From Asparagopsis taxiformis (taxonomy: Eukaryota; Rhodophyta; Florideophyceae; Bonnemaisoniales; Bonnemaisoniaceae), in contig JALQPE010000408.1 of the NCBI GenBank assembly GCA_030407315.1, forward strand, positions 24,820 through 88,819: a DNA stretch of 64,000 nt. The letters run 5' to 3'. Under the pieces are notes generated by a model. The model worked only from the letters and a program-made list of their open reading frames with translations, was not told the DNA's origin and ran no database searches. Shown one piece after another: positions 1-64,000 of the stretch (position 1 is the stretch's first letter; every line of letters starts with the position of its first letter). A program made the translations under genes and the position numbers.

Positions 1-3000
1 CCTCCTATGGTCAATTTGAACCACGAAAGTAGCTTAACAGTAAATAATCCACAGTATCATTCTAGATTGCTGGAGACGTCGAGTACGAATACACAGAAAA
101 TGTTTTGACACCATTTCTGTGGTACGCAGTTCGGTAGAAGAAGCTGGTACGAGCTATGGACACGGTGTCCTTCGAACGAAACAACGAAAAGTGCCACCCG
201 CTGGTGTTTGACTATATTTGGGCAGCTAGAAAAAGAATAGGGTATAGTGGGTTAGCATGTAGAAACGGGCGTCTAGACACAACGTCCACGCGAGAATTAC
301 GTCAGTAAAACGAGGGTGGCACGTCACCGGAGGCGCTCTCGAGGAAGCCCGATGGCAATACACGAGATCAGCCTCACGTGTGGCAGTGGGTAGAGAGTGC
401 GCAGCTCAACGGAGACGAAAACCTCGTTTGGTCGGAACGTAAACGTAAAACGTAGAGAGTCAGTCGTAGACAAGAGCACGTTGCCGGTTCAATGCTTGCC
501 CCCTTTCCCTCCCGCCACGATGGCATCGCATTACAGTGTAAACACTGTTCGTAACGTCCCCGAATGGGAGAGGACCTAGGGACCTTGTGGGTCACGCGTG
601 TGGACCCGTTGGTCCGTTGGCCGCGTGCCAGTCCGTCCGCTGCACACTTGTGCCGGTTGCGCGCGCGCACGCGCCAGCAATGCTCGTACATTGCTGTTAT
701 CGCTCAAGTCCACCGAAATTCGAATCCCGCGGAAAGTCAGAAATAATTTCAATTTTGGAATTTCCACGTATACTACAATTTCCAAGCCATGAAGCAACAC
801 CAGGAATGGCTACAGAAGGTTATCTATTCCTCAAATCATCCCCAACAATGCATATCTAACAAGTATTCTGTATTTTCGTTTCGAGAGGGGAGATTCTGAG
901 CCACTCGTTATCGTTCTCACCGCACCGTAGCATCAAATTTGTAGAACTTTCATTCAACGTACGAAATTTCTATATAGAAACACGTGAGGAGTATGTGCTG
1001 GATGTAAAAAGGGAATGAGAACTACAAGAAAACAGGGATACTTCCAGCAATTGGACGCATCAAGTATCAAACTTTACCATGGTACTGCAGTAAATAAAAC
1101 AATTACCAATACAGAGAAGAGTGCTTCTAGCGAAAAGCTAGTATATTAGGATCAGAAGCAGGGACTATGTGTAGCCAGAATACATTTTTAGTGAACGACA
1201 GTAATGTAGGCAGTGGCTCTCAATAATCACAGCAAGAACAATATTTTCTTCCAGTCATTGTATTGAAGCTTGTATTCACCGACAGTTATGACTCCCTACA
1301 AACTTGAAGGCAATAGTGCCATTCCATTTCCCTGTATATACACCAGAATTAGCGCCGTCACCAGCAGTCCGTTTATTTGGTAACTAGAGACAGTACTTGA
1401 GCTAGATTTTGGGATGAACATCCGTGGAATAAAGGTATTGCAACTTCAACAACCATATTATGTCTACCTCATTTTTCATACCGGAATTGTTGTAGTCAAA
1501 TGTATTGTATTTATTCTACTGAATTTTCTCGTGATTACCAAAACATACACATCTTTTGAAATAGGAACAAACCGTATTTGCCATCTTCATTTTTTGTTAC
1601 AATTACGTAGACAGGGTTACTGCTATTAGACGGACGACAATGTAACAATCTATCGCATCATGTTTTTTGACAAATAAAACTGTGCTCTGTCGGTGTGGTG
1701 TCAAACATAGGCTGAATACTTATCAATTTTTCTGAGCACAACCATGAGTCCCTCTTTCTCTTCGCGATTCGAGCCACAAACAGCTTCTCAGGATTGCTGT
1801 TTTTTTTGTTGGAAATCTCAGTTATGATGGAAACCAATTGCATCATTTTCGTGACTCTTCGGTTTCCCTTCCTAGTTCATCTTTATCGTCGCCAGAATGT
1901 TTATGCATCAATTCCTCAGTTCCCATTCTGAGTTATTGTGCCATACACTCCAGATAACCTGGAGAACTATGGAAATTTTGAGTCACATCACTTGCAACCC
2001 GTTTCCTCCTTTACCCTCTGACATACTTCCCCCTCCTTCTCTAGCTGTATATCACTCTCTTCGCTGTTTCTGTGTCCAGATTTTCCGTGATCGTTCCCAC
2101 AGTTAACAGAAATCTGTTAGTGAGCTCAAAACCAGTTCCACATGTCAACAGAACACATTAGTAGACATTTGTATAGTATTCACAGAAATTCTTGGACTAG
2201 AAACACATACAGTACATTGAAGGGTGGTTCGATCTGCAACGATTTTGTACAGATTGGAAAAAAGATTCTATGTATAGCTGCGTTACCTCTCGGCAAATCA
2301 CGCGGAGTTGCTTTGAGTCGTCTTCTCTCGTTACCAGAGCCTTTCATCTGCTTAGTATTATTCGAGAATTTTTCCAAGAGAAGAACTTGTAATAGAAACG
2401 ATTAGTACTCAGCAGAAAGAGAAAGGAGGCCAAATTCGTCATATTTTCCACTATACATGGAGGAGGCTTCAAGCATATATGTATCCATTCACACACCTGC
2501 GCTATCTGTGTATGAACATACCGTTTTCATGGCCGTACAAAGATGTCGTAAAACATCATGGTGTCTCGAGAAGGGTTTTTTGACCCTATATCGTGGCAGT
2601 TTGGTTTTGTGGCTAGAGGGTGCCTGCATGGGTACCGGGTCTAAACTTGAGGTCTTTGTAGAGCTGCTGAGAGGTGTCACCGAAAACGAAGGACATAGCC
2701 TTGTAGCCAACACTTGTTTGAATGGAACGCTCGCTGTCGAATGGCGCTAAAGGTCTTGTTACCAAGTGACCCTTTGGTTTGAAGCCCCAGTGGAATGCCT
2801 TCTTTCACATTCTAATGCTATACAGTCCATCACGAGTGAAAAAAATCCTCTGTTACCAGCTGAGTCTACGAATCTATCATATCAGAAACCCTAATTGACA
2901 TTTATAGAACCAAATTAAACCACGTCTCCCTGGGCTGTAAATTCTGCCCTGCCCCCTTACATTCCTGCAGGATGCTTTCGGCTCCGACAGATTAAAACAG

Positions 3001-5469
3001 ATAGCTGCATCGCCTCTCCAGGACGAAATTTGAGCCTGCTTACAAATACTAGGTGCATACAGGAATAGATCAAACTACTACTTTGGGGAAGTAGCACGCC
3101 TAACCATAGAATCTAGAATTTGAACGAAACTATACTTTTGGCCTATCAGCATCTGTTCATACTTGCGTTTCTGTCTGCTGTTTAGTCCGTCGAAATTCGT
3201 ATTCCGCGGGAAATCATAATTATTTGCCATTTCCAAACTGGTCACTTGTACCATAGAATCGAAATCGAGTTCTGGACGTGAAAATGCAGACTCGTTCGTG
3301 ATTTCTGATGTCCGCAAACTTGTTCAGGAACAAGTTCATGATTAGCTTAGGAAAAATAATAAGCCCATCTGCAAACTAAAAGACATGATGCGCACATTCC
3401 TTTCCGGATAATTAATACAGAATGATTTGTGGATTTCGGACGTGTTCACTCATGTTCTTAGTGTAAACATGCATCCTCACACAAATCTCCAAACTTATTT
3501 CGGATTTGATTCCAGCCTGCGTATCGAGTTCTGAAATTGAATAAATACACACACAATCTAAGAAGACGCTTTCCCTTTGCGCCATCTCCAGGTAATTTGT
3601 AATACAACGCCTCGTGGTGCCACCAGATCCAGTGGATCGCGTTTTTTGCTAGAACACCAATAGGTAACATATTTTGGAACCTAGCTTATTTGGAAACTTT
3701 TCAGTGAGTCACTGGCTAATGATTTCGTTCTACCAGATGTGCACTGTGTTGTACACTATCCCTGATGCACAAGACTCTTACTCTGTGTGTACCACGCCAT
3801 CCACACCACTCATTAAGGGGTTTTTTACCGCCCTACAGTACCAGTATTTTGCCAATCCATTGAAAACTGTGAAAGGACACTTAGGGTTAACAGCCGAGCT
3901 CTTGCATAATACTTAATCCACGGCGAATCGCCGTCTAAGTTATCTAGCTTCTCCCTTTTTTATAGTACTTGGCACCTTTCCGGTGCCCCTTTCGTCGCTG
4001 ATCCAGTGTTTACCTTAGACTTTCCACCAGCTGAATCATCATTACCGTTCACGACGCGCGACCTGTGGAGTGCGTGCCCCTCAAGCTGCAGTCTTCAGAT
4101 TCATTATGTACCACCAGAACTGATCTTGTCGCGTAGCTCTCAATTTCTGGATCTCAGTCACATTTTACTTGTTTCTTTTTTGTGCATAGTTCGTGGCTCA
4201 AGTCCGGCCTCTCTCTTACCGTTATATCAGTGCCTCTGGTAACGCTGTCTCGCTGCATGAGTTCCTCCTCTTCCCTTCCAGGGTCTTTTCCCTGCACGTA
4301 CTACTCGTGGTGCACGTGCCCATTCATCCCTCCACCCTACATGGTACCCTCGGTTCCTTGGTTTACCACCCTTCACGCGATACCAGCATCGGTAAACCTC
4401 CTGTCTATCATTCGCGCTGTATCAGCACCTCTTCTTTTCCTTCTCGACCGTTTGTAATTCCCCTCATACACTAAGAGTCTGATAACACTCGGATTATCAC
4501 CGTTACTCACTACTATTTTCAGTTCCTCACTGATCAAGTTTCTTTTCTATCTTTTCTGCTCGTTTAGGTTTGGGCCGATAATCCAACCTCTGATCTGCAA
4601 CGCAGTAATAATAGAGCCAAGATTCTCGACAAACCACCTTTCTAGCCTTACAACCCAAATTCAAGCTGGAAATCCGCCTTAGCTCTACCGCATCTAACCT
4701 GAGCCTTACTACTGAGACAGGAGTGCTCTAGCACCTCGTGGTGTATTGCCGAATCACAACCCCAAGTAGAATTGAAACAGGATTCATTGCATTGAATAAT
4801 GGAAGTCTCATTTTGCCGAATGGGCCTTTTATCGCGCTCACTCTAAACTCTTCCGATTACCTCCCACTATGAAATATTCGTCGCCGAATTACGTCTACTG
4901 AAGCCACCTCAGAAAACTGCATCAAACCTCATTTCTCATTCGCCTTCCTTTTCCTCTTTATTTTTCTCTTTCTCATTCTCGTATTGGCCACAAAGGCCCT
5001 TTCACCATATATATCATGCTCGGGTGGCGTCATTTCATCCATAATTTTGTGAATAGATCAGTCCAGATGCATAAGGCGATTTTTTCATGCCAATCACCTG
5101 AAAATTTGACACCAGCATGCACTATCTCTCCTTTTCATTTCCTCAGAACTATATTAGTGAGCTCAAAGCTCTTATTACATCTTTCATAGTACGCATTTTG
5201 CAGATCACTATCAATTTACGACGCTTAAGTCATTCTCTCACCGTCCACAACCGCAAAAATGCCTTCTAATAATGATATTTACAGCCAGTTTCCAGTCAAT
5301 AATCCATTTATTCCTTCCATTCCTGCTTTGGTAGGCCATACAACAGAAACTGGAAGCTTTTCCTTGCGTTTCACAACGTTCAATAACACCTCTATAGCAG
5401 AATGCAACCAAATACCAAATTTCGCAGGTAAAACAGCTGACACTGGACACAAATTTTATAGTGTCCTAC
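1..5469. other. Gene-poor stretch with repeat remnants
   Basis: No open frame here looks like a protein. The longest are about 60-105 codons, overlap one another on both strands and carry no recognisable motif. The interval holds one copy of a dispersed repeat (118-785), a short third fragment of that repeat near 3180-3240, and a C/T-rich stretch from about 3905 to 5210 that resembles decayed retroelement leader but matches nothing else in the window. Confidence 0.6.
118..785. repeat. Dispersed repeat, copy A
   Basis: This stretch aligns along its length, with scattered substitutions and small indels, to 45040-45705 in the same orientation. Shared blocks include the stretch around gtgccacccgctggtgtttg (about 191-211 and 45120-45142), the block before tcagcctcacgtgtgg, and the end block with ttcgaat.ccgcggaaa followed by ccacgtatactac. 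A shorter diverged fragment of the end block lies near 3180-3240. No long frame is conserved between copies, so it is probably a non-coding transposon relic or old LTR. Its family is not recognised. Confidence 0.7.
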
Positions 5470-5728
5470 TGTTGCTCGCCAAGGTGGGGTTAATCTGAGG
5501 ACTCTACCTCCCGTTTACATCCCAATGTTCTACAATAGAGCAGTTAATACCTATCGGATAGAGAAGGAAAAACGCGCGCAGAAATGTTCGGCATAAGGCC
5601 GATGACGCATGGTAATATTGTGATTACAGTAAATGAAATTTCGATACAATACGAATAGCAGCTTGACCTCCTGGAGCGAATAGCGCATTTCTGTCCAGAA
5701 ATGGGCGGGAAGCCGGGTCCGCCCAACA
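5470..5728 (-). repeat. 3' LTR of gypsy element 1
   Basis: This 259-bp direct repeat differs from the other LTR (9410-9668) at about nine positions, so identity is near 96.5%. On the minus strand it starts TGTTGGGC and ends AACA. The chromodomain reading frame runs into it, so the pol stop codon lies inside the LTR. Confidence 0.93.
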
Positions 5729-6469
5729 GCCCCCTTCCAGAGAGCCATCGTAAGAAGAGCTGGCACGGACAAGGTCTTGACTAGGATGCGAAGCGAGGAA
5801 ACGTTCCAACATATCAGTTACATCTTCTCGCATGGTTGAGAAAGGCTCCCAAGTCGGTTCTTCATTTGCAAAGCCGTGCCACTTGCACTGTACTTCATAA
5901 ATCTTAGAAATACTGTTGAAACGAAGACCAAGCAATTTGGTAACGGTGTTATAAGTAGGATCGTTGTTGTCATTCGAATCCAGTACGTCTTCTGTGACGT
6001 CTAGAGACGAGTCTGCGTAATAGCACGTACGAGTGGCGTGTACCGTGGTTGTAGCTCCCATGATGAGGTTTCTGCAGTCATAAGATAGGTCTGATACTGG
6101 TCGGAGAACACGGCGCGGACTACGCCAGCGGACGCGGAGTTTGTGACTGCGGGAAGTCTGTGGATCGGCTACTAGAACGAAATCACCAATAGTGAAATTG
6201 ATAGGCTGTATGTGCATCTGCTTGTTGTGCAGATGGACAGCATCCGTGCGACGTTTGTTGCGGCGAGCAGAACCATCCCGATGCATTTCATCCAGTGACG
6301 ACAACAATTGATTGGATTTGACAATGCGCTTGGCTTGTATGTCATTGATAGTTGCAGCTTCTGCTGTATCCGGACCAATTAAGGTACGGAGAGAGTTGTC
6401 AGCTGGTAAGCCCGTGAAAACAGTCACTGGTGCTCGGTTGCCAAGTGAAGAACGGGCACTATGATTCAT
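5624..6469 (-). pseudogene. Integrase C-terminus with chromodomain
   Basis: This 281-residue frame starts at the region after the integrase catalytic core (NHSARSSLGNRAPVTVFTGL, a gypsy signature). It continues through the GDFVLVAD-type C-terminal domain and ends in a chromodomain with the typical aromatic cage neighbourhood (IYEVQCKWHGFANEEPTWEP). The chromodomain places the element among chromoviruses, whose integrase tail directs insertion through modified histones. It overlaps the previous frame by a few bases at the internal deletion and reads through into the 3' LTR. Confidence 0.9.
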
Positions 6470-8426
6470 AACTCAATGTACATGGCATGCGAAACTCAGA
6501 TAGAAGTGCACGACAGGTCTGGGGTGGTGGGTATAGTCTGAGCTTTACACGAATGGGTCTGGCATCGGGCTTTAAGCGGACTTTCATGGGAGGAACTTTG
6601 ACAGGCGAATCGGTAGCCAAATGTACACGAAAGACGTCTTCATAATCTTGCAGGATAATTCGAACTTCCTCATGTAGCTCATTGGGTAGTCCAGCGTCGA
6701 TAGCTTCCTGTAACATGTTGTCCAGGAAAGGCTTTACTTCGTCTTTCGAGTGTGATCTGAGCTGTGGTAATTCGTCTTTGAAAAAAGGATCATCCTTGAT
6801 GTAATTACCATAAAATAATGGCGTCGGGGAAGAATCATCGCAATTAGAATTTGCATTAGTTTGATATACTGCATTGAGCAGCAAAGGAGAGATTCCTGTG
6901 CTTCGATTTGCTTCGTCTTCTACGGTTGTAGTGTCGTGGGTTTTGAGCAGAATCTCGGCGAGAGGAGATGGTTTGGTTGGTTGCGTCTGATGTCCGAGGG
7001 AGGGATCAGAGACAAATCCAATGTTTGACATGTCAGCGTCTTGGAACTGGTCACGAATCTTGCTCAAGTGGCAACCTAAATTAAAACCGAGAGTCTCTAG
7101 AACTGGTCTAGACAGAAGCACTTCCGGCATTTCCTCACTGAAAACCATATAATCAATGTTGCGGAGACGCAAGGGCCCATCCGGGGTTTCAACAGTAGTG
7201 GTAATACGAGCTGTGTGATGAGAAACCTTCATCGCGGCGCTTTCTCCATTTCCATCTCCGCGAATGGCCAATTGAAAAGAGACTGGGGGAGATTTTGGGA
7301 CTACAGCGATAGAAAATCCTGCATCGGTACAGGCTGAAATGTGATTCATCAATAGGCACGCGTGATCTGCGCCACAGTCGCCATTAATGATGACAGGGAC
7401 GGTATCTGAAAGAATACTATTGAAACGACCACTTGGCAGTCCATGGTTTTCTGTGTTAGATTCATTTGAGACAGGCTCACTCGATACCTTGGGGTCAGGT
7501 GGACCAATAATTGCGCTCGAATCATTAGACGCCATAAAACTATAACACTGTCCATTTTCTTGGCAAAATGTGACGCTGCGCAAGGCTTGCTGTTTTTCTG
7601 CCCTTAATTTATCGAAAAGTTTCTCCTTCGTTTCATCAGAGGACTTGAGACAATCCTTGACGAGATGGCGTTCTCCAGGACAGGTTTCTGTTTTGAGGCA
7701 GAGAGGCAAATCGTTAGAAGAACTGCTTGCTACATGCAACTCGTTACTTGCAGCTCCTTGACCCATTATTTTGGGATTTTTCCCAATATTAATTGTTGGA
7801 ACGGCGGCATTCGGAGTTCCTTTTGGCAATTTGTGGCGGCCTGTTCTCCGTGACTTGAAAATTTGGAATTCTTCTCCCTCTTTACGCGCAACAATTTGTT
7901 TGTTCGACATTGAACGCTTGATTGGAACAAAAAATTCACAAGCAACAGCTGCCTTTGTGACATGAGCAAAGAATCCGTGCCAGTCATTCTTCAGATGTGA
8001 ATATTCAATCTCTAGATCGGTGAAAATTTTGCTCCGTAAGGGTTCCGGATGCAGCAGCATGCGAATGTGCTGTACGGATAAGTTTGGTGTAGGACCAGCC
8101 GGAATGGCGATCGATAAGGGAGTTCTAGAATTGCTAGCCGTGTCAGGACGAGGTGAACCGGATCGCGCTGATGAACTTGCGTTTCGCGCGCTGCTCGGTC
8201 GCAGGGGCGGCCGGGTGGTACAACGGCGGAACACGCAGGTATCGATCGCAACACGCGATTCGCGGGCCTGCGCAAGCCGTGATCTCAGGGTGAGGTCACC
8301 GAGTAAACTCGAGTACAACGCTATCCACACAGGGGTCGTAAATCCCTGGCCTGGTGGTGTGCGACGCAACGCGCAGTATCGCGGTGCGACGCAGTTCGAC
8401 AGTCGGTTTACGCGGCGCGCGCGCAC
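6459..8426 (-). pseudogene. Truncated gypsy pol: protease and RT start
   Basis: This 655-residue frame contains, in order, a basic N-terminal part that is probably not all translated, a knuckle-like Cys/His cluster with unusual spacing (C-x5-C-x4-H-x4-C), and a retropepsin-like domain. The protease has the active-site motif D-C-G-A, followed by the downstream block PEVLLSRPVLETLG. The frame then enters the conserved start of gypsy RT (LHEEVRIILQDYEDVFRVHL ... PPMKVRLKPDARPIRVKLR). It stops before any RT catalytic motif. The deletion junction lies near 6470-6490, where the next frame resumes within integrase. Confidence 0.85.
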
Positions 8427-8813
8427 GTACGTCGGCGATCGTGAGCAATCCGCACGCCACGTCTCAACGCAATCGGTCCTAGCGATGCGCTCAACGCTTA
8501 ATTCGTAGCTGCGAAAGTGCTGACTATTTATTGGTAAGGTGCGAAGCAGGGCGACTATTAGTAGCTAACAATTCAGGACAGGCTGTCCCTGTACGGCCGG
8601 TCGGCGGCCGCTCGCTCGCACGCAAAAAGGTAAATATTTGGGAAAAAGACTTTCGTCATAAAAAACCCAAAAAGGGGGAAATAAAGGGAATTTCGAAGAA
8701 ATCGCTACACGTGGCACCGGACTCGCGGTTTCGTGGCAACGTTCGCACTCATGCGCTTGCATCTACGCTCCATGACACGTAATCAAAACGCCACGCGTAC
8801 GCTCTCTTACTAA

Positions 8814-9422
8814 CTAACTGAGATATATGCACGCGAATTCATCCCTACGCAATCGCAGCGAACGCGCGCGCGTATACAAAATAAATTGCGTCACATTTGG
8901 GTTTTTGGCATTGAGTCGTTCCCAGCTACGGGAATAGAGATGGGAAGTATAGTCAGTAAACAGTCTCATTATCCTGAGTTCAGTCTCGGACTCATTGATA
9001 TAGAGATAGACTGATTTCAGTATATCTTTCTCAAGCTGCTCAACTGTGATAACCTCCTCGTTTTTCCCTTCCTTTGATTGTAGCCATTCTTGTAATGTAT
9101 TCTCAGTCAGGTTTTCAGGAGACAGGACGTCAGGAAAAAGCTTCATTCTTATGAGAGATTGCAGCAGATCGGGATCGATTGAGGACTTGATAGACACAGG
9201 AGTAACATTGCTACCACTGTTTGTAGCATCTGCGACACGATCGAGGTACTGCTCGCGTTCACGCACAAATGTATGTATCTGCTTGTGTCCGATTCGCTTT
9301 AGAACTGGTTGCGTAATTGGTGTAAAGATATTTTGACCGGCAGAGGGTCTGCTGCTAGACTCCATGCTGCGATCGATGGAGAGCTCTGAATGTTCTGAGC
9401 AGTGATCACTGTTGTTCGCCAA
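8814..9422 (-). pseudogene. gag-like ORF of gypsy element 1
   Basis: This is a 202-residue frame right after the 5' LTR, where gag is expected. It is rich in charged helices (for example a block around EQLEKDILKSVYLYINESE) and has no zinc knuckle of its own. I call it gag-like by position and composition only. The next frame (6459-8426) begins about 390 bases further on in a different frame, so gag and pol are separate or the join is damaged. The ATG lies inside the LTR end. Confidence 0.6.
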
Positions 9423-9668
9423 GGTGGCGTGAATCTGAGGACTCTACCTCCCGTTTACATCCCAATGTTCTACAATAGAGCAGTTAATACCTATCGGATA
9501 GAGAAGGAAAAACGCGCGCAGAAATGTTCGGCAATAGGCCGATGACGCATAGTAATATTGTGATTACAGTAAATGAAATTTCGATACAATACGAATAGCA
9601 GCTTGACCTCCTGGAGCGAATAGCGCATTTCTGTCCAGAAATGGGCGGAAAGCCAGGTCTGCCCAACA
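9410..9668 (-). repeat. 5' LTR of gypsy element 1
   Basis: This is the upstream LTR in the element's orientation, the same length as its partner with about nine substitutions. No clear tRNA-complementary primer-binding site starting TGG follows it directly on the minus strand, so the primer is unknown. The gag-like frame starts a few codons before the LTR ends. Confidence 0.92.
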
Positions 9669-10225
9669 CTACTAGACTTGAAGTACCATAGTATCATACT
9701 GGGCATATCTATTGACCTCATAAGTGGCTTCCTACCCCTTACTTTGGGACCATCCCGGTACGGACTTCCGAAGTTCATATTCCGCCGCCCCTTCGTTAAA
9801 ACTGGGATCATATCGTTGAAGATGTTTGCTCTGGTAAATTTGAGCGCATGTGCGAATAACGTATTCCATGCTGTGTCGCTTTCAGTTCCGACTGGGCGTA
9901 GAAGTGATGGTCGCTTAAACATAAGTTGTTCCTTGCTTGGACGTTTCCGCGTACTACGCTCAACTTTTTCTACCAATAATAGGAATGATAATGTCGCTAC
10001 TTTAGCCTCTAGGGATATCAGAAGACCCGTTTCTGCGTCCCTGACGACGGGGTCAACACAACATGAGTTGTAGACTCGAACGAACAGGTCCTGATGACGT
10101 TGTAGAGGTACCGTTCGGTCTGAATTCACAACGGGACAGCCTGTATTTTCTTTCCGTTCCAAGTGGGAAGTGTGACAAACTGGCTTAGTATGAGAGACAT
10201 CACTGTAAATGGAAGGAGGTTCCAT
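9669..10225 (-). CDS. Possible host ORF interrupted by element 1
   Basis: An open frame of about 186 codons starts at 10225 and runs straight into the gypsy LTR at 9668. On the empty site inferred by removing the element and one target copy, the frame would end three codons later at a stop just beyond the insertion. No domain or signal is recognised and codon use is not distinctive, so this may be a chance frame. The only support is its length and the position of the insertion at its end. Confidence 0.2.
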
Positions 10226-10230
10226 ATCTA

Positions 10231-10286
10231 CACGTGTGCTATGTCACACGTGTTAACTCGCCACGTGTGTGTATAGAACACACGTG
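10231..10286. promoter_or_regulatory. Cluster of four CACGTG palindromes
   Basis: CACGTG occurs at 10231-10236, 10247-10252, 10262-10267 and 10281-10286, four copies in 56 bases at spacings of 16, 15 and 19. Most copies are embedded in longer ACACGTGT-type palindromes. CACGTG is the core bound by bHLH and bZIP factors in many eukaryotes (G-box/E-box). Spacing close to 1.5 helical turns suggests a regulatory block. The target gene is unclear: the nearest real gene starts at 11416 on the plus strand. Confidence 0.4.
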
Positions 10287-11415
10287 TGTGCCCATCGCTG
10301 TATGGGAGCTTATATTATTATATGCCTGTCACCGCCGAGTTACTTCACGACTGACATACGGGCTCTGTCAGTGTGCTTATATTCAAGCGGACAAGATTGA
10401 TGATTTATTATCAGCAAGTCAGCATATGCAGATTACTGGAGCTTATACGCTCAGCACCCAGAGTCGGCGCCGCCCAACTCCAATAGACTCCCGAACGATG
10501 ACGCCGTCTATAAGCATCGGCTGCCCTGGTATTATCAGCACCATAGAATTGAATCACCCGCTGATGGCTAAGCCGGCAGCTCACCTGGAGCGCGGCAGCG
10601 AGCTCATCTGACAGCTCACAAGGAGCGCAGCAGAGCGTGTATAAACAGACCTCTACATAGACACTAGCTATAGAAAAAAGGTACACAGCGGAGCGAAGCG
10701 GCTACGTGCCAAATCTACTTGCTACTATTCTACCTTGTAGAGTATTCCACCCTTCAGCGTCCGTTCCACATGGATGTTTTAACAGGAAGAGCTCGAAGAT
10801 CCCTTCCCACTGTACCAGAAGCAGTTGCAACACTACGACTTTACCGTTATCTCATTGGCTATTAAAATTTTAATTGGTGATCATTTCCCGTGCACCGTTC
10901 AGAGCTGCTCTGAATATTTTTTCTACGTTATTTCATGAAGACCAATGAAACGCTGTCATCACAGAAGTAAGGGTACGACGGAGAGGGCGGGTAGCCTCGC
11001 CCCTACGACTCCCATCAGTTCTGGTGATGATCCTGTAGAATGCCAACTGACACAACGTTAGGTCAATAACTTCTAGCATTTCGTCGTTGGACTGAACAGG
11101 ATATGCGCAACTGATCGTCAGCATGATCGATTCGTGCAGCACGCGTGTGAAATCATGCGTGTGCACTGTTGAGACGCTCGTCATACAGTGGAGAATATAT
11201 TTTAGTACCTACTTTTAACCAGAACCGTCTCATAATTCTACGCAAATCCCGCACATGACGCACGGTGACTACCGGTCGATTGTCACCACTGACCTCAACT
11301 ATACGTGGCAGAAGCGACCTTTTCCAAACTGCCATAGCTCGGCATTCTGCTCTTAAGAGACTTGGACTTTTCTTCACCATGCTAGATAACGAGGCCTCGG
11401 AAAACTACCCACATC
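10287..11415. other. Intergenic, no gene seen
   Basis: No frame with recognisable content. The stretch includes the upstream region of the membrane-protein gene at 11416. I saw no clear TATA box within 100 bases of that start. Confidence 0.5.
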
Positions 11416-13884
11416 ATGGCGCAAACCTTCCTATTTCGACTCATCTTATTCATAATCTGTGTAGCGCTAATCACCACCAGTGCTGCAGCGCAGACCAATT
11501 CCTCATGTGCCCAAACCACTCAACCGCAATCAACTGCCGATGATGATCGCGCGCTCAGCATATGTGTCACCGATCGAATCCTTCAAATATGGCTCAACTT
11601 TGGTCTTCATCTAGCCGGCGTTGTCCTTATTGGCCTCGCAACTACAGTTCATGATCACTACCCCACAACCTATTGGCGCGAGGTAGTATGGGATATTTGT
11701 TTTTACCTCTGCATTATCGTCTCTGCTGTTCTGGCAATCTACATCAATTTGTGTTTCGACTCAGCCGATATGCTTCTTGTCGGAACCGCGGTGGTGGGCC
11801 TTCTTTTCAAGAAAAATTTACCTCGCAATTGGACTATTCGTTTTCGTACTTTACACTTGGATACTCCTATGTGGCGAACGCGAAAAGGTCATGTCTATAA
11901 ACGCGTTCGTCGCGAGCCTTCTTCAGATGATCTCATCAGGAGGGCAGAAGCTCTAGATTGGAATGGAACTGCCTTCCATGCTAAGCTTGCGGATGGTTCT
12001 GGTGCAGTTATTGTAGAAGAGAGGGATATTCTACACTGGGAAAGAACTCACATAAAATGGAAAATGTTGATGAGAGCGTCCCGTTTAGGCAACCGAGTCT
12101 CACAACGAGCAGCTGCAGCCCTCCGAATGGCTTGTGCACTTCCATTCCCAGCCTATATCGCAGTTGGAAAGGCAGAGTATTACGCTGCTCGTGCCACACT
12201 CGGCACCGAAGTAGCACAAGCATGGGGAATCGCTCAACGAGAAATGGAACAAATGAAGTTCTTCAGTTGCAAGAAAAAAACTTTTGTTGAGTGTAACCGC
12301 CAAGAGGACCTGGCGATGTTACTGCACCTCAAGTCGATGGACATTGCCGAATCTGGAAACTTGAAATCGCCAGAATTTGAAAATGTTTGGACTAAAAGTA
12401 TACTCAATTGGATTTATGGCGAGATATTCCTAAGCAAGTTCCCGATGATTCCAAGTAGCAAGTCAGCAGCTCCCAACCGAGTCTTGTTAAACCTTTCGAT
12501 TCCGTCAGCTTGCACAGTTACATCGCAACCGATACCCGAGCCCATCACATTGTTGCTAGAGGCTTTACCAGCACTTCAGGATTCTTCAATAGGACCAGCC
12601 ACTGCAAGAACTCGAAACTGTACGCCAGTACAACGTGGATTGTTCAGCTTTTCCGTAGCTTTGCCGAAAGTTGTGTTGAAGCTTTCCGTATCAATACCAT
12701 GTTTATCTGTACCCGAGGGTACGCGGGAACTAGTGAATATTATGTTGCATTTGAAAATTACTGCAACACGAAATGGCGGAACTATCCAAGGCGCCATGCC
12801 GGTATCACGCATTCTGTTGAACGATTTCATACGGTTACCCAGTGGTTCTATAACACAGCAAACACCCAGTGCTGAACGAAGCGAATATGTTAACGCGGAA
12901 GAAACAAAAAGCATTTCGCTGAACCTGGAATGTAACGGGGCGGTGAGGTTCCAAACTACGATACCAGTTCCGGAATCAGACGCGGAAGCAATTGAAGAAA
13001 AAGTTGTGGAAGGTGTGCTCCAGAAGGCGTTAGCACATGGTCCAGTTGACCGGTCGGACCAAAAAATGTATTGGTACTTTTTAGGTAGGGGTGATATCGA
13101 TTGGGCTGTGACAGAAAGAGCGCCACAATGGAGTATAGAGAACGAGATGATAATCAAGACTATACGCCGTGCGTTGCGGGAAGATGAGAAGACAGACATG
13201 GTGGATCATGGAAGGTACAAGGCCAGGCTGATGGATAAGACAGAATACATTGTACAGAGCGAAAGTGAGGACCAATTTTGGGAGCGAAGCAATGGTCGTT
13301 GGAAAGACCTCAAAGCAAGGCTGGAAGCAAGCGAAGAGCATCTCGCAAATCTGAAGAAGAATTCAGATATTCGCGGGGACATGAAGGCTATAGAGAGCGA
13401 CATAGCGCTATTTAAAGCAAATATGCTAGCGATGCGTATGGCACACAGCATTCCTTATGCGGCCTACATACCGTCATCTCATCATTACACCATTCCAAAA
13501 CAAGGTTCTACTTGGTGGGGGAATAGATTGGGTGAAAAATTTGGGTTCGTAGGGCGGAGGGAACGCGGTTGGAAATTTGTAAGGTGTCAGACGTGGGAAC
13601 GAGTTAGGTTGGAATTAATGCAGTACATCAAGACAATAGAATCTGAACAAGATCGCATGCAGTTTGCCAAGGATTGGCTGTTGGGAGAGATTTTGACGGA
13701 CCGGAATGGTGACGATAGGCAGCTGAAGGAACAGGCTATGGCATGGGGCAGTATTCGAGATGTTGATAGTAGCAGTCCTCATTGGTACTTACTGCCTCGA
13801 AGAAAAGCAATGGACATTATTGAGGCGAGGACGATTGCACACAACAAAGAGGAGCGAAGTGCTCGCGGCGATAGCAATGTTTGA
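11416..13884 (+). CDS. Unknown multi-pass membrane protein with duplicated module
   Basis: An intronless frame of 822 residues. A hydrophobic N-terminus ending in SAAAQ looks like a cleavable signal peptide. A short lumenal part is followed by about three membrane segments (roughly residues 56-78, 93-112, 118-133) and a long soluble C-terminal region. That region holds two related modules about 380 residues apart. Each has a segment ending in a shared pattern, LRMACALPFPAYI in the first and MRMAHSIPYAAYI in the second, then a Trp-rich helical stretch ending near Y/WLLGEI. Between them lies a beta-rich, Ser/Thr/Val-rich segment. I do not recognise the family. It is convergent with the next gene, with under 100 bases between their stop codons. 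The signal plus membrane segments suggest an endomembrane or plasma-membrane location. Confidence 0.85.
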   Translation: MAQTFLFRLILFIICVALITTSAAAQTNSSCAQTTQPQSTADDDRALSICVTDRILQIWLNFGLHLAGVVLIGLATTVHDHYPTTYWREVVWDICFYLCIIVSAVLAIYINLCFDSADMLLVGTAVVGLLFKKNLPRNWTIRFRTLHLDTPMWRTRKGHVYKRVRREPSSDDLIRRAEALDWNGTAFHAKLADGSGAVIVEERDILHWERTHIKWKMLMRASRLGNRVSQRAAAALRMACALPFPAYIAVGKAEYYAARATLGTEVAQAWGIAQREMEQMKFFSCKKKTFVECNRQEDLAMLLHLKSMDIAESGNLKSPEFENVWTKSILNWIYGEIFLSKFPMIPSSKSAAPNRVLLNLSIPSACTVTSQPIPEPITLLLEALPALQDSSIGPATARTRNCTPVQRGLFSFSVALPKVVLKLSVSIPCLSVPEGTRELVNIMLHLKITATRNGGTIQGAMPVSRILLNDFIRLPSGSITQQTPSAERSEYVNAEETKSISLNLECNGAVRFQTTIPVPESDAEAIEEKVVEGVLQKALAHGPVDRSDQKMYWYFLGRGDIDWAVTERAPQWSIENEMIIKTIRRALREDEKTDMVDHGRYKARLMDKTEYIVQSESEDQFWERSNGRWKDLKARLEASEEHLANLKKNSDIRGDMKAIESDIALFKANMLAMRMAHSIPYAAYIPSSHHYTIPKQGSTWWGNRLGEKFGFVGRRERGWKFVRCQTWERVRLELMQYIKTIESEQDRMQFAKDWLLGEILTDRNGDDRQLKEQAMAWGSIRDVDSSSPHWYLLPRRKAMDIIEARTIAHNKEERSARGDSNV

Positions 13885-13979
13885 GGTGGAAGAGCGTTTT
13901 TACATTTGGGGTACTGTGCACAGATTTCTGTATTCCAATTTAATGCAATATGCCAGTGCCAACATACTATCGAATGAAT

Positions 13980-16619
13980 CTATGGGCTCCGCCGCCCGCA
14001 AAAACGGTTGCATCGCCTTCCTACCGCATCCATTCTAGTTCTAGTGCGACGGCCGAAACATGGTATCTCGACAATAATAATTCGGCATCTTCTTCCGCGT
14101 AGGAACCTACACCGAATCCTCGTTCTCGGGCAGTCGGGTCTAGCAACCGGGGCGGGAGCCGGAGCCGGAACTGGAGCGGGGACCGGTGCGGGAACTGGAG
14201 CGGGAACCGGTGCGGGAACCGGTGCGGGAACTGGTGCGGGAACCGGAGCGGGAACCGGAGCGGGAACTGGAGCGGGAACCGGTGCAGGGGCAGCCGAGCA
14301 GGCAGTCTGGTTCGCATTGGGCAAGGTCCCAGCGGGGCACACAGTGCAAGCAGCACTCCCTGGACTACTCGCAATCGTGCCAGGCGGACAGTTTGTGCAC
14401 ACTGCAGACATAACGGCACTGAACGACCCAGCTGCGCACTCCGTGCAAACCGTTGCTCCCTGCAAGGCAATCGTCCCCGCTGGACATGGCGAGCAGCTAC
14501 TCACACCGGCCGGAGAGAATGTTCCGAGCGGACAGCTGGTGCACGAGCTCGCTCCTCCAGCGGAGAATGTTCCCGCTGCACACATCTCACATGTCGCGGT
14601 GCCGCCAACTGCAAATGTTCCTGCAAAACAAGCCATGCATGACGTTGCACCACCCCCGGACACCGTCCCAGGTGCACAATCCGAACAAGACGAAGACTGC
14701 ACGCTTGACGAGAACTGGCCCGCTGGGCACATGATGCATCCAGCTGCGCTGTTAGTTCCCGACTGGAATGTCCCCGCAGGGCATGCTGTACATGTGGAAC
14801 CACTCATCAATGCTGTACCTGCTGGGCAGGTAGAACAACCCGAAGCCCCAGCTGAAGACGTTTGTCCAGCTGGACAAGGTGAACATGCCGAAGCACCGCT
14901 ATTTGAGAAAAACATAGCTGCACACGGAGTACAAGCACTCGATCCGCTAGTCGCAGCAAACGTTCCAGCTGCACAAGCTGTACAAGATCCAGAACCAGTA
15001 CTTGCTGCAAATGTACCGCTTACACATGGCGTGCACATTGCTGAGCCTGCACTAGATGATGTACCAATCGGGCATGTCGTACATGATGATGTTGCGGTGT
15101 TTACGATAGTGCCTGCTCCACAAGTAGTGCATGAAGCCGATCCTGCAGCTGCAACTTGACCTGTCCCGCATGGCATGCATGGCGCCGATCCCCCAGGTGA
15201 AAATGTGTTCGCTGGACACTGCGTGCAACTACCCGAAAGTCCTGGCTGTGTCCCAGGCCCACAAGAGCAGCCTGTTCTATCCGCATTAGATGGTGAATTA
15301 GCAGGACACGTCATGCACGAATTATCTGCATTACCAGCCGGCGTAAATGTGTTGGGCGGGCAAGCAGCACAGACATTACCTACTGGGTCCAAGAACTGAC
15401 CAGCCGGACATTGCATGCACATTCCGTTAGCTCCCTGGAATGTGCCCGCCGGGCACACTGACGCACAACTATCAATGCCAGGCGAACCAGTTCCACCAGT
15501 AGTCTGTCCAGCGGGGCATGCAGAACAGTCTGTAGCTCCGGATCCCGAGAACGATCCAATGGCACAAGGCATGCAGACACCATTGGTGCCAGCATTCGAA
15601 AATGTACCAGCTGAACAAGAAGTACATGCTGAACCTACTGCACTACCCATACCATTCGGGCATCGAGTACACGAAGTTGACGCACCAGCAGCTGCAGTCA
15701 TTCCTGCAGGACACGCTTGACATTGACTCATTGAATTCACGAAAAATCCCACCATACACGATGAGCAGGTTCCATCGGGGCTCAAAAATTGGCTTGTCAA
15801 ACAAGAAACGGTCACACAATCGGAAGCCATATCACGTGAGTTGCCGAGGATTACAGTCCCAGTCGGGCAAGGCTGACAGGCACTGATACCACCAGTCGAA
15901 AAAGTGTTTCCACTACAATTTTCGCAAGACCCGGCCATGAATCCTGACGAGAAAGTCCCTGCTGGGCAAGGGGTACATGATGTTGCACCAATACCAGAAA
16001 AAGTTCCTGGACCGCAGGGACTACACAGAGTAGCCGACCCAAGAGGTGCAATTGTTCCGGCAAGGCAAGTCGAACACAGCGCCTGTCCGGGGGTTGATGA
16101 AGCAGTTCCTGGTGTGCAAGAGGTGCATGCTTGCTGTCCTGTCAATGGCTGCGCGGAACCTGGTGGGCAGACTGGACAAACAGGCGGGAAGGGTCCGCTT
16201 CCTGCGGCCAGTGCCGTTCCTCTTGGACAAGGTGTACAGCCGCCTGGCTGAGTTGCGGATGGCATTTGAAAGAACTGTCCAGCTGTGCAAGGTGCAACAC
16301 AGTCAGCAGCGGAAGTCTGTCCACCCGGGGTAAAGGTTCCAGGAAGACAGGAGGTGCAGGTATCGGCACCTGCGACAGAAAATGTGTTCTGTATACATGG
16401 AGTGCACGCAAAGTTTCCAGGATTGCTCTTGGCGGTGCCTGCTGGGCAAGGTTGGCATTGCAGGGTTGCTGTCCCTGGAACGGGCTGAGCGCCGATATTG
16501 CAATTGCATATTGTACCTGATGGTATTGCGAATGCGGGGCAGGATATTTGGGCGACGGTGGAGTGATGGAGAAGGATGAGGCATAAAAGCCATAAGAGGG
16601 GTGTGTTGAGGTTGCCCAT
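13980..16619 (-). CDS. Secreted Cys-rich protein with GCC2/GCC3-like repeats
   Basis: About 879 residues, intronless. I start it at the ATG at 16619, not at the upstream in-frame start, because a signal peptide (LLWLLCLILLHHSTVAQ) follows directly and a TATA box lies about 70 bases upstream. The mature part is a long run of units of the form CxxCPAGTFS...G...C, more than 20 in all. This matches the ephrin-receptor-like/GCC2-GCC3 family found in large extracellular proteins of protists and animals. The tail is an (Ala-Pro-Val-Pro)n stretch followed by a basic Arg/Cys-rich end. The tail suggests an extended stalk or cell-wall anchor, which is inference. The even number of Cys per unit implies disulphide-stabilised repeats. 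Long open frames on the opposite strand are by-products of its codon bias. Confidence 0.88.
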   Translation of the reverse strand: MGNLNTPLLWLLCLILLHHSTVAQISCPAFAIPSGTICNCNIGAQPVPGTATLQCQPCPAGTAKSNPGNFACTPCIQNTFSVAGADTCTSCLPGTFTPGGQTSAADCVAPCTAGQFFQMPSATQPGGCTPCPRGTALAAGSGPFPPVCPVCPPGSAQPLTGQQACTSCTPGTASSTPGQALCSTCLAGTIAPLGSATLCSPCGPGTFSGIGATSCTPCPAGTFSSGFMAGSCENCSGNTFSTGGISACQPCPTGTVILGNSRDMASDCVTVSCLTSQFLSPDGTCSSCMVGFFVNSMSQCQACPAGMTAAAGASTSCTRCPNGMGSAVGSACTSCSAGTFSNAGTNGVCMPCAIGSFSGSGATDCSACPAGQTTGGTGSPGIDSCASVCPAGTFQGANGMCMQCPAGQFLDPVGNVCAACPPNTFTPAGNADNSCMTCPANSPSNADRTGCSCGPGTQPGLSGSCTQCPANTFSPGGSAPCMPCGTGQVAAAGSASCTTCGAGTIVNTATSSCTTCPIGTSSSAGSAMCTPCVSGTFAASTGSGSCTACAAGTFAATSGSSACTPCAAMFFSNSGASACSPCPAGQTSSAGASGCSTCPAGTALMSGSTCTACPAGTFQSGTNSAAGCIMCPAGQFSSSVQSSSCSDCAPGTVSGGGATSCMACFAGTFAVGGTATCEMCAAGTFSAGGASSCTSCPLGTFSPAGVSSCSPCPAGTIALQGATVCTECAAGSFSAVMSAVCTNCPPGTIASSPGSAACTVCPAGTLPNANQTACSAAPAPVPAPVPAPVPAPVPAPVPAPVPAPVPAPVPAPVPAPVPAPAPAPVARPDCPRTRIRCRFLRGRRCRIIIVEIPCFGRRTRTRMDAVGRRCNRFCGRRSP
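14146..14291 (-). repeat. 12-bp coding minisatellite for Pro-Ala-Pro-Val tail
   Basis: About a dozen near-identical 12-base units (gcgggaaccggt and close variants on the plus strand) encode the repeating Pro-Val-Pro-Ala stalk of the Cys-rich protein. The unit is a multiple of three, so copy-number changes keep the frame. Confidence 0.9.
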
Positions 16620-16685
16620 CGCAAGGCAGAACTGTGGTCCAGAAACGTGTTTGACTGGAAGCCACGTTCGAATTGGAGCTTTGGG

Positions 16686-16692
16686 TTTTATA
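16686..16692 (-). promoter_or_regulatory. TATA box of the Cys-rich protein gene
   Basis: TATAAAA on the minus strand, about 67-73 bases before the ATG at 16619. The spacing matches that seen for four other genes in this window and supports the chosen start. Confidence 0.6.
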
Positions 16693-18562
16693 GTAGAGCG
16701 GATACGTTGATAGTGGATGAGTGTTACAGTGTTATGGCATGTATACAGTGATACGGCGATTGTATAATGGAGAGGCAAGTGAATAGATGGATTGGGGGAT
16801 TATTATTGTATATTTGTTGAAGACTAGCAAGATGAATACGTAAAATGCAGGATTGAACTGTGGCGTGTGCGAATGGATCTGGAGAAATGTATGGAAAGGA
16901 ATATACTATAGCGATGAACACTGGAAGATCTGATGCTCATATTGTGCTTACCATTACAATGCTGTGTTGCACACGGAAGATATGATCAAGAGTGTAACAA
17001 GGGTGCATGGCGGGGGATCGGCAGATTGCTATGAAATGTTGATAGCCGAACTATCCTCGAACTTTACTTAATCGATAAAACTAAACTTCTGGGGGTCAAT
17101 GACGGTGTCACGGTGAATTTAGCGGTACGTCATGCATTCATCGAGATTTCAACCATTGACGTAGGCTCGGAACGAAAAGAAGGGAACGCGAGGCACAGAG
17201 TGTTAACAGTGACAGAGGTCTATTGCTGCAGCACAATGGGGGCTAATGAGGATTACAATCTACATTGTGAATGGTCAATTCTAGCAGCTCGAGATACGCT
17301 ACTCTCGTCTTAGTGCTCATGATAACTATCTAACCTGCGATAGCATTACCGATTGTCCTGTACAATACAGTACTGTACCACAATATGTTACGACATACGA
17401 GCCACGTGTATGAATTTCCTTCGCCGTGTCATTGCTCGGAAGCAACCGAGCAACGGTCAGTAACCAATAACATCCATTGAATATTGATTGGAAGATAAAG
17501 CTATCAATGCTGGCATTACCCTCTTGCGCAAGCCTCGCATCTTCCTGGATACCGATGAGGAAGCACATAGCCTAGTATTGCTGCAAGTATTCGCGCCAAA
17601 CAAAAGCGTCGCGCATTGTGCTCGAATCATAACAAGAGCATCAAAGCCAGTTTTACTGGCGAAATGAAGCACGTGTGAATATTTTGCGCACTTGGCTCTT
17701 ATGAGAGTTCCGGCATCTGAATCGTATTTGCTTGTTATCCAGTCTATACCTGCACATCCCCTGCACACCTCTAACTGAACTTCCTTGAATCCAAATAGTC
17801 ATTAAGTGTTCTGCAAGTTGATGTTATACGATACAAATCATTGGTGCGTTTGCTAATGAAGGGAAATCCTCAAAGTTGCCGGCAACAGCGCTATCTTTTC
17901 CACCAAGCTCACGTCCACCTATTTCTATACCGTCAGTTTACGACAGCTTGAGCAAGTAATCCAGTGTGGTAAATCCAATTGTACACGGTCTCGGATGACC
18001 ACGGATGGCTGTAACGAATCAAAGTATCGTCAAAGGACAACTACGCCACAGATGGCTGACCAATTGTTGTACATATTTGATCGGGTGTTATCCGAGGGTT
18101 GCGGCCAGATTTTCTGACAGCGGAACAAAAAGGTAGGTAGTGTAGTGGGGAAACAAATGTCCGCTGTCTCAAGTGTGCAGCAGACACCAGTAGGTTAGGC
18201 ATTGCTGGTGTTACGGAATGTTCACGTTAGATTGGACATGGTGAAAAATCGATCAATTCAATCCAAACGGGCCACAGAATCACTATAATACGCGGTACAG
18301 TGTACGCGGACCATTGTTACTGACAATCTGTCAGTCGGTATAGCGGCCCAGACAGCATCGCAGCCTGGAGCCCGAGCTCGCAGGGCCATGCCACGTCCGA
18401 CACTACCTGCAACGATGGATGCAGCATTTCCAGATTCCAACGCAACCAGCTTAAGAGGCCTACTTGCGCAAGTCACTCCAATTACACGTGTACTACATGC
18501 CCACATAAAGCAATTATCTCACTCAACAAATTCAATCCATCCCTCGTTTCTCACAAACCAAC
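16693..18562. other. Intergenic, no gene seen
   Basis: About 1.9 kb with only short, overlapping frames on both strands and no recognisable domain, repeat or RNA gene. It holds the upstream regions of two divergent genes, the Cys-rich protein to the left and the NB-ARC protein to the right. Confidence 0.5.
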
Positions 18563-21500
18563 ATGGGAAACGTCGTCTCCCGTCGTCGAAAAACTTCTCG
18601 CACCTCCATCCCGTCCGTTTCCAATATTCCCAGTGGCTCTGACCATGCCATTGACTTTTCGCATTCACCTGACACGCCGCGCAGTCGTGCCGAAGCAGAA
18701 TTGTTATCACTCGACACAAACCGTAACACCATTGCACTTGTAGGCATGGAGGGGTCTGGTAAGACCACCACTTTGCTCTCGATTGCTAGATCTGCAGATA
18801 TCTCTCGCGCTTTTAGCCAAGGCATATGGTTGATACGGATTTTTGATCATATGTCATTGCGCTCTTTTATACTTCATTTGCGTCAACTGGCTCATAAACT
18901 TTTCCCAGACTTTCTCGACTCTTTCGATAGGATGACTTCTGATGATCAATTTCATTCGCGCTTCGCCTCGGAACTGCTTACTCGCTTTTCTTCCACCAAA
19001 GTATTGCTCATATTTGACGATGTGTTGCTTGCCAATGATGACATTTACAATGTCATAGATGGAATGTGCAGCGCATTGCGCACAGTTCACAATACCCACT
19101 TCAAGATTCTACTTGCATCTACCGATTGGAAGCCTGGTAGAAGACCCATGGACGACGTAACCATCGATATGAACCCCGTACAATCCCATACGGAAACCGC
19201 AAAAAGTATCTTGTGTTTCCACTCATGTATTGATCCCGCCATTCTCGGGCTCATGTCTAGGCAAGACTTGCATGCACTCGACAGAATTATCAGTGCGTGT
19301 GGAGGAATGCCACTCGCTTTGAGCATTGCAGGCTCATCGATTCGCATCATAATGAACAACTCACAAGATGACTATGCCAAGAACGCTATCAAAAGCTACT
19401 GGGGATATCTCCAACACAATGTGGAAATGAAAACTGGAACTGATAGCGTCGAGTACATGCGATTATACGCACCACTTACGACAGGTTTGCAGATGTTGCA
19501 ACACACATGGCCCGTAGAAGACATCACCTTCTTTGAGATGTTTCGGTCCTTCTGTATCCTTCGAAAGAAGACTCCAATTCCTCTGCGCCCCCTCGAAATG
19601 TTGTGGCGAATGAAGAAGCAGAAAGTTGCCGATGCTGTGTCGATCTTTGCGAGTTGTAATATGGTCTCATTGGTTAGAGACGAGCACAGTAGATTTATCG
19701 GCTTGGATGTACATGATCTTATCCATGATTTCTCCGCACGCTGCGCCGAAAGCGAAGAAGGCGTCCATAAATGGCATTCTATATTGCTCGACGCATATTG
19801 TCAGACTTTTGAGATGTTGCAATGTCGTGAGAAGGATTTCACATGCAACGCGTGGTGGAATCTCACTAAGAAGGATTTGTATATGCAGGATAACGTTGTG
19901 CGACATCTGCTCGGTGCTGGAAGAATAAATCAAGCTGTAGCACTTGTGACGGATTACCGCTGGATACAGAGGATGAATCGGAGTTCGCGAGAGCCACCAT
20001 TTGCAAAGCTTCTGTCAGATATGAAAATGGTTGAGAGCTTCATTCTCCAACGTGAGAATTGTGAAACATCCAAGAATCTCTCTGCTGAGATTGCGCTCAT
20101 CATGCAGACTGTTGAACTGTGCATGGTACCGTATGGCAGTAGACATTATGGTGAGTGCACTTTCCAATTATATGGCCGGTTGGTTTCATTGCAGTGCAAA
20201 TGCAATCTTGTTGACAGAATGATTTGGAGCATTGAACATCATGCAAGAAGACCGTGGGTACGTGCTGGGTCTGGAGTGTTGAAATGTGCGACACTAGGAT
20301 TGAAACGGGTGTTACCTGTGAGCCACGAGCCGAAACAGCTAGACCTAGGCCTGGACAATCATGAATTAATCATCAGTGGAGTGAAAGGGGAACTTCGGGT
20401 AGTTTCACGCAAGGATGGATCTGAGGTTTACGCACTCGACCGATATTGCCCAAGTTTAGTGTGTTTCTGTGTCGACAGAAATTCTGGAGATATAATTGGG
20501 TGCACTTCGGAAGGGAATGTGACGATACTTCGCAACGGGCAAAGATTGCGCGCGTTTAAAGTCAGAAAATTGAATCAAGGAGAGAAGATATCTTGTATGG
20601 TTCCTCTGGCGATCGGGAGGAAGCTTGTTCTTGGCTGCACAACGGGACGGATGTTGATACTGGACGCATGCACTGGAAACACGGTCAAGGTAGTTGCAGC
20701 GCACACGAAGCGCATAACATCACTAACGACTGGTGTGAGTGAAAAGCTGCTCATATCGGCGTCTCAAGACCGAAGCGTACAAGTTTGGAATACGAGTACA
20801 TTCCAGGACAGCGAAAAAATATACGAAAGCGAGAATAGAAAAGTGATATGTGTGGCGTTAAGTCGGCAAGAATGTATGATTGCATTGGCGTTGAACGACG
20901 GATCTGTGCGTGTATGGGCTGTCGAACATCGGCGCGAGATCTATTCGTTTATGAATGTTGGTAGATCGAGTGTGCACAGTATCACGTTTAATGCGGATAG
21001 CACGATGGTTTACGGCGGTTGCGTCGATGCAATATGCAGATGGGACATGACAAAAGTGCAGAACGGGGTGGCAGAAGAGAAGGTGTTTACACATGATGGG
21101 ATGGGAAGCATTCAAGCGATTCAGATGAGCGAGGATGGCAAGGAGATAATGGCATTGGGGCGTCGAAAAGTCTTTGTGTGGGAGACGGAAGGATACGGAG
21201 TAGATCGGACATCGTTCCTCAACGAGGTGCACAACTTTGCCGTATCAGCAGACGACGAGAAAGTGGCGACCTTCAGCGCTTCACGGAAGACAATTGAAAT
21301 TCGACACGTGGTCGACGTGGCGAAACAAATGAATCGCGTGAATGGCAGCTTCCAGGACCCGGACATGGCGGATATGATTGGTCAGATGGCCGTGTCCAAC
21401 GACCACCGCTTTGTTGCTTATGCCAAGCGGCATGATGACTGCAACGTTTACGTCATCGACTTGGTCGAGTTCAGGGCCACAGTTCTTACCGGCTTGCAAC

Positions 21501-22648
21501 AATGGGCCGAGACGATGTCCGATTCTGCTCACAAGTTGCATGAATGTCGTGTGGTGAAAATTGCTATCAATGCAAGCGACATCATTACCGCCCATGTGCA
21601 TTTCCAGAAGGAGCCTGCTGCTGATGCGCTAAACCATTCGATATCATGGATGATGTCGACCGGTGAACAGCTGCCACAGCCTGTCGAGCATTTCTCTGCT
21701 TCCATTGAAGAAGAGCGGACCGTTTCTAGTCGCAGCAGACCGCTGCATTTGTCCTGTGAAAAGCTCAAGTACGATGAATATTCCAGCACCGTTGAATGGG
21801 AAGATGGCTCAGTTCTCGCTGCTATTGCCACTCTAGAATTCCATCCATGGAAAATTCACTTCTCTCCAACTCTGTCCCGTTTGTGGGTTCTCAGAAAATC
21901 AGGCGGGCTACACTATGTGGACTTGGTGGCTGAAGATGCACAGCTGCCTGAATACGAACAACCAAAACTGTTCACCATACCAGAGAATAGCGTGCCCAAT
22001 GGTCAAGCCGAAGCCTCATCACAGCCAAATAAGAAAAATCAGCCCAAAGTAACCGCATTTATCAGCCATGCCGGACCTGATAAACACACACTCGCCGTCA
22101 AGATCTACAAAGGGTTGAAAAAGTTGAACATTGCAACCTTTATTGATCTCATCGAATTGAATCCCGGTGATGACGCACCACAAAAGATGATTGATAACAT
22201 GGAATGTGCAGAAATATTCATCATCATCGTTTCGCCTGAATTTCCGGCACGAAAGTGGACGATGATGGAATTAATGTGCGCATTGCGACGGTACGATGAG
22301 GCGAAGCGTATGCACAAAGCAGGTCCATTGCTCATACCCATATTTTATCGACTCAATATTGAGCAATGTCGCAGTGATAACTTGTTTGATCTAATTGATG
22401 AGCATGGTGTTAATGTATTCAGTAAGGAAGGCTTCTTTGAGCGCCTGATGAAAAACGAGGTAACCGTCCAAGATGTTTCGGCAGCCATGAAGAGACTATC
22501 TAGGTTTACTGGAATTGAGAATGTTATGGGATTGACCAATTGCACCAATGATGAGCATGGACGGGAGATATTCGCAGAACAAATTGTGGATGCTGTGGAA
22601 ATTGCTATTAACAAGAGGGGAAAGGCAGTTGGTGTGCGGCAATCATAG
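18563..22648 (+). CDS. NB-ARC / WD40 / C-terminal TIR protein
   Basis: A single 1361-residue frame. The N-terminus, MGNVVSRR, fits the N-myristoylation signal (MGxxxS), implying membrane attachment. An NB-ARC NTPase follows, with P-loop VGMEGSGKTTT (about residues 56-67), Walker B KVLLIFDDV (about 145-153), a GMPLAL motif (about 247-252) and an MHD-like block VHDLIHDF (about 380). A helical linker leads into a WD40-type beta-propeller region from about residue 590 to 1130, with repeats such as LLISASQDRSVQVWN. The last 200 residues are a TIR domain (KVTAFISHAGPDKH ... FPARKWTMMELMCALRR); the Glu in MMELM aligns with the catalytic Glu of NADase TIR domains. NB-ARC plus WD40 is the Apaf-1 layout; plant TIR receptors instead carry TIR first and LRRs last. 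The likely role is a ligand-gated intracellular immune or cell-death switch, by inference. No LRR or CARD was seen. Confidence 0.93.
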   Translation: MGNVVSRRRKTSRTSIPSVSNIPSGSDHAIDFSHSPDTPRSRAEAELLSLDTNRNTIALVGMEGSGKTTTLLSIARSADISRAFSQGIWLIRIFDHMSLRSFILHLRQLAHKLFPDFLDSFDRMTSDDQFHSRFASELLTRFSSTKVLLIFDDVLLANDDIYNVIDGMCSALRTVHNTHFKILLASTDWKPGRRPMDDVTIDMNPVQSHTETAKSILCFHSCIDPAILGLMSRQDLHALDRIISACGGMPLALSIAGSSIRIIMNNSQDDYAKNAIKSYWGYLQHNVEMKTGTDSVEYMRLYAPLTTGLQMLQHTWPVEDITFFEMFRSFCILRKKTPIPLRPLEMLWRMKKQKVADAVSIFASCNMVSLVRDEHSRFIGLDVHDLIHDFSARCAESEEGVHKWHSILLDAYCQTFEMLQCREKDFTCNAWWNLTKKDLYMQDNVVRHLLGAGRINQAVALVTDYRWIQRMNRSSREPPFAKLLSDMKMVESFILQRENCETSKNLSAEIALIMQTVELCMVPYGSRHYGECTFQLYGRLVSLQCKCNLVDRMIWSIEHHARRPWVRAGSGVLKCATLGLKRVLPVSHEPKQLDLGLDNHELIISGVKGELRVVSRKDGSEVYALDRYCPSLVCFCVDRNSGDIIGCTSEGNVTILRNGQRLRAFKVRKLNQGEKISCMVPLAIGRKLVLGCTTGRMLILDACTGNTVKVVAAHTKRITSLTTGVSEKLLISASQDRSVQVWNTSTFQDSEKIYESENRKVICVALSRQECMIALALNDGSVRVWAVEHRREIYSFMNVGRSSVHSITFNADSTMVYGGCVDAICRWDMTKVQNGVAEEKVFTHDGMGSIQAIQMSEDGKEIMALGRRKVFVWETEGYGVDRTSFLNEVHNFAVSADDEKVATFSASRKTIEIRHVVDVAKQMNRVNGSFQDPDMADMIGQMAVSNDHRFVAYAKRHDDCNVYVIDLVEFRATVLTGLQQWAETMSDSAHKLHECRVVKIAINASDIITAHVHFQKEPAADALNHSISWMMSTGEQLPQPVEHFSASIEEERTVSSRSRPLHLSCEKLKYDEYSSTVEWEDGSVLAAIATLEFHPWKIHFSPTLSRLWVLRKSGGLHYVDLVAEDAQLPEYEQPKLFTIPENSVPNGQAEASSQPNKKNQPKVTAFISHAGPDKHTLAVKIYKGLKKLNIATFIDLIELNPGDDAPQKMIDNMECAEIFIIIVSPEFPARKWTMMELMCALRRYDEAKRMHKAGPLLIPIFYRLNIEQCRSDNLFDLIDEHGVNVFSKEGFFERLMKNEVTVQDVSAAMKRLSRFTGIENVMGLTNCTNDEHGREIFAEQIVDAVEIAINKRGKAVGVRQS

Positions 22649-22760
22649 CTGTGATGGCTACCAACTCTTTAGTGTTTAGAAGTATGCAATGCGCGACGGG
22701 CAGCGAGCCGAGTACTAAGGCTCCACGCCGGAATTTTTCTCACCATTGAAGCAGAAACTG

Positions 22761-24593
22761 CTATACCACTGGCCACTTGTCTCTCGGTTTAAACGCCGAG
22801 TGTCCGTCTGGAATATTATTCGCTACATCAGGGAAATGCCGGGCGAGTACATCACGCATTCCATCAACGCTCTTCACCCACGCCAATCCTGCCTTGGTAT
22901 AAGTCTTCTCATTGAAATCCGTCGTGAAGAACCGGTCAGCTTCCAGTCTTCTTGACGCCATCAACAAGAAGATCAGGAAAGCTGTCTCCGAAATGGCAAA
23001 TCCCTTTATCTTCTTTTCGGCCAACATTCCAACCATCAAATCAACCTTTTCAATCCCATCCGCACCGTAAACTTCCTCGAGAGCCTTCGCATTCTCCAAA
23101 TCCCCGCCACACAGGTCGCGGTAATTTTTGAATGCAGACAATTTCAATTCGCGCCGAAAATCATTGTATGCCCGTATACCACGCTCACGATCCCGGTACA
23201 AGTCTAAAGCGGCGAGGTCGATATTTTCAGGCAGTGCCCGCCCATAATTGTCTGTTGGTGGAAGATCACGTAGTGCTGATGGATAGTTGTATAGCTCCAG
23301 ATTACCACAAGGTAGGCGTACGAGCGTGTCCCACACCTCGTGTGGCATGGAACTTGATCTGTTTAATATATCTTCTCCAGCGAGCCCGACCAATTTCCCT
23401 AGCGGCTCATAGCCGGATGGAAGAGGTAGTCCGTCCGGAAGCATGGGGTGCAAACGGTAAACTGATACAAACTCTTCTGTGAGACAGTAAGGGACGCCAT
23501 GTGATTCAGACTCTTCCGCTGCTACAAGACCAAGCGCTCCCGGTGGACCCTTCTTGGACAGGCCCAATGCCTTTGGCAGACCAAACCAGTTCGTTTTCCT
23601 GGGATGCATGGGAAATGAAAATAAAGTTAGTGCAGAATACGCAGCAAATGCGAAGCAGATACGGTGCAATCCAACTTACATTCCAACTTTCAGCGTGCTA
23701 GTCTTCAACAACTCAATAGTCCAATCAACCGTATGAATCTTTGCCGCAACAGCAGCGACAACAAGTCGTGCAAGATTGAACAACTTGTCATCATTTTCAG
23801 CCAGTTCAGGGTGCTCTCGGGCAATAGTCTCTGCGACGGCATTGTGCTCCCTGGCAAAGATTTCCTGCAACATGGCGACGCCGAGCCATCCATTTTTGGC
23901 ATCACCAACCAAATTCGTGCCGTCTTCGTCCTTGGCCAAGATGCCAGGAGTTTTAGAAACATGCAGCTTACCGCCTTGTCGAGTTCTTGCACGCAACACG
24001 GCGGCATCATCTTGTCCGTAAACGAAGCTAGCATCCCACCAATGGGTTCTGGAATTGTCAAAGAAGCCATCTGAACGTTGTTTAGTTGCCTTGAATTTAA
24101 ATGACGACAGAGGGCAACCTGACGGTGCTTGATCTAGTATAATATCTTCATCTGCATCAAAGTGACCAAACCAATCGTGTGACATTGCTTGAATCCATGC
24201 AGCAGCGAGAATGTTCAACTGGTCACCGGCGGGACGAAAAGTTCGTCGGGCCAGTAATTTATGCGCGACAAGCTGAACAGAGGGCCTGGTATCAGCAGTT
24301 GCAGGTGGAGCAGGAGGCATATTGCGCCCGAAAGGAGTATTTGAGGCGCCAGCATCAGGATGTTGCGGGTCATTTCCATGCGCGTTTGCAGTGCGGTAAT
24401 CGGGCGGGTTGTCGAGCGGCGTTTGGGGTGGTAATGGCGCAGGGTAGAGATTTATACCCTGCATAACCACTCTTCGAGCAACAAGCGATACGGTGCCCAA
24501 AAGCCCGGTACCATGGTGAGGGATCAGTTTGGATATGCCTAGGAGGAGCTTTTGGAGTAGACTAGGTGCTTTGCGTTGGATCGGGTCAGCCAT
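22761..24593 (-). CDS. Alpha-dioxygenase-like haem peroxidase
   Basis: Two exons, 23680-24593 and 22761-23598, give about 583 residues. The intron 23599-23679 has GTAAGT at the donor and CAG at the acceptor, and the join keeps frame (LLKTSTLKVGM then KTNWFGLPKA). Motifs match plant pathogen-inducible alpha-dioxygenase: distal His in AWIQAMSHDWFGH (about residue 139), SRTHWWDASFVYG, FAREHNAV, proximal His in AAKIHTVDWTIELL (about 287), and the likely catalytic Tyr in EFVSVYRLHPMLPD (about 352). Such enzymes add O2 at the alpha carbon of fatty acids to give 2-hydroperoxides in oxylipin defence. The ATG at 24593 is chosen because an upstream in-frame ATG would sit on the TATA box. It is slightly shorter than plant enzymes and has no obvious signal peptide. 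It is convergent with the NB-ARC gene and divergent from the gene at 24834. Confidence 0.9.
23599..23679 (-). other. Spliceosomal intron, 81 nt
   Basis: The donor GTAAGT starts at 23679 and the acceptor ends CATCCCAG at 23599. A branch-like CACTAAC lies about 30 bases before the acceptor. Removal restores a continuous alpha-dioxygenase frame within the conserved block between the proximal His and the NWFGL motif. Confidence 0.9.
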
Positions 24594-24660
24594 AGTAGTA
24601 TCACTGTGAAGTGTAGACGTACAACAGCACAAATCGGTGTTGATGATGTCTGCCATTAGC

Positions 24661-24668
24661 ATATATAT
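24661..24668 (-). promoter_or_regulatory. TATA box of the alpha-dioxygenase-like gene
   Basis: An ATATATAT run about 68-75 bases before the ATG at 24593. The region 24594-24833 is a compact divergent promoter shared with the plus-strand gene at 24834. Confidence 0.5.
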
Positions 24669-24833
24669 TGGGCGGAAATGGACAGCAGTTCAGGTGTATA
24701 CCCTCCCAAAGGCACATTTTTTGAGTATGACATTCTGCTGGTGTCATCAGAATCGTGATATCAGATTACACGCATATAAGCGTGGTTTCTCTGTGGAAAA
24801 GGTCCAACGCACCACCCGTTGCACTCCAACAAG

Positions 24834-25799
24834 ATGGCGACTCAAGACTTTGAACCCATTTCGCGAACAAACATTGGCCTTTTAGGTATAGATATCGTAA
24901 CTGTTCGTGGCGAGCAGGCCGTTCGAACTGCGTTGGAGTCGGGTGACGTCGGTCGCCTAACTGATGTCTATGATTCGTTGAAGAATGTACCGTTCCTGTT
25001 TCGGATCTGGTTCCCGTTGTCGCGCTTCTACTCTCGCATCTATGGGTGGTTTCTGCCGTTTCGACCCACGTCGGACCCTTCGTACGCACCATGCCAGGCT
25101 TTCTTAAAGGAGAAATTCACGCCGTCGTCCGCGGACATCTCTGCACAAGTGAAACGTGCAGCCGACCTACTCGAGGACACCGCCAACCCACCGTCGGATG
25201 AAGAACTTGCCACAACGTTTATAGAAGCAATTTATTTACGGTTTACGAATGAGTCGCAGACAGTGCCCGCAAACATTGTATGTGACGTTGGCAAGCAAGT
25301 TGTGCAGCTTCAGAATGCTCTAAACCCGGTGAAAGCTGTGCGTGCTAAGCCGGCGGTTGGTCGGGTGTACAGGTACGCGGAAGAATCACTACGATCTATC
25401 AATGTCTACGAAGGTCTACCGACAGACGTGGCAGTTGACGCATCGCACGCGCTGTTCACGCCGCAGATTCATGGTGCCAACATGCTGCGTGGGTTGGTAG
25501 CCAATTTGGACAAGCCGGCTGATGTCAATTTACCGCAACTTGCATTGACGGACCGAGTGCTGAGAGCTACAATTCGTGATGGAACTTTAGGCGGGTTGCT
25601 TGCCGAGAATGCACCGGCGCGTCGGGGAAAGACTATGGTTGTTATCGATATTAGAGTTGCAGCGCACCAAACAGGCTCGCTTGCATGGGCGTTTGGGGTT
25701 GGAACGGAGGAAAGACGTTGCACGGCGGAACCGGCAATTATCGAATTCTATGAAGCGGTTCGAATGGAGCTGATTAGGCGGCGTGACGCCAGTAAGTAA
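24834..25799 (+). CDS. Unknown protein, divergent partner of the dioxygenase gene
   Basis: The ATG at 24834 gives 321 residues. The frame can be read from a TTG at 24819, but ATG is more likely. The N-terminal third has a hydrophobic/aromatic segment (VPFLFRIWFPLSRFYSRIYG); the rest is soluble and helical. I do not recognise the family with confidence. Two blocks recall cytochrome P450: EESLR followed by NVYEGLPTDVAVD, like the ExxR helix and its downstream segment, and WAFGVGTEERRCTAEPAIIE, like the Cys haem loop with two extra residues. Spacing and total length are wrong for a normal P450, so this could be a divergent or reduced P450-like protein, or chance. It shares a 240-base promoter region with the dioxygenase gene, suggesting co-regulation and a role in the same oxylipin pathway (inference). 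Confidence 0.75.
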   Translation: MATQDFEPISRTNIGLLGIDIVTVRGEQAVRTALESGDVGRLTDVYDSLKNVPFLFRIWFPLSRFYSRIYGWFLPFRPTSDPSYAPCQAFLKEKFTPSSADISAQVKRAADLLEDTANPPSDEELATTFIEAIYLRFTNESQTVPANIVCDVGKQVVQLQNALNPVKAVRAKPAVGRVYRYAEESLRSINVYEGLPTDVAVDASHALFTPQIHGANMLRGLVANLDKPADVNLPQLALTDRVLRATIRDGTLGGLLAENAPARRGKTMVVIDIRVAAHQTGSLAWAFGVGTEERRCTAEPAIIEFYEAVRMELIRRRDASK

Positions 25800-26048
25800 C
25801 TAAGTCTACACGTTCAGATAGATACATAGCAAATCATCTTGTCCTGGTACTCGTAAACTGTAAGCGTCACATTGCTGTCCCTCATCCCACGTATCACGCT
25901 TCAAGATGCTCACACTTGACAACCTGTTGGAATCGTTTCCGCCAATCTCGAGACTTTCTGAGACGTACGTCAGGCAGACGCTCTGCTCTATGTGATTATA
26001 TTCAAGTAGGTTTTTTCAGATGCGCGTCTACCTGTCCTTACAGTAACT

Positions 26049-27623
26049 CTACTCCCATTCAATTTCACTAGACTCCTCGCTAACCGAGTTTACTTCAACT
26101 CGAAGCTTGAGTTGTGCCCGCAGCACATGAGCTATTAGCTCGCGGTTTGCCCTCTGTTCCATCTCACAGCTTGTGAGCCCTGTCATTACCTTGGTCCACG
26201 CCACTTTTCCTCGCCCATAATAATCCGAGCTGCGCCCATCCATGGCAACCAGCATCCACAATGCTTTCTCCAACGTTTCGCCAATCATCAACATTTGAAA
26301 TTCACCAATATCCGTCATCACCTTCAATCGATACACTACCATTGACAGCATACGTTTGTCAAGCTGACTAAGTTGAACCGTTCCATTCCCGGAAAGCCAC
26401 TCGCCTATACCATTCCATCCATTGCTGTACACCGTTCGACTTTCATCCAAGTAGATGTTCACGCCTCCAAGCAGTTCATGTTGCACCGGCAACGCAATAC
26501 TTGTCAGCAGTTGGCAAGCTGACTTTTGTACTCGGTTTGAACCGAAAAGTCGATTCCTCCAATTCTTTCCGACGAATACCTTATCACAGTCTATCAACAC
26601 ATTCGCTTGCGCCATCTCCTTCAATTCCAATACGTCTTCTTCCCATCCAGTGTGCAAATCATCAACAGCACCGTGGAAAATATTCAGCAATATCAGCTCT
26701 AGTCCGTGTTCCGGCTCTAGTCTAAACCGATGTTCATAACTCATCCAGTGTCTCCAGCCTGAATTTTCGTCCTTACTTCTCATTTCTCTCCCAAACACAA
26801 CGCCCATGCCCCATAGCCCAGAAAGCTCTTCGAGAAAAGGCCAAAACCTGTGATCGCATGCAACACTCTTCTCCCCGTCGTACTGTTTCTCTCCGAGACA
26901 TAATACAGGCCACAGTATATAGGGAAGTATACCTGTATGAGCCCAGGATTGCTGGCTCGCATCACGAAGCCATAGGCATTGATCGAGCCAAACACGAAAC
27001 TTTGTCACGCCTGATTCTGCCAGTTTTCCAACAATCACATGAAAACATTGCCACTGCTCATCATCAAACTTGAACCTACCCTGTGTAGGTCTGGATTGCA
27101 CGTACGAAAGTGCAAAAATGGGCAATCTATCCTCAGTTACCCATTCTCCCTCAATTGCAGCCACATTTGATTCCGCGAGTTGGACGCCAAAGTTGTCAAT
27201 ATCCTCTGGTGACTGTGCATCGAGAATCCTGGACAGCCCCTTGCGGGTCTCCAGGACAGCCTCTACACCAAAGTAAGCACGGGCAGATATGGAACGAGTG
27301 GGAATGAGTGAGAGGGTGTCGGCTGGAATAATGGAAGGTCGTGTAGTCACGTTCGAGGGGGTCAATACTGGACCTGGTGGAGGGGGTGGTGCGAAGGCGG
27401 TGGCATGACTTTGCGGGTGCATGGGGGTCGAGGAGAAGCGATTTGAAGAGCCTGCAGCGGGATTTGAGAGATTTTGAGTGGTGTAGTCGGAGATGCCTGT
27501 GAAATCACTGTTAAGAAGAATGTTGTTTGCTTGCTGTGTGTTTGCCTGATCTTTGAGTTGCTGGCCTGCGTTATACAGGTTTGCAATCAAATTGTCGAGG
27601 AACCTTTGCGGCTTGTACGACAT
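26049..27623 (-). CDS. Unknown conserved protein, paralogue 1
   Basis: An intronless frame of 524 residues, homologous along its length to the divergent gene at 28002. The N-terminal 120 residues are low-complexity, rich in Gln, Asn, Ser and Pro, with a short poly-Pro run. The conserved core starts near the ALETRKGLSRILDAQSPEDI-like block and includes PTQGRFKFDDEQW, FRVWLDQCLWLRDASQ, WAHTGILPY, LWGMGVVFGREMRS and FHGAVDDLHTGW, and ends with GKVAWTKVMTGL. No signal peptide or membrane segment was seen. The WLDQCLWLRD block faintly recalls the W-x-D-x-x-C-I motif of fungal HET domains, but the rest does not clearly follow. The function is unknown. Confidence 0.85.
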   Translation of the reverse strand: MSYKPQRFLDNLIANLYNAGQQLKDQANTQQANNILLNSDFTGISDYTTQNLSNPAAGSSNRFSSTPMHPQSHATAFAPPPPPGPVLTPSNVTTRPSIIPADTLSLIPTRSISARAYFGVEAVLETRKGLSRILDAQSPEDIDNFGVQLAESNVAAIEGEWVTEDRLPIFALSYVQSRPTQGRFKFDDEQWQCFHVIVGKLAESGVTKFRVWLDQCLWLRDASQQSWAHTGILPYILWPVLCLGEKQYDGEKSVACDHRFWPFLEELSGLWGMGVVFGREMRSKDENSGWRHWMSYEHRFRLEPEHGLELILLNIFHGAVDDLHTGWEEDVLELKEMAQANVLIDCDKVFVGKNWRNRLFGSNRVQKSACQLLTSIALPVQHELLGGVNIYLDESRTVYSNGWNGIGEWLSGNGTVQLSQLDKRMLSMVVYRLKVMTDIGEFQMLMIGETLEKALWMLVAMDGRSSDYYGRGKVAWTKVMTGLTSCEMEQRANRELIAHVLRAQLKLRVEVNSVSEESSEIEWE

Positions 27624-28001
27624 CTTAGAGGGGTGGTGCCACTACCGGTAGAAACGTCGGCACCGAGGACTGAGACGCATAGATGAATTATTGTGGCAGC
27701 GCTATTTTATGTTGTGTTGGGCAGGTACGCGCGTAGGTAATGCTGGGAAAAGGTCATTGTGTGGGAGTTGATACGAACGAGCTGTTGATCCATCTTGTTC
27801 CCGCCAGCCGTGTAAAGCTCCAACGTCATCAGTGAAGGAAATTGTGGACTAATTTAATAAATGGCTATGAGAGACCTTGCTGTTTCCAGCGATGCAGGCC
27901 TTATGTCTTCTGACCACAGACTGTCTCTGCTCGCTCGTCTCCATCATAATCCCTGGTTAGCACACTCAGTAGCCCGTAGATGACCTTCCCACATTTCCGA
28001 C
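27624..28001. promoter_or_regulatory. Divergent promoter of the paralogue pair
   Basis: These 378 bases separate the start codons of two head-to-head paralogues. A CATAAAATAG element lies about 83 bases before the minus-strand ATG, and TTTAATAAATGG about 150 bases before the plus-strand ATG. Neither is a perfect TATA box. Confidence 0.4.
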
Positions 28002-29570
28002 ATGTCCGACGATCGCGGCCTAACCGACCACGCGAAGGAGCATCTCTTCCGCTATGCCAAGAAAAAGTACAAGCAGGTCAAGCAGCAGTACCAGGCCCAA
28101 CCGTTTCCCGTTGACCAGGTCATGCAGCATGTATTTCAGGTGAATCCGCATGCCGCTCCGCAAGACCAACACCAACATCAACACCAGCAATCTGTATATC
28201 CACAACATCCACAGCCGTCATACTCCCCATCTGGCGCACCGCCTCCACCGCCCGGCGCATATCTTCCCGCCCCTTCGAAGCCAGTTCAGACGCTGATTCC
28301 GCAGGAGACCCTTCAGTTGATACCCCAGCGACCGTCCTCCGCACGGGTAAAGTTTGGCCAAAATGCTGTACTGGAAACACGCAAAGGTCTTTCCCGCGTT
28401 TTGAATGCACAATCACAACAGGACATACACTACTTTGCCCAGCAGCTGCAGAACAGTGATGTGGCTGCTGTCGAACCCGACTGGCAAACTGAGGATAAGG
28501 TTCCAATATTTGCAGTGTCCTACGTTCAGAAGAACCCGGCACAGGGCCGATTCAAGTTTGATGATGACCAATGGCATTGTTTCACGGCCGTTGTGCAACA
28601 ATTGTCTACTATGGGTATTTCGCAGTTTAGGATCTGGCTTGACCAATGTCTCTGGCTGCGTGATGCCAGTCAAGGTTCCTGGGCGCACACGGGACTGTTG
28701 CCGTATGTTTTATGGCCGGTTATGTGTCTGGGTAAGAAGCAAGTGCAGAATGATAAGAGCGTGGCGTCTATGAAGAGAATGTGGCCGTTTCTGGAGGAGA
28801 TATCAGGTCTGTGGGGCATGGGGGTTGTGTATGGGAGAGAGATGAGATCCACGAATGAGCAGTCTGGCTGGAGAACAGTCATCAGTTATCAGCATCGATC
28901 GAGACTGGAGCCTGAGGAAGGGATGACCCTATTGTTGCACAACATATTCCATGGAGCTGCTGATCATTTGCATACGGGTTGGCAGGAAGACGTCAAAGAA
29001 TTGAAGGAAATGGCTCGTGCGAATATACTGATGGGTGGGAATGAACTATTCGTGGGTAGCGATTGGAAGCATCGTATTGCGTCGCCATCTCGAGATAGAT
29101 CGCAACAAATGAAAAGTTTGACCCTGCCTGTGAAGCAACGGTTCGGTGGGGATAAAAATATCTATTTGGAAAACAGTCGGACGGTGTTGAGCGGCGGCTG
29201 GCACGGGACAAAAGAATGGTTGTCAGGGCATGACGTAGGTGGGAGCTTCCAGCTGCCATATTCTATGCAATTTTCCCAAAAATGTTGGCAGGTGAAGACG
29301 AACCTGGGTGAAATGGAATTAGTGATGACAAGTGGCTTCAACTCGGTTTTGTGGTTATTAGTTGCTATGGATGGACCAACATCTAACTTCAAGCGAGGAA
29401 AAGTCGCGTGGACAAAGGTCATGACAGGGCTGGGGAGCTGTTTGCTGCAGGAGAATATGGAAAACAATAATTGTATGGTGGTTGGGCAGATTCTGGGAAC
29501 AGAATTGAAGCAGAATGTTATTGTTACTTCCATCACTTCTTGGGGACGGGTCGATCTTGAGTGGGAGTAG
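28002..29570 (+). CDS. Unknown conserved protein, paralogue 2
   Basis: An intronless frame of 522 residues, homologous to the minus-strand gene at 26049 from the middle of the N-terminus to the last residues; both end in LEWE or IEWE. The N-terminal 100 residues are Gln/His/Pro-rich with a PPPPPG run. The basic start (AKKKYKQVKQQYQAQ) differs from paralogue 1. The conserved core again contains NPAQGRFKFDDDQW, FRIWLDQCLWLRDASQ and GVVYGREMRS. Divergence is strong in the tails and low in the core, so the core is the functional part. A likely polyadenylation signal (aataaa) lies about 75 bases after the stop. It ends 100 bases from the convergent SOD gene. Confidence 0.87.
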   Translation: MSDDRGLTDHAKEHLFRYAKKKYKQVKQQYQAQPFPVDQVMQHVFQVNPHAAPQDQHQHQHQQSVYPQHPQPSYSPSGAPPPPPGAYLPAPSKPVQTLIPQETLQLIPQRPSSARVKFGQNAVLETRKGLSRVLNAQSQQDIHYFAQQLQNSDVAAVEPDWQTEDKVPIFAVSYVQKNPAQGRFKFDDDQWHCFTAVVQQLSTMGISQFRIWLDQCLWLRDASQGSWAHTGLLPYVLWPVMCLGKKQVQNDKSVASMKRMWPFLEEISGLWGMGVVYGREMRSTNEQSGWRTVISYQHRSRLEPEEGMTLLLHNIFHGAADHLHTGWQEDVKELKEMARANILMGGNELFVGSDWKHRIASPSRDRSQQMKSLTLPVKQRFGGDKNIYLENSRTVLSGGWHGTKEWLSGHDVGGSFQLPYSMQFSQKCWQVKTNLGEMELVMTSGFNSVLWLLVAMDGPTSNFKRGKVAWTKVMTGLGSCLLQENMENNNCMVVGQILGTELKQNVIVTSITSWGRVDLEWE

Positions 29571-29644
29571 GTGCAAGAGAGGAAAGATTTGTTATTCTAT
29601 TAGTTCTAGTTGAGTCAACTGTGGAAAGTTAGATGGCAGAAAAA

Positions 29645-29650
29645 CAATAA
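29645..29650 (+). other. Candidate polyadenylation signal
   Basis: AATAAA lies about 75 bases downstream of the stop of the plus-strand paralogue and 20 bases before the end of the convergent SOD frame, so the two 3' UTRs probably overlap. Confidence 0.4.
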
Positions 29651-29669
29651 ACGAAACGCCTGCATTCTA

Positions 29670-30275
29670 CTACAATGAATTCGGGTTTGCAAAGCCAATT
29701 GTGCATACAGCAACCCTAGCACCTGCATTTCCAGTCGGCTGAAATTCAACTCCACGATCTTCTTCGGCATGAATGGTAACGCCTCTTCCTAGAATACCTC
29801 GAAGTCTAATAATACGATCCACACGATTGTATGTGGCCACTCCATCATCTCCAGCAATTAAATTGTCAAGATCCCCCCAGTGACGAACAGCTTCGTCAGA
29901 AAATCCATGCTGAACGGGAATTCCACGGGGGTTGAGGAAATGCGGCCCAGTGCTGATGCCGTTGTCAGCCGAGAGATCGCCGTACATATGGATGTGGAAG
30001 CCATGTGCTCCGGGAGATAAATTGCGGATTGTGGCTTGAACCCGGGCGCGACATAAGCGGCGACGGCCTTTGCGAATTATAGCCGGTGTGAACAGCACAG
30101 TGCCTGTTACAGTGTTGCCAGTTGTTGGGTACACATTGCAGATCAGCGGAAGTTGGGACAGGCATCTTTGGGCTCGTGAGCGGAAGAAACGTGACGTTGC
30201 GACGGTTTGGGAGCGTGCGAAATTTTGAAAGAGGGCGAGAGTTAAGATGACGAGGAGAGCTGCGGAACGCGACAT
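29670..30275 (-). CDS. Secreted Cu/Zn superoxide dismutase
   Basis: 201 residues. An N-terminal signal peptide (AALLVILTLALFQNFARS) sends it to the secretory route, unlike cytosolic SOD1. The enzyme converts superoxide to O2 and H2O2. All metal ligands are visible: Cu/Zn His at about 94 and 96 (HGFHIHMYGD), 112 (GPHFLNP), 123 (VQHG), 132 and Asp 135 (RHWGDLDN), and 169 (VTIHAEED). The substrate-guiding Arg is in GNAGARVAVC (about 187). Odd point: the conserved Cys in the loop before GPHF, which normally forms a disulphide with the C-terminal Cys (here about 191), is Gly. Three extra Cys near the N-terminus (about 38, 46, 75) might supply other bridges. A TATA box lies 50 bases upstream. Secreted SOD beside haem enzymes fits apoplastic oxidative defence. 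Confidence 0.94.
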   Translation of the reverse strand: MSRSAALLVILTLALFQNFARSQTVATSRFFRSRAQRCLSQLPLICNVYPTTGNTVTGTVLFTPAIIRKGRRRLCRARVQATIRNLSPGAHGFHIHMYGDLSADNGISTGPHFLNPRGIPVQHGFSDEAVRHWGDLDNLIAGDDGVATYNRVDRIIRLRGILGRGVTIHAEEDRGVEFQPTGNAGARVAVCTIGFANPNSL

Positions 30276-30324
30276 TGTGGGCTATGAAGTGGCGAAATCA
30301 AGTCGGGGCGATCAAAGAGTGGCA

Positions 30325-30330
30325 TTTATA
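30325..30330 (-). promoter_or_regulatory. TATA box of the SOD gene
   Basis: TATAAA on the minus strand, about 50-55 bases before the ATG at 30275. Confidence 0.6.
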
Positions 30331-32005
30331 GACACCGGGGCTCAGTCTGAACATGGTGGGATCTTAATACAGTCCTTGTGAAGGGTGGGTGGTAGTTGAA
30401 CCTTGTGCGCGAAAAAATATTTCGGATGCAATGAGATGAAACGTGAAGGAGATGGGTAGAAGATATAAGAGAGGTCCTTTTGAGGAGGCTCGTCATATCA
30501 CGCGAATTGGATGCGTCTATGAATTCACAATATCTTATCTGGTCAACATTAGCTCGAGAACTGCCTTAAATTTATGTTTCCACGAGGTCTGATGCCACAA
30601 CTGATGATAGCGAATTGTCAACATTCTAGTACATAGGGGACTCTGCACGAGGGGGAACCCTGCGTTGTTAACTTGGAACGGATGTGGACACCGACAGTCG
30701 ACCGTATTGCTTTCGTTAATTGTAGTATCAAGTCACAATACTGCCTCTGTGAGATCGCCGCTGTCACCGCGGGATCACGGGCAACACAAACTTTAGAATA
30801 TATCTATTCGACCCAGCTGAGTAAGACTTCTAGAGACAAAAAGGATAAATTTCATTACGATTACAGGCAGGGACGACTTTCCAACAAATAACCCCAGCCC
30901 CGTCCTAGCAAACCGTCCTCAAATCCCAGTCGATTTCCCTTCTTGTCACCGGTCTAAAGCAAATTTGGAGTTGAGGAGCCGAACCACGGAATTGTTCCAT
31001 GTGCTTCTCCACAACAGCTGATCTCACTCCAGATCTACCGTGTGATTATCCTCGAATATGCACAGCCCTGCCAACTCGATGTGTTTGTAGCCCTAGAGTT
31101 TCAAGTTGCCACGCAATGGGATCGCTTTGATCGTCGTTCCACATCCACGACTAGTTGAATACCATGTTTGTCGTGAGTCGCGTAATATCCGTTGCTTCAC
31201 TTCCAACGTGCCCCGTAAATTAGATTCTCACCGGCCTTTTCGAAAAACTTATTGGAGTAATTGACAGCCGATTATAGACTCCGAAACATTCCCCCAGGCA
31301 CGCATCACTTTGATCATGATGTTCGTATCGTATTGATTCCGCCGCAACGCTCCAAGCTGAGATGGAATCTTTTTAGCCTCAAAACATGCAGGGCTGTATC
31401 TCAAAAGGACATCTTATATCCAGGCATCATCTGCTTTGAAACACATCTGAGATGTGTGAGGTACACAAGCCAAGTAGGCGATGGGGCAAAGCACCCTCTA
31501 GACCTCTGCATTGGAATTTAAAGATGTGGTTGCGCTATGCGTATTTTATCTATCACACCCAAAGTTGGCAAGTACATGATAAATTTTAAACTGCATGAGC
31601 AATATCTCTGGATGCAGTTGTCATGAATCTTGTGAACGTAGGCCTTGTTCATCTTTCGGGGGTAACCGATCGTTGTAATGGGTGCTAGCGGTGGCTCTTC
31701 CCATGTACTGTGCAGCAATACCATGGTGACCCTTTCGTGCGGGCAGTCAAAGTCTGGAGGGTACAATGAACGGTAGATGGCACCATCACTTTTGGGCCTC
31801 CCTTCAAAACTCTCAGCTTTTCGAACAGATTTCAAGCCGCTCTGGCGCTTTCGCACCAATAGCTATGTCTTGGCGGCCCTTAACTTGAGATGAGTCCAGT
31901 CACCATAAGAGCACTGTTCCCATATGCAGAGTCGAAAAGTATCGTCATCAACTATTTCGACAGTTTCATCGTATCAATTGGATCTTTCCACCCAGTGCTG
32001 TGACT
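30331..32005. other. Intergenic, no gene seen
   Basis: About 1.7 kb. The longest frame (31518-31859, minus, 113 codons) shows no domain and looks like chance. No repeats shared with the rest of the window were noticed. Confidence 0.5.
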
Positions 32006-34624
32006 ATGTACAATATCGCGAGAAGACTCGCAGGACTTCACCACGACGACGACCTTGATATAGAGCAAGATGTGTCTGCAGCTATGCAGCTATATCAGCG
32101 CTGTATTGACGAGCACGGAAATATCAATGCAATGTTCGATCTTGCGTTAATGCTGGAAGACGGTGTGAGGAGGGCCGAGTCCATTCCATTTTCGCCCAGT
32201 ATTATGCTCATTGAAGAAGATCCGAATACTGCTTTCAATCTATACCAGCGATGCGTTATTGAAGCCAACCATGTTGATGCTGCGCTTCGGCTTACAGATC
32301 TTTCCTCAAGTGGACGTTTGCAGTTCAAGCAGAGTTTTCCTCGTGTTGTTGACATCTACAAAAACGCTATAACTGCAGCCAATAGTTTGAGTGCCAAGTA
32401 TGAGCTTGCCAGAATTCTTTCCACTGGAGCACAAGGCGTCGCCAGGGATGTACCGTACGCAGTTCGATTGTACAAGGATTATCTTGCGGACTTGGATGCG
32501 GAACATGCAGAAGCCCTATCCCCTGCAGATGCCAAGAAAGCGCTATCGTCTATGATGCAACTTGCTAAACTACTCGTAACCCGAGTTTATTCGATGCCAA
32601 TAGATGCAAATCTTGCTGTTGATCTTTGCAAAATGTTTATTGCTAGAAACGGCAACTGTGAAGTGGTTGTGAAGCTTGCGGGGAATGTAGCAAGCGGGTC
32701 TTCTGGTCTCGTAAAGGATAAACTATTGGCGGTGCGAATGTACGAGCTTTGCGTTCAGGAAAGGAACAATTTGTATGCTGGTGTTGCCCTTGCTGGAATA
32801 CTCATCTCCGAAGTGGCGGACGTCCACAGGGACATTAGTCGTGCCATGCAATTGTGCAAAACAGCTGTCGACGGAAGATGTGGTGGTATAGTGACTAAAC
32901 TGGCAAGGAAAATTGCCATCAGTAGCACTGATATACGTAAAGACGTACCACTCGCGATCCGGATATGCGAGATGTCCATTCACAGAGGAAATGAAGCATC
33001 TGCCTTACTTACCCTCGTTGAGTTGCTACTTTGTAAACCGGCCAACAAACGAGATGTAGGTCGTGCTGTACGAGTGTTCAAGAAGTACATCAGCCATCCT
33101 GATACAAACTATGGGGCGGTAGGGTGGCTTGTGAGAAAAATTCTGCATGGAACAGGAGATCTAGTTAAAGACGGGCCGGTTGCAGCACAGTTATGTGAGA
33201 TTTGCATCGATAAAACTAATAACCTTGGCGCAATAATCACTTTAGCCGAGTTGCTGGTTTCTGGGGTGTCTGGTATAGAAAGAGATACTGATCGAGCTGT
33301 GCGATTGTGCAGAATTTACAACTCGCAGGCATCCCTTCTTTGCGGGGTGCCACGCTTGGCACGGAAAATTGCAAATGGTACCTCTGGAATTGTGCGCGAC
33401 GCATCACTTGCAGTGCAGTTGTGTGAGTTATCACTTAACGGGAACCGAGTTGATGCTGTGATGGTTTTGACAGAACTACTAGTTTCCGGGAGGTCGAACG
33501 TCGAACGAGACGCTGATCGCGTTGTGAGAGAATTCCGGAATTACCGTAAATACCAGTCTTCCAGAACAGATAACGTGAAACTTCTGGAACTCGCGAGGAA
33601 CATCGCACACGGAGCTTCAGATATGTTGCAGGACGTTCCGCTTGCGATATCTCTATGTCACGTTTGTTTGGATATAACTGACAGCCTCGGGGTGGTAGAT
33701 ATTCACGCGTTGATTGTTCTGTCGGAAGTGTTGTTAATCGAAGTGGGTGGCGCCGCCACGAATGCGTCGCTAGCGGCAGTATTTTGTCAGGTATGCACGC
33801 TGAACAAAAAATATCATGACAAGATGGTAGAACTCGCGAGAAAAGTGGCGGGAGGAACAGCAGGGGTGGCGAGAAACACAGCACTTGCAGTGAGGCTGTG
33901 TGAGATGTGCGTCGATGTCAATGAAACCGCGGACACATTGTTTGGGTTGGTGGAAGCTCTCCTGTTGGGGACACGAAGTATACGCAACATAAATCGCGCC
34001 AAGAAGCTGTGCAAACAATTCATCACCAAATTCAAGTGCGACAAAGTGGTTGAATTGGCGCGGAATATCTGGAGCGGATCGGGAGGAATGAAAAAAGACG
34101 CAACACTTGCGGTGCAGCTATGCGAATTGTGCATAAACGAAATGCACGACCAAGGCGCAATGATTGCTCTTGCACAATTTTTGGTGTCAGGAGATGCGGG
34201 TATTGAGCGAGACGTCGAGCGCGTTGTGAATCTGTGCAAAATGTACATTGTCGAGAACCTGTACAGTGACGGCGTGGAAGATATTGCTAGAATGGTGGGC
34301 GTGGGAACGGCGGAGATTGGTAAAGATGCCCGACTTGGTGTACAGCTGTTGGAGCTGTGTATAAAGGAGCGAAAAAGCTGTCGGGCGATGTATTACCTGG
34401 CGGAAATGTTATCATTTGGAGGATGTGGCGTTGAAATTGACGAGGTGAGAGCGACGGAATTACGAAAAGCAGCGGCCGATGGAGGGTTTGAAGGCGATGT
34501 GCGGATAGACGATGGCGCAATTGAAGACGATGTGAGTAGTGAAGATTTGGAAGATTGGTGGTGGGAGCAGTTTGTCAACACGAAGCGATATCTGGACATT
34601 GACGGCGTGTGGGTTGTGCTATAA
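32006..34624 (+). CDS. Sel1-repeat protein, long paralogue
   Basis: 872 residues from the ATG at 32006. An in-frame GTG at 32000 is rejected because the paralogue at 38401 begins at the matching residue (MYTTARQLAGL against MYNIARRLAGL). Nearly the whole protein is a solenoid of units of about 36 residues of the form A-x-x-x-LA-x-x-L-x-x-G-x-x-G-x-x-x-D-x-x-x-A-V-x-L-C, about 22-24 in number. This is the Sel1-like, TPR-related fold used as a scaffold for protein complexes. The last 50 residues are acidic (DGAIEDDVSSEDLEDWWWEQ). No signal peptide or membrane segment was seen. Partners are unknown; family members often act in ER quality control, chitin synthase activation or signalling. Confidence 0.88.
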   Translation: MYNIARRLAGLHHDDDLDIEQDVSAAMQLYQRCIDEHGNINAMFDLALMLEDGVRRAESIPFSPSIMLIEEDPNTAFNLYQRCVIEANHVDAALRLTDLSSSGRLQFKQSFPRVVDIYKNAITAANSLSAKYELARILSTGAQGVARDVPYAVRLYKDYLADLDAEHAEALSPADAKKALSSMMQLAKLLVTRVYSMPIDANLAVDLCKMFIARNGNCEVVVKLAGNVASGSSGLVKDKLLAVRMYELCVQERNNLYAGVALAGILISEVADVHRDISRAMQLCKTAVDGRCGGIVTKLARKIAISSTDIRKDVPLAIRICEMSIHRGNEASALLTLVELLLCKPANKRDVGRAVRVFKKYISHPDTNYGAVGWLVRKILHGTGDLVKDGPVAAQLCEICIDKTNNLGAIITLAELLVSGVSGIERDTDRAVRLCRIYNSQASLLCGVPRLARKIANGTSGIVRDASLAVQLCELSLNGNRVDAVMVLTELLVSGRSNVERDADRVVREFRNYRKYQSSRTDNVKLLELARNIAHGASDMLQDVPLAISLCHVCLDITDSLGVVDIHALIVLSEVLLIEVGGAATNASLAAVFCQVCTLNKKYHDKMVELARKVAGGTAGVARNTALAVRLCEMCVDVNETADTLFGLVEALLLGTRSIRNINRAKKLCKQFITKFKCDKVVELARNIWSGSGGMKKDATLAVQLCELCINEMHDQGAMIALAQFLVSGDAGIERDVERVVNLCKMYIVENLYSDGVEDIARMVGVGTAEIGKDARLGVQLLELCIKERKSCRAMYYLAEMLSFGGCGVEIDEVRATELRKAAADGGFEGDVRIDDGAIEDDVSSEDLEDWWWEQFVNTKRYLDIDGVWVVL

Positions 34625-35232
34625 AATCTGGTCCGACATGCGTTGACACCGGAACATCTCGGGATATCTACGTTGCCTTCAATGGTCAAGCGAGCGTCAA
34701 GATCGTGCTGCTCGAAAACAACTGTGAAATCTAAACTAGCGAAACTGCCAATGTTAAACGAATATGATCGAAAACGTATTTGCTGTTTGTTCAAGCGGCC
34801 GCACATCGCGTTTCGAACGAAGATGGGCTGGACGCGGAGTCGATGCATTGAGTCTGTGAGATTGCGTGAATGAGGGCATGAACTTGTAATTTGTGGACGA
34901 TCATTTTGCTCTTGCAACCGGCATCGCTCAATCCCTTCGTCAACTCCACTTCCCACCAAAGTGAAACGTAGGCGCGCGCCCTTAAGTAGGCATTGAAATG
35001 GTCAGCAACTCAACTATCGAGTGCTTAGTAGTGTCCATATTAAATTAGTATTGTGATGCAATTTTTTTCCTTTTTCCTCCCATTCGACATCTGTTGAAAG
35101 CTGGCACGTTGCGATCACGACAGTTCCATCCAACTTGAATATGTCTCCGGCCCATCTTGCCATCGATTTGGAATCACACATCATCAACAATGGAGCACTC
35201 TATCAGTCCAATAGTCCATCAGCTGTTGCGAA
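34625..35232. other. Intergenic, no gene seen
   Basis: About 600 bases between the long Sel1-repeat gene and the PI-PLC gene. Only short frames overlapping the neighbour's 3' end are present. Confidence 0.5.
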
Positions 35233-36171
35233 ATGAAATCGGCTTTAATCCTCTTCCTCCTCCAGTTCACAATCACCAAGCCACAACCATTCCAACTCTT
35301 TGACGAGCAAACCCGTACCGGTGATACCACATCAACTTCCCTCACGCCATCCTCATGGCTTCCCGACGCGACGACTTTCTGGATGTCAGTCCTTCCCGAC
35401 GATACCCCACTTTGCACCATATCAATTCCGGGCACACATAATACCATGGCCAGCAATGATGACCCTGCTTGTCAAACGCAAACATGGTCTCTCCAAGCGC
35501 AGCTCGACGCTGGAATTCGATTCATTGATATTCGAAACCGATGTGTCGGTAATTCCTTTGCCATATTTCATGGCGTGTGCGACTTGAAATTGGATTTTGC
35601 AGACGTTTTACGCGACGTTCGAGCCTTTCTTGCCGACCAGGTGGGAGAGGTCATTTTCATGAGAGTTAAGGAAGAATTTATACCGGCACAGGACAGCGCC
35701 TCCTTCCAGAGTATTTGGGACCACTATATGACATCATTCGGCGATATGTTTGTCGATGGATGTGATGGCCAAATTTTGACACTCGGTCAAGTCAGAGGGC
35801 GCGTAATTGTATTTCGGGACGCCGATTTCGACGGGTATGGGCTCAAATATGATGGCGCTTTGATGCAGATTCAGGATGTGTTTCATGTCTTTGAATCAGA
35901 GAATGAGAGTCCGTTTGGGGATGAGTCGTGTTCTGTAGAGCAGAAGAAACAACTCGTTTCTGATTATTTCGATCGTGCTTTGGACGATGAATTGATCACG
36001 TTGAATTATTTGTCAGGCACCACTGGACTGCGCCCATTGCAGCTTGCAAGGGTTGTAAATGAATTTGCTTATGGATTAGTCCATCCTGCGAGGCCAACTG
36101 GAATCGTGGCCATGGATTATCCAGGCGAGTGGCTCATATATCGAATTATCAGGAGTAACTTCAAGCAATGA
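35233..36171 (+). CDS. Secreted PI-specific phospholipase C, bacterial type
   Basis: An intronless frame of 312 residues with a short hydrophobic N-terminus (SALILFLLQFTIT) that looks like a signal peptide. The PI-PLC X domain is clear: SIPGTHNTMA (general-base His about 69), SLQAQLDAGIRFIDIRNR (Asp about 99 and Arg about 101, as in the Asp/Arg pair of Bacillus enzymes) and AIFHGVC (second catalytic His about 113). There is no Y, C2, PH or EF-hand domain, so it belongs to the small single-domain, Ca-independent bacterial-like class. It would cleave phosphatidylinositol or GPI anchors outside the cell, giving inositol cyclic phosphate. The Asp after the first His in Bacillus is Asn here. It sits between two Sel1-repeat paralogues. 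Confidence 0.9.
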   Translation: MKSALILFLLQFTITKPQPFQLFDEQTRTGDTTSTSLTPSSWLPDATTFWMSVLPDDTPLCTISIPGTHNTMASNDDPACQTQTWSLQAQLDAGIRFIDIRNRCVGNSFAIFHGVCDLKLDFADVLRDVRAFLADQVGEVIFMRVKEEFIPAQDSASFQSIWDHYMTSFGDMFVDGCDGQILTLGQVRGRVIVFRDADFDGYGLKYDGALMQIQDVFHVFESENESPFGDESCSVEQKKQLVSDYFDRALDDELITLNYLSGTTGLRPLQLARVVNEFAYGLVHPARPTGIVAMDYPGEWLIYRIIRSNFKQ

Positions 36172-36435
36172 GTTTTATGGAGCTTCACTGCGAACAAACA
36201 GACACCTACTAAACTCTTTGTAGTATCGATATTTGAGATTAAGCTACCATGCCTGTGTTTCATGAGTTGCAACTAACCGATCATGCAAAACGACCAGGTT
36301 GGCAGATGCACGTGTATTATCATGCTTGCTGAGACATCAGTCTTATTCATTGGACCATTTCACTGCAGACAGTAGCATAATAAACAATCTATTCTCTAAA
36401 CGACAAACGTATTCAATACATGGCCAACAAATGTT

Positions 36436-36945
36436 CTACTCCCACTGCCCTGTTCCTAAAAGAAACATACGGAACACAACAAGTCGCCTTCCAATTACAA
36501 ACATACTTGCACATGCCTCACCCATGGTAACATTTTCCGGGGCATACTTTGACCTGCTTCCTGGGACACGCCCTTGTTCGATAGGGCCATCATATATGAA
36601 ATCATCTACCAATATTGTAATTGAAGTATTGTGTTTGCTTCTACGGCTTGGACAGCACCAGTTGTAACTTGGATGATGTTTAGAAAGCCAGCAATCTCCT
36701 TCGTTCACCACTACATGCTTGTACGATCTCGAGGAACTCGTCCACTTTCGAATTGCATATGCCACACGTTCTGTACCAACGCCGCATAGTTTGTTGTCAA
36801 AGAAATTGGCACAGAGCGCAGTTTCGCATTTTTCGCCTGGAAGATTTGAGAGCCATTCGTTTACTCCCACTTGATTGTCGGCTGGATGCCGAGAGCAACG
36901 TGAACACATGAGATTAGAAATAAGATGATAAATTAATAAGCGCAC
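36436..36945 (-). CDS. Hypothetical 169-residue ORF
   Basis: An open frame starting 26 bases after the end of the short Sel1-repeat gene, same strand. It is Cys-rich in its first half (CSRCSRHPADN, GEKCETALCANFF), and nothing is recognised. Weak support: length alone, no paralogue in the window and no TATA box. It may be a gene fragment or a chance frame. Confidence 0.25.
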   Translation of the reverse strand: MRLLIYHLISNLMCSRCSRHPADNQVGVNEWLSNLPGEKCETALCANFFDNKLCGVGTERVAYAIRKWTSSSRSYKHVVVNEGDCWLSKHHPSYNWCCPSRRSKHNTSITILVDDFIYDGPIEQGRVPGSRSKYAPENVTMGEACASMFVIGRRLVVFRMFLLGTGQWE

Positions 36946-36970
36946 ACATCACATATAATGCACTTCAACG

Positions 36971-38401
36971 TTACAAATGCTGCACTCGCCGACCATCCAT
37001 CGATCGAATATGTGTAAGAGCAGTCACAGCATCTGAATCTTCTCGTTTCGCGATACAAATCTCACAGAGCTCAATAGCAAGTGCGACATTACTCTCCATT
37101 TGCACGCTCCCATGCGCAACATCCATCGCAAGCTCCACGACCGCACTACAATCTGCACATCGCTCAACCGCCTGCTCGCACAGACGCTTGGCACGACGCA
37201 AGTTTTCCAAACTCGGCTCCGCCATAATGACGGCTTCGGCAAATGAAACCAGGACATTCGTATCGTCCATTCCATGTTGCATGCACATTTCACACAGATG
37301 CACCGCAAGCCCAACGTCCCGCTCAATGCGTGGCGACCCTATCGCAATACGTTTTGCTAGCTGCATCACGCCCACGCAGTTGGTCTGTGTAGCCAGATAC
37401 TGTCTGCACATCTGGATGGCGCGCTCAATGTCGCGCATATCTGGCCTGTTTTCCACCAGTAGTTCAGCAAGAGATATTAGCGCGAACGGATGATTGTAAC
37501 TGGTGATACATGATTCCAGAAGATATTGTGCGAGGTGCGGATCTTTGTCGATGTCAATTGTGCCGCGTGCCAGTCTGTTGGCGAGATGTACAACAGGACA
37601 TATATGTCCGTTTTGGATACATTGTGTGCACAGTTGTTTGGCTTGTTGGACGTCCATTTGAATGTCTCTTGCACGCCAGAGATACAGTTCAGCAAGATAT
37701 ATGATTGCATCGACATCGTACATTGTGGCATTGCATAGTTGCAGTAATCGAACTGCCAGCTTGGTGTCTCTCTGCATTGTCGGCGTACCACATGCTATAT
37801 CCTTGCAGAGAAGGATGATGACTGCACAATCACTGCTTTGTTGAACGAAATTTTCGCATAGTCGTACAGCACGCGCAATGTCACGTTGAACGCCATGTCT
37901 GCCAGAGAGAAGAATTCTGGCGAGTTTAACCATAACGAAAGCATGATCGCCATGTTCGATACATCGTTGATAGAAATGTACGGCACGCGAAAGATCCCTT
38001 TCGACGCCCATTGTTCCAGTTTCGAATATGGCTGCCAGATCATACAAGGCGTTTGGATGATTGGCGATATCCACACAACTTTGAAGCAGATCAACGGCAC
38101 GTTGAACGGCATGTTTTACTTTGAGCTTGCCGGATAACAGAATAGTGGCGAGTCGATACATGGCCTCGATGCTGTTTCCATCAATGACGCAGCGTTGATA
38201 GAGCTGAACAGCACGTGGAATATCACGAATGAGCGGGGTATCATCAGATGAAAGAATGTTAGCGAGATCATACATGGCGCCAAAGTGATTGCTGTCGTCG
38301 ATGCAACGTTGGAACATGTCGACAGCAGCCGGCATATTAGTTTCAACTGGATGATCGTCATTGTGCTCGAGACCAGCCAGCTGTCGAGCGGTGGTATACA
38401 T
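36971..38401 (-). CDS. Sel1-repeat protein, short paralogue
   Basis: 476 residues, homologous to the 872-residue protein at 32006 from the first residues (MYTTARQLAGLEHNDDHPVE). It contains about 12-13 units of about 36 residues with the pattern A-x-x-LA-x-I-L-x-S-G-x-x-x-x-x-R-D-x-x-R-A-V-x-L-x-x-x-C. It lacks the acidic C-terminal extension and ends in VTALTHIRSMDGRRVQ. The pair is inverted around the PI-PLC gene, so it probably arose by local duplication with inversion. A role as a cytosolic or ER scaffold is inference from the family. Confidence 0.87.
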   Translation of the reverse strand: MYTTARQLAGLEHNDDHPVETNMPAAVDMFQRCIDDSNHFGAMYDLANILSSDDTPLIRDIPRAVQLYQRCVIDGNSIEAMYRLATILLSGKLKVKHAVQRAVDLLQSCVDIANHPNALYDLAAIFETGTMGVERDLSRAVHFYQRCIEHGDHAFVMVKLARILLSGRHGVQRDIARAVRLCENFVQQSSDCAVIILLCKDIACGTPTMQRDTKLAVRLLQLCNATMYDVDAIIYLAELYLWRARDIQMDVQQAKQLCTQCIQNGHICPVVHLANRLARGTIDIDKDPHLAQYLLESCITSYNHPFALISLAELLVENRPDMRDIERAIQMCRQYLATQTNCVGVMQLAKRIAIGSPRIERDVGLAVHLCEMCMQHGMDDTNVLVSFAEAVIMAEPSLENLRRAKRLCEQAVERCADCSAVVELAMDVAHGSVQMESNVALAIELCEICIAKREDSDAVTALTHIRSMDGRRVQHL

Positions 38402-39344
38402 CGGATCGGAATGGTGGCGGCGGCGTTGATGTTAGCCGATGGTGGACTGGTGGACAGACGGATGAGTTTCATTGCTCATGTGTGTGAGTGTTGTGTGTGT
38501 GCCACGACAGGTGATTGATGGGCGCAGTTAGTATTTCACATAATTTATGTGGCTTGTCATGTTGATCACTCGTAGCGCAGGGCACGGCATCTGCGCCGCA
38601 TGATGATAGACGAAGATTCTGCGAGTCTGTAACGTTTGCTTAGACTAAAGCTCCCGCCGGCGCACAACTCGTAAAGGTTCATCCCTTGTTCTCAAACCAT
38701 TTCGGCGACCCCAATGAACACAGCCGCTCATCTCTCAGAGTATCGTATCGTTCACCCATCGACATTGTTGCGCTCGAGTTAGCTTTCTAGTCCACGTGTT
38801 CACGTATACCACGAATTCATTACAGTAGTCTGTAACGCGTGTGCTCCTGAATCGTGTCCATGTTTGATTGGCTGGTCCAAGCGATACGCGTTCTCAAAAT
38901 GGCCCATGTTAATGGTACACGGTACTCGCCTTGCCAACACACCACCGAGCGATGCGACTTTCATTCGATGACCAAAAGTGTAAAGCAAAAGAAGCACAGC
39001 GGCAATTTGAGCAAGTTCCAACTTTCGAGCATTTGAATTTTGTTATTGCCTACGTGGATATTTTTCAAAGTTGGCATATACCAGTGCCAATTATTCCATC
39101 CGACCGTCGATCATTATTGCTGTCCTGGAGACAACCGTATATTAGCATCACTATCAAACAATTCACAAAATGTAGCGCATTTGTTAGCCTTACTGTACAT
39201 TAATGAATACAAACCTGATTGTGTTCGGGTCCAAACATGAAACAACAATTTGCAACACTTATCACTATGAAGCATACCAGTTCTGTACTCAACGAATATA
39301 TCGCACACACTAGAGCAGCAATCATTCACCTCATCATACACATC
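38402..39344. other. Intergenic, no gene seen
   Basis: Upstream region of the short Sel1-repeat gene plus about 0.8 kb without recognisable content. Confidence 0.5.
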
Positions 39345-40238
39345 AGACGATTTCTGGTGTTGCCATATGGGAATATATGGAAATTGCATGGAAATTTTTG
39401 TGGCGCGTTTTGCTCAGCAGGCGGTGCCAGTACGGAGCCGAGTTTCGGCATACCTACGCCTGGGGGGAACTGGGTTACGATCTTACAGCGTAAATGTTAG
39501 GGCTAGAGAAGTAGAAGTTTTGCTCGAAAGTTTAATTGTGTGACGTAACGGCCTCGCTCCTAGTAACGCGCTGTGGTAAAAGACAATTGTCCCCGAATCG
39601 AGGTCCTGAGATATGCTGCTGCACTGCGCGAGATTTTGCACTCATCAATCTCATTTGGCTGTCGTTCGATGGAGTAACATGCGAACGCCAAGACAGATGA
39701 AAAGCTGCGGCCTCAGCTTAGCTGCAAGCAATTAATCAATTTCGAAAGGTAGTCAGTTGAAGTGAGATATGCCTTTGCAACTAGCACTGCCTGCTTGTCC
39801 AGCACTCCGAGAAGCCATGGTTGTGAAATTCGTCGAAGATGACGTTAGGTCTCTATATTCTGGGTAGTGCTTCTACAGCAGTGCAGTAACAATCGAAATG
39901 AGATCAAGGTAATGTTTCGGTGTTGCAACGAGTTCCACAGCACCAAGTTCAGCAAACGAAGCAATACACCATTACATAACATTTCAGAATCTCGATTCGG
40001 GGACAACTGTCTTTTACCACAGCGCGTTACTAGGAGCGAGGCCGTTACGTCACACAATTAAACTTTTGAGCAAAACTTCTACTTCTCTAGCTCTAACATT
40101 TACGCTGTAAGATCGTAACCCAGTTCCCCCCAGGCGTAGGTATGCCGAAACTCGGCTCCGTACTGGCACCGCCTGCTGAGCAAAACGCGCCACAAAAATT
40201 TCCATGCAATTTCCATATGGCAACACCAGAAATCGTCT
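39345..40238. repeat. Long inverted repeat (foldback element)
   Basis: The left arm, about 39345-39612, is the reverse complement of the right arm, about 39978-40238, with roughly 90% or better match apart from a 10-base insertion near 39370 in the left arm. The arms begin agacgatttctggtgttgcc and end in its complement. The spacer is about 365 bases and non-coding. It resembles a foldback or MITE-type DNA element. Flanking atc trinucleotides could be a 3-bp target duplication but are too short to prove it. No transposase is inside. Confidence 0.8.
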
Positions 40239-40744
40239 ATCTTCCCGCCGGATGTTCCGGTCCGCATGCTATCGTTGGACGCAATCAACACGGCTCAGCG
40301 CTGCTGTACTGCCAATCAACGCCCCAACCCTTATGCACTGCTGTTATGGCGAGCTGTCAAATTTCGTTAATATAACATTCACACCAACCATTACCTTCCA
40401 CTTGTACTTCTGAAGCTAAACCCGTGCCGCCCTCAACAACTGTAATCCTGACGCAGATGGACAGCAAAGATGTCTTCGTCTGTTACAGCAGCACAACGTT
40501 TCTGACGTACCATACTTTCTAATTATCATAACAGGCCCCTCCTCTTTTACTATTCATCGCCCAGCTCCACCCGCCTACATCTGCAATGTCTTTTGGCTAC
40601 CACCCCGCCCTGTTGACAAAAACTCTTCTCTACTCCAACGCAACCATAGACGCAATGTGGTTAGCAATGCCGTATTTCCAACTCGCCCTTATTCCTACAC
40701 GACATCCCATTATCATCGCAAATCAAACCTACCTCTTCTCCCTC
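40239..40744. other. Upstream region of the haem peroxidase gene
   Basis: About 500 bases of pyrimidine-rich sequence with no gene. A short frame ending at 40816 overlaps the real start codon in another frame and is rejected. Confidence 0.5.
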
Positions 40745-40750
40745 TATAAA
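40745..40750 (+). promoter_or_regulatory. TATA box of the haem peroxidase gene
   Basis: TATAAA in a pyrimidine-rich setting, 63-68 bases before the ATG at 40813. Confidence 0.65.
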
Positions 40751-40812
40751 ACCTCCCTCTCCATTCCCACCCTCGGCTTGCAATCCATCAGACCACCAAT
40801 TCACAGTTCATC

Positions 40813-42429
40813 ATGATTTCCACAACCATCATGTCCCTGCTTCTCGCAGCATCTCTCACTGCAGCTCTACCCTCCCCTGCAGTCCACCAAGACGCCCTCA
40901 CCCGGGTCAATTGTGAAATCTCCGCAAGATTCTTCGACGGAACTTGCACAAACCCCTCCAACCCCGCATACGGCCAGGCCACAGAGGCCGTCTTCAGTTA
41001 CATTCCAAACCTCTCTTCCGCAACCTTCTCCAGTCGTGGCCGCCCCGATGCCCGCCTCATCTCCAACGCCGTTTGCGATCAGGACTCCCCCGTCTTCAAC
41101 GACAGAAACCTCAATGAGCTCCTCGTCTTCTTCGGCCAATTCCTCGACCACGACCTCGTCCTCTCCGAGGCCGGCGACGAAACTGTCCCCATTCCTGTCC
41201 CCGCAGACGACCCTAACACAGACGTTTCCTCCCTCCCCTTCCGTCGAAACATCCGTGTCTCTGTCCCCGGCGAAGCCCCAGGCACCGTCCGCCCTGAGAA
41301 CCTCCTTTCCCAGATCATCGACCTCTCCATGGTGTACGGCTCGGATGCTGATCGTGCGAATGCTCTTCGTACATTTGAAGAGGGTCGCTTGAAGGTCAGT
41401 TCCGACAACCTCCTCCCGCTCAACACCGAAGGACTGTCCAATGAACCCAGTACTTCCGAAAACTTCTTCGTCGCCGGTGACATTCGCTCCAATGAAACTC
41501 CCATGCTCACTGTGCTTCACACTATTTGGGTGCGCGAACACAACAACATCATTGATGAGCTGTTGCAGAGCCCAACATTCAATGACCTGTCGGATGACGG
41601 TCTGTACGAATTGGCCCGTCGCATCAACATCGCACAGTTCCAAAAGGTTGTGTGGGAGGAATTCTTCCCCGCAATTGTCGGCAGGTCACTGCCTCGCTAC
41701 CGAGGATTCAACCCCAATGTGAACCCCACCGTCAGTAACATCTTCGCCACTGCCGCATTCCGCGTTGGACATACCATGGTCGGAGACGGTGTGCAGGTTG
41801 TCCAGGGGTCCACACGAACTGTGCTGCCCGTTACAGAGATGTTCTTCCGTGAGCAGAGCTTCTTCCGAAGCACTGGACTGGACTCTTTCCTACTTGGGGC
41901 TGTCACGACGCGCTGCCAGGAAATCGACAACAAGGTTGTCAATGTTCTTCGCAACGGCCTTTTCAGCAGTATCCCTGGGGTTTCTGGCTTTGATCTGATT
42001 TCTCTCAACATTCAGCGCGGACGCGATCACAACATTCCGTCGTACAATGAGGTGCGCGAGCTGTTCGGCATCGAGCGCGCACAGTCATTTGCGGACATCA
42101 CATCGGATACTGATGTGCAGGCGAGATTCGCATCTGTCTATGATGACATTGACGATGTGGATGCATTCATTGGACTAATTTCCGAGGAACATGTAAGCGG
42201 TGGATCTCTAGGTGTGACAATGAGGGCGATTTGGACAACTGAATTCACACGGCTGAGGGACGGCGATCAATTCTTCTATCTGAGGAACGGCCTTTTCAGT
42301 TCGCCGCTTCGTCGGGAGATTCGTCGTTTGAGGAGGCTGAGGGGAAGGCGCGGTATTTTCCGTGACATTGTACTGCGAAATACTGGATTAACACCGAGTC
42401 AAGTGCCTAGGCGGCCGTTTTTTGTCTAG
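40813..42429 (+). CDS. Secreted animal-type haem peroxidase
   Basis: An intronless frame of 538 residues with a signal peptide (SLLLAASLTAALPSPA). It matches the myeloperoxidase/peroxinectin superfamily: GQFLDHDLV with distal His about 113 and the adjacent Gln and Asp used for haem and Ca binding, AGDIRSNETPML with the distal Arg about 225 and a Glu about 228 that can form a haem ester, VREHNNI, FRVGHTMV with the proximal His about 320, and LNIQRGRDHNIPSYNEVR. The product would oxidise halides or phenols with H2O2 outside the cell. The C-terminus is Arg-rich (RRLRRLRGRRG). Genes of this family are known in Chondrus-type red algae and uncommon in green plants. With a secreted SOD in the same window, it suggests extracellular H2O2 production and use. 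Confidence 0.95.
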   Translation: MISTTIMSLLLAASLTAALPSPAVHQDALTRVNCEISARFFDGTCTNPSNPAYGQATEAVFSYIPNLSSATFSSRGRPDARLISNAVCDQDSPVFNDRNLNELLVFFGQFLDHDLVLSEAGDETVPIPVPADDPNTDVSSLPFRRNIRVSVPGEAPGTVRPENLLSQIIDLSMVYGSDADRANALRTFEEGRLKVSSDNLLPLNTEGLSNEPSTSENFFVAGDIRSNETPMLTVLHTIWVREHNNIIDELLQSPTFNDLSDDGLYELARRINIAQFQKVVWEEFFPAIVGRSLPRYRGFNPNVNPTVSNIFATAAFRVGHTMVGDGVQVVQGSTRTVLPVTEMFFREQSFFRSTGLDSFLLGAVTTRCQEIDNKVVNVLRNGLFSSIPGVSGFDLISLNIQRGRDHNIPSYNEVRELFGIERAQSFADITSDTDVQARFASVYDDIDDVDAFIGLISEEHVSGGSLGVTMRAIWTTEFTRLRDGDQFFYLRNGLFSSPLRREIRRLRRLRGRRGIFRDIVLRNTGLTPSQVPRRPFFV

Positions 42430-43443
42430 CTTTAACAATGGATGAAGGCTGATCGAAGCAAGCAGGTACACCAGGTAACATTCGAACGAGTAACTCTCGG
42501 ATATGATATTAGACGTTAACTAGAACTAAAATTTCGTTTCTACATGTCGCATCCTTTTGCGAAGATCTGTAGTGGCCTCATAGAAATCGCGGACGGGTCG
42601 TGTGCGCAGAAATTTGGTGCTGGTGCACACGTTAGGGTTTCCAATCGTGGATCGAGCGGTTGACATTACGAGTGCTTTTCCCGTACCCGCACGGCGCGTG
42701 CCTGCTCTTGAAAGGATGTCACTGGTTGCGCGGGATTGGCCAATATAGCGCACTGTGAACAAATCTAGCACAGCGTTATCATGCCCATAGGTGGAATCTT
42801 GAGGTCTGCTTACGTTTCCAGCCCCAGGTGGCAACATCGACTGCAAGATATTTCCACTGAAAGTTGAATACTGTAAGTTGCAGAGTAGGGATGCCAAATT
42901 GCTTCACGAATTTGACCCAATTCATTGGGCGCAATGGGGCTTTGTCTCAGCAGATCTTGCTAATTACAGGATATGTGAGTGTACCAGAACCCTTCGCTCC
43001 CCGGGCGTACGCTGCAGGCTATGGCCCATGTTGCGGCTGTGCTCCGTAAAGATATCTTCTCATGTTACCAAGAAATCTTGTTCGTCAGGCCGCCTGTCAA
43101 GTAACAGGTTGTCTGCGCTTCCGAATTTTCAATTTACACTTGCTGTATTCTGGGTGACAACACGTTGTACAGAAAGCTGCTATGTATGACTGAACTTCAA
43201 ATTCCGTAGATGCCATTGGTTCAACGAAATTTTCGAGATTAGTAATCAAGAGCCACACGGGCAGCCCATGCAAGATTTCCCACAGTAGTAGGTCTCAGCA
43301 ATATCATCCGTGTTGCACAAGTATGACTACTTCGACTAACGACATAGTAAATCTATTTTTTTATTCAAAATAGTAGAAAACGGTGTTTTTAGAATGTAGA
43401 TAGCGTAGCAGGAACAAGTCCAATTCGTCTCAGACAAAGTGTA
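42430..43443. other. Intergenic, no gene seen
   Basis: About 1 kb between the peroxidase gene and the Tc1-type element. The longest frames are about 100-120 codons, unsupported. Confidence 0.5.
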
Positions 43444-43645
43444 CAGTGCGCGACACTTCTATAAATCACCCCCACATTTTGGGATTGCTCACTCAACATG
43501 AACAGCAACTCACATTCCGACTGCGTCCAATGAATGAGTAGGCCAAATCCATTACGACGCACGTTCTATTCCTCCAAAAAGAGCCGTTCAGGCGAGTGCA
43601 GCGGGGCGTTAATTTATTGTCAGTGCGACATTTCTATAAATCAGG
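43444..43645. repeat. Left terminal inverted repeat of the Tc1 element
   Basis: About 202 bases matching the complement of 44802-45004. The outer binding-site-like copy is at 43444 and the inner copy at 43621. Confidence 0.9.
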
Positions 43646-43682
43646 AGCATTGAATACATTCCAAACTCCAGATGGAGTTATG

Positions 43683-44680
43683 TCAATACTTCGTCGTCTG
43701 TCCCCTTCCCTTCAGCACTTCTATCATGCGTTTTTGCATGGTACCAACCAACTTTTGAAACAAACCCGGAGCCAGAAGCTCCCATTCGCGGAAAATACAC
43801 TCTTCAAGCGACATCAAGCTATCGAAATGTCGTGCATTCTTGTACACGTTACGTGCCAGAGCGCCCCAAACGTTCTCAATAGGATTCAAGTCTGGGCTTT
43901 TGGCCGGAAAGGGTAGAACGGAGATATTATTGTCGGACAAAAACTGCTTAGTAACCCTAGCAGTATGCACTGCAGCACCGTCATGCTGGAAAATGGCACT
44001 ATCGTTGTGCAAATCTGTGACCATCAGTATCATTACGTCACGTAAAATTGCGATGTAGTCTTCAGCCTTCATATTACCTTCAATCAATACCAAGTCTGAC
44101 TTACCTCTTGACGAAAATGCTCCCCAAACCATGACAGACTTACCCCCTTGTTGCCTTTTCGAAAAAACGCGTTCCTCTTTGCGCAAATCATGCCAATAGT
44201 AGGCAAAACCATCTGGACCGTCTAGATTGAACTTTTTTCATCGCTAAATATCACTTTTCCCCATTCTTCTCCCCTCCAATGGACGAATTGCGATGCAAAA
44301 GAAATTCTGCTAGCAATATGTCTTTCCTGAAGCATTGGTGCGCATTTCATCTTTCTATATTGCAGATTGCATTCATTGTGCAATAATAGTCGTACAGTAC
44401 GAACGCTACAGGTCAGGTTGAAGACTTTTTTGAGCGAGCTAGATGTATCATTTCCTAATGAAGCTTGCCTCAAAACCTGCATCATTGTCCACCTTGACAT
44501 TTTTTTCGGTTTTGGGCGCCCCATTATCGTTCCGTACCCCTCTGTATTCTTTAAAAAGCATTTCACTACACCCCTAGATCGTCCCAGCACTTTTGCAATG
44601 AAAGATTTTGACTCCCCACACCGCCACATTCCAAGTATCTCACCCCTCTCTTTCTCGGTGAGAACCACACCTCGGGGCAT
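43683..44680 (-). pseudogene. Tc1 transposase with one frameshift
   Basis: The ATG is at 44680. The first part (to about 44225) contains the helix-turn-helix region (PRGVVLTEKERGEILGMW; GRSRGVVKCFLKN), the GRPK hinge and the first catalytic Asp in KVIFSDEK. The frame then shifts by one base in a run of six A and stops at a TAG. The second part holds SVMVWGAFSS, the second Asp in FQHDGAAVH and the Glu in SPDLNPIENVWG, spaced as in DD34E enzymes, and ends GRGQTTKY. All three catalytic residues are present. The break is either a one-base loss in the A run or, less likely, a programmed slip there. The full length of about 330 residues is normal for the family. Confidence 0.9.
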
Positions 44681-44801
44681 TTTGAAATCGAAAATAAACC
44701 CAGTTGGGATAGTGAGTCTTACCAACAGACCTCTGTTTATCTATCCTCGAAGTTTCATGCCAAATGATCCGTTCATTCTTGGATGATGACCGTTTTTTGG
44801 A

Positions 44802-45004
44802 CCTGATTTATAGAAATGTCGCACGGACATTAAACTAATGTCCCGATGAACTCGCTTGAACGGCTCTTTGAGGAGGAATGTAATGTGCCTCATAATGACT
44901 TTGTCATACTCATTCATAGGACGCAGTCCAAATGCGCGTTGCTGTTCGTTTTGGGTGAACATTCGCAAAACGTGGGGGTGATTTAAAGAAGTGTCGCGCA
45001 CTTG
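44802..45004. repeat. Right terminal inverted repeat of the Tc1 element
   Basis: About 203 bases matching the complement of 43444-43645. The inner repeat motif is at about 44802-44824 and the outer one at about 44980-45004. Confidence 0.9.
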
Positions 45005-45039
45005 TAGTAGGTGGCTTAGACTATCCGCTAATTTTCCAT

Positions 45040-45705
45040 GTAGACTGTGGAACGACGGTTCGTTAGAAGTAGCTGGTACGAGCCACGGACACGCTGTCCT
45101 TACGAAACGAAACAACGAACAGTGCCACCCGCTGGTGTTTGACTGTATTGTTAGAACGGTAGAAGGTAGAGTGGTTAGCGAGTAGACACGAGCGTCACGA
45201 CGCAACAATCCACGCGAGGATTACGTTAACGAACGAGGTGGCACGTCACCGGAGGCGCTCTCAACCAAGCCCGTAGGCACTAAACGCGATCAGCCTCACG
45301 TGTGGCGATGGGTAGGGAGTACGCAGCTCTACGGAGACGAAGCCTCGTTAGGCGAAAACGTAAACGTAGAAGTCAGTCGTAGACTAGAGCCGTTGCTCGT
45401 TCGATGATTGTCCCCTTTCCCTCCCGGCACGATGCCAATACCTATATAGCCACGATGGAATCGCTTTACAGTGTAAACACTGCTCGTAACGTCCCCGAAT
45501 GGGAAAGGACCTTGTGGGTCGCACGTAGGGACCCGTTGGTCCGTTGGCCGTGGCCAGTACGTTCGTTGCACACGTGTGCCGGCTGCGCGCGCGCATGCGC
45601 CAGCAATGTTCGTGCATTGCTGTCGCCGGTCGTGTCCGCCGAAGTTCGAATTCCGCGGAAATCGTAAATATTTGCAACTTCGGAATTGCCACGTATACTA
45701 CATAG
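45040..45705. repeat. Dispersed repeat, copy B
   Basis: The same repeat as 118-785, same orientation, beginning right beside the Tc1 element. Well-matching blocks include gctggtacgagcc.cggacac, gtgccacccgctggtgtttgac, the ggtggcacgtcaccggaggc block and the ccgcggaaatcg end block. No coding frame is shared between the copies. Confidence 0.75.
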
Positions 45706-46307
45706 AAAGGTAAAGAATCACATTTACTCACTTAGCTAAAGCAAATACTAGAAAAAATCGAGCTGGTGGGTACTGGTAGAGCCGATTTCATCCCGGCGAT
45801 GTGCTTCGACTTTCGCCTGGGGAATCCACAGTGCACGATGGGTACCCCGGTCCGGCGTGTCACTACTGTATGCACTACCGCACTCTTCCACCCAATCATC
45901 ATCATCCTCCTCGTCATACCCTGTCACACGGTCATAGAAAGTCGACATGCGTCTTTATTTGTCTTCCTCACCAACGGAATGTTGAACATACCTTACGAAA
46001 CTGTTTCAATTGATTTTCTGCAGCTCATGTCTTGTAATTGATTACATCTTGGGAAGATTCCATTAGAGCTTTCAGTCAGTTATTGAAAATATACTCAATT
46101 ACATTAGTTTATTCATGAGAACAAGGAAAAAGACCAAAAAAACAAAACTTGATCAAAAATATCATTTTTATTAGTAAATTGACCAAAATCGTCAAAGATC
46201 CAGTATTTGATCAAAGACCGACCTATTTCCTAATTCACGCATCTCTTCCTGAGCACTAGATCAACTCCGAAAAGATCTGTTCCTCTAGAAAAAGATGCTT
46301 CATAGCG

Positions 46308-46316
46308 TATAAATAG
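46308..46316 (+). promoter_or_regulatory. TATA box of the PIF-like ORF
   Basis: TATAAATAG, about 85-93 bases before the ATG at 46401. Confidence 0.5.
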
Positions 46317-46400
46317 AGTCTTTTACCTTGTACAACAGTATCAACACTCACTCACCACACTCATAACCCTTTCATATCACTAATCTTCAATTTTCCAACG

Positions 46401-46991
46401 ATGCAACGCTCCGATGAATTCCGCACCTTGCGCATGCTTTCTGAAGTATCTGAGGAGCGCAGGGAGCGAATTATGGCGTACCAAGACCGCCCGCGCCCAG
46501 AGAGCGCAGATGAAGACAAGTCATCCAGCCCCGTGATGGATGGATTTTTCGAGGAAGAAGGCGCAGAAGCTATCAAACAGATGACAAATTTTACACCATC
46601 CGAATTTGGATCTCTCTGGAAGACTATTGCTAATCATGTGAAGTCCAAGTGGAACGTTGGAAGAGGCCGCAAGTCTGACCAAGAACCAAAGGACGTCTTG
46701 TTCATGACTCTTTCAGTACTCAAGCACGGGGGAAAGTGGGATTACATGGGGAGGATGTTCAAAATCAAGAGCCCAACATTTGAGAAGCTTATCATGGGTG
46801 TCATACCGCCTGGCGGTCCTCTCAACCAGAGTCGTGTCGCTTCCCTATTCGGTGCCCACTTAAGGGATGTGCCAATCACAAGGCACCAGCAAACTGGGCG
46901 TGTTTCCTGTAATTGGGACAAGCGCAAGGCTGTAAACACCCTATTCGGGCCTATCGGCCCCGGCCAAGACCCCACAACGGGCAAATTTTAA
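46401..46991 (+). pseudogene. Truncated PIF/Harbinger-like transposase N-terminus
   Basis: A frame of 196 codons. An acidic lead (ESADEDKSSSPVMDGFFEEE) is followed by FTPSEFGSLWKTIANHV ... GRGRKSDQEPKDVLFMTLSVLK and FKIKSPTFEKLIMG. This is the helix-rich N-terminal region typical of DDE_Tnp4-type transposases in oomycetes, fungi and algae. The DDE catalytic part is absent: from about residue 135 the sequence no longer resembles the family, and a second gypsy element begins within a few hundred bases. It is probably cut by that insertion. It could also be a domesticated DNA-binding protein, since the frame and TATA box are intact. Confidence 0.55.
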
Positions 46992-47134
46992 CTTAGGCTG
47001 ATCAGCCATACATTACAATGTAAGCCTAACTGGCAATAACCTCGCGGGTAGGCGAGTGCCGTTAACTGGGCTCTGGTTGGTCAATAACTGGATATTTCTT
47101 CCTAACCACTAACCCTAGCTTACAGTAGACTTAG

Positions 47135-47143
47135 TATAAATAT
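47135..47143 (+). promoter_or_regulatory. TATA box in LTR/leader of gypsy element 2
   Basis: TATAAATAT, about 420 bases before the gag ATG at 47560. The position fits the U3/R boundary of an LTR. Confidence 0.45.
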
Positions 47144-47559
47144 GCCACTGGAATAGCCAGTAGGCACGGTTTCTAGAGTAACGTAAACTCAAGTGGAATT
47201 ACGACCCACTGGAACAGTGTTCGCATACTTATTGTTCAACCCCTCTCCGGGAAAACCTTAGGGTTAGCCAACAGCTCGACGGATTACGTCACTCGCTCTA
47301 TCCATACGCCTCTCGCGTGAGCACCCCTTTGTCGCACAACCCCCTCCGGGTAACGACACCTTCTCTCTTACGAGACTACCCTCTGGGTACCTATAAGGTT
47401 CATCTGCTCTACCACTTCCTGTACCGAGGCTCGGGACACCTGTCGGGTGGTTTGCCGCTCCAGCGGATTTCTACCTGCTACATTGGTCTCTCGACCTAGA
47501 ACCTTGTACCCTCGGGTAAGTCTCTTTGAGAGAAATTTCCCTTCACAATCATCTTCACG

Positions 47560-49305
47560 ATGCCTCGTAACCCTACAGCGGGACCCTCTAGTGAGGAGAT
47601 CGCGCCTGCCAGCGACTTATCCGATTCGGATCTGATCGCCGAAGAAGGCGTGGTGATCAACACCCTACAAGATCGGGCTGACCGAATCTTCATCGAAAGG
47701 TTGGAAGAGTTCAAGGCTGAATTCAGCACCGTCGTCGAGAAGACTGTTCAAGACCGCAGGGCGGAGATCGTAGAAGCTACGGTTGAAACCGTAATGGAAC
47801 TGGTCGAGCCAAAATTGCTGGCCGCCAGCCGAGAAGCCACCCAAGATCGGGACGCCGAGTTCCTAGCGGAAACCTGGATGCAGGTAAAAGCCGAATTCGC
47901 TAAACGCGTATCCCGTTTGGAAACTCGTCTGGAAGAGCTTTCGATTCACGGCTCTAATGCCAGTCCGTTAGGACAACAGGAGTTACCTTCGCGCCGCATC
48001 CGATCGGCTGACTTCCCCGACCCTACACCCAGTAGGGAGGAAGAAGAAGAAGATCCCCGATTGGATCAAGTCGCAGAAGCGACCCGACACTTGTCGGGCG
48101 TGACGCCCTCGCTGAGTCGCTATCCCAGACAGGGAACATCTCTCGCACGAGACAACACTCTCGTGCCACCGGAATCGAACCGGAAAATCCCTCTTGGGAT
48201 GATGAGGAAGGACCTCTTGAAGAAGGATTAGTGCCCTTAAAGGCTCGTGAACCCGCGTTCGACCAGGTGGTCTCCTATCGGTACTACCGACTCAAGAATA
48301 AGTCCTTAACGACCGACACCCCAATGGGGAAACCAAGAAGCTTATACAAGCTAACGGAGAAGATCCGTAATTTCAACGCGTCATTAACGCCGTTTGATGG
48401 TACGGAACCCATCGATATCCTCCGGTTCCTCGCGGAATTTCAAGATGCATGTGATTCATGCGGAGTCTCGGAGGGAGAAGCTACCAAGTTACTCAAGTAT
48501 TTCCTGGAAGGAGAACCTCAACGGTTCATCGCCGCTGAGGCGCGAAAGCGCAAGCTTCTCAACCAACTGCACCAGCAGATCACTTGGCCTCAAGCCGTAA
48601 ACGCCCTTCTGGCTCGCTACGCGACGGACAATGTCCTAGCGGACGCATACGACGCGGTAACGCGTATACGGCAAGGGCCGGATGAAGATGAAGCTGCATA
48701 CGCAGACAGACTGCAGGACGCTGCTTGCTCTCCTGTGTGCGAACGTCTTCTCGGAAAGAGACTTGGTCAACTACTACCTCAAGGGCCTACGCCCAGAGGT
48801 TAAACACACCGTCAAGGTTACAATCGGCCGCTCTGGCGGAGAAGATTTTCTCGCTGTCCGTAACCTTGCTCAAGGACTCGGGGACTCTCTAAGAGCTTCG
48901 CTACCCGCAAAGCCTAAGGCTTACCCTACCCGGGAAATTGCCGAACGCAAACGCAAGGCGATGCTCGCCACCGTACCCGGGGAGCCGTCCACGATACCGC
49001 GGACCCCACCGCCGACCTTACCTATCCCTCCTGGGAACTCAACGGGCGCTACAATGCAGGCCCCTACCCTAACGGGAGAACATCTTAAACTCGCTGAGAG
49101 TATGATCCCCGAAGGGGCTGTTACTTGGAGATGCTCTGGCTGTCGCCAACCGGGGCATGTGTTGTACACTTGCCCTTACCTACCACCCTCAGTGGGAACT
49201 TACTTCGCCTTTGCGAACTACGCTTACCAGCAAGAACCGGAACAGGTTATGCGCCGCCAACAGCGCCAGTCCAATCGGTTCAGCCGAAGAAGGGATTACC
49301 CTTAA
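47560..49305 (+). pseudogene. gag of gypsy element 2, frameshifted
   Basis: Three pieces. 47560-48231 is an acidic coiled-coil part (IERLEEFKAEFSTVVEKTVQ) ending in a stop. 48231-48730, in another frame, is the capsid-like retrotransposon gag domain (FDGTEPIDILRFLAEFQDA ... LLKYFLEGEPQRFI ... EDEAAYADRLQDAA). 48730-49305, back in the first frame, has the end of capsid (YYLKGLRPEVKHTVKV) and a canonical zinc knuckle, CSGCRQPGHVLYTC (C-x2-C-x4-H-x4-C). At least two frame breaks make it non-functional as written. Confidence 0.85.
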
Positions 49306-49487
49306 ACCGTTCTACAACGGCCAAGTCCCTCTACACGCATGGTTGCGTTCGCCGATGACGAAATTCATCCCAATAGGGGCCCAGTAAGGCAAGACATTTT
49401 AGAATGTAACGGATCTACCGTAACGGCTCAAGACGTTACCGACGCCTTGGAAACCTCCGACGACTCCGACACGTCGTCGGAAAACTG

Positions 49488-51275
49488 ATGACGGGGAGTG
49501 AGGTGTCGCACTCCCGTCAGGAGGTAGAGCGATTACGCTATTCGGTGGACATCTCACCACAACCACCTCTGCAGGAAGAGGCCGCAACTCCCTCTAGGGA
49601 CCAAAGTCTTTTCCAGACACCAACCCCTTCGGGTTCCCCCACAGGGACTCGAACCTCAAGGCCGAAAGCCTCATGCCTGCTTAAGGCCGCCCATTACGTA
49701 GTAATGGGTTCCATCGGACTGGATCCGTCAGTCCTCACGCCAATGCGTATGGTGATGGACACCGGGCCCGGACCGTCGGTCATCCATGAAAGGAGCTTAC
49801 CCAGCAACTGGGAACAATTTCAAGTCCCGACGGGAAAAGTTCCACAACTGGCCGATGCTAACGGCAATCCTCTTCGGATAAAAGGCAAGATAATACTGTC
49901 ATTACAGTTAGGCCACAAGTCCTTTGAGGAAGAATTCTTCGTCGCGCCTAAGTTGGCCGTACCCCTCATCTTGGGAACTGGGACAATGAATACCCACGTA
50001 GATGCAATTAGGTGCCGGGCCCAACGAATTGATATTCACGACGGCGGGTCGATAGCTATCCTAGTGATGTCGACTACGCGTAAAACATCCCCCACCCTTT
50101 CGTGCTACGTGGATGCCTCGCGACCCTCTAATGGGATTAACTTAGACCGCCAGCCTCATGGCATTCGGTTGTCACAAAGTGTGAATATTCCTCCGCGGAG
50201 CCAAGTGACAACTACTGTTGTATGCGCCGGTGGCGGCTTGAGTATACTCTCACCGAGAGATCGGATCCTTCAACGACATTGTGTCTCTATCCCGAATGGG
50301 GTTGCGGAAGTCATCCCGCGACAGGAATTCCTGACTATCTTAACTAACTTCGGTACATCCGACAAGTACCTCCCAAAGGGGACAGTTATAGGCTATGCCC
50401 TTCGGGCACCCGAACGGCCAATGCGCCCCATGGCTCTCAGCTGTTCTACCCCTTCCTCCCAAGAGGCCTCCACTATGGTGACTACTCTCCATCAGGAGCA
50501 AGAGGCCGAGGCCACACAACCATCAAGTTGGAAGCAAGAAGTCTCTCTAGACCACCTTAGTCAAATCCCGTTAAGGGAACGCATCCTTAGCATGCTATCT
50601 CGACACGAGTCTATGTGGGATGGATCCCTAGGGGGCATCCGCGCCACGGAACAACGAATCGACATCGTCGAAGGGAGCAAGCCTAGACGGCAACAACCCT
50701 ACTGGATGGGATCCGCTCGTCGAGAGATTGCCCGTAAGGAAATAACCAGCATGCTGGAAAACGGAGTGATCGAACCGTCGACCTCCGAATGGGCTAGCCC
50801 AGTTGTGCTTGTCCCGAAGAAGGATGGTAAATTACGCTTTTGCGTCGACTATAGGGGTCTTAACGACATCACTGTCAATGATGTCTATCCCCTTCCAAGA
50901 ATGGATGATTGTATTGACTCCCTTGGAGATGCCCAGGTGTTCACCACCTTGGATTGTAATTCTGGCTATTGGCAGATACCTGTTGCACAGGACGACCGTG
51001 ACAAAACGGCATTCACCTCCCACTTGGGGACATATCGCTTTAAGCGTTTGCCCTTTGGCTTGAAGAATGCTCCGGCAACGTTTCAACGTGTCATAGACAT
51101 TATTCTAAGCAGCGTTCGCTGGCAGACCTGTCTGATTTACTTAGACGATGTAATCGTATTCTCTCGGGACGAGGCCGAACATCTCCACCATGTGGACCAA
51201 GTACTCTCCCTCCTACGGGAAGCAGGTGTCACGTCTGTGTTTTCGGAAGTGGACGCGGACGTCCAGTCTCTCTAG
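49488..51275 (+). pseudogene. pol of gypsy element 2: protease and RT, truncated
   Basis: A frame of 595 codons. The retropepsin motif is VMDTGPGPSVIHE, followed by PLILGTG. After a linker comes gypsy RT: ITSMLENGVIEPSTSEWASP, VLVPKKDGKLRFCVDYRGLN, FTTLDCNSGYWQIPV, FKRLPFGLKNAPATFQR and the catalytic IYLDDVIVFS. At LLREAGVT (about 51231) the element ends, and the last 14 codons are encoded by an unrelated 274-bp repeat. RNase H and integrase are missing. The break coincides exactly with the start of the repeat unit, so insertion or expansion of the repeat removed the 3' half. Confidence 0.9.
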
Positions 51276-52067
51276 TACGGGTCCTAGTCGGCCCCGAGAT
51301 TTACTAGAACAAATGAACGTCCGCGTCCAAAAAAAATAAAAATTTTTTGGATGCGGACGTCCACTTTCTCTAGTACATATGGCGGAATACTAGGGCCCGA
51401 CATCCACTTTCTCTAGTACGTTTGGCGGAATACTAGGGCCCGACATCCACTTTCTCTAGTACGTTTGGCGGGATCCTAGGGCCCGACATCCACTTTCTCT
51501 AGTACCGTCTGTGTTTTCGGAAGTGGACGCGGACGTCCAGTCTCTCTAGTACGGGTCCTAGTCGGCCCCGAGATTTACTAGAACAAATGAACGTCCGCGT
51601 CCAAAAAAAAATAAAAATTTTTTGGATGCGGACGTCCACTTTCTCTAGTACATATGGCGGAATACTAGGGCCCGACATCCACTTTCTCTAGTACATATGG
51701 CGGAATACTAGGACCCGACATCCACTTTCTCTAGTACGTTTGGCGGAATACTAGGACCCGACATCCACTTTCTCTAGTACATATGGCGGAATACTAGGAC
51801 CCGACATCCACTTTCTCTAGTACATATGGCGGAATACTAGGACCCGACATCCACTTTCTCTAGTACATATGGCGGAATACTAGGACCCGACATCCACTTT
51901 CTCTAGTACGTTGGCGGAATACTAGGACCCGACATCCACTTTCTCTAGTACATATGGCGGAATACTAGGACCCGACATCCACTTTCTCTAGTACATATGG
52001 CGGAATACTAGGACCCGACATCCACTTTCTCTAGTACATATGGCGGAATACTAGGACCCGACATCCA
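51232..52067. repeat. 274-bp duplication followed by a 43-bp minisatellite
   Basis: A unit of 274 bp starting cgtctgtgttttcggaagtg occurs at 51232 and again at 51506. Each copy carries a near-perfect 19-base inverted repeat around an A/T core (aacgtccgcgtccaaaaaa ... ttttttggatgcggacgtcc). It is followed by 43-bp units (atccactttctctagtacat, then atggcggaatactaggaccc and gac). The first copy has about three such units, the second about ten. Each 43-bp unit has an internal hairpin CTAGTA-N12-TACTAG. Units differ by a few bases (catatgg or cgtttgg; ggacccgac or gggcccgac) and are homogenised in the second array. Confidence 0.92.
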
Positions 52068-52604
52068 GTATACAATATATCAGCGAAAACCGGGAGGGAA
52101 GAAATTACAGCGGATGGTAAATTCAGGGCCCATATCGGACCGTATTTTATTCTCTCATTTAGGAAACTGCTCGTATACAATACGTCTCTCTAGAATAGGG
52201 AATACATATCTGGTCAGAATAGGAAATAAATACCCGGTTAGAATAGGAAATAATATCCCGGTTAGAATAGGAAATACGTATCCAGCCAGAATACAAAATA
52301 CCTGTCAGCATATCGTCGATCACCCATCTCCCTCACTATCGCGTTCTCCCTACCATCCGAACGCCATGCACCACCATCCGCACATACTGCAAGAACCCTC
52401 ACGACCTAGATTACAAAAAATACGCTCCTTCCCAATACCATCCCCGCTTTCCTCGACACCACCCCAGCCCATTAAATCATCAAGACATCAAACACGAACA
52501 TGGTCAGCAAAATCTTACACCACTTGAAACGCACTCTCACTTCTATCGTATGCCCCAAAATATACACATACCAGAAACACCTCACAGCTTCATTCCCCAT
52601 CTTC
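52068..52604. other. Spacer with possible 3' end of the micro-exon gene
   Basis: A short degenerate series of gaatagg.aat.c.gtatcc... motifs lies near 52190-52300. On the minus strand there is one more possible intron (donor ggtatgtgta just after the micro-exon frame's stop). No gene is otherwise seen. Confidence 0.4.
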
Positions 52605-53691
52605 CTACATCCCTTCTTCACTCTCCTTCAGTCCTGCCGTTCCTGCTTCACCACTCCTGCATCACATACACAACATCAGAATCAACCACAACAGTCAGAT
52701 CAAAAGCAACGCTTACCACGACAGATATCCTAGAAACTCCCTTACTTACCTCTCCGAGAGGATGACTGAATCATCCATCCTACACAAAATACAAACCATG
52801 ATCCAAAAACCTTGCAATGAATAATCAAAGTCAGCAGTCCATATCTTCGCAAAACAAGTCTTGGTGCTCAGTAAAACTTACCTTCTGTCATCAACATTCC
52901 TGCATCATCTACACAACATCGGAATCAACCCACAACAGTCAGACTCAAAACCAACCTTCCATCACAGCATACTTTCAAAACTCGCACACTTACCTTCGCT
53001 CCACACAATACACACCATGACTCAATAGGCTTCCAATGAAAAAATATCGCATCAACGGAAATAGTCAGACTCAAAACCAACCTTCCCTCGCTGCTTACTT
53101 TCAAAACTCGCACACTTACTTTACCTGTTCCATCCTGCACACAATAAAAACCATAAATCACGTAATCGTGTAGCCAAGAAAAGTAGTCAGCATTCCGCAT
53201 CTTCGCACAACCGGTCTGGGCGCCCAATGTGACTTACCTTCCGTCATCACTATTCCTCCATCACCTACGCAACATCGGAATCAATCGCAACAGTCAGATT
53301 GAAAACCAACGTTTCCCTCGCTACATACCCTGAGAACTCGCAAATGTACCTCTCATCCATCCTACACACAATACAAACCATGATCCAAAAACCTTGCAAT
53401 AACAATAATCATAGTCAGCAGTCCATATCTTCGCAAAGCACATCTTGGCACTCAATGAAACTTACCTTCCGTCATCAACATTCCTGCATCATCTACACAA
53501 CATCGGAATCAACCACAACAGTCAGACTCAAAATCAACCTTCCCTCACAGCATACTTTCAAAACTTCACGTACCTCTCTTCCATCCTCCGCTCAATACAC
53601 ACCATCAGTCAACAGGCTTCCCATGAAAAATATCGCATCAACGGAAATAGTCAGACTCAAAACCCACGCTTCCCTCAACGCATACCCTCGA
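52605..53691 (-). repeat. Tandem array of intron-exon cassettes
   Basis: About 1.1 kb of diverged direct repeats. The block catgatccaaaaaccttgcaat occurs at about 52797 and 53380, caacggaaatagtcagactc at about 53053 and 53639, and atcggaatcaa...caacagtcag three times (about 52918, 53272, 53505). The larger period is about 585 bp with sub-units of about 225 bp. Repeat boundaries coincide with the splice-like sites on the minus strand. Confidence 0.85.
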
Positions 53692-53898
53692 GGGTAGAGG
53701 ATGGAACGAAGGTACGTGCGCGAATCTTGATCAAGATTCGCGCACGTACAAAGCAAAGTCGGTCAAAGAAGATCAGTCGGTGATGAGGGCGGAGTGGAGC
53801 CTGCGGCGTCGACCGGACAGCTTTCAGCGTCCGCTTAAGTCTTGCTGTGCATACTCGAAATCATCGCCGGCAGTGAGATTGAGTATGGCCCAAGCCAT
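52605..53898 (-). CDS. Candidate micro-exon gene in a tandem intron array
   Basis: On the minus strand, GT...AG introns alternate in length: about 90, 104, 94, 103, 126, 94, 102 and 93 nt. They separate exons 53574-53585 (12 nt), 53466-53483 (18), 53350-53361 (12), 53238-53255 (18), 53125-53134 (10), 52994-52998 (5), 52882-52899 (18), 52750-52779 (30) and 52605-52656 (terminal). Donors are mostly GTAAGT or GTAC, and each intron has a TCTGAC or GCTGAC branch-like site and usually a TTGTGTAG or GTGCAG acceptor. Joined, the frame stays open to a TAG. All junctions but one are phase 2 (AG|G), and the product repeats a 10-residue unit like RMDERNSDDG. A possible first exon is 53855-53898, with ATG and a donor in matching phase. 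The function is unknown. The exon map is inference; the splice-like pattern is plain in the sequence. The 5-nt exon is the weakest call. Confidence 0.5.
53712..53749. other. Perfect 38-bp palindrome
   Basis: Every base of 53712-53749 pairs with its partner about the centre GATC; each arm is GTACGTGCGCGAATCTT. As RNA it would fold into a very stable hairpin. It lies in the proposed first intron or leader of the micro-exon gene. A rho-independent terminator is not expected in a eukaryote. Confidence 0.95.
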
Positions 53899-54346
53899 GG
53901 TCTCTGAATCCCCGAACAATGAGATCCGGATCGAGAACAACGAATATAAACATATAATCATATATATGAGAATCCATTTGCTTTCCTTACATGATCCGTG
54001 GCATATCCGCTGTAAAGCACATTCAGATTCCACGAAGTTCGGAAATAAAAAAGTTTATTATTACAAATGAATTAATTGAAAATTCATCTCCCAGGGCGGT
54101 CGTTCGTCCTTCCATGCACACGTTGCCAGCACGCAATGTGATGTAACAGTTGGAAATGATTGAACTCTCGGTTAAATTCCACCGTTGGGATGTCAGCTGG
54201 AGTGAGCACAAAACTACTACCCAAAAAACTACGAACACGTTACATTCCAAGTCTCGAAAGCACCACAAAAATAAAATTGGTCGCATCTGGACGGCACAGT
54301 CTCCCCTGTTCAGCTCGCAATCCTCCCTTTTGCGTCAAAACTCGAC

Positions 54347-57300
54347 ATGGAATGCAAGTATGAAGGGTGCTTCTACTACTGCGTAGATGCTTATGCGCTC
54401 GCGCTGCATGAGCGAACGTGTCGCTACCGTTTCAACCCCTCTCCCCAACATTTCAACAACGCTCGTGTCCCTGCCGTCACCCATGAGCCTGCTCGAAACG
54501 GCGACCATGATTCCCCGCAACCCAGCTCCCCAGACCCAGAATCTGGTCGTGCTTCCTCCAGCGACTCACCCTGTGACGCTCCACTGCCACCAACCTCAAC
54601 CCCCTCCCGCGCAGACCTCCTCGTGCAATCCCTCGCCGCCAGTCTCACAACCCTCGAGTACAAGGCCGGGCGCTGGCCGCGTGAGCGAAGTCATCACCAT
54701 CCTACAAGACCCCGCATTCTCCCTAGAAAAGTTCAACAGCGCCGTTCGCACCGTAGAAGAATGTCGCCACGTTACCGCTTCCATGGTCGAAACACATTTC
54801 CGCACCGAAGGTTACAAGAGCCACATCATTCCAGACAAAACTGGTAAGTACTCGGCACAGCTGTACCTCCGCGACCCAGTCGACATGCTCCGCAGGCAGT
54901 TAGCACTGGCTAACGACCAAAATACTCTCTTCCACCCCTCCCCACAGACCGCCCCAGACGGCACCGCAATATTTTCTCATCCCCTACACACAGAATTCGC
55001 GAAAACGCTGCACCAGGTTACTAGACAGCGCGTGCAGCTCTCGGAAGATCCACAGGTCGTATGGGCAGAGGAAACTGATCCCACACCTTCCTCCTTTGCC
55101 GGCCTCCTCCAAGTGTACTCCGACAAGAGCAGCACAAGCCTCAAGAGCTCCGCAATCGTCGCATACCCCATACACGTCACACTGCTCAACTTCTCCGCCC
55201 CCCTCCGTCGCCACTGCATCCGTACCGGCCTCACCATCGTCGGGTATCTTCCGTACATTGTTAACCCTTCGTCCAACGCCTTGTTCGGTGATGAAATGCC
55301 GACAACCTCTAGTTCTGCTAGTCGCGCTCGCAAAATTGATATTCTTCATAAAGCACTCGAAAAAGTGTTTTCGTCCCTATCCACCGCGTTCTCTTCCGGG
55401 TTCCCCTGCACAGACTCCACTGCAACTGCCCGCCAATGCTTTCCCATCCTAGCCAATTATTGCTGCGACTTTCCAGAGGCCAAAGAGCTGTCATGCACTC
55501 GCAACAGCACTACCACCACACATCCCTGCCACCGCTGCTACATCCCCGCCACTCAACTTGAATCCACCGCGCCACACCAGCCCCGCTCCCTCGATGATAC
55601 ACGCTCTGCACGCCAAGAGAGCGCTCAGGAGCATACAACTGCTCCGCTCGAAGCTCTCCCCTCCTCGAACAACACTCTGTCCTCGAATCGACCGCTCTTT
55701 TACCCACCAACAGTCCCCTAGACCCCTACAACATTTTCTCCTTCGAGCCTCTGCACAATCTCCACCTCGGCATCTCAAAGCTCATCAAACAGTGCATTGT
55801 CCACCGCCTCAGCTCCCCAGACCTCACCACCACCACTGCCTCCCATTCCGGGACACCTCGCACCTTCAAGAAGGTGAAAAAATCCATCCTCGCCGGCTCA
55901 AACAGCATTCTGTCCGCTATCGAACGCGACTACTACATCACCGGTCTTCATGTCGACTTCTCCAAGGGTGAGAAGGGCACCAATTTGAACGGCCTCTTCA
56001 CGGAGGACGGCATACGCGGCATGCTCGCAGCCAAAGACTATCACCATGTCGACATGGTGTTCCCTTTCATCGCAGCATTCATTGACACATGCTGTGACGA
56101 AGTAGAGACAGCCCCCCTCACTTCCATCTGCACGCAATACTCTGACCTCGTCGCATGGGTCATGAAACGCGGTCGCATCAAGCACTGGACTGCCGCCGAA
56201 CGAAAGCCTCCAGAACTCCATTTCCTATTTCAAACAATCAATGCTCTCCACCCTCGGCCCATTCCACACCACAGGTCTCAAAACTTTCAAGTTCCATCTT
56301 CTTGACCATCTTCCCGGTGACTTGCAGAGATATGGCGCCCTGGAACACATTGATGCAGGCCCCTACGAACACTCGCATCTTCTGTTCAAACAGAGTTATA
56401 GGAAAACCTCTCGAAGGCGCTCCACAGCCATGGAAGAGACTATTCGCCACATGGAATTCTCCTTGGCCACTCCAACTGGTCATACCCCATCGAACACATT
56501 GGGAAACCCACGCATGATATCGCCCACAGACGGTGCAGTACTCGTTCGCGACGGATTCACCGTTGCACTGCACGACTTTGCCTCCCTGCTGCCCGATGCA
56601 ACCCTCCTCGTTGCAGATATCGACGGACAGCCCGATCCTGCCACTCTTTTGCCTCTGCACAACTCCTCGTTCCCGTCTGGCACCATAACGCTATTCCAGC
56701 AACTCGGTGACACAGCTGCACAAGCGTTCCTCACCCTCGCTAGACTGCGCGCCACGGCAGAAGGCCCTCCAATACATGACATGGACATTTCCGTCACCGT
56801 GGTAAAGTCCGCCTACGTCATGGGAGGGTACGTCCCAGATGCCGACGACTTTGACCCGCACAGTGGCATGCTTCGCCCCACAAACGTGTCGAGGCACAAG
56901 CAGCAGCGCGCGTCTTTGCAACTTCATCATTCGGCCCCGCAAAGAGATCGCAGTACTCCTTTGTCGTCATCTCCGGAACTGCCGATGACTACAGAACCAT
57001 ATGGGTAGGGCGCGTCCTGGCACTGGTACGCCTGCAGTCTCCAAACCTGTTTCAACCTGTAGAACTCGCTTTCGTTCAGTATATGACCTGCTTTGCCCCA
57101 AAAACCGCTGTGGAAAAATCACTTGGGTGCATTTGTTTAAAGTGGTCCACATGGGACCCGGACAACGGATCCGTTGACAGCAATGACACTGCATCCCACA
57201 GTGCAGGTGGTCCTTGGTTTGACCTCATTCCTGCATCTACTATATCTGGCACCGTGCACATCGTACGAAGTAACTTTCCAGTCAAGCCATTTACGAAACA

Positions 57301-57388
57301 AATGCACTGGTCGGACCACCGTTTCTATCTCAACCGCTTCTACACCAACACTGATTACCAGTTCACAGATGATAATGAAGAAGAATAA
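54347..57388 (+). pseudogene. Plavaka-type (CACTA-like) transposase, frameshifted
   Basis: The frame changes at about 54670, 55725, 56250 and 56960. The ATG at 54347 opens a Cys/His finger (MECKYEGCFYY ... HERTC). Later blocks match Plavaka-family transposases: LLQVYSDKSSTSL followed by AIVAYPIHVTLLNFS and IVGYLPYIV; the Cys cluster DFPEAKELSCTRN ... HPCHRCYIPATQL; FEPLHNLHLGISKLIKQ; and FKFHLLDHLPGDLQRYGALE ... GPYEHSHLLFKQSYRKTSRR. The C-terminal part (to 57388) includes CICLKWSTWDPDN. Several frameshifts mean this copy is dead. The family is best known from fungi, so a red-algal copy is of interest. Terminal inverted repeats were not found. Confidence 0.82.
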
Positions 57389-57465
57389 ATCTAAATCGCA
57401 GCACTCTATTGATAATGTACTACATGATAAGCCTTCTAGTCAACGTCACATTTACTGCACTAATT

Positions 57466-59750
57466 TCAACCATCCTCCATTACGCCAAAACCGTTATCAG
57501 CAGTGGCTGGATGGCGCCGCTCCATGCCCCCATACTGTGGGGCATTGATTTCGACATTCAGGTTTGCACTCAGGTGTCCAGCATATGGGTCAACGACGAA
57601 AAGTTCTGCGCCAATTAGTCCTTGCGCAATCACACAATCCATTACAGCACCGAGGTTTGACGTAATATGCGATTGAATCCAATCCTCGGACACTAGAACA
57701 AGTGATGAGCAGCGGTTTACATCATCAACGACATGAACAATTCCAGACCCCTCTCCGCTTTGCCACACTTCAACAGCCTCTCTCGTCACAGTACGGCTTG
57801 CAAACACATGCCGTGACTGTGCACTAGTCCGCTGTTCGCTCTCGACAACGTCCGTTTCTTCCCTTGCTTGCGAGCCTTGGAGACAAGACATGCAGTACAC
57901 CACCATACCAACTAATTGCTGAAAAGCTACCCCCACATATTGACTGTACCGCCTTGTAAACTCCTTCTGCCGTGCACCTCCTTTCCCCTTCGGTTCATCC
58001 AAACACTCCACAGTAGTCACTAGCCAAGCATCCAGGCGCGCCAGCGTTAGTATGCTCGTCTCTATGTCCATTACTTGTTCTGGTCGTATCGAATAACCCC
58101 TGAAGATGTCCAGCACATTCACAGCTACTCGGTTGTTAAACCATGCATCACCATTCACTTCCATTTCGAAGCTGTCAGGAACCATGCCTTTGCTGTATCG
58201 CAGCTCTGAGAACGGTGCCGTTCGCCACCTCCCCATATCCAAATCACCGTTGCTTTCCCGTTTCAAAAGCTTCTCAGACGCTTCGCGCTTTTGATCCTCT
58301 CGCTCGTCCATCTCAGCTCGCGTCGTCAGCATCGTGCATCTAGACATTAATTTCGTGTACCCCAGCGAACCGAACAATCTGTCCCTCGCATTACGCTTCC
58401 GTGCACTCATCACGTCGGACAGTTTCTGCGTCACCTTCACTTTCAATTCCTTGCTCCCCGCCACAGCCTCTTGACAGCACACACGCTGCTCCTCATCGGA
58501 AAACACATCACACCACGGACTTTGACGCAGTACGTGTCGCACCAAGTCATTCAGCAGATCACTCTCGTCCCTGTACGAAGGTGTATACCACTGCAGATTC
58601 TTGATGATATAGCCCGGAGGGGTAGCAATATATCCTACACCGTTTTCGCTCCAAAGTGTCCCTTCTACCGGCTCTACCTCGATGGTACGTCCAGTCCAAC
58701 GTCTCTGCGTTTGTTCCGCTATAGGGTCCAGCTCCATAGTCTCGTTCTTGCACCACTTTGTCAGGTTTTCCTCAACCGCCCTAAGAACTCCAAGGTATTT
58801 CACAGGAATGGCTTTCTGTATTTTCGACTTACCGCCACCGTGATCACTGATTCTACCTGTTCTCGCAATTGCAGTAAGGCTGGCATTTTCCGCCTGCAGA
58901 GTTTCACCTTAGCCTCCAACGCAACTATCTCCGTGGTGAGCGCCTTGTTTGCTATGTCCTGGCTAAACACTTTTTTTTCCAGCTCCGCGATCTTCTTCTT
59001 CTGCGCATTGATGCGACTCGCCATTAAATCGATGGATTCCGGCGGATGCAACCTCTCTGCCCTCACCGTCCCCCCATCTCCCACGCTATCGGGATTATGA
59101 TGTCCTCCATCGGCAATAGCCTGACGTCGCGGGGGCGTTACGCGCATATTTGGCACCAATGACAGTCTGTTGTGACGAGGCCCGCACTCCGGCTGCTCTC
59201 TCCCCTCAGTACCACCTGACCGCCGATGATAGTTGGCATCCTGTGAACGTTGCTCAGAAACAACATCCCTTGCCGCTATCCTCGGGTCCCTGACTGCATT
59301 ACCTGCTGGGGCTGATGTACTCGGCATAGTTGGCGCAGTGGGGGTCACAGCCTCCAGTGTCTCGCGAACCCCGGCTGGGACTCGTCTGCAGCAGCACCTC
59401 CGCATCTGCCAACCCGGGAGGAACTACCTTTGCCATAGCACTCTGCCGCAATTCCAACATGTTTTGAGCCACTATCATGTCATCATCATGATGTTCACTG
59501 TCCCTGCGAGCACGCTTGCCTCGGTCAAGCCCCATCTCTCTCCGCGCCGTTCCTCCTTCCTCACTTTCTCGCTGCGGATCCCCAGTTCTGCGCCGGTCCG
59601 TCTTGCGACTACCGGACCGCGGTTCAATGCTGCCGGTAGGCCCAGACCGCTTCTTCGCACGGGATTGTCGGGCACTCGATACAGCAGCTGCTGACCGGGT
59701 TTCTGGAGGCCCGGAGGCTTTGGAGCTTTCTTCGCAATACGCGGCGGCAT
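57466..59750 (-). pseudogene. Coiled-coil accessory gene beside the transposase
   Basis: Starts MPPRIAKKAPKPPG at 59750. At least three frame changes (about 59650, 59400 and 58810) are needed to read it through. A basic, Arg/Ser-rich N-terminal region with a patch RGKRARRDSEHHDDD is followed by a clear coiled coil (ASRINAQKKKIAELEKKVFS ... LEAKVKLCRRK). The 445-codon C-terminal part is mixed alpha/beta with a conserved-looking Trp-rich start (NGVGYIATPPGYIIKNLQWY). It converges on the transposase with under 80 bases between stops, as second genes do in CACTA-type elements. That link is inference; the family is not recognised. Confidence 0.6.
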
Positions 59751-60410
59751 AATGAAGCCTTCCCGGAAGCGATGGAACGATTGAGTTGCACGAGATACAA
59801 AAAAGATTGCTGTATAGTGTCGGTAACCACAACGGTCTGCGATGAACGTTCAGGTCAGGTCAAGTACCGGAGAATACGCCAACAGCCCAGATTGTATACG
59901 GTAGGCAGTCATCAACAGTATTTAATGAGGTACAATTACAGCTGTCGAGCTAGGCCGCGAGCACCCCTATGTCCGGAAGACGTCCTGATTTGAATTAAAA
60001 TTTGGGCTATTCTCAAAAAACATGCACATGTGAACATGTTTTGAGATGGGGGTGTGCCGTACGGCACAATCGACCCGCTGAAATCGATGTTTTTTGCAAT
60101 ATTTTTTTCTGCCCTGAATTGTAGAATTTCTGGGCTGGACAGCAATGCAACTGAGCTGGACATCCACCGGGCGTCCATTTCAACTTGGTCGTGTATTTTG
60201 CATCTGCACGCATAACAGCAACCAAGCAGTCAGGTTCACTGCTCGGACGAAGTGCACCTAGAGTGTGAACGATTGGTTTTTGACAGGCGAGTACTGCTCA
60301 ATAGGTTTCACCCTGGACTAATGGTGGCTGGACATGCTGCATTATATGATATACTTCAACTCTGGAACGTAGCTTTATTTGTAGTCGAAATGAAAACATC
60401 TTTCGTGACC
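59751..60410. other. Spacer with hairpins, no gene
   Basis: Two inverted repeats stand out: tctcaaaaaacatg at 60011-60024 pairing with catgttttgaga at 60035-60046, and the perfect 16-bp palindrome tgtgccgtacggcaca at 60053-60068. They lie downstream of the SET frame and upstream of the accessory gene (both minus strand), so they may mark a 3' end or promoter. No open frame of note. Confidence 0.55.
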
Positions 60411-61021
60411 CTAATTCCATGCTCTAAACGCTGTCCCATAATGAACGTAGAGCTCCTGCCCCGGACGGATATCGCGGATTGCACGTACTACAATGATCTT
60501 CGGATTTTCTAGGTCCTTCGCCTTGAGCTTCTTCCCCGTCGAACCGCTGCTGTAGTTCTCGACAAACTCGACGTTGGCCATCCGCCTGGTGTCTTCCGCC
60601 GGAGTGTCCTCACCTCGCAAATACCGCGGGTCGTTGATGAACTGCGCCGAACAGAACGGAGCCGGAACAATCCAATTGGATGCTCGATGTTTTCGTCGTC
60701 CTCCGCTGTTGCATACAGCTTGATGGCATACATCAAGAATGTTTCCTTCGTTATCGCCATGTGACCCTCTCCGTACGCGAACCTCATCGACTCCTTGCTC
60801 ATATCAGAGTACACAACAGTTCCGTAGTATGCACATACTTCGTCGCCAACATTAAATGTCTGTTCAGCGAAGAGCCCTCTTCCTGCATTTGGATGCTTAA
60901 TCAGCGATGGTCGAACGCTCAATTTTTTCGCAACACAATCGTGTGCCCGCATCACGCGAGGGTTTTCAGTTTGCAACCAGCGGCGCAGGGAAGGTGGCCA
61001 ATAATGTACCGGTTTTTCCAT
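60411..61021 (-). pseudogene. SET-domain module, frameshifted
   Basis: C-terminal part of the gene that begins near 63613. The start of the SET fold is visible as LSVRPSLIKHPNAGRGLFAE, then NVGDEVCAYYGTVVYSD. After a frame change near 60660 come CSAQFINDPRYLRGED, MANVEFVENYSSGS and RAIRDIRPGQELYVHYGTAF, the last being the GEEL-x-x-x-YG end motif of SET methyltransferases. The classic NHxC pair is not clear: INDPR and ANVEFV sit where it would be. SET enzymes methylate lysines using S-adenosylmethionine. It is upstream-linked to a DNA methyltransferase in what looks like one original reading frame. Confidence 0.75.
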
Positions 61022-63613
61022 GTGCTCGTGCGACGCAATCGATCGACTCTGGGCACAGCTGCCAGAGGTACTGCCGAATATATTTCGGGAACCTCTGGTA
61101 CAGGGGAAGGCCAGGTGGGGGTTCGATGATCCTGCGTTCCCTCTGTACGCATCGTGACAGAGGGGGACGCCAAGAACTTCTCAGCACTCTGTTTCGCTTC
61201 TGTCGTGACCCTCATGTCAGTGTTGTTTGAAAGAATTACACGTGACATGACTGCACACAGCTTTGGAAGCGATCGTGCCACACACAATTTGTCCATGTCA
61301 CTGCCGACGAAAACACGGTGCTCAGGCAAGCTCATAGCTGCTTTTCCCGTTGCGAAAGTGCCAGAGAATGGATCGACAACAATATCACCAGGCTGTGAAT
61401 GCTGGCTGATCAACTCCATCATGAGAGCGACGCTCTTCTGCTCTGCACGAACTCTGACCGTAGCACCGGTTGTGCTCCTTGTTCGCCACACCATCTCATT
61501 CGAATCGATGGCGGGGCATTGATGGTGACGTTGCACCACGCCGGGTACGTGCCGTCCATGTATCCGTGGTTCCTATAGGCCACCATCTCGCTTCCGGTCT
61601 TGAACGGAACACCTCGCTTCCAGAAGTGGATAGCGACCTCTGCCATGTTCATGCGTTGGTACCTCTTCCGCCCCGGCATTTGATAGAGGTGCCCAGGTAG
61701 TCGGACAAACAACAGAGGTACCTCGTCAACGAAGAAAACTGAATTCCGAACGACGTCCTCCTCCTCGTCCCGTCCTCCTCCTCATCCGCACTTTCTTCGC
61801 CACTGTGCTGCGATGCTTCGGAGTCCGAATTCATGGACGTAACCTCTTCTTCATCCGACCCGTCATCACTGGCAGCAGCATCGGTTGGGCCTTCTGACTG
61901 CGGTCCTTTGTACGTTTCCAAGTAATGGAACCATTCGTAGAACTGCAAAACGGAGCAGAACACGATGCCGTGGCCACCGGGGCGCAACAGCTCGTCAAAC
62001 ACTTCGATGCTAGCCTGCATATCTTCTGCAGTTAGCCTGTCGTACGAAGAGTTGGAATCGTTCCTCTTACGACGAACATTGTAGGGCGGATCAGTCAGAA
62101 TGAGCTGAACGTTGCCCGTGATGGGCACGTGTTCTCGGCTCTCGTCGGCACTGACCAAATCTTCGAAAGGGACGTCGTACACCCGGCAATACTGACTCAT
62201 TTTCGAAAGAAAGTCCTTTGCGAGAGCCTGCCCTTCACTTTCCTGCTCTTCTGTCGCATGGGGTGACGGTGACGGGGGAGACGGCCCTTGGGCAGTAAGA
62301 CTGGTCCTCCCAGGTCCAAGTTGAAGCCTGGTTGTGTGTGTCTTGTCGACGGAACCAAACCTCTCCCTCCTGTGTTGCGACGAGTGGGAGTGTCATCAAC
62401 CGGCTTGGGGACCTTTTCTGCGTCCGCGGCTTGTGGTGCGGGCGGAGGACAGCCATAACGTCTTCGTCGAGGGTGTCAAAAGTACGCTGGCAGCTTGTCC
62501 GGATTTCCGCTTGACAAGTATATTTCCAGCGCCCCCCAGCGGTCGGACTCCGGCCAGGTGTACAGGTCCGGGTTGACGATAAGAAACTGCAACCGGTCGA
62601 AGAACTTCCTCACAAGGTCCCTAAATGCACTGTGCTGCGCACTGGTTCTTGTCTCTACTTTTCCACCATATCCATCAGGATGAGATAGGGGAGCTTTGTC
62701 GTGGTAGAGATCTAGCTTCTGCTCCATCGGTGCGAATAGACCTTCATCGAGCACGTCAAACCAATGCTCACTGCTGTCGAAAATGATGTACGGCGCCATC
62801 AACTCTTCGAAGCTGGGAAAACTTTGCGGCGAAGGCCACATCGGTCCAAGCATGGTATAAAACTTGAACCACGTAACAAGCTCGATTAGTAGCTTTTCCG
62901 ATGGGCTGGGACGCGTGCGGCTTCGTTCCCCTCTTCGGCCGCGTCGCCTATTCGGCGACGCGGCAGGTTCTTGTTGTGATTTCGGATGATAGACAACGCT
63001 TGGAAATACATCAATACCTCGAACGTTTCCGGTGGAGCAAGAACGAAGGCGCTTGGTTCCCGCGCTGCGGCGCCTGTAGTGGCGAAGGAAGCATGTTACA
63101 TCCAATAAGGAAGGTCTGCGGCACGATCCCAGAAAGGATGCAGTGCTCAACCCATTGCCCGATACGCTCATCCTGTCTTGAAAACTCGGCAATCGGTAAT
63201 GCCAGACGAACAATCTGCTTGGCTCGCTCAACGTTCATCTCTGCCATGACGATTTCGGCAACATCCGCCTCGACTCCAGCATTCTTCGAACGACCGCTGA
63301 AGGCCATGCTGAGTCGACCTTGCAGCGCCGCAAAATTGTTCTTCCGTGCCCTGCGCAACCCAAGCGCCAAGGTCCGCGTATGTGAAACCTCCCGGCTTGT
63401 CCGTCAAGTCTGCGAAACTTGAGTGGGCGAACAAATCCAGCAAGAGGCGGAGGAAGTCTTTGCCAGCGAGAGTAGTTTCGCGGGCGGCGCGACCTACGTT
63501 TCGACGTGTACCCATGTCACTAGAATCCTCCCAAGGGCTAGCGGGTTCGCGCAGAATTGGCACGGTTGCGTCGTCAACGATCGGATGCTGTTGCGCCTGC
63601 GCTTATTCGTCAT
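61022..63613 (-). pseudogene. Permuted DNA aminomethyltransferase, frameshifted
   Basis: Read from about 63613 (ATG, MTNKRRRNSIRSL) with frame changes near 63500, 63300, 63000, 62480, 62200, 61755, 61515 and 61170. The N-terminal 450 residues are of unknown type (for example KLLIELVTWFKFYTMLGPMW, FDSSEHWFDVLDEGLFAP). The catalytic part has motif IV VQLILTDPPYNV, then FDELLRPGGHGIVFCSVLQF, an acidic linker, a target-recognition-like segment, and motifs X and I in RAEQKSVALMMELISQHS, then PGDIVVDPFSGTFATGKAAM. The order IV before I marks the permuted beta class that makes N6-methyladenine or N4-methylcytosine in DNA. Such enzymes are bacterial/phage-like and occur in some eukaryotic mobile elements. 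It continues into the SET module. Confidence 0.78.
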
Positions 63614-64000
63614 AATGGAATGAGTGGAATTCGGTACAGGATGGCGACCGCTCGGCGAGACAGTCAAATTTGACGACGTATCTCGTGACGTTTGCACTCT
63701 TTCGTGAGGAACACTGGTGTGATATCGAACGGAACAGAGTATACGGGTACACAGCACTGGAAAGGTCTTGAAACCCGTAACCGGTGTAGGTAATAAGTTG
63801 TGACGGATACGTGGAGTAGAAAAAATATTAAAAAAGATTGTGATTCCCTGTCTTTGAGTGTTGTACTGCACGGCCGCCATGGCGGCTGTGACTGCAGTCA
63901 CATAGGTTGTCACAGGTGAATCACGCTTACCAGGTGAGCGACATCCGGACGGCCACTGGGACATGGGATGTCAGCTCAGATGCATTGCTGGCCAGACCAG
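63614..64000. other. Window end, no gene seen
   Basis: Upstream of the methyltransferase gene. It contains palindromes gccgccatggcggc (63873-63886) and gtgactgcagtcac (63888-63901). Transposon ends could lie here or beyond the window. Confidence 0.45.

Follow-up and report, generated by a model that had tools for sequence, protein, structure and literature searches.

The window analyzed here is a 64,000-nt stretch of a contig from the red alga Asparagopsis taxiformis. On its minus strand, between positions 52605 and 53898, lies a row of short introns separated by very short exons. To the right of this array are three large genes, each interrupted in the window copy: on the plus strand a gene for a Plavaka transposase (54347 to 57388), and on the minus strand a second gene (57466 to 59750, start assigned by hand) and a third encoding a DNA methyltransferase fused to a SET domain (60411 to 63613, limits assigned by hand). 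To its left are a subterminal block of about 10 copies of a 43-bp tandem repeat (51631 to 52067, found with Tandem Repeats Finder) and, on the plus strand, a 33-bp terminal repeat (CGTCTGTGTTTTCGG..., 51506 to 51538). In this setting, the array belongs to a transposon rather than to a host gene: it lies in the interior of a DNA transposon whose transposase is of the Plavaka (EnSpm/CACTA-like) type. An Rfam scan of the window returned no match above cut-off.

The transposase is a single uninterrupted frame of 1012-1013 aa from its ATG in five of the six copies read (all but L031). Its frame in the window matches PF18759 with 81.3 bits against a curated cut-off of 26.3, and genome-wide all 123 rows for this domain (123/123) are above cut-off. 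The second gene, whose product starts MPPRIAKKAPKPPG, is uninterrupted over 761 aa in 4/6 copies read; its two larger pieces in the window had no Pfam match above a cut-off. The third gene is intact in the one copy read (L037:1762-4959, minus strand), where it encodes 1065 aa with a DPPY-type methyltransferase domain (PF01555, 57 bits) and a SET domain (PF00856, 29.5 bits). A single frame may thus combine a DNA writer with a histone writer. The protein collection contains a 99% identical entry (P0003); apart from this entry, none of the 7,992 scored candidates passed the threshold for this protein, and no relative among viral contigs matched six short patterns.

Read on the minus strand, the array can be parsed into nine GT-AG introns with the lengths that the sequence-only reading had claimed, each containing one CTGAC site (nine occurrences in all). 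The predicted introns 1 to 9 are located at 53586-53685 (100 nt, although the real donor may be at 53854), 53484-53573 (90 nt), 53362-53465 (104 nt), 53256-53349 (94 nt), 53135-53237 (103 nt), 52999-53124 (126 nt), 52900-52993 (94 nt), 52780-52881 (102 nt), and 52657-52749 (93 nt). Between them are predicted exons 1 to 8, again of the claimed lengths, at 53574-53585 (12 nt), 53466-53483 (18 nt), 53350-53361 (12 nt), 53238-53255 (18 nt), 53125-53134 (10 nt, but 15 nt if the next donor is used), 52994-52998 (5 nt, doubtful and perhaps skipped), 52882-52899 (18 nt), and 52750-52779 (30 nt in the window), followed by a predicted terminal exon of 52 nt (52605-52656). Predicted splicing joins these pieces into one open frame ending in TAG at 52605, as had also been proposed, and the product counted from the first micro-exon would be GMEERNVDDGRMDERNSDDGRMEQRRNVDDRRMDDSVILSERSGEAGTAGLKESEEGM, followed by the stop. 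A candidate first coding exon (53855 to 53898, minus strand), running from an ATG at 53898 to a GA that precedes a GTATGC donor, is in phase with the array. Of 47 distinct short arrays, a sample drawn from the best-scoring copies rather than at random, 44 agree exactly over the 51 nt starting at this ATG.

Several parts of this parse have alternatives. The 10- and 5-nt exons represent one of two solutions: a donor 5 nt further on (AAA followed by GTAAGT in the window) would give a 15-nt exon, which is in frame only if the 5-nt exon is skipped, and a G at 53120 in 28/47 distinct copies turns this alternative donor into AAG followed by GTAAGT. Introns 2, 4, and 7 have an additional AG 9 nt upstream of the used acceptor. 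Its use would extend the following exons to 27 nt and, as worked out by hand, would open a second frame with a GDAGMVMTEGWMR repeat, in which a rarer base at 53582 (2/47 distinct copies) creates a stop. Between units, the downstream AG is better conserved than the upstream one (0.92 vs. 0.76). Exon 8 is 30 nt long in 43 of the 47 distinct short arrays, 12 nt in three, and 14 nt in one; the 18-nt addition looks like a transposon excision footprint, because it carries the inverted repeats GGATGA..TCATCC and TCTC..GAGA. Intron 6, the longest, looks like a fusion of both intron types in which an 18-nt exon was lost. A perfect 38-bp palindrome (53712 to 53749) lies immediately upstream of the array, close to where long copies have their extra units, and is possibly the scar of a deletion or of another insertion.

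An ancestral two-exon, two-intron cassette had been proposed as the unit of tandem duplication, and copies with more units do exist. The cassette consists of a 12-nt exon, an intron of ~90 nt, an 18-nt exon, and an intron of ~103 nt, and within the window 52640-53089 matches 53239-53676 at 82%. Since the units are duplicates of each other, the regularity of the array counts as one fact and not as nine independent ones. Measured from anchor to anchor, the array is 1481 bp long in the window, whereas longer forms measure 2067, 2400, and 2422 bp; the shortest, at 1349 bp, is a deletion copy (L025), and the remaining loci range over 1436-1500 bp. The long form occurs in L051, L052, and L071, with the same extra-match pattern on 15 further contigs. 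Its older units are 68-77% like those of the window, and in L051 and L071 several of their splice sites, including some acceptors and one donor, appear by eye to be lost. Another locus, L034, has one extra 586-bp block in its duplicated array.

Matches between the window and the rest of the genome occur at 40 places with 95-100% identity, the window included (40 candidates were scored out of 1,618), and the expanded array of C2332 contains an extra alignment at 92%. For a 34-nt segment of the terminal exon there are 1,237 matches in 141 Mb at up to 2 mismatches, and the terminal repeat has 2,738 genome-wide matches at up to 3 mismatches; these numbers suggest two ends per element, of which the left one was read. 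This left end, which begins CGTCTGTG, is sharp at 51506 and is common to 12 other loci, each differently flanked, so that a precise terminal repeat is found together with differing target flanks. The sequence of the element is continuous from 51506 to 60193 in two copies (L031 and L032), the spacing from 53600 to 63980 agrees on four contigs (C242, C1726, C1833, and C1851), and three copies match one another for ~1.4-1.5 kb past 63980. The element is therefore at least 12.5 kb long, and probably about 14 kb or more. Its right part includes a ~170-bp repeat in three copies, one of them inverted (L036:38-207, 1334-1501, and 5313-5500). Adjoining the full left end is another left end of this transposon, which is truncated (51232-51505). 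The window element thus seems to have its place within a second copy's repeat block, and that second copy in turn seems to interrupt a reverse-transcriptase frame (49410-51275, PF00078).

This organization bears on one of the origins first suggested for the array, namely a family of self-spreading introns (introners) inserting as units. The many near-identical intron units within one genome speak for it. In 39/40 array-matching loci (about 40 best places per search), however, transposon sequence is present on both sides, and no unit was seen alone; in the other locus (L057), the upstream side of the element is absent within the fetched stretch. Stray single units could be missed, because these loci are the best-scoring places. 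Since a DNA transposon that has a precise end carries the array along, we consider independent insertion of introns highly improbable.

The introns of the array look genuine, and their signals point to splicing by the host. As in U2-type spliceosomal introns, they have GT-AG ends, a branch-like motif, and a donor able to pair with the host U1. Two U1-like host genes score 68.7 and 67.8 bits, just below the Rfam cut-off of 69.5, and both have ATACTTACCTGG at the 5' end, which is complementary to CAG followed by GTAAGTAT and can pair with the array donors. Among the 47 distinct short arrays, the GT/AG bases are substituted at 0/36 sites (P = 0.010 vs. other intron bases), and one acceptor is lost in L025 through a deletion that also removed one micro-exon. 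Donor, branch, and acceptor together are variable at 8/153 sites, compared with 107/753 in the remaining intron (Fisher P = 0.0013; P = 0.010 without CpG sites), and exons at 13/175 (P = 0.017 vs. introns). In the same copies, 46/275 sites of the 5' flank are variable, but only 10/124 of the 3' flank. In a sample of 13 loci, those compared with the transposase, the counts are 9/275 (5' flank), 5/124 (3' flank), 5/175 (exons), 5/153 (signals), and 49/753 (introns); flanks are here as invariant as exons and signals, and the contrast may therefore reflect rapid change in the introns rather than slow change in the signals.

Comparison between units within one array gives a further view. In L071, which has six units, the signals of the b-type introns are 92.5% identical vs. 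69.9% elsewhere, a level reached by 64 of 20,000 random placements. By element, conservation between b-type units is 0.92 for the 18-nt exon, 1.00 for GTAAGT, 0.93 for CTGAC, and 0.83 for the acceptor, against 0.70 for the rest. The a-type signals, in a test using 5/11 aligned sequences, are not significantly above random placements, whether the downstream AG (1,483/20,000) or the upstream AG (4,443/20,000) is taken. A genome search with a 25-nt junction pattern, allowing 2 mismatches, found no processed copy with joined exons, which weighs little against splicing because such copies need not exist. The variation within and between arrays suggests selection on the splicing of the array.

Two other explanations have to be weighed against these patterns. 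CACTA elements carry tandem repeats near one end, and the array, being itself a series of tandem repeats near one end of a CACTA-like element, might represent repeats bound by the transposase that resemble introns by accident. We consider this very unlikely, as a separate block of 43-bp repeats already lies nearer the end of the element, and the 18-nt exon and each of the three intron signals stand above the rest of the b-type unit. Alternatively, the array may be a neutral passenger, i.e., an ordinary two-intron stretch that turned into a tandem repeat and whose signals are intact merely because the copies are young. The 95-100% identity of the best 40 places is in keeping with this, as are the splice sites of long arrays that appear by eye to be broken (although the pattern of extra matches recurs on the 15 further contigs mentioned above) and the faster change of array introns relative to the transposase (49/753 variable sites vs. 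28 changes in 3,039 bases). It sits less well with signals that are less variable than neighboring intron bases in the very same copies, and with b-type signals retained across units that have diverged by ~30%. On balance, we regard neutral persistence as unlikely.

Whether the array encodes a peptide is a separate question. In one reading it would be a true gene for a small accessory protein encoded by the micro-exons, MAWAI...(M-D/E-E-R-N-x-D-D-G-R)n..., tolerant of repeat number and perhaps acting as a DNA-binding helper, for which TnpA of maize En/Spm offers a comparison. The upstream ATG exon in phase with the array and the lower variability of exons relative to introns both favor this reading, and the claim that the array stays in frame holds for 28/30 distinct copies, which remain open as far as the stop when parsed with 10- and 5-nt exons. 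The claim fails for L025 and L026, which are out of frame, and, under the same parse, for the duplicated array of L034, where the frame is lost. Retention of the frame in any case carries little weight, as a 30-nt exon pair can be duplicated without shifting it. Exon substitutions (sites from the 47 arrays, classified by hand) have a nonsynonymous to synonymous ratio (N:S) of 11:2, which fits neutrality and would be rare at an omega of 0.2 (P = 0.002), whereas the 28 transposase changes across the 13 loci are distributed 12:16, indicating purifying selection (P = 0.0005); the difference between the two is significant at P = 0.018. Only one of the four exon length changes in the 47 arrays is a multiple of three, and the alternative acceptor opens the second frame described above. 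A search of 5.8 billion proteins that required shared 5-residue words yielded one candidate and no homologue of the spliced peptide, and the candidate start, MAWAILNLTAGDDFE, has no signal-peptide core by eye.

A protein gene of this kind is accordingly doubtful in our judgment. A peptide gene is possible from the sequence, as is the rapid evolution proposed for it, but the exon changes carry no sign of protein constraint. Given the N:S ratio, the second open frame, the frame loss in L034, and the lack of a relative in the search, a peptide, if made, would be little constrained. There is no direct evidence for the suggested role as a splicing-based diversity generator. On the plus strand, a protein reading through the array was set aside as driven by composition; its variable sites have no three-base rhythm (47, 41, 40), the frame at 53233-53697 is open without frame change in 5/47 distinct copies, and that at 53415-53783 in 31/47.

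We therefore favor, with a probability of roughly 60%, the explanation that the array is a tandemly expanded, spliced minor transcript of a multi-gene Plavaka transposon, multiplied by transposition, in which splicing is kept and the peptide is not. The array would be a minus-strand transcription unit of this giant element, divergent from the transposase gene, in which a single two-intron cassette was duplicated in tandem, as the sequence shows. The host spliceosome would remove the introns, as suggested by their signals, the possible U1 pairing, and the reduced variation of the signals, and the micro-exons would be spliced into a short RNA. To judge from the substitution patterns, the ability to be spliced would be maintained, with no fixed peptide. 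The unit-sized length variants suggest that unequal exchange or slippage between units adds and removes cassettes, and the precise end, differing flanks, and about 1,237 copies suggest that the array as a whole multiplies when the element transposes. As to purpose, we conjecture that the element's own expression benefits from a spliced RNA, acting as a divergent leader or regulator. In a more specific and rather speculative version, the intron bank itself would be the device: repeated splicing of the divergent transcript might mark the RNA as a genuine messenger or recruit splicing-linked factors, leading to less silencing or more expression, with the exons serving only as spacers.

The element has counterparts among known large transposons. 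Giant En/Spm (CACTA) families, 16-20 kb long and containing 4-5 ORFs, are reported from the red alga Chondrus crispus (Kojima et al. 2013, cited in PMC6431247). They resemble the present element in their red algal host, CACTA-like affiliation, large size, and possession of several ORFs instead of one or two, whereas the passage citing them does not mention an intron or micro-exon array. Fungal Plavaka (PMC12730594) and the giant Plavaka repeats of Amoebidium (PMC11244446) likewise combine a PF18759 transposase with large size and cargo genes, and the available parts of these accounts do not mention a micro-exon array. According to PMC12730594, fungal termini are TGT..ACA in PlavakaA and CATCA..TGATG in PlavakaB; the left terminus found here (CGTCTGTG...) is unlike either, and the element is therefore filed in neither group.

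The array itself is similar to the micro-exon genes (MEGs) of Schistosoma in its numerous very short exons, most of them divisible by three in length (PMC10526429). MEGs, however, belong to the host, encode secreted proteins that carry signal peptides, and have introns of 100 to almost 5000 bp (PMC10526429), unlike the present array, which is part of a transposon, has introns near 100 nt, and shows no evident signal peptide. It also resembles introners and introner-like elements (e.g., PMC7789003) in that near-identical introns are multiplied in a genome, but in the loci examined here they stay together at one site inside a DNA transposon. Searches of open-licence papers turned up no comparable transposon-borne micro-exon or intron array.

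If our explanation is correct, the array would be unusual in that its splicing is maintained independently of protein coding, within an element whose three large genes are uninterrupted in intact copies. More than 1,000 copies, with variants in unit number side by side, would offer a natural experiment on intron multiplication, and the same copies bear on how micro-exons of 5-18 nt are recognized and on whether splicing benefits a mobile element. Should the intron bank be the functional part, 1,237 arrays with an assumed nine introns each would amount to some 11,000 transposon-borne introns, which may exceed those of all host genes in this intron-poor red alga.

Some observations concern the host rather than the transposon. 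As befits a red alga, the host assembly has 13 phycobilisome-domain matches, 11 of them on contig C469. Elsewhere in the window, a plus-strand gene at 18563-22648 encodes, in a single frame, a 1361-aa protein that combines NB-ARC and TIR domains with WD40-type repeats, an immune-receptor-like architecture in a red alga. Another plus-strand frame, at 40813-42429, encodes an animal-type haem peroxidase (PF03098, 413 bits) without interruption.
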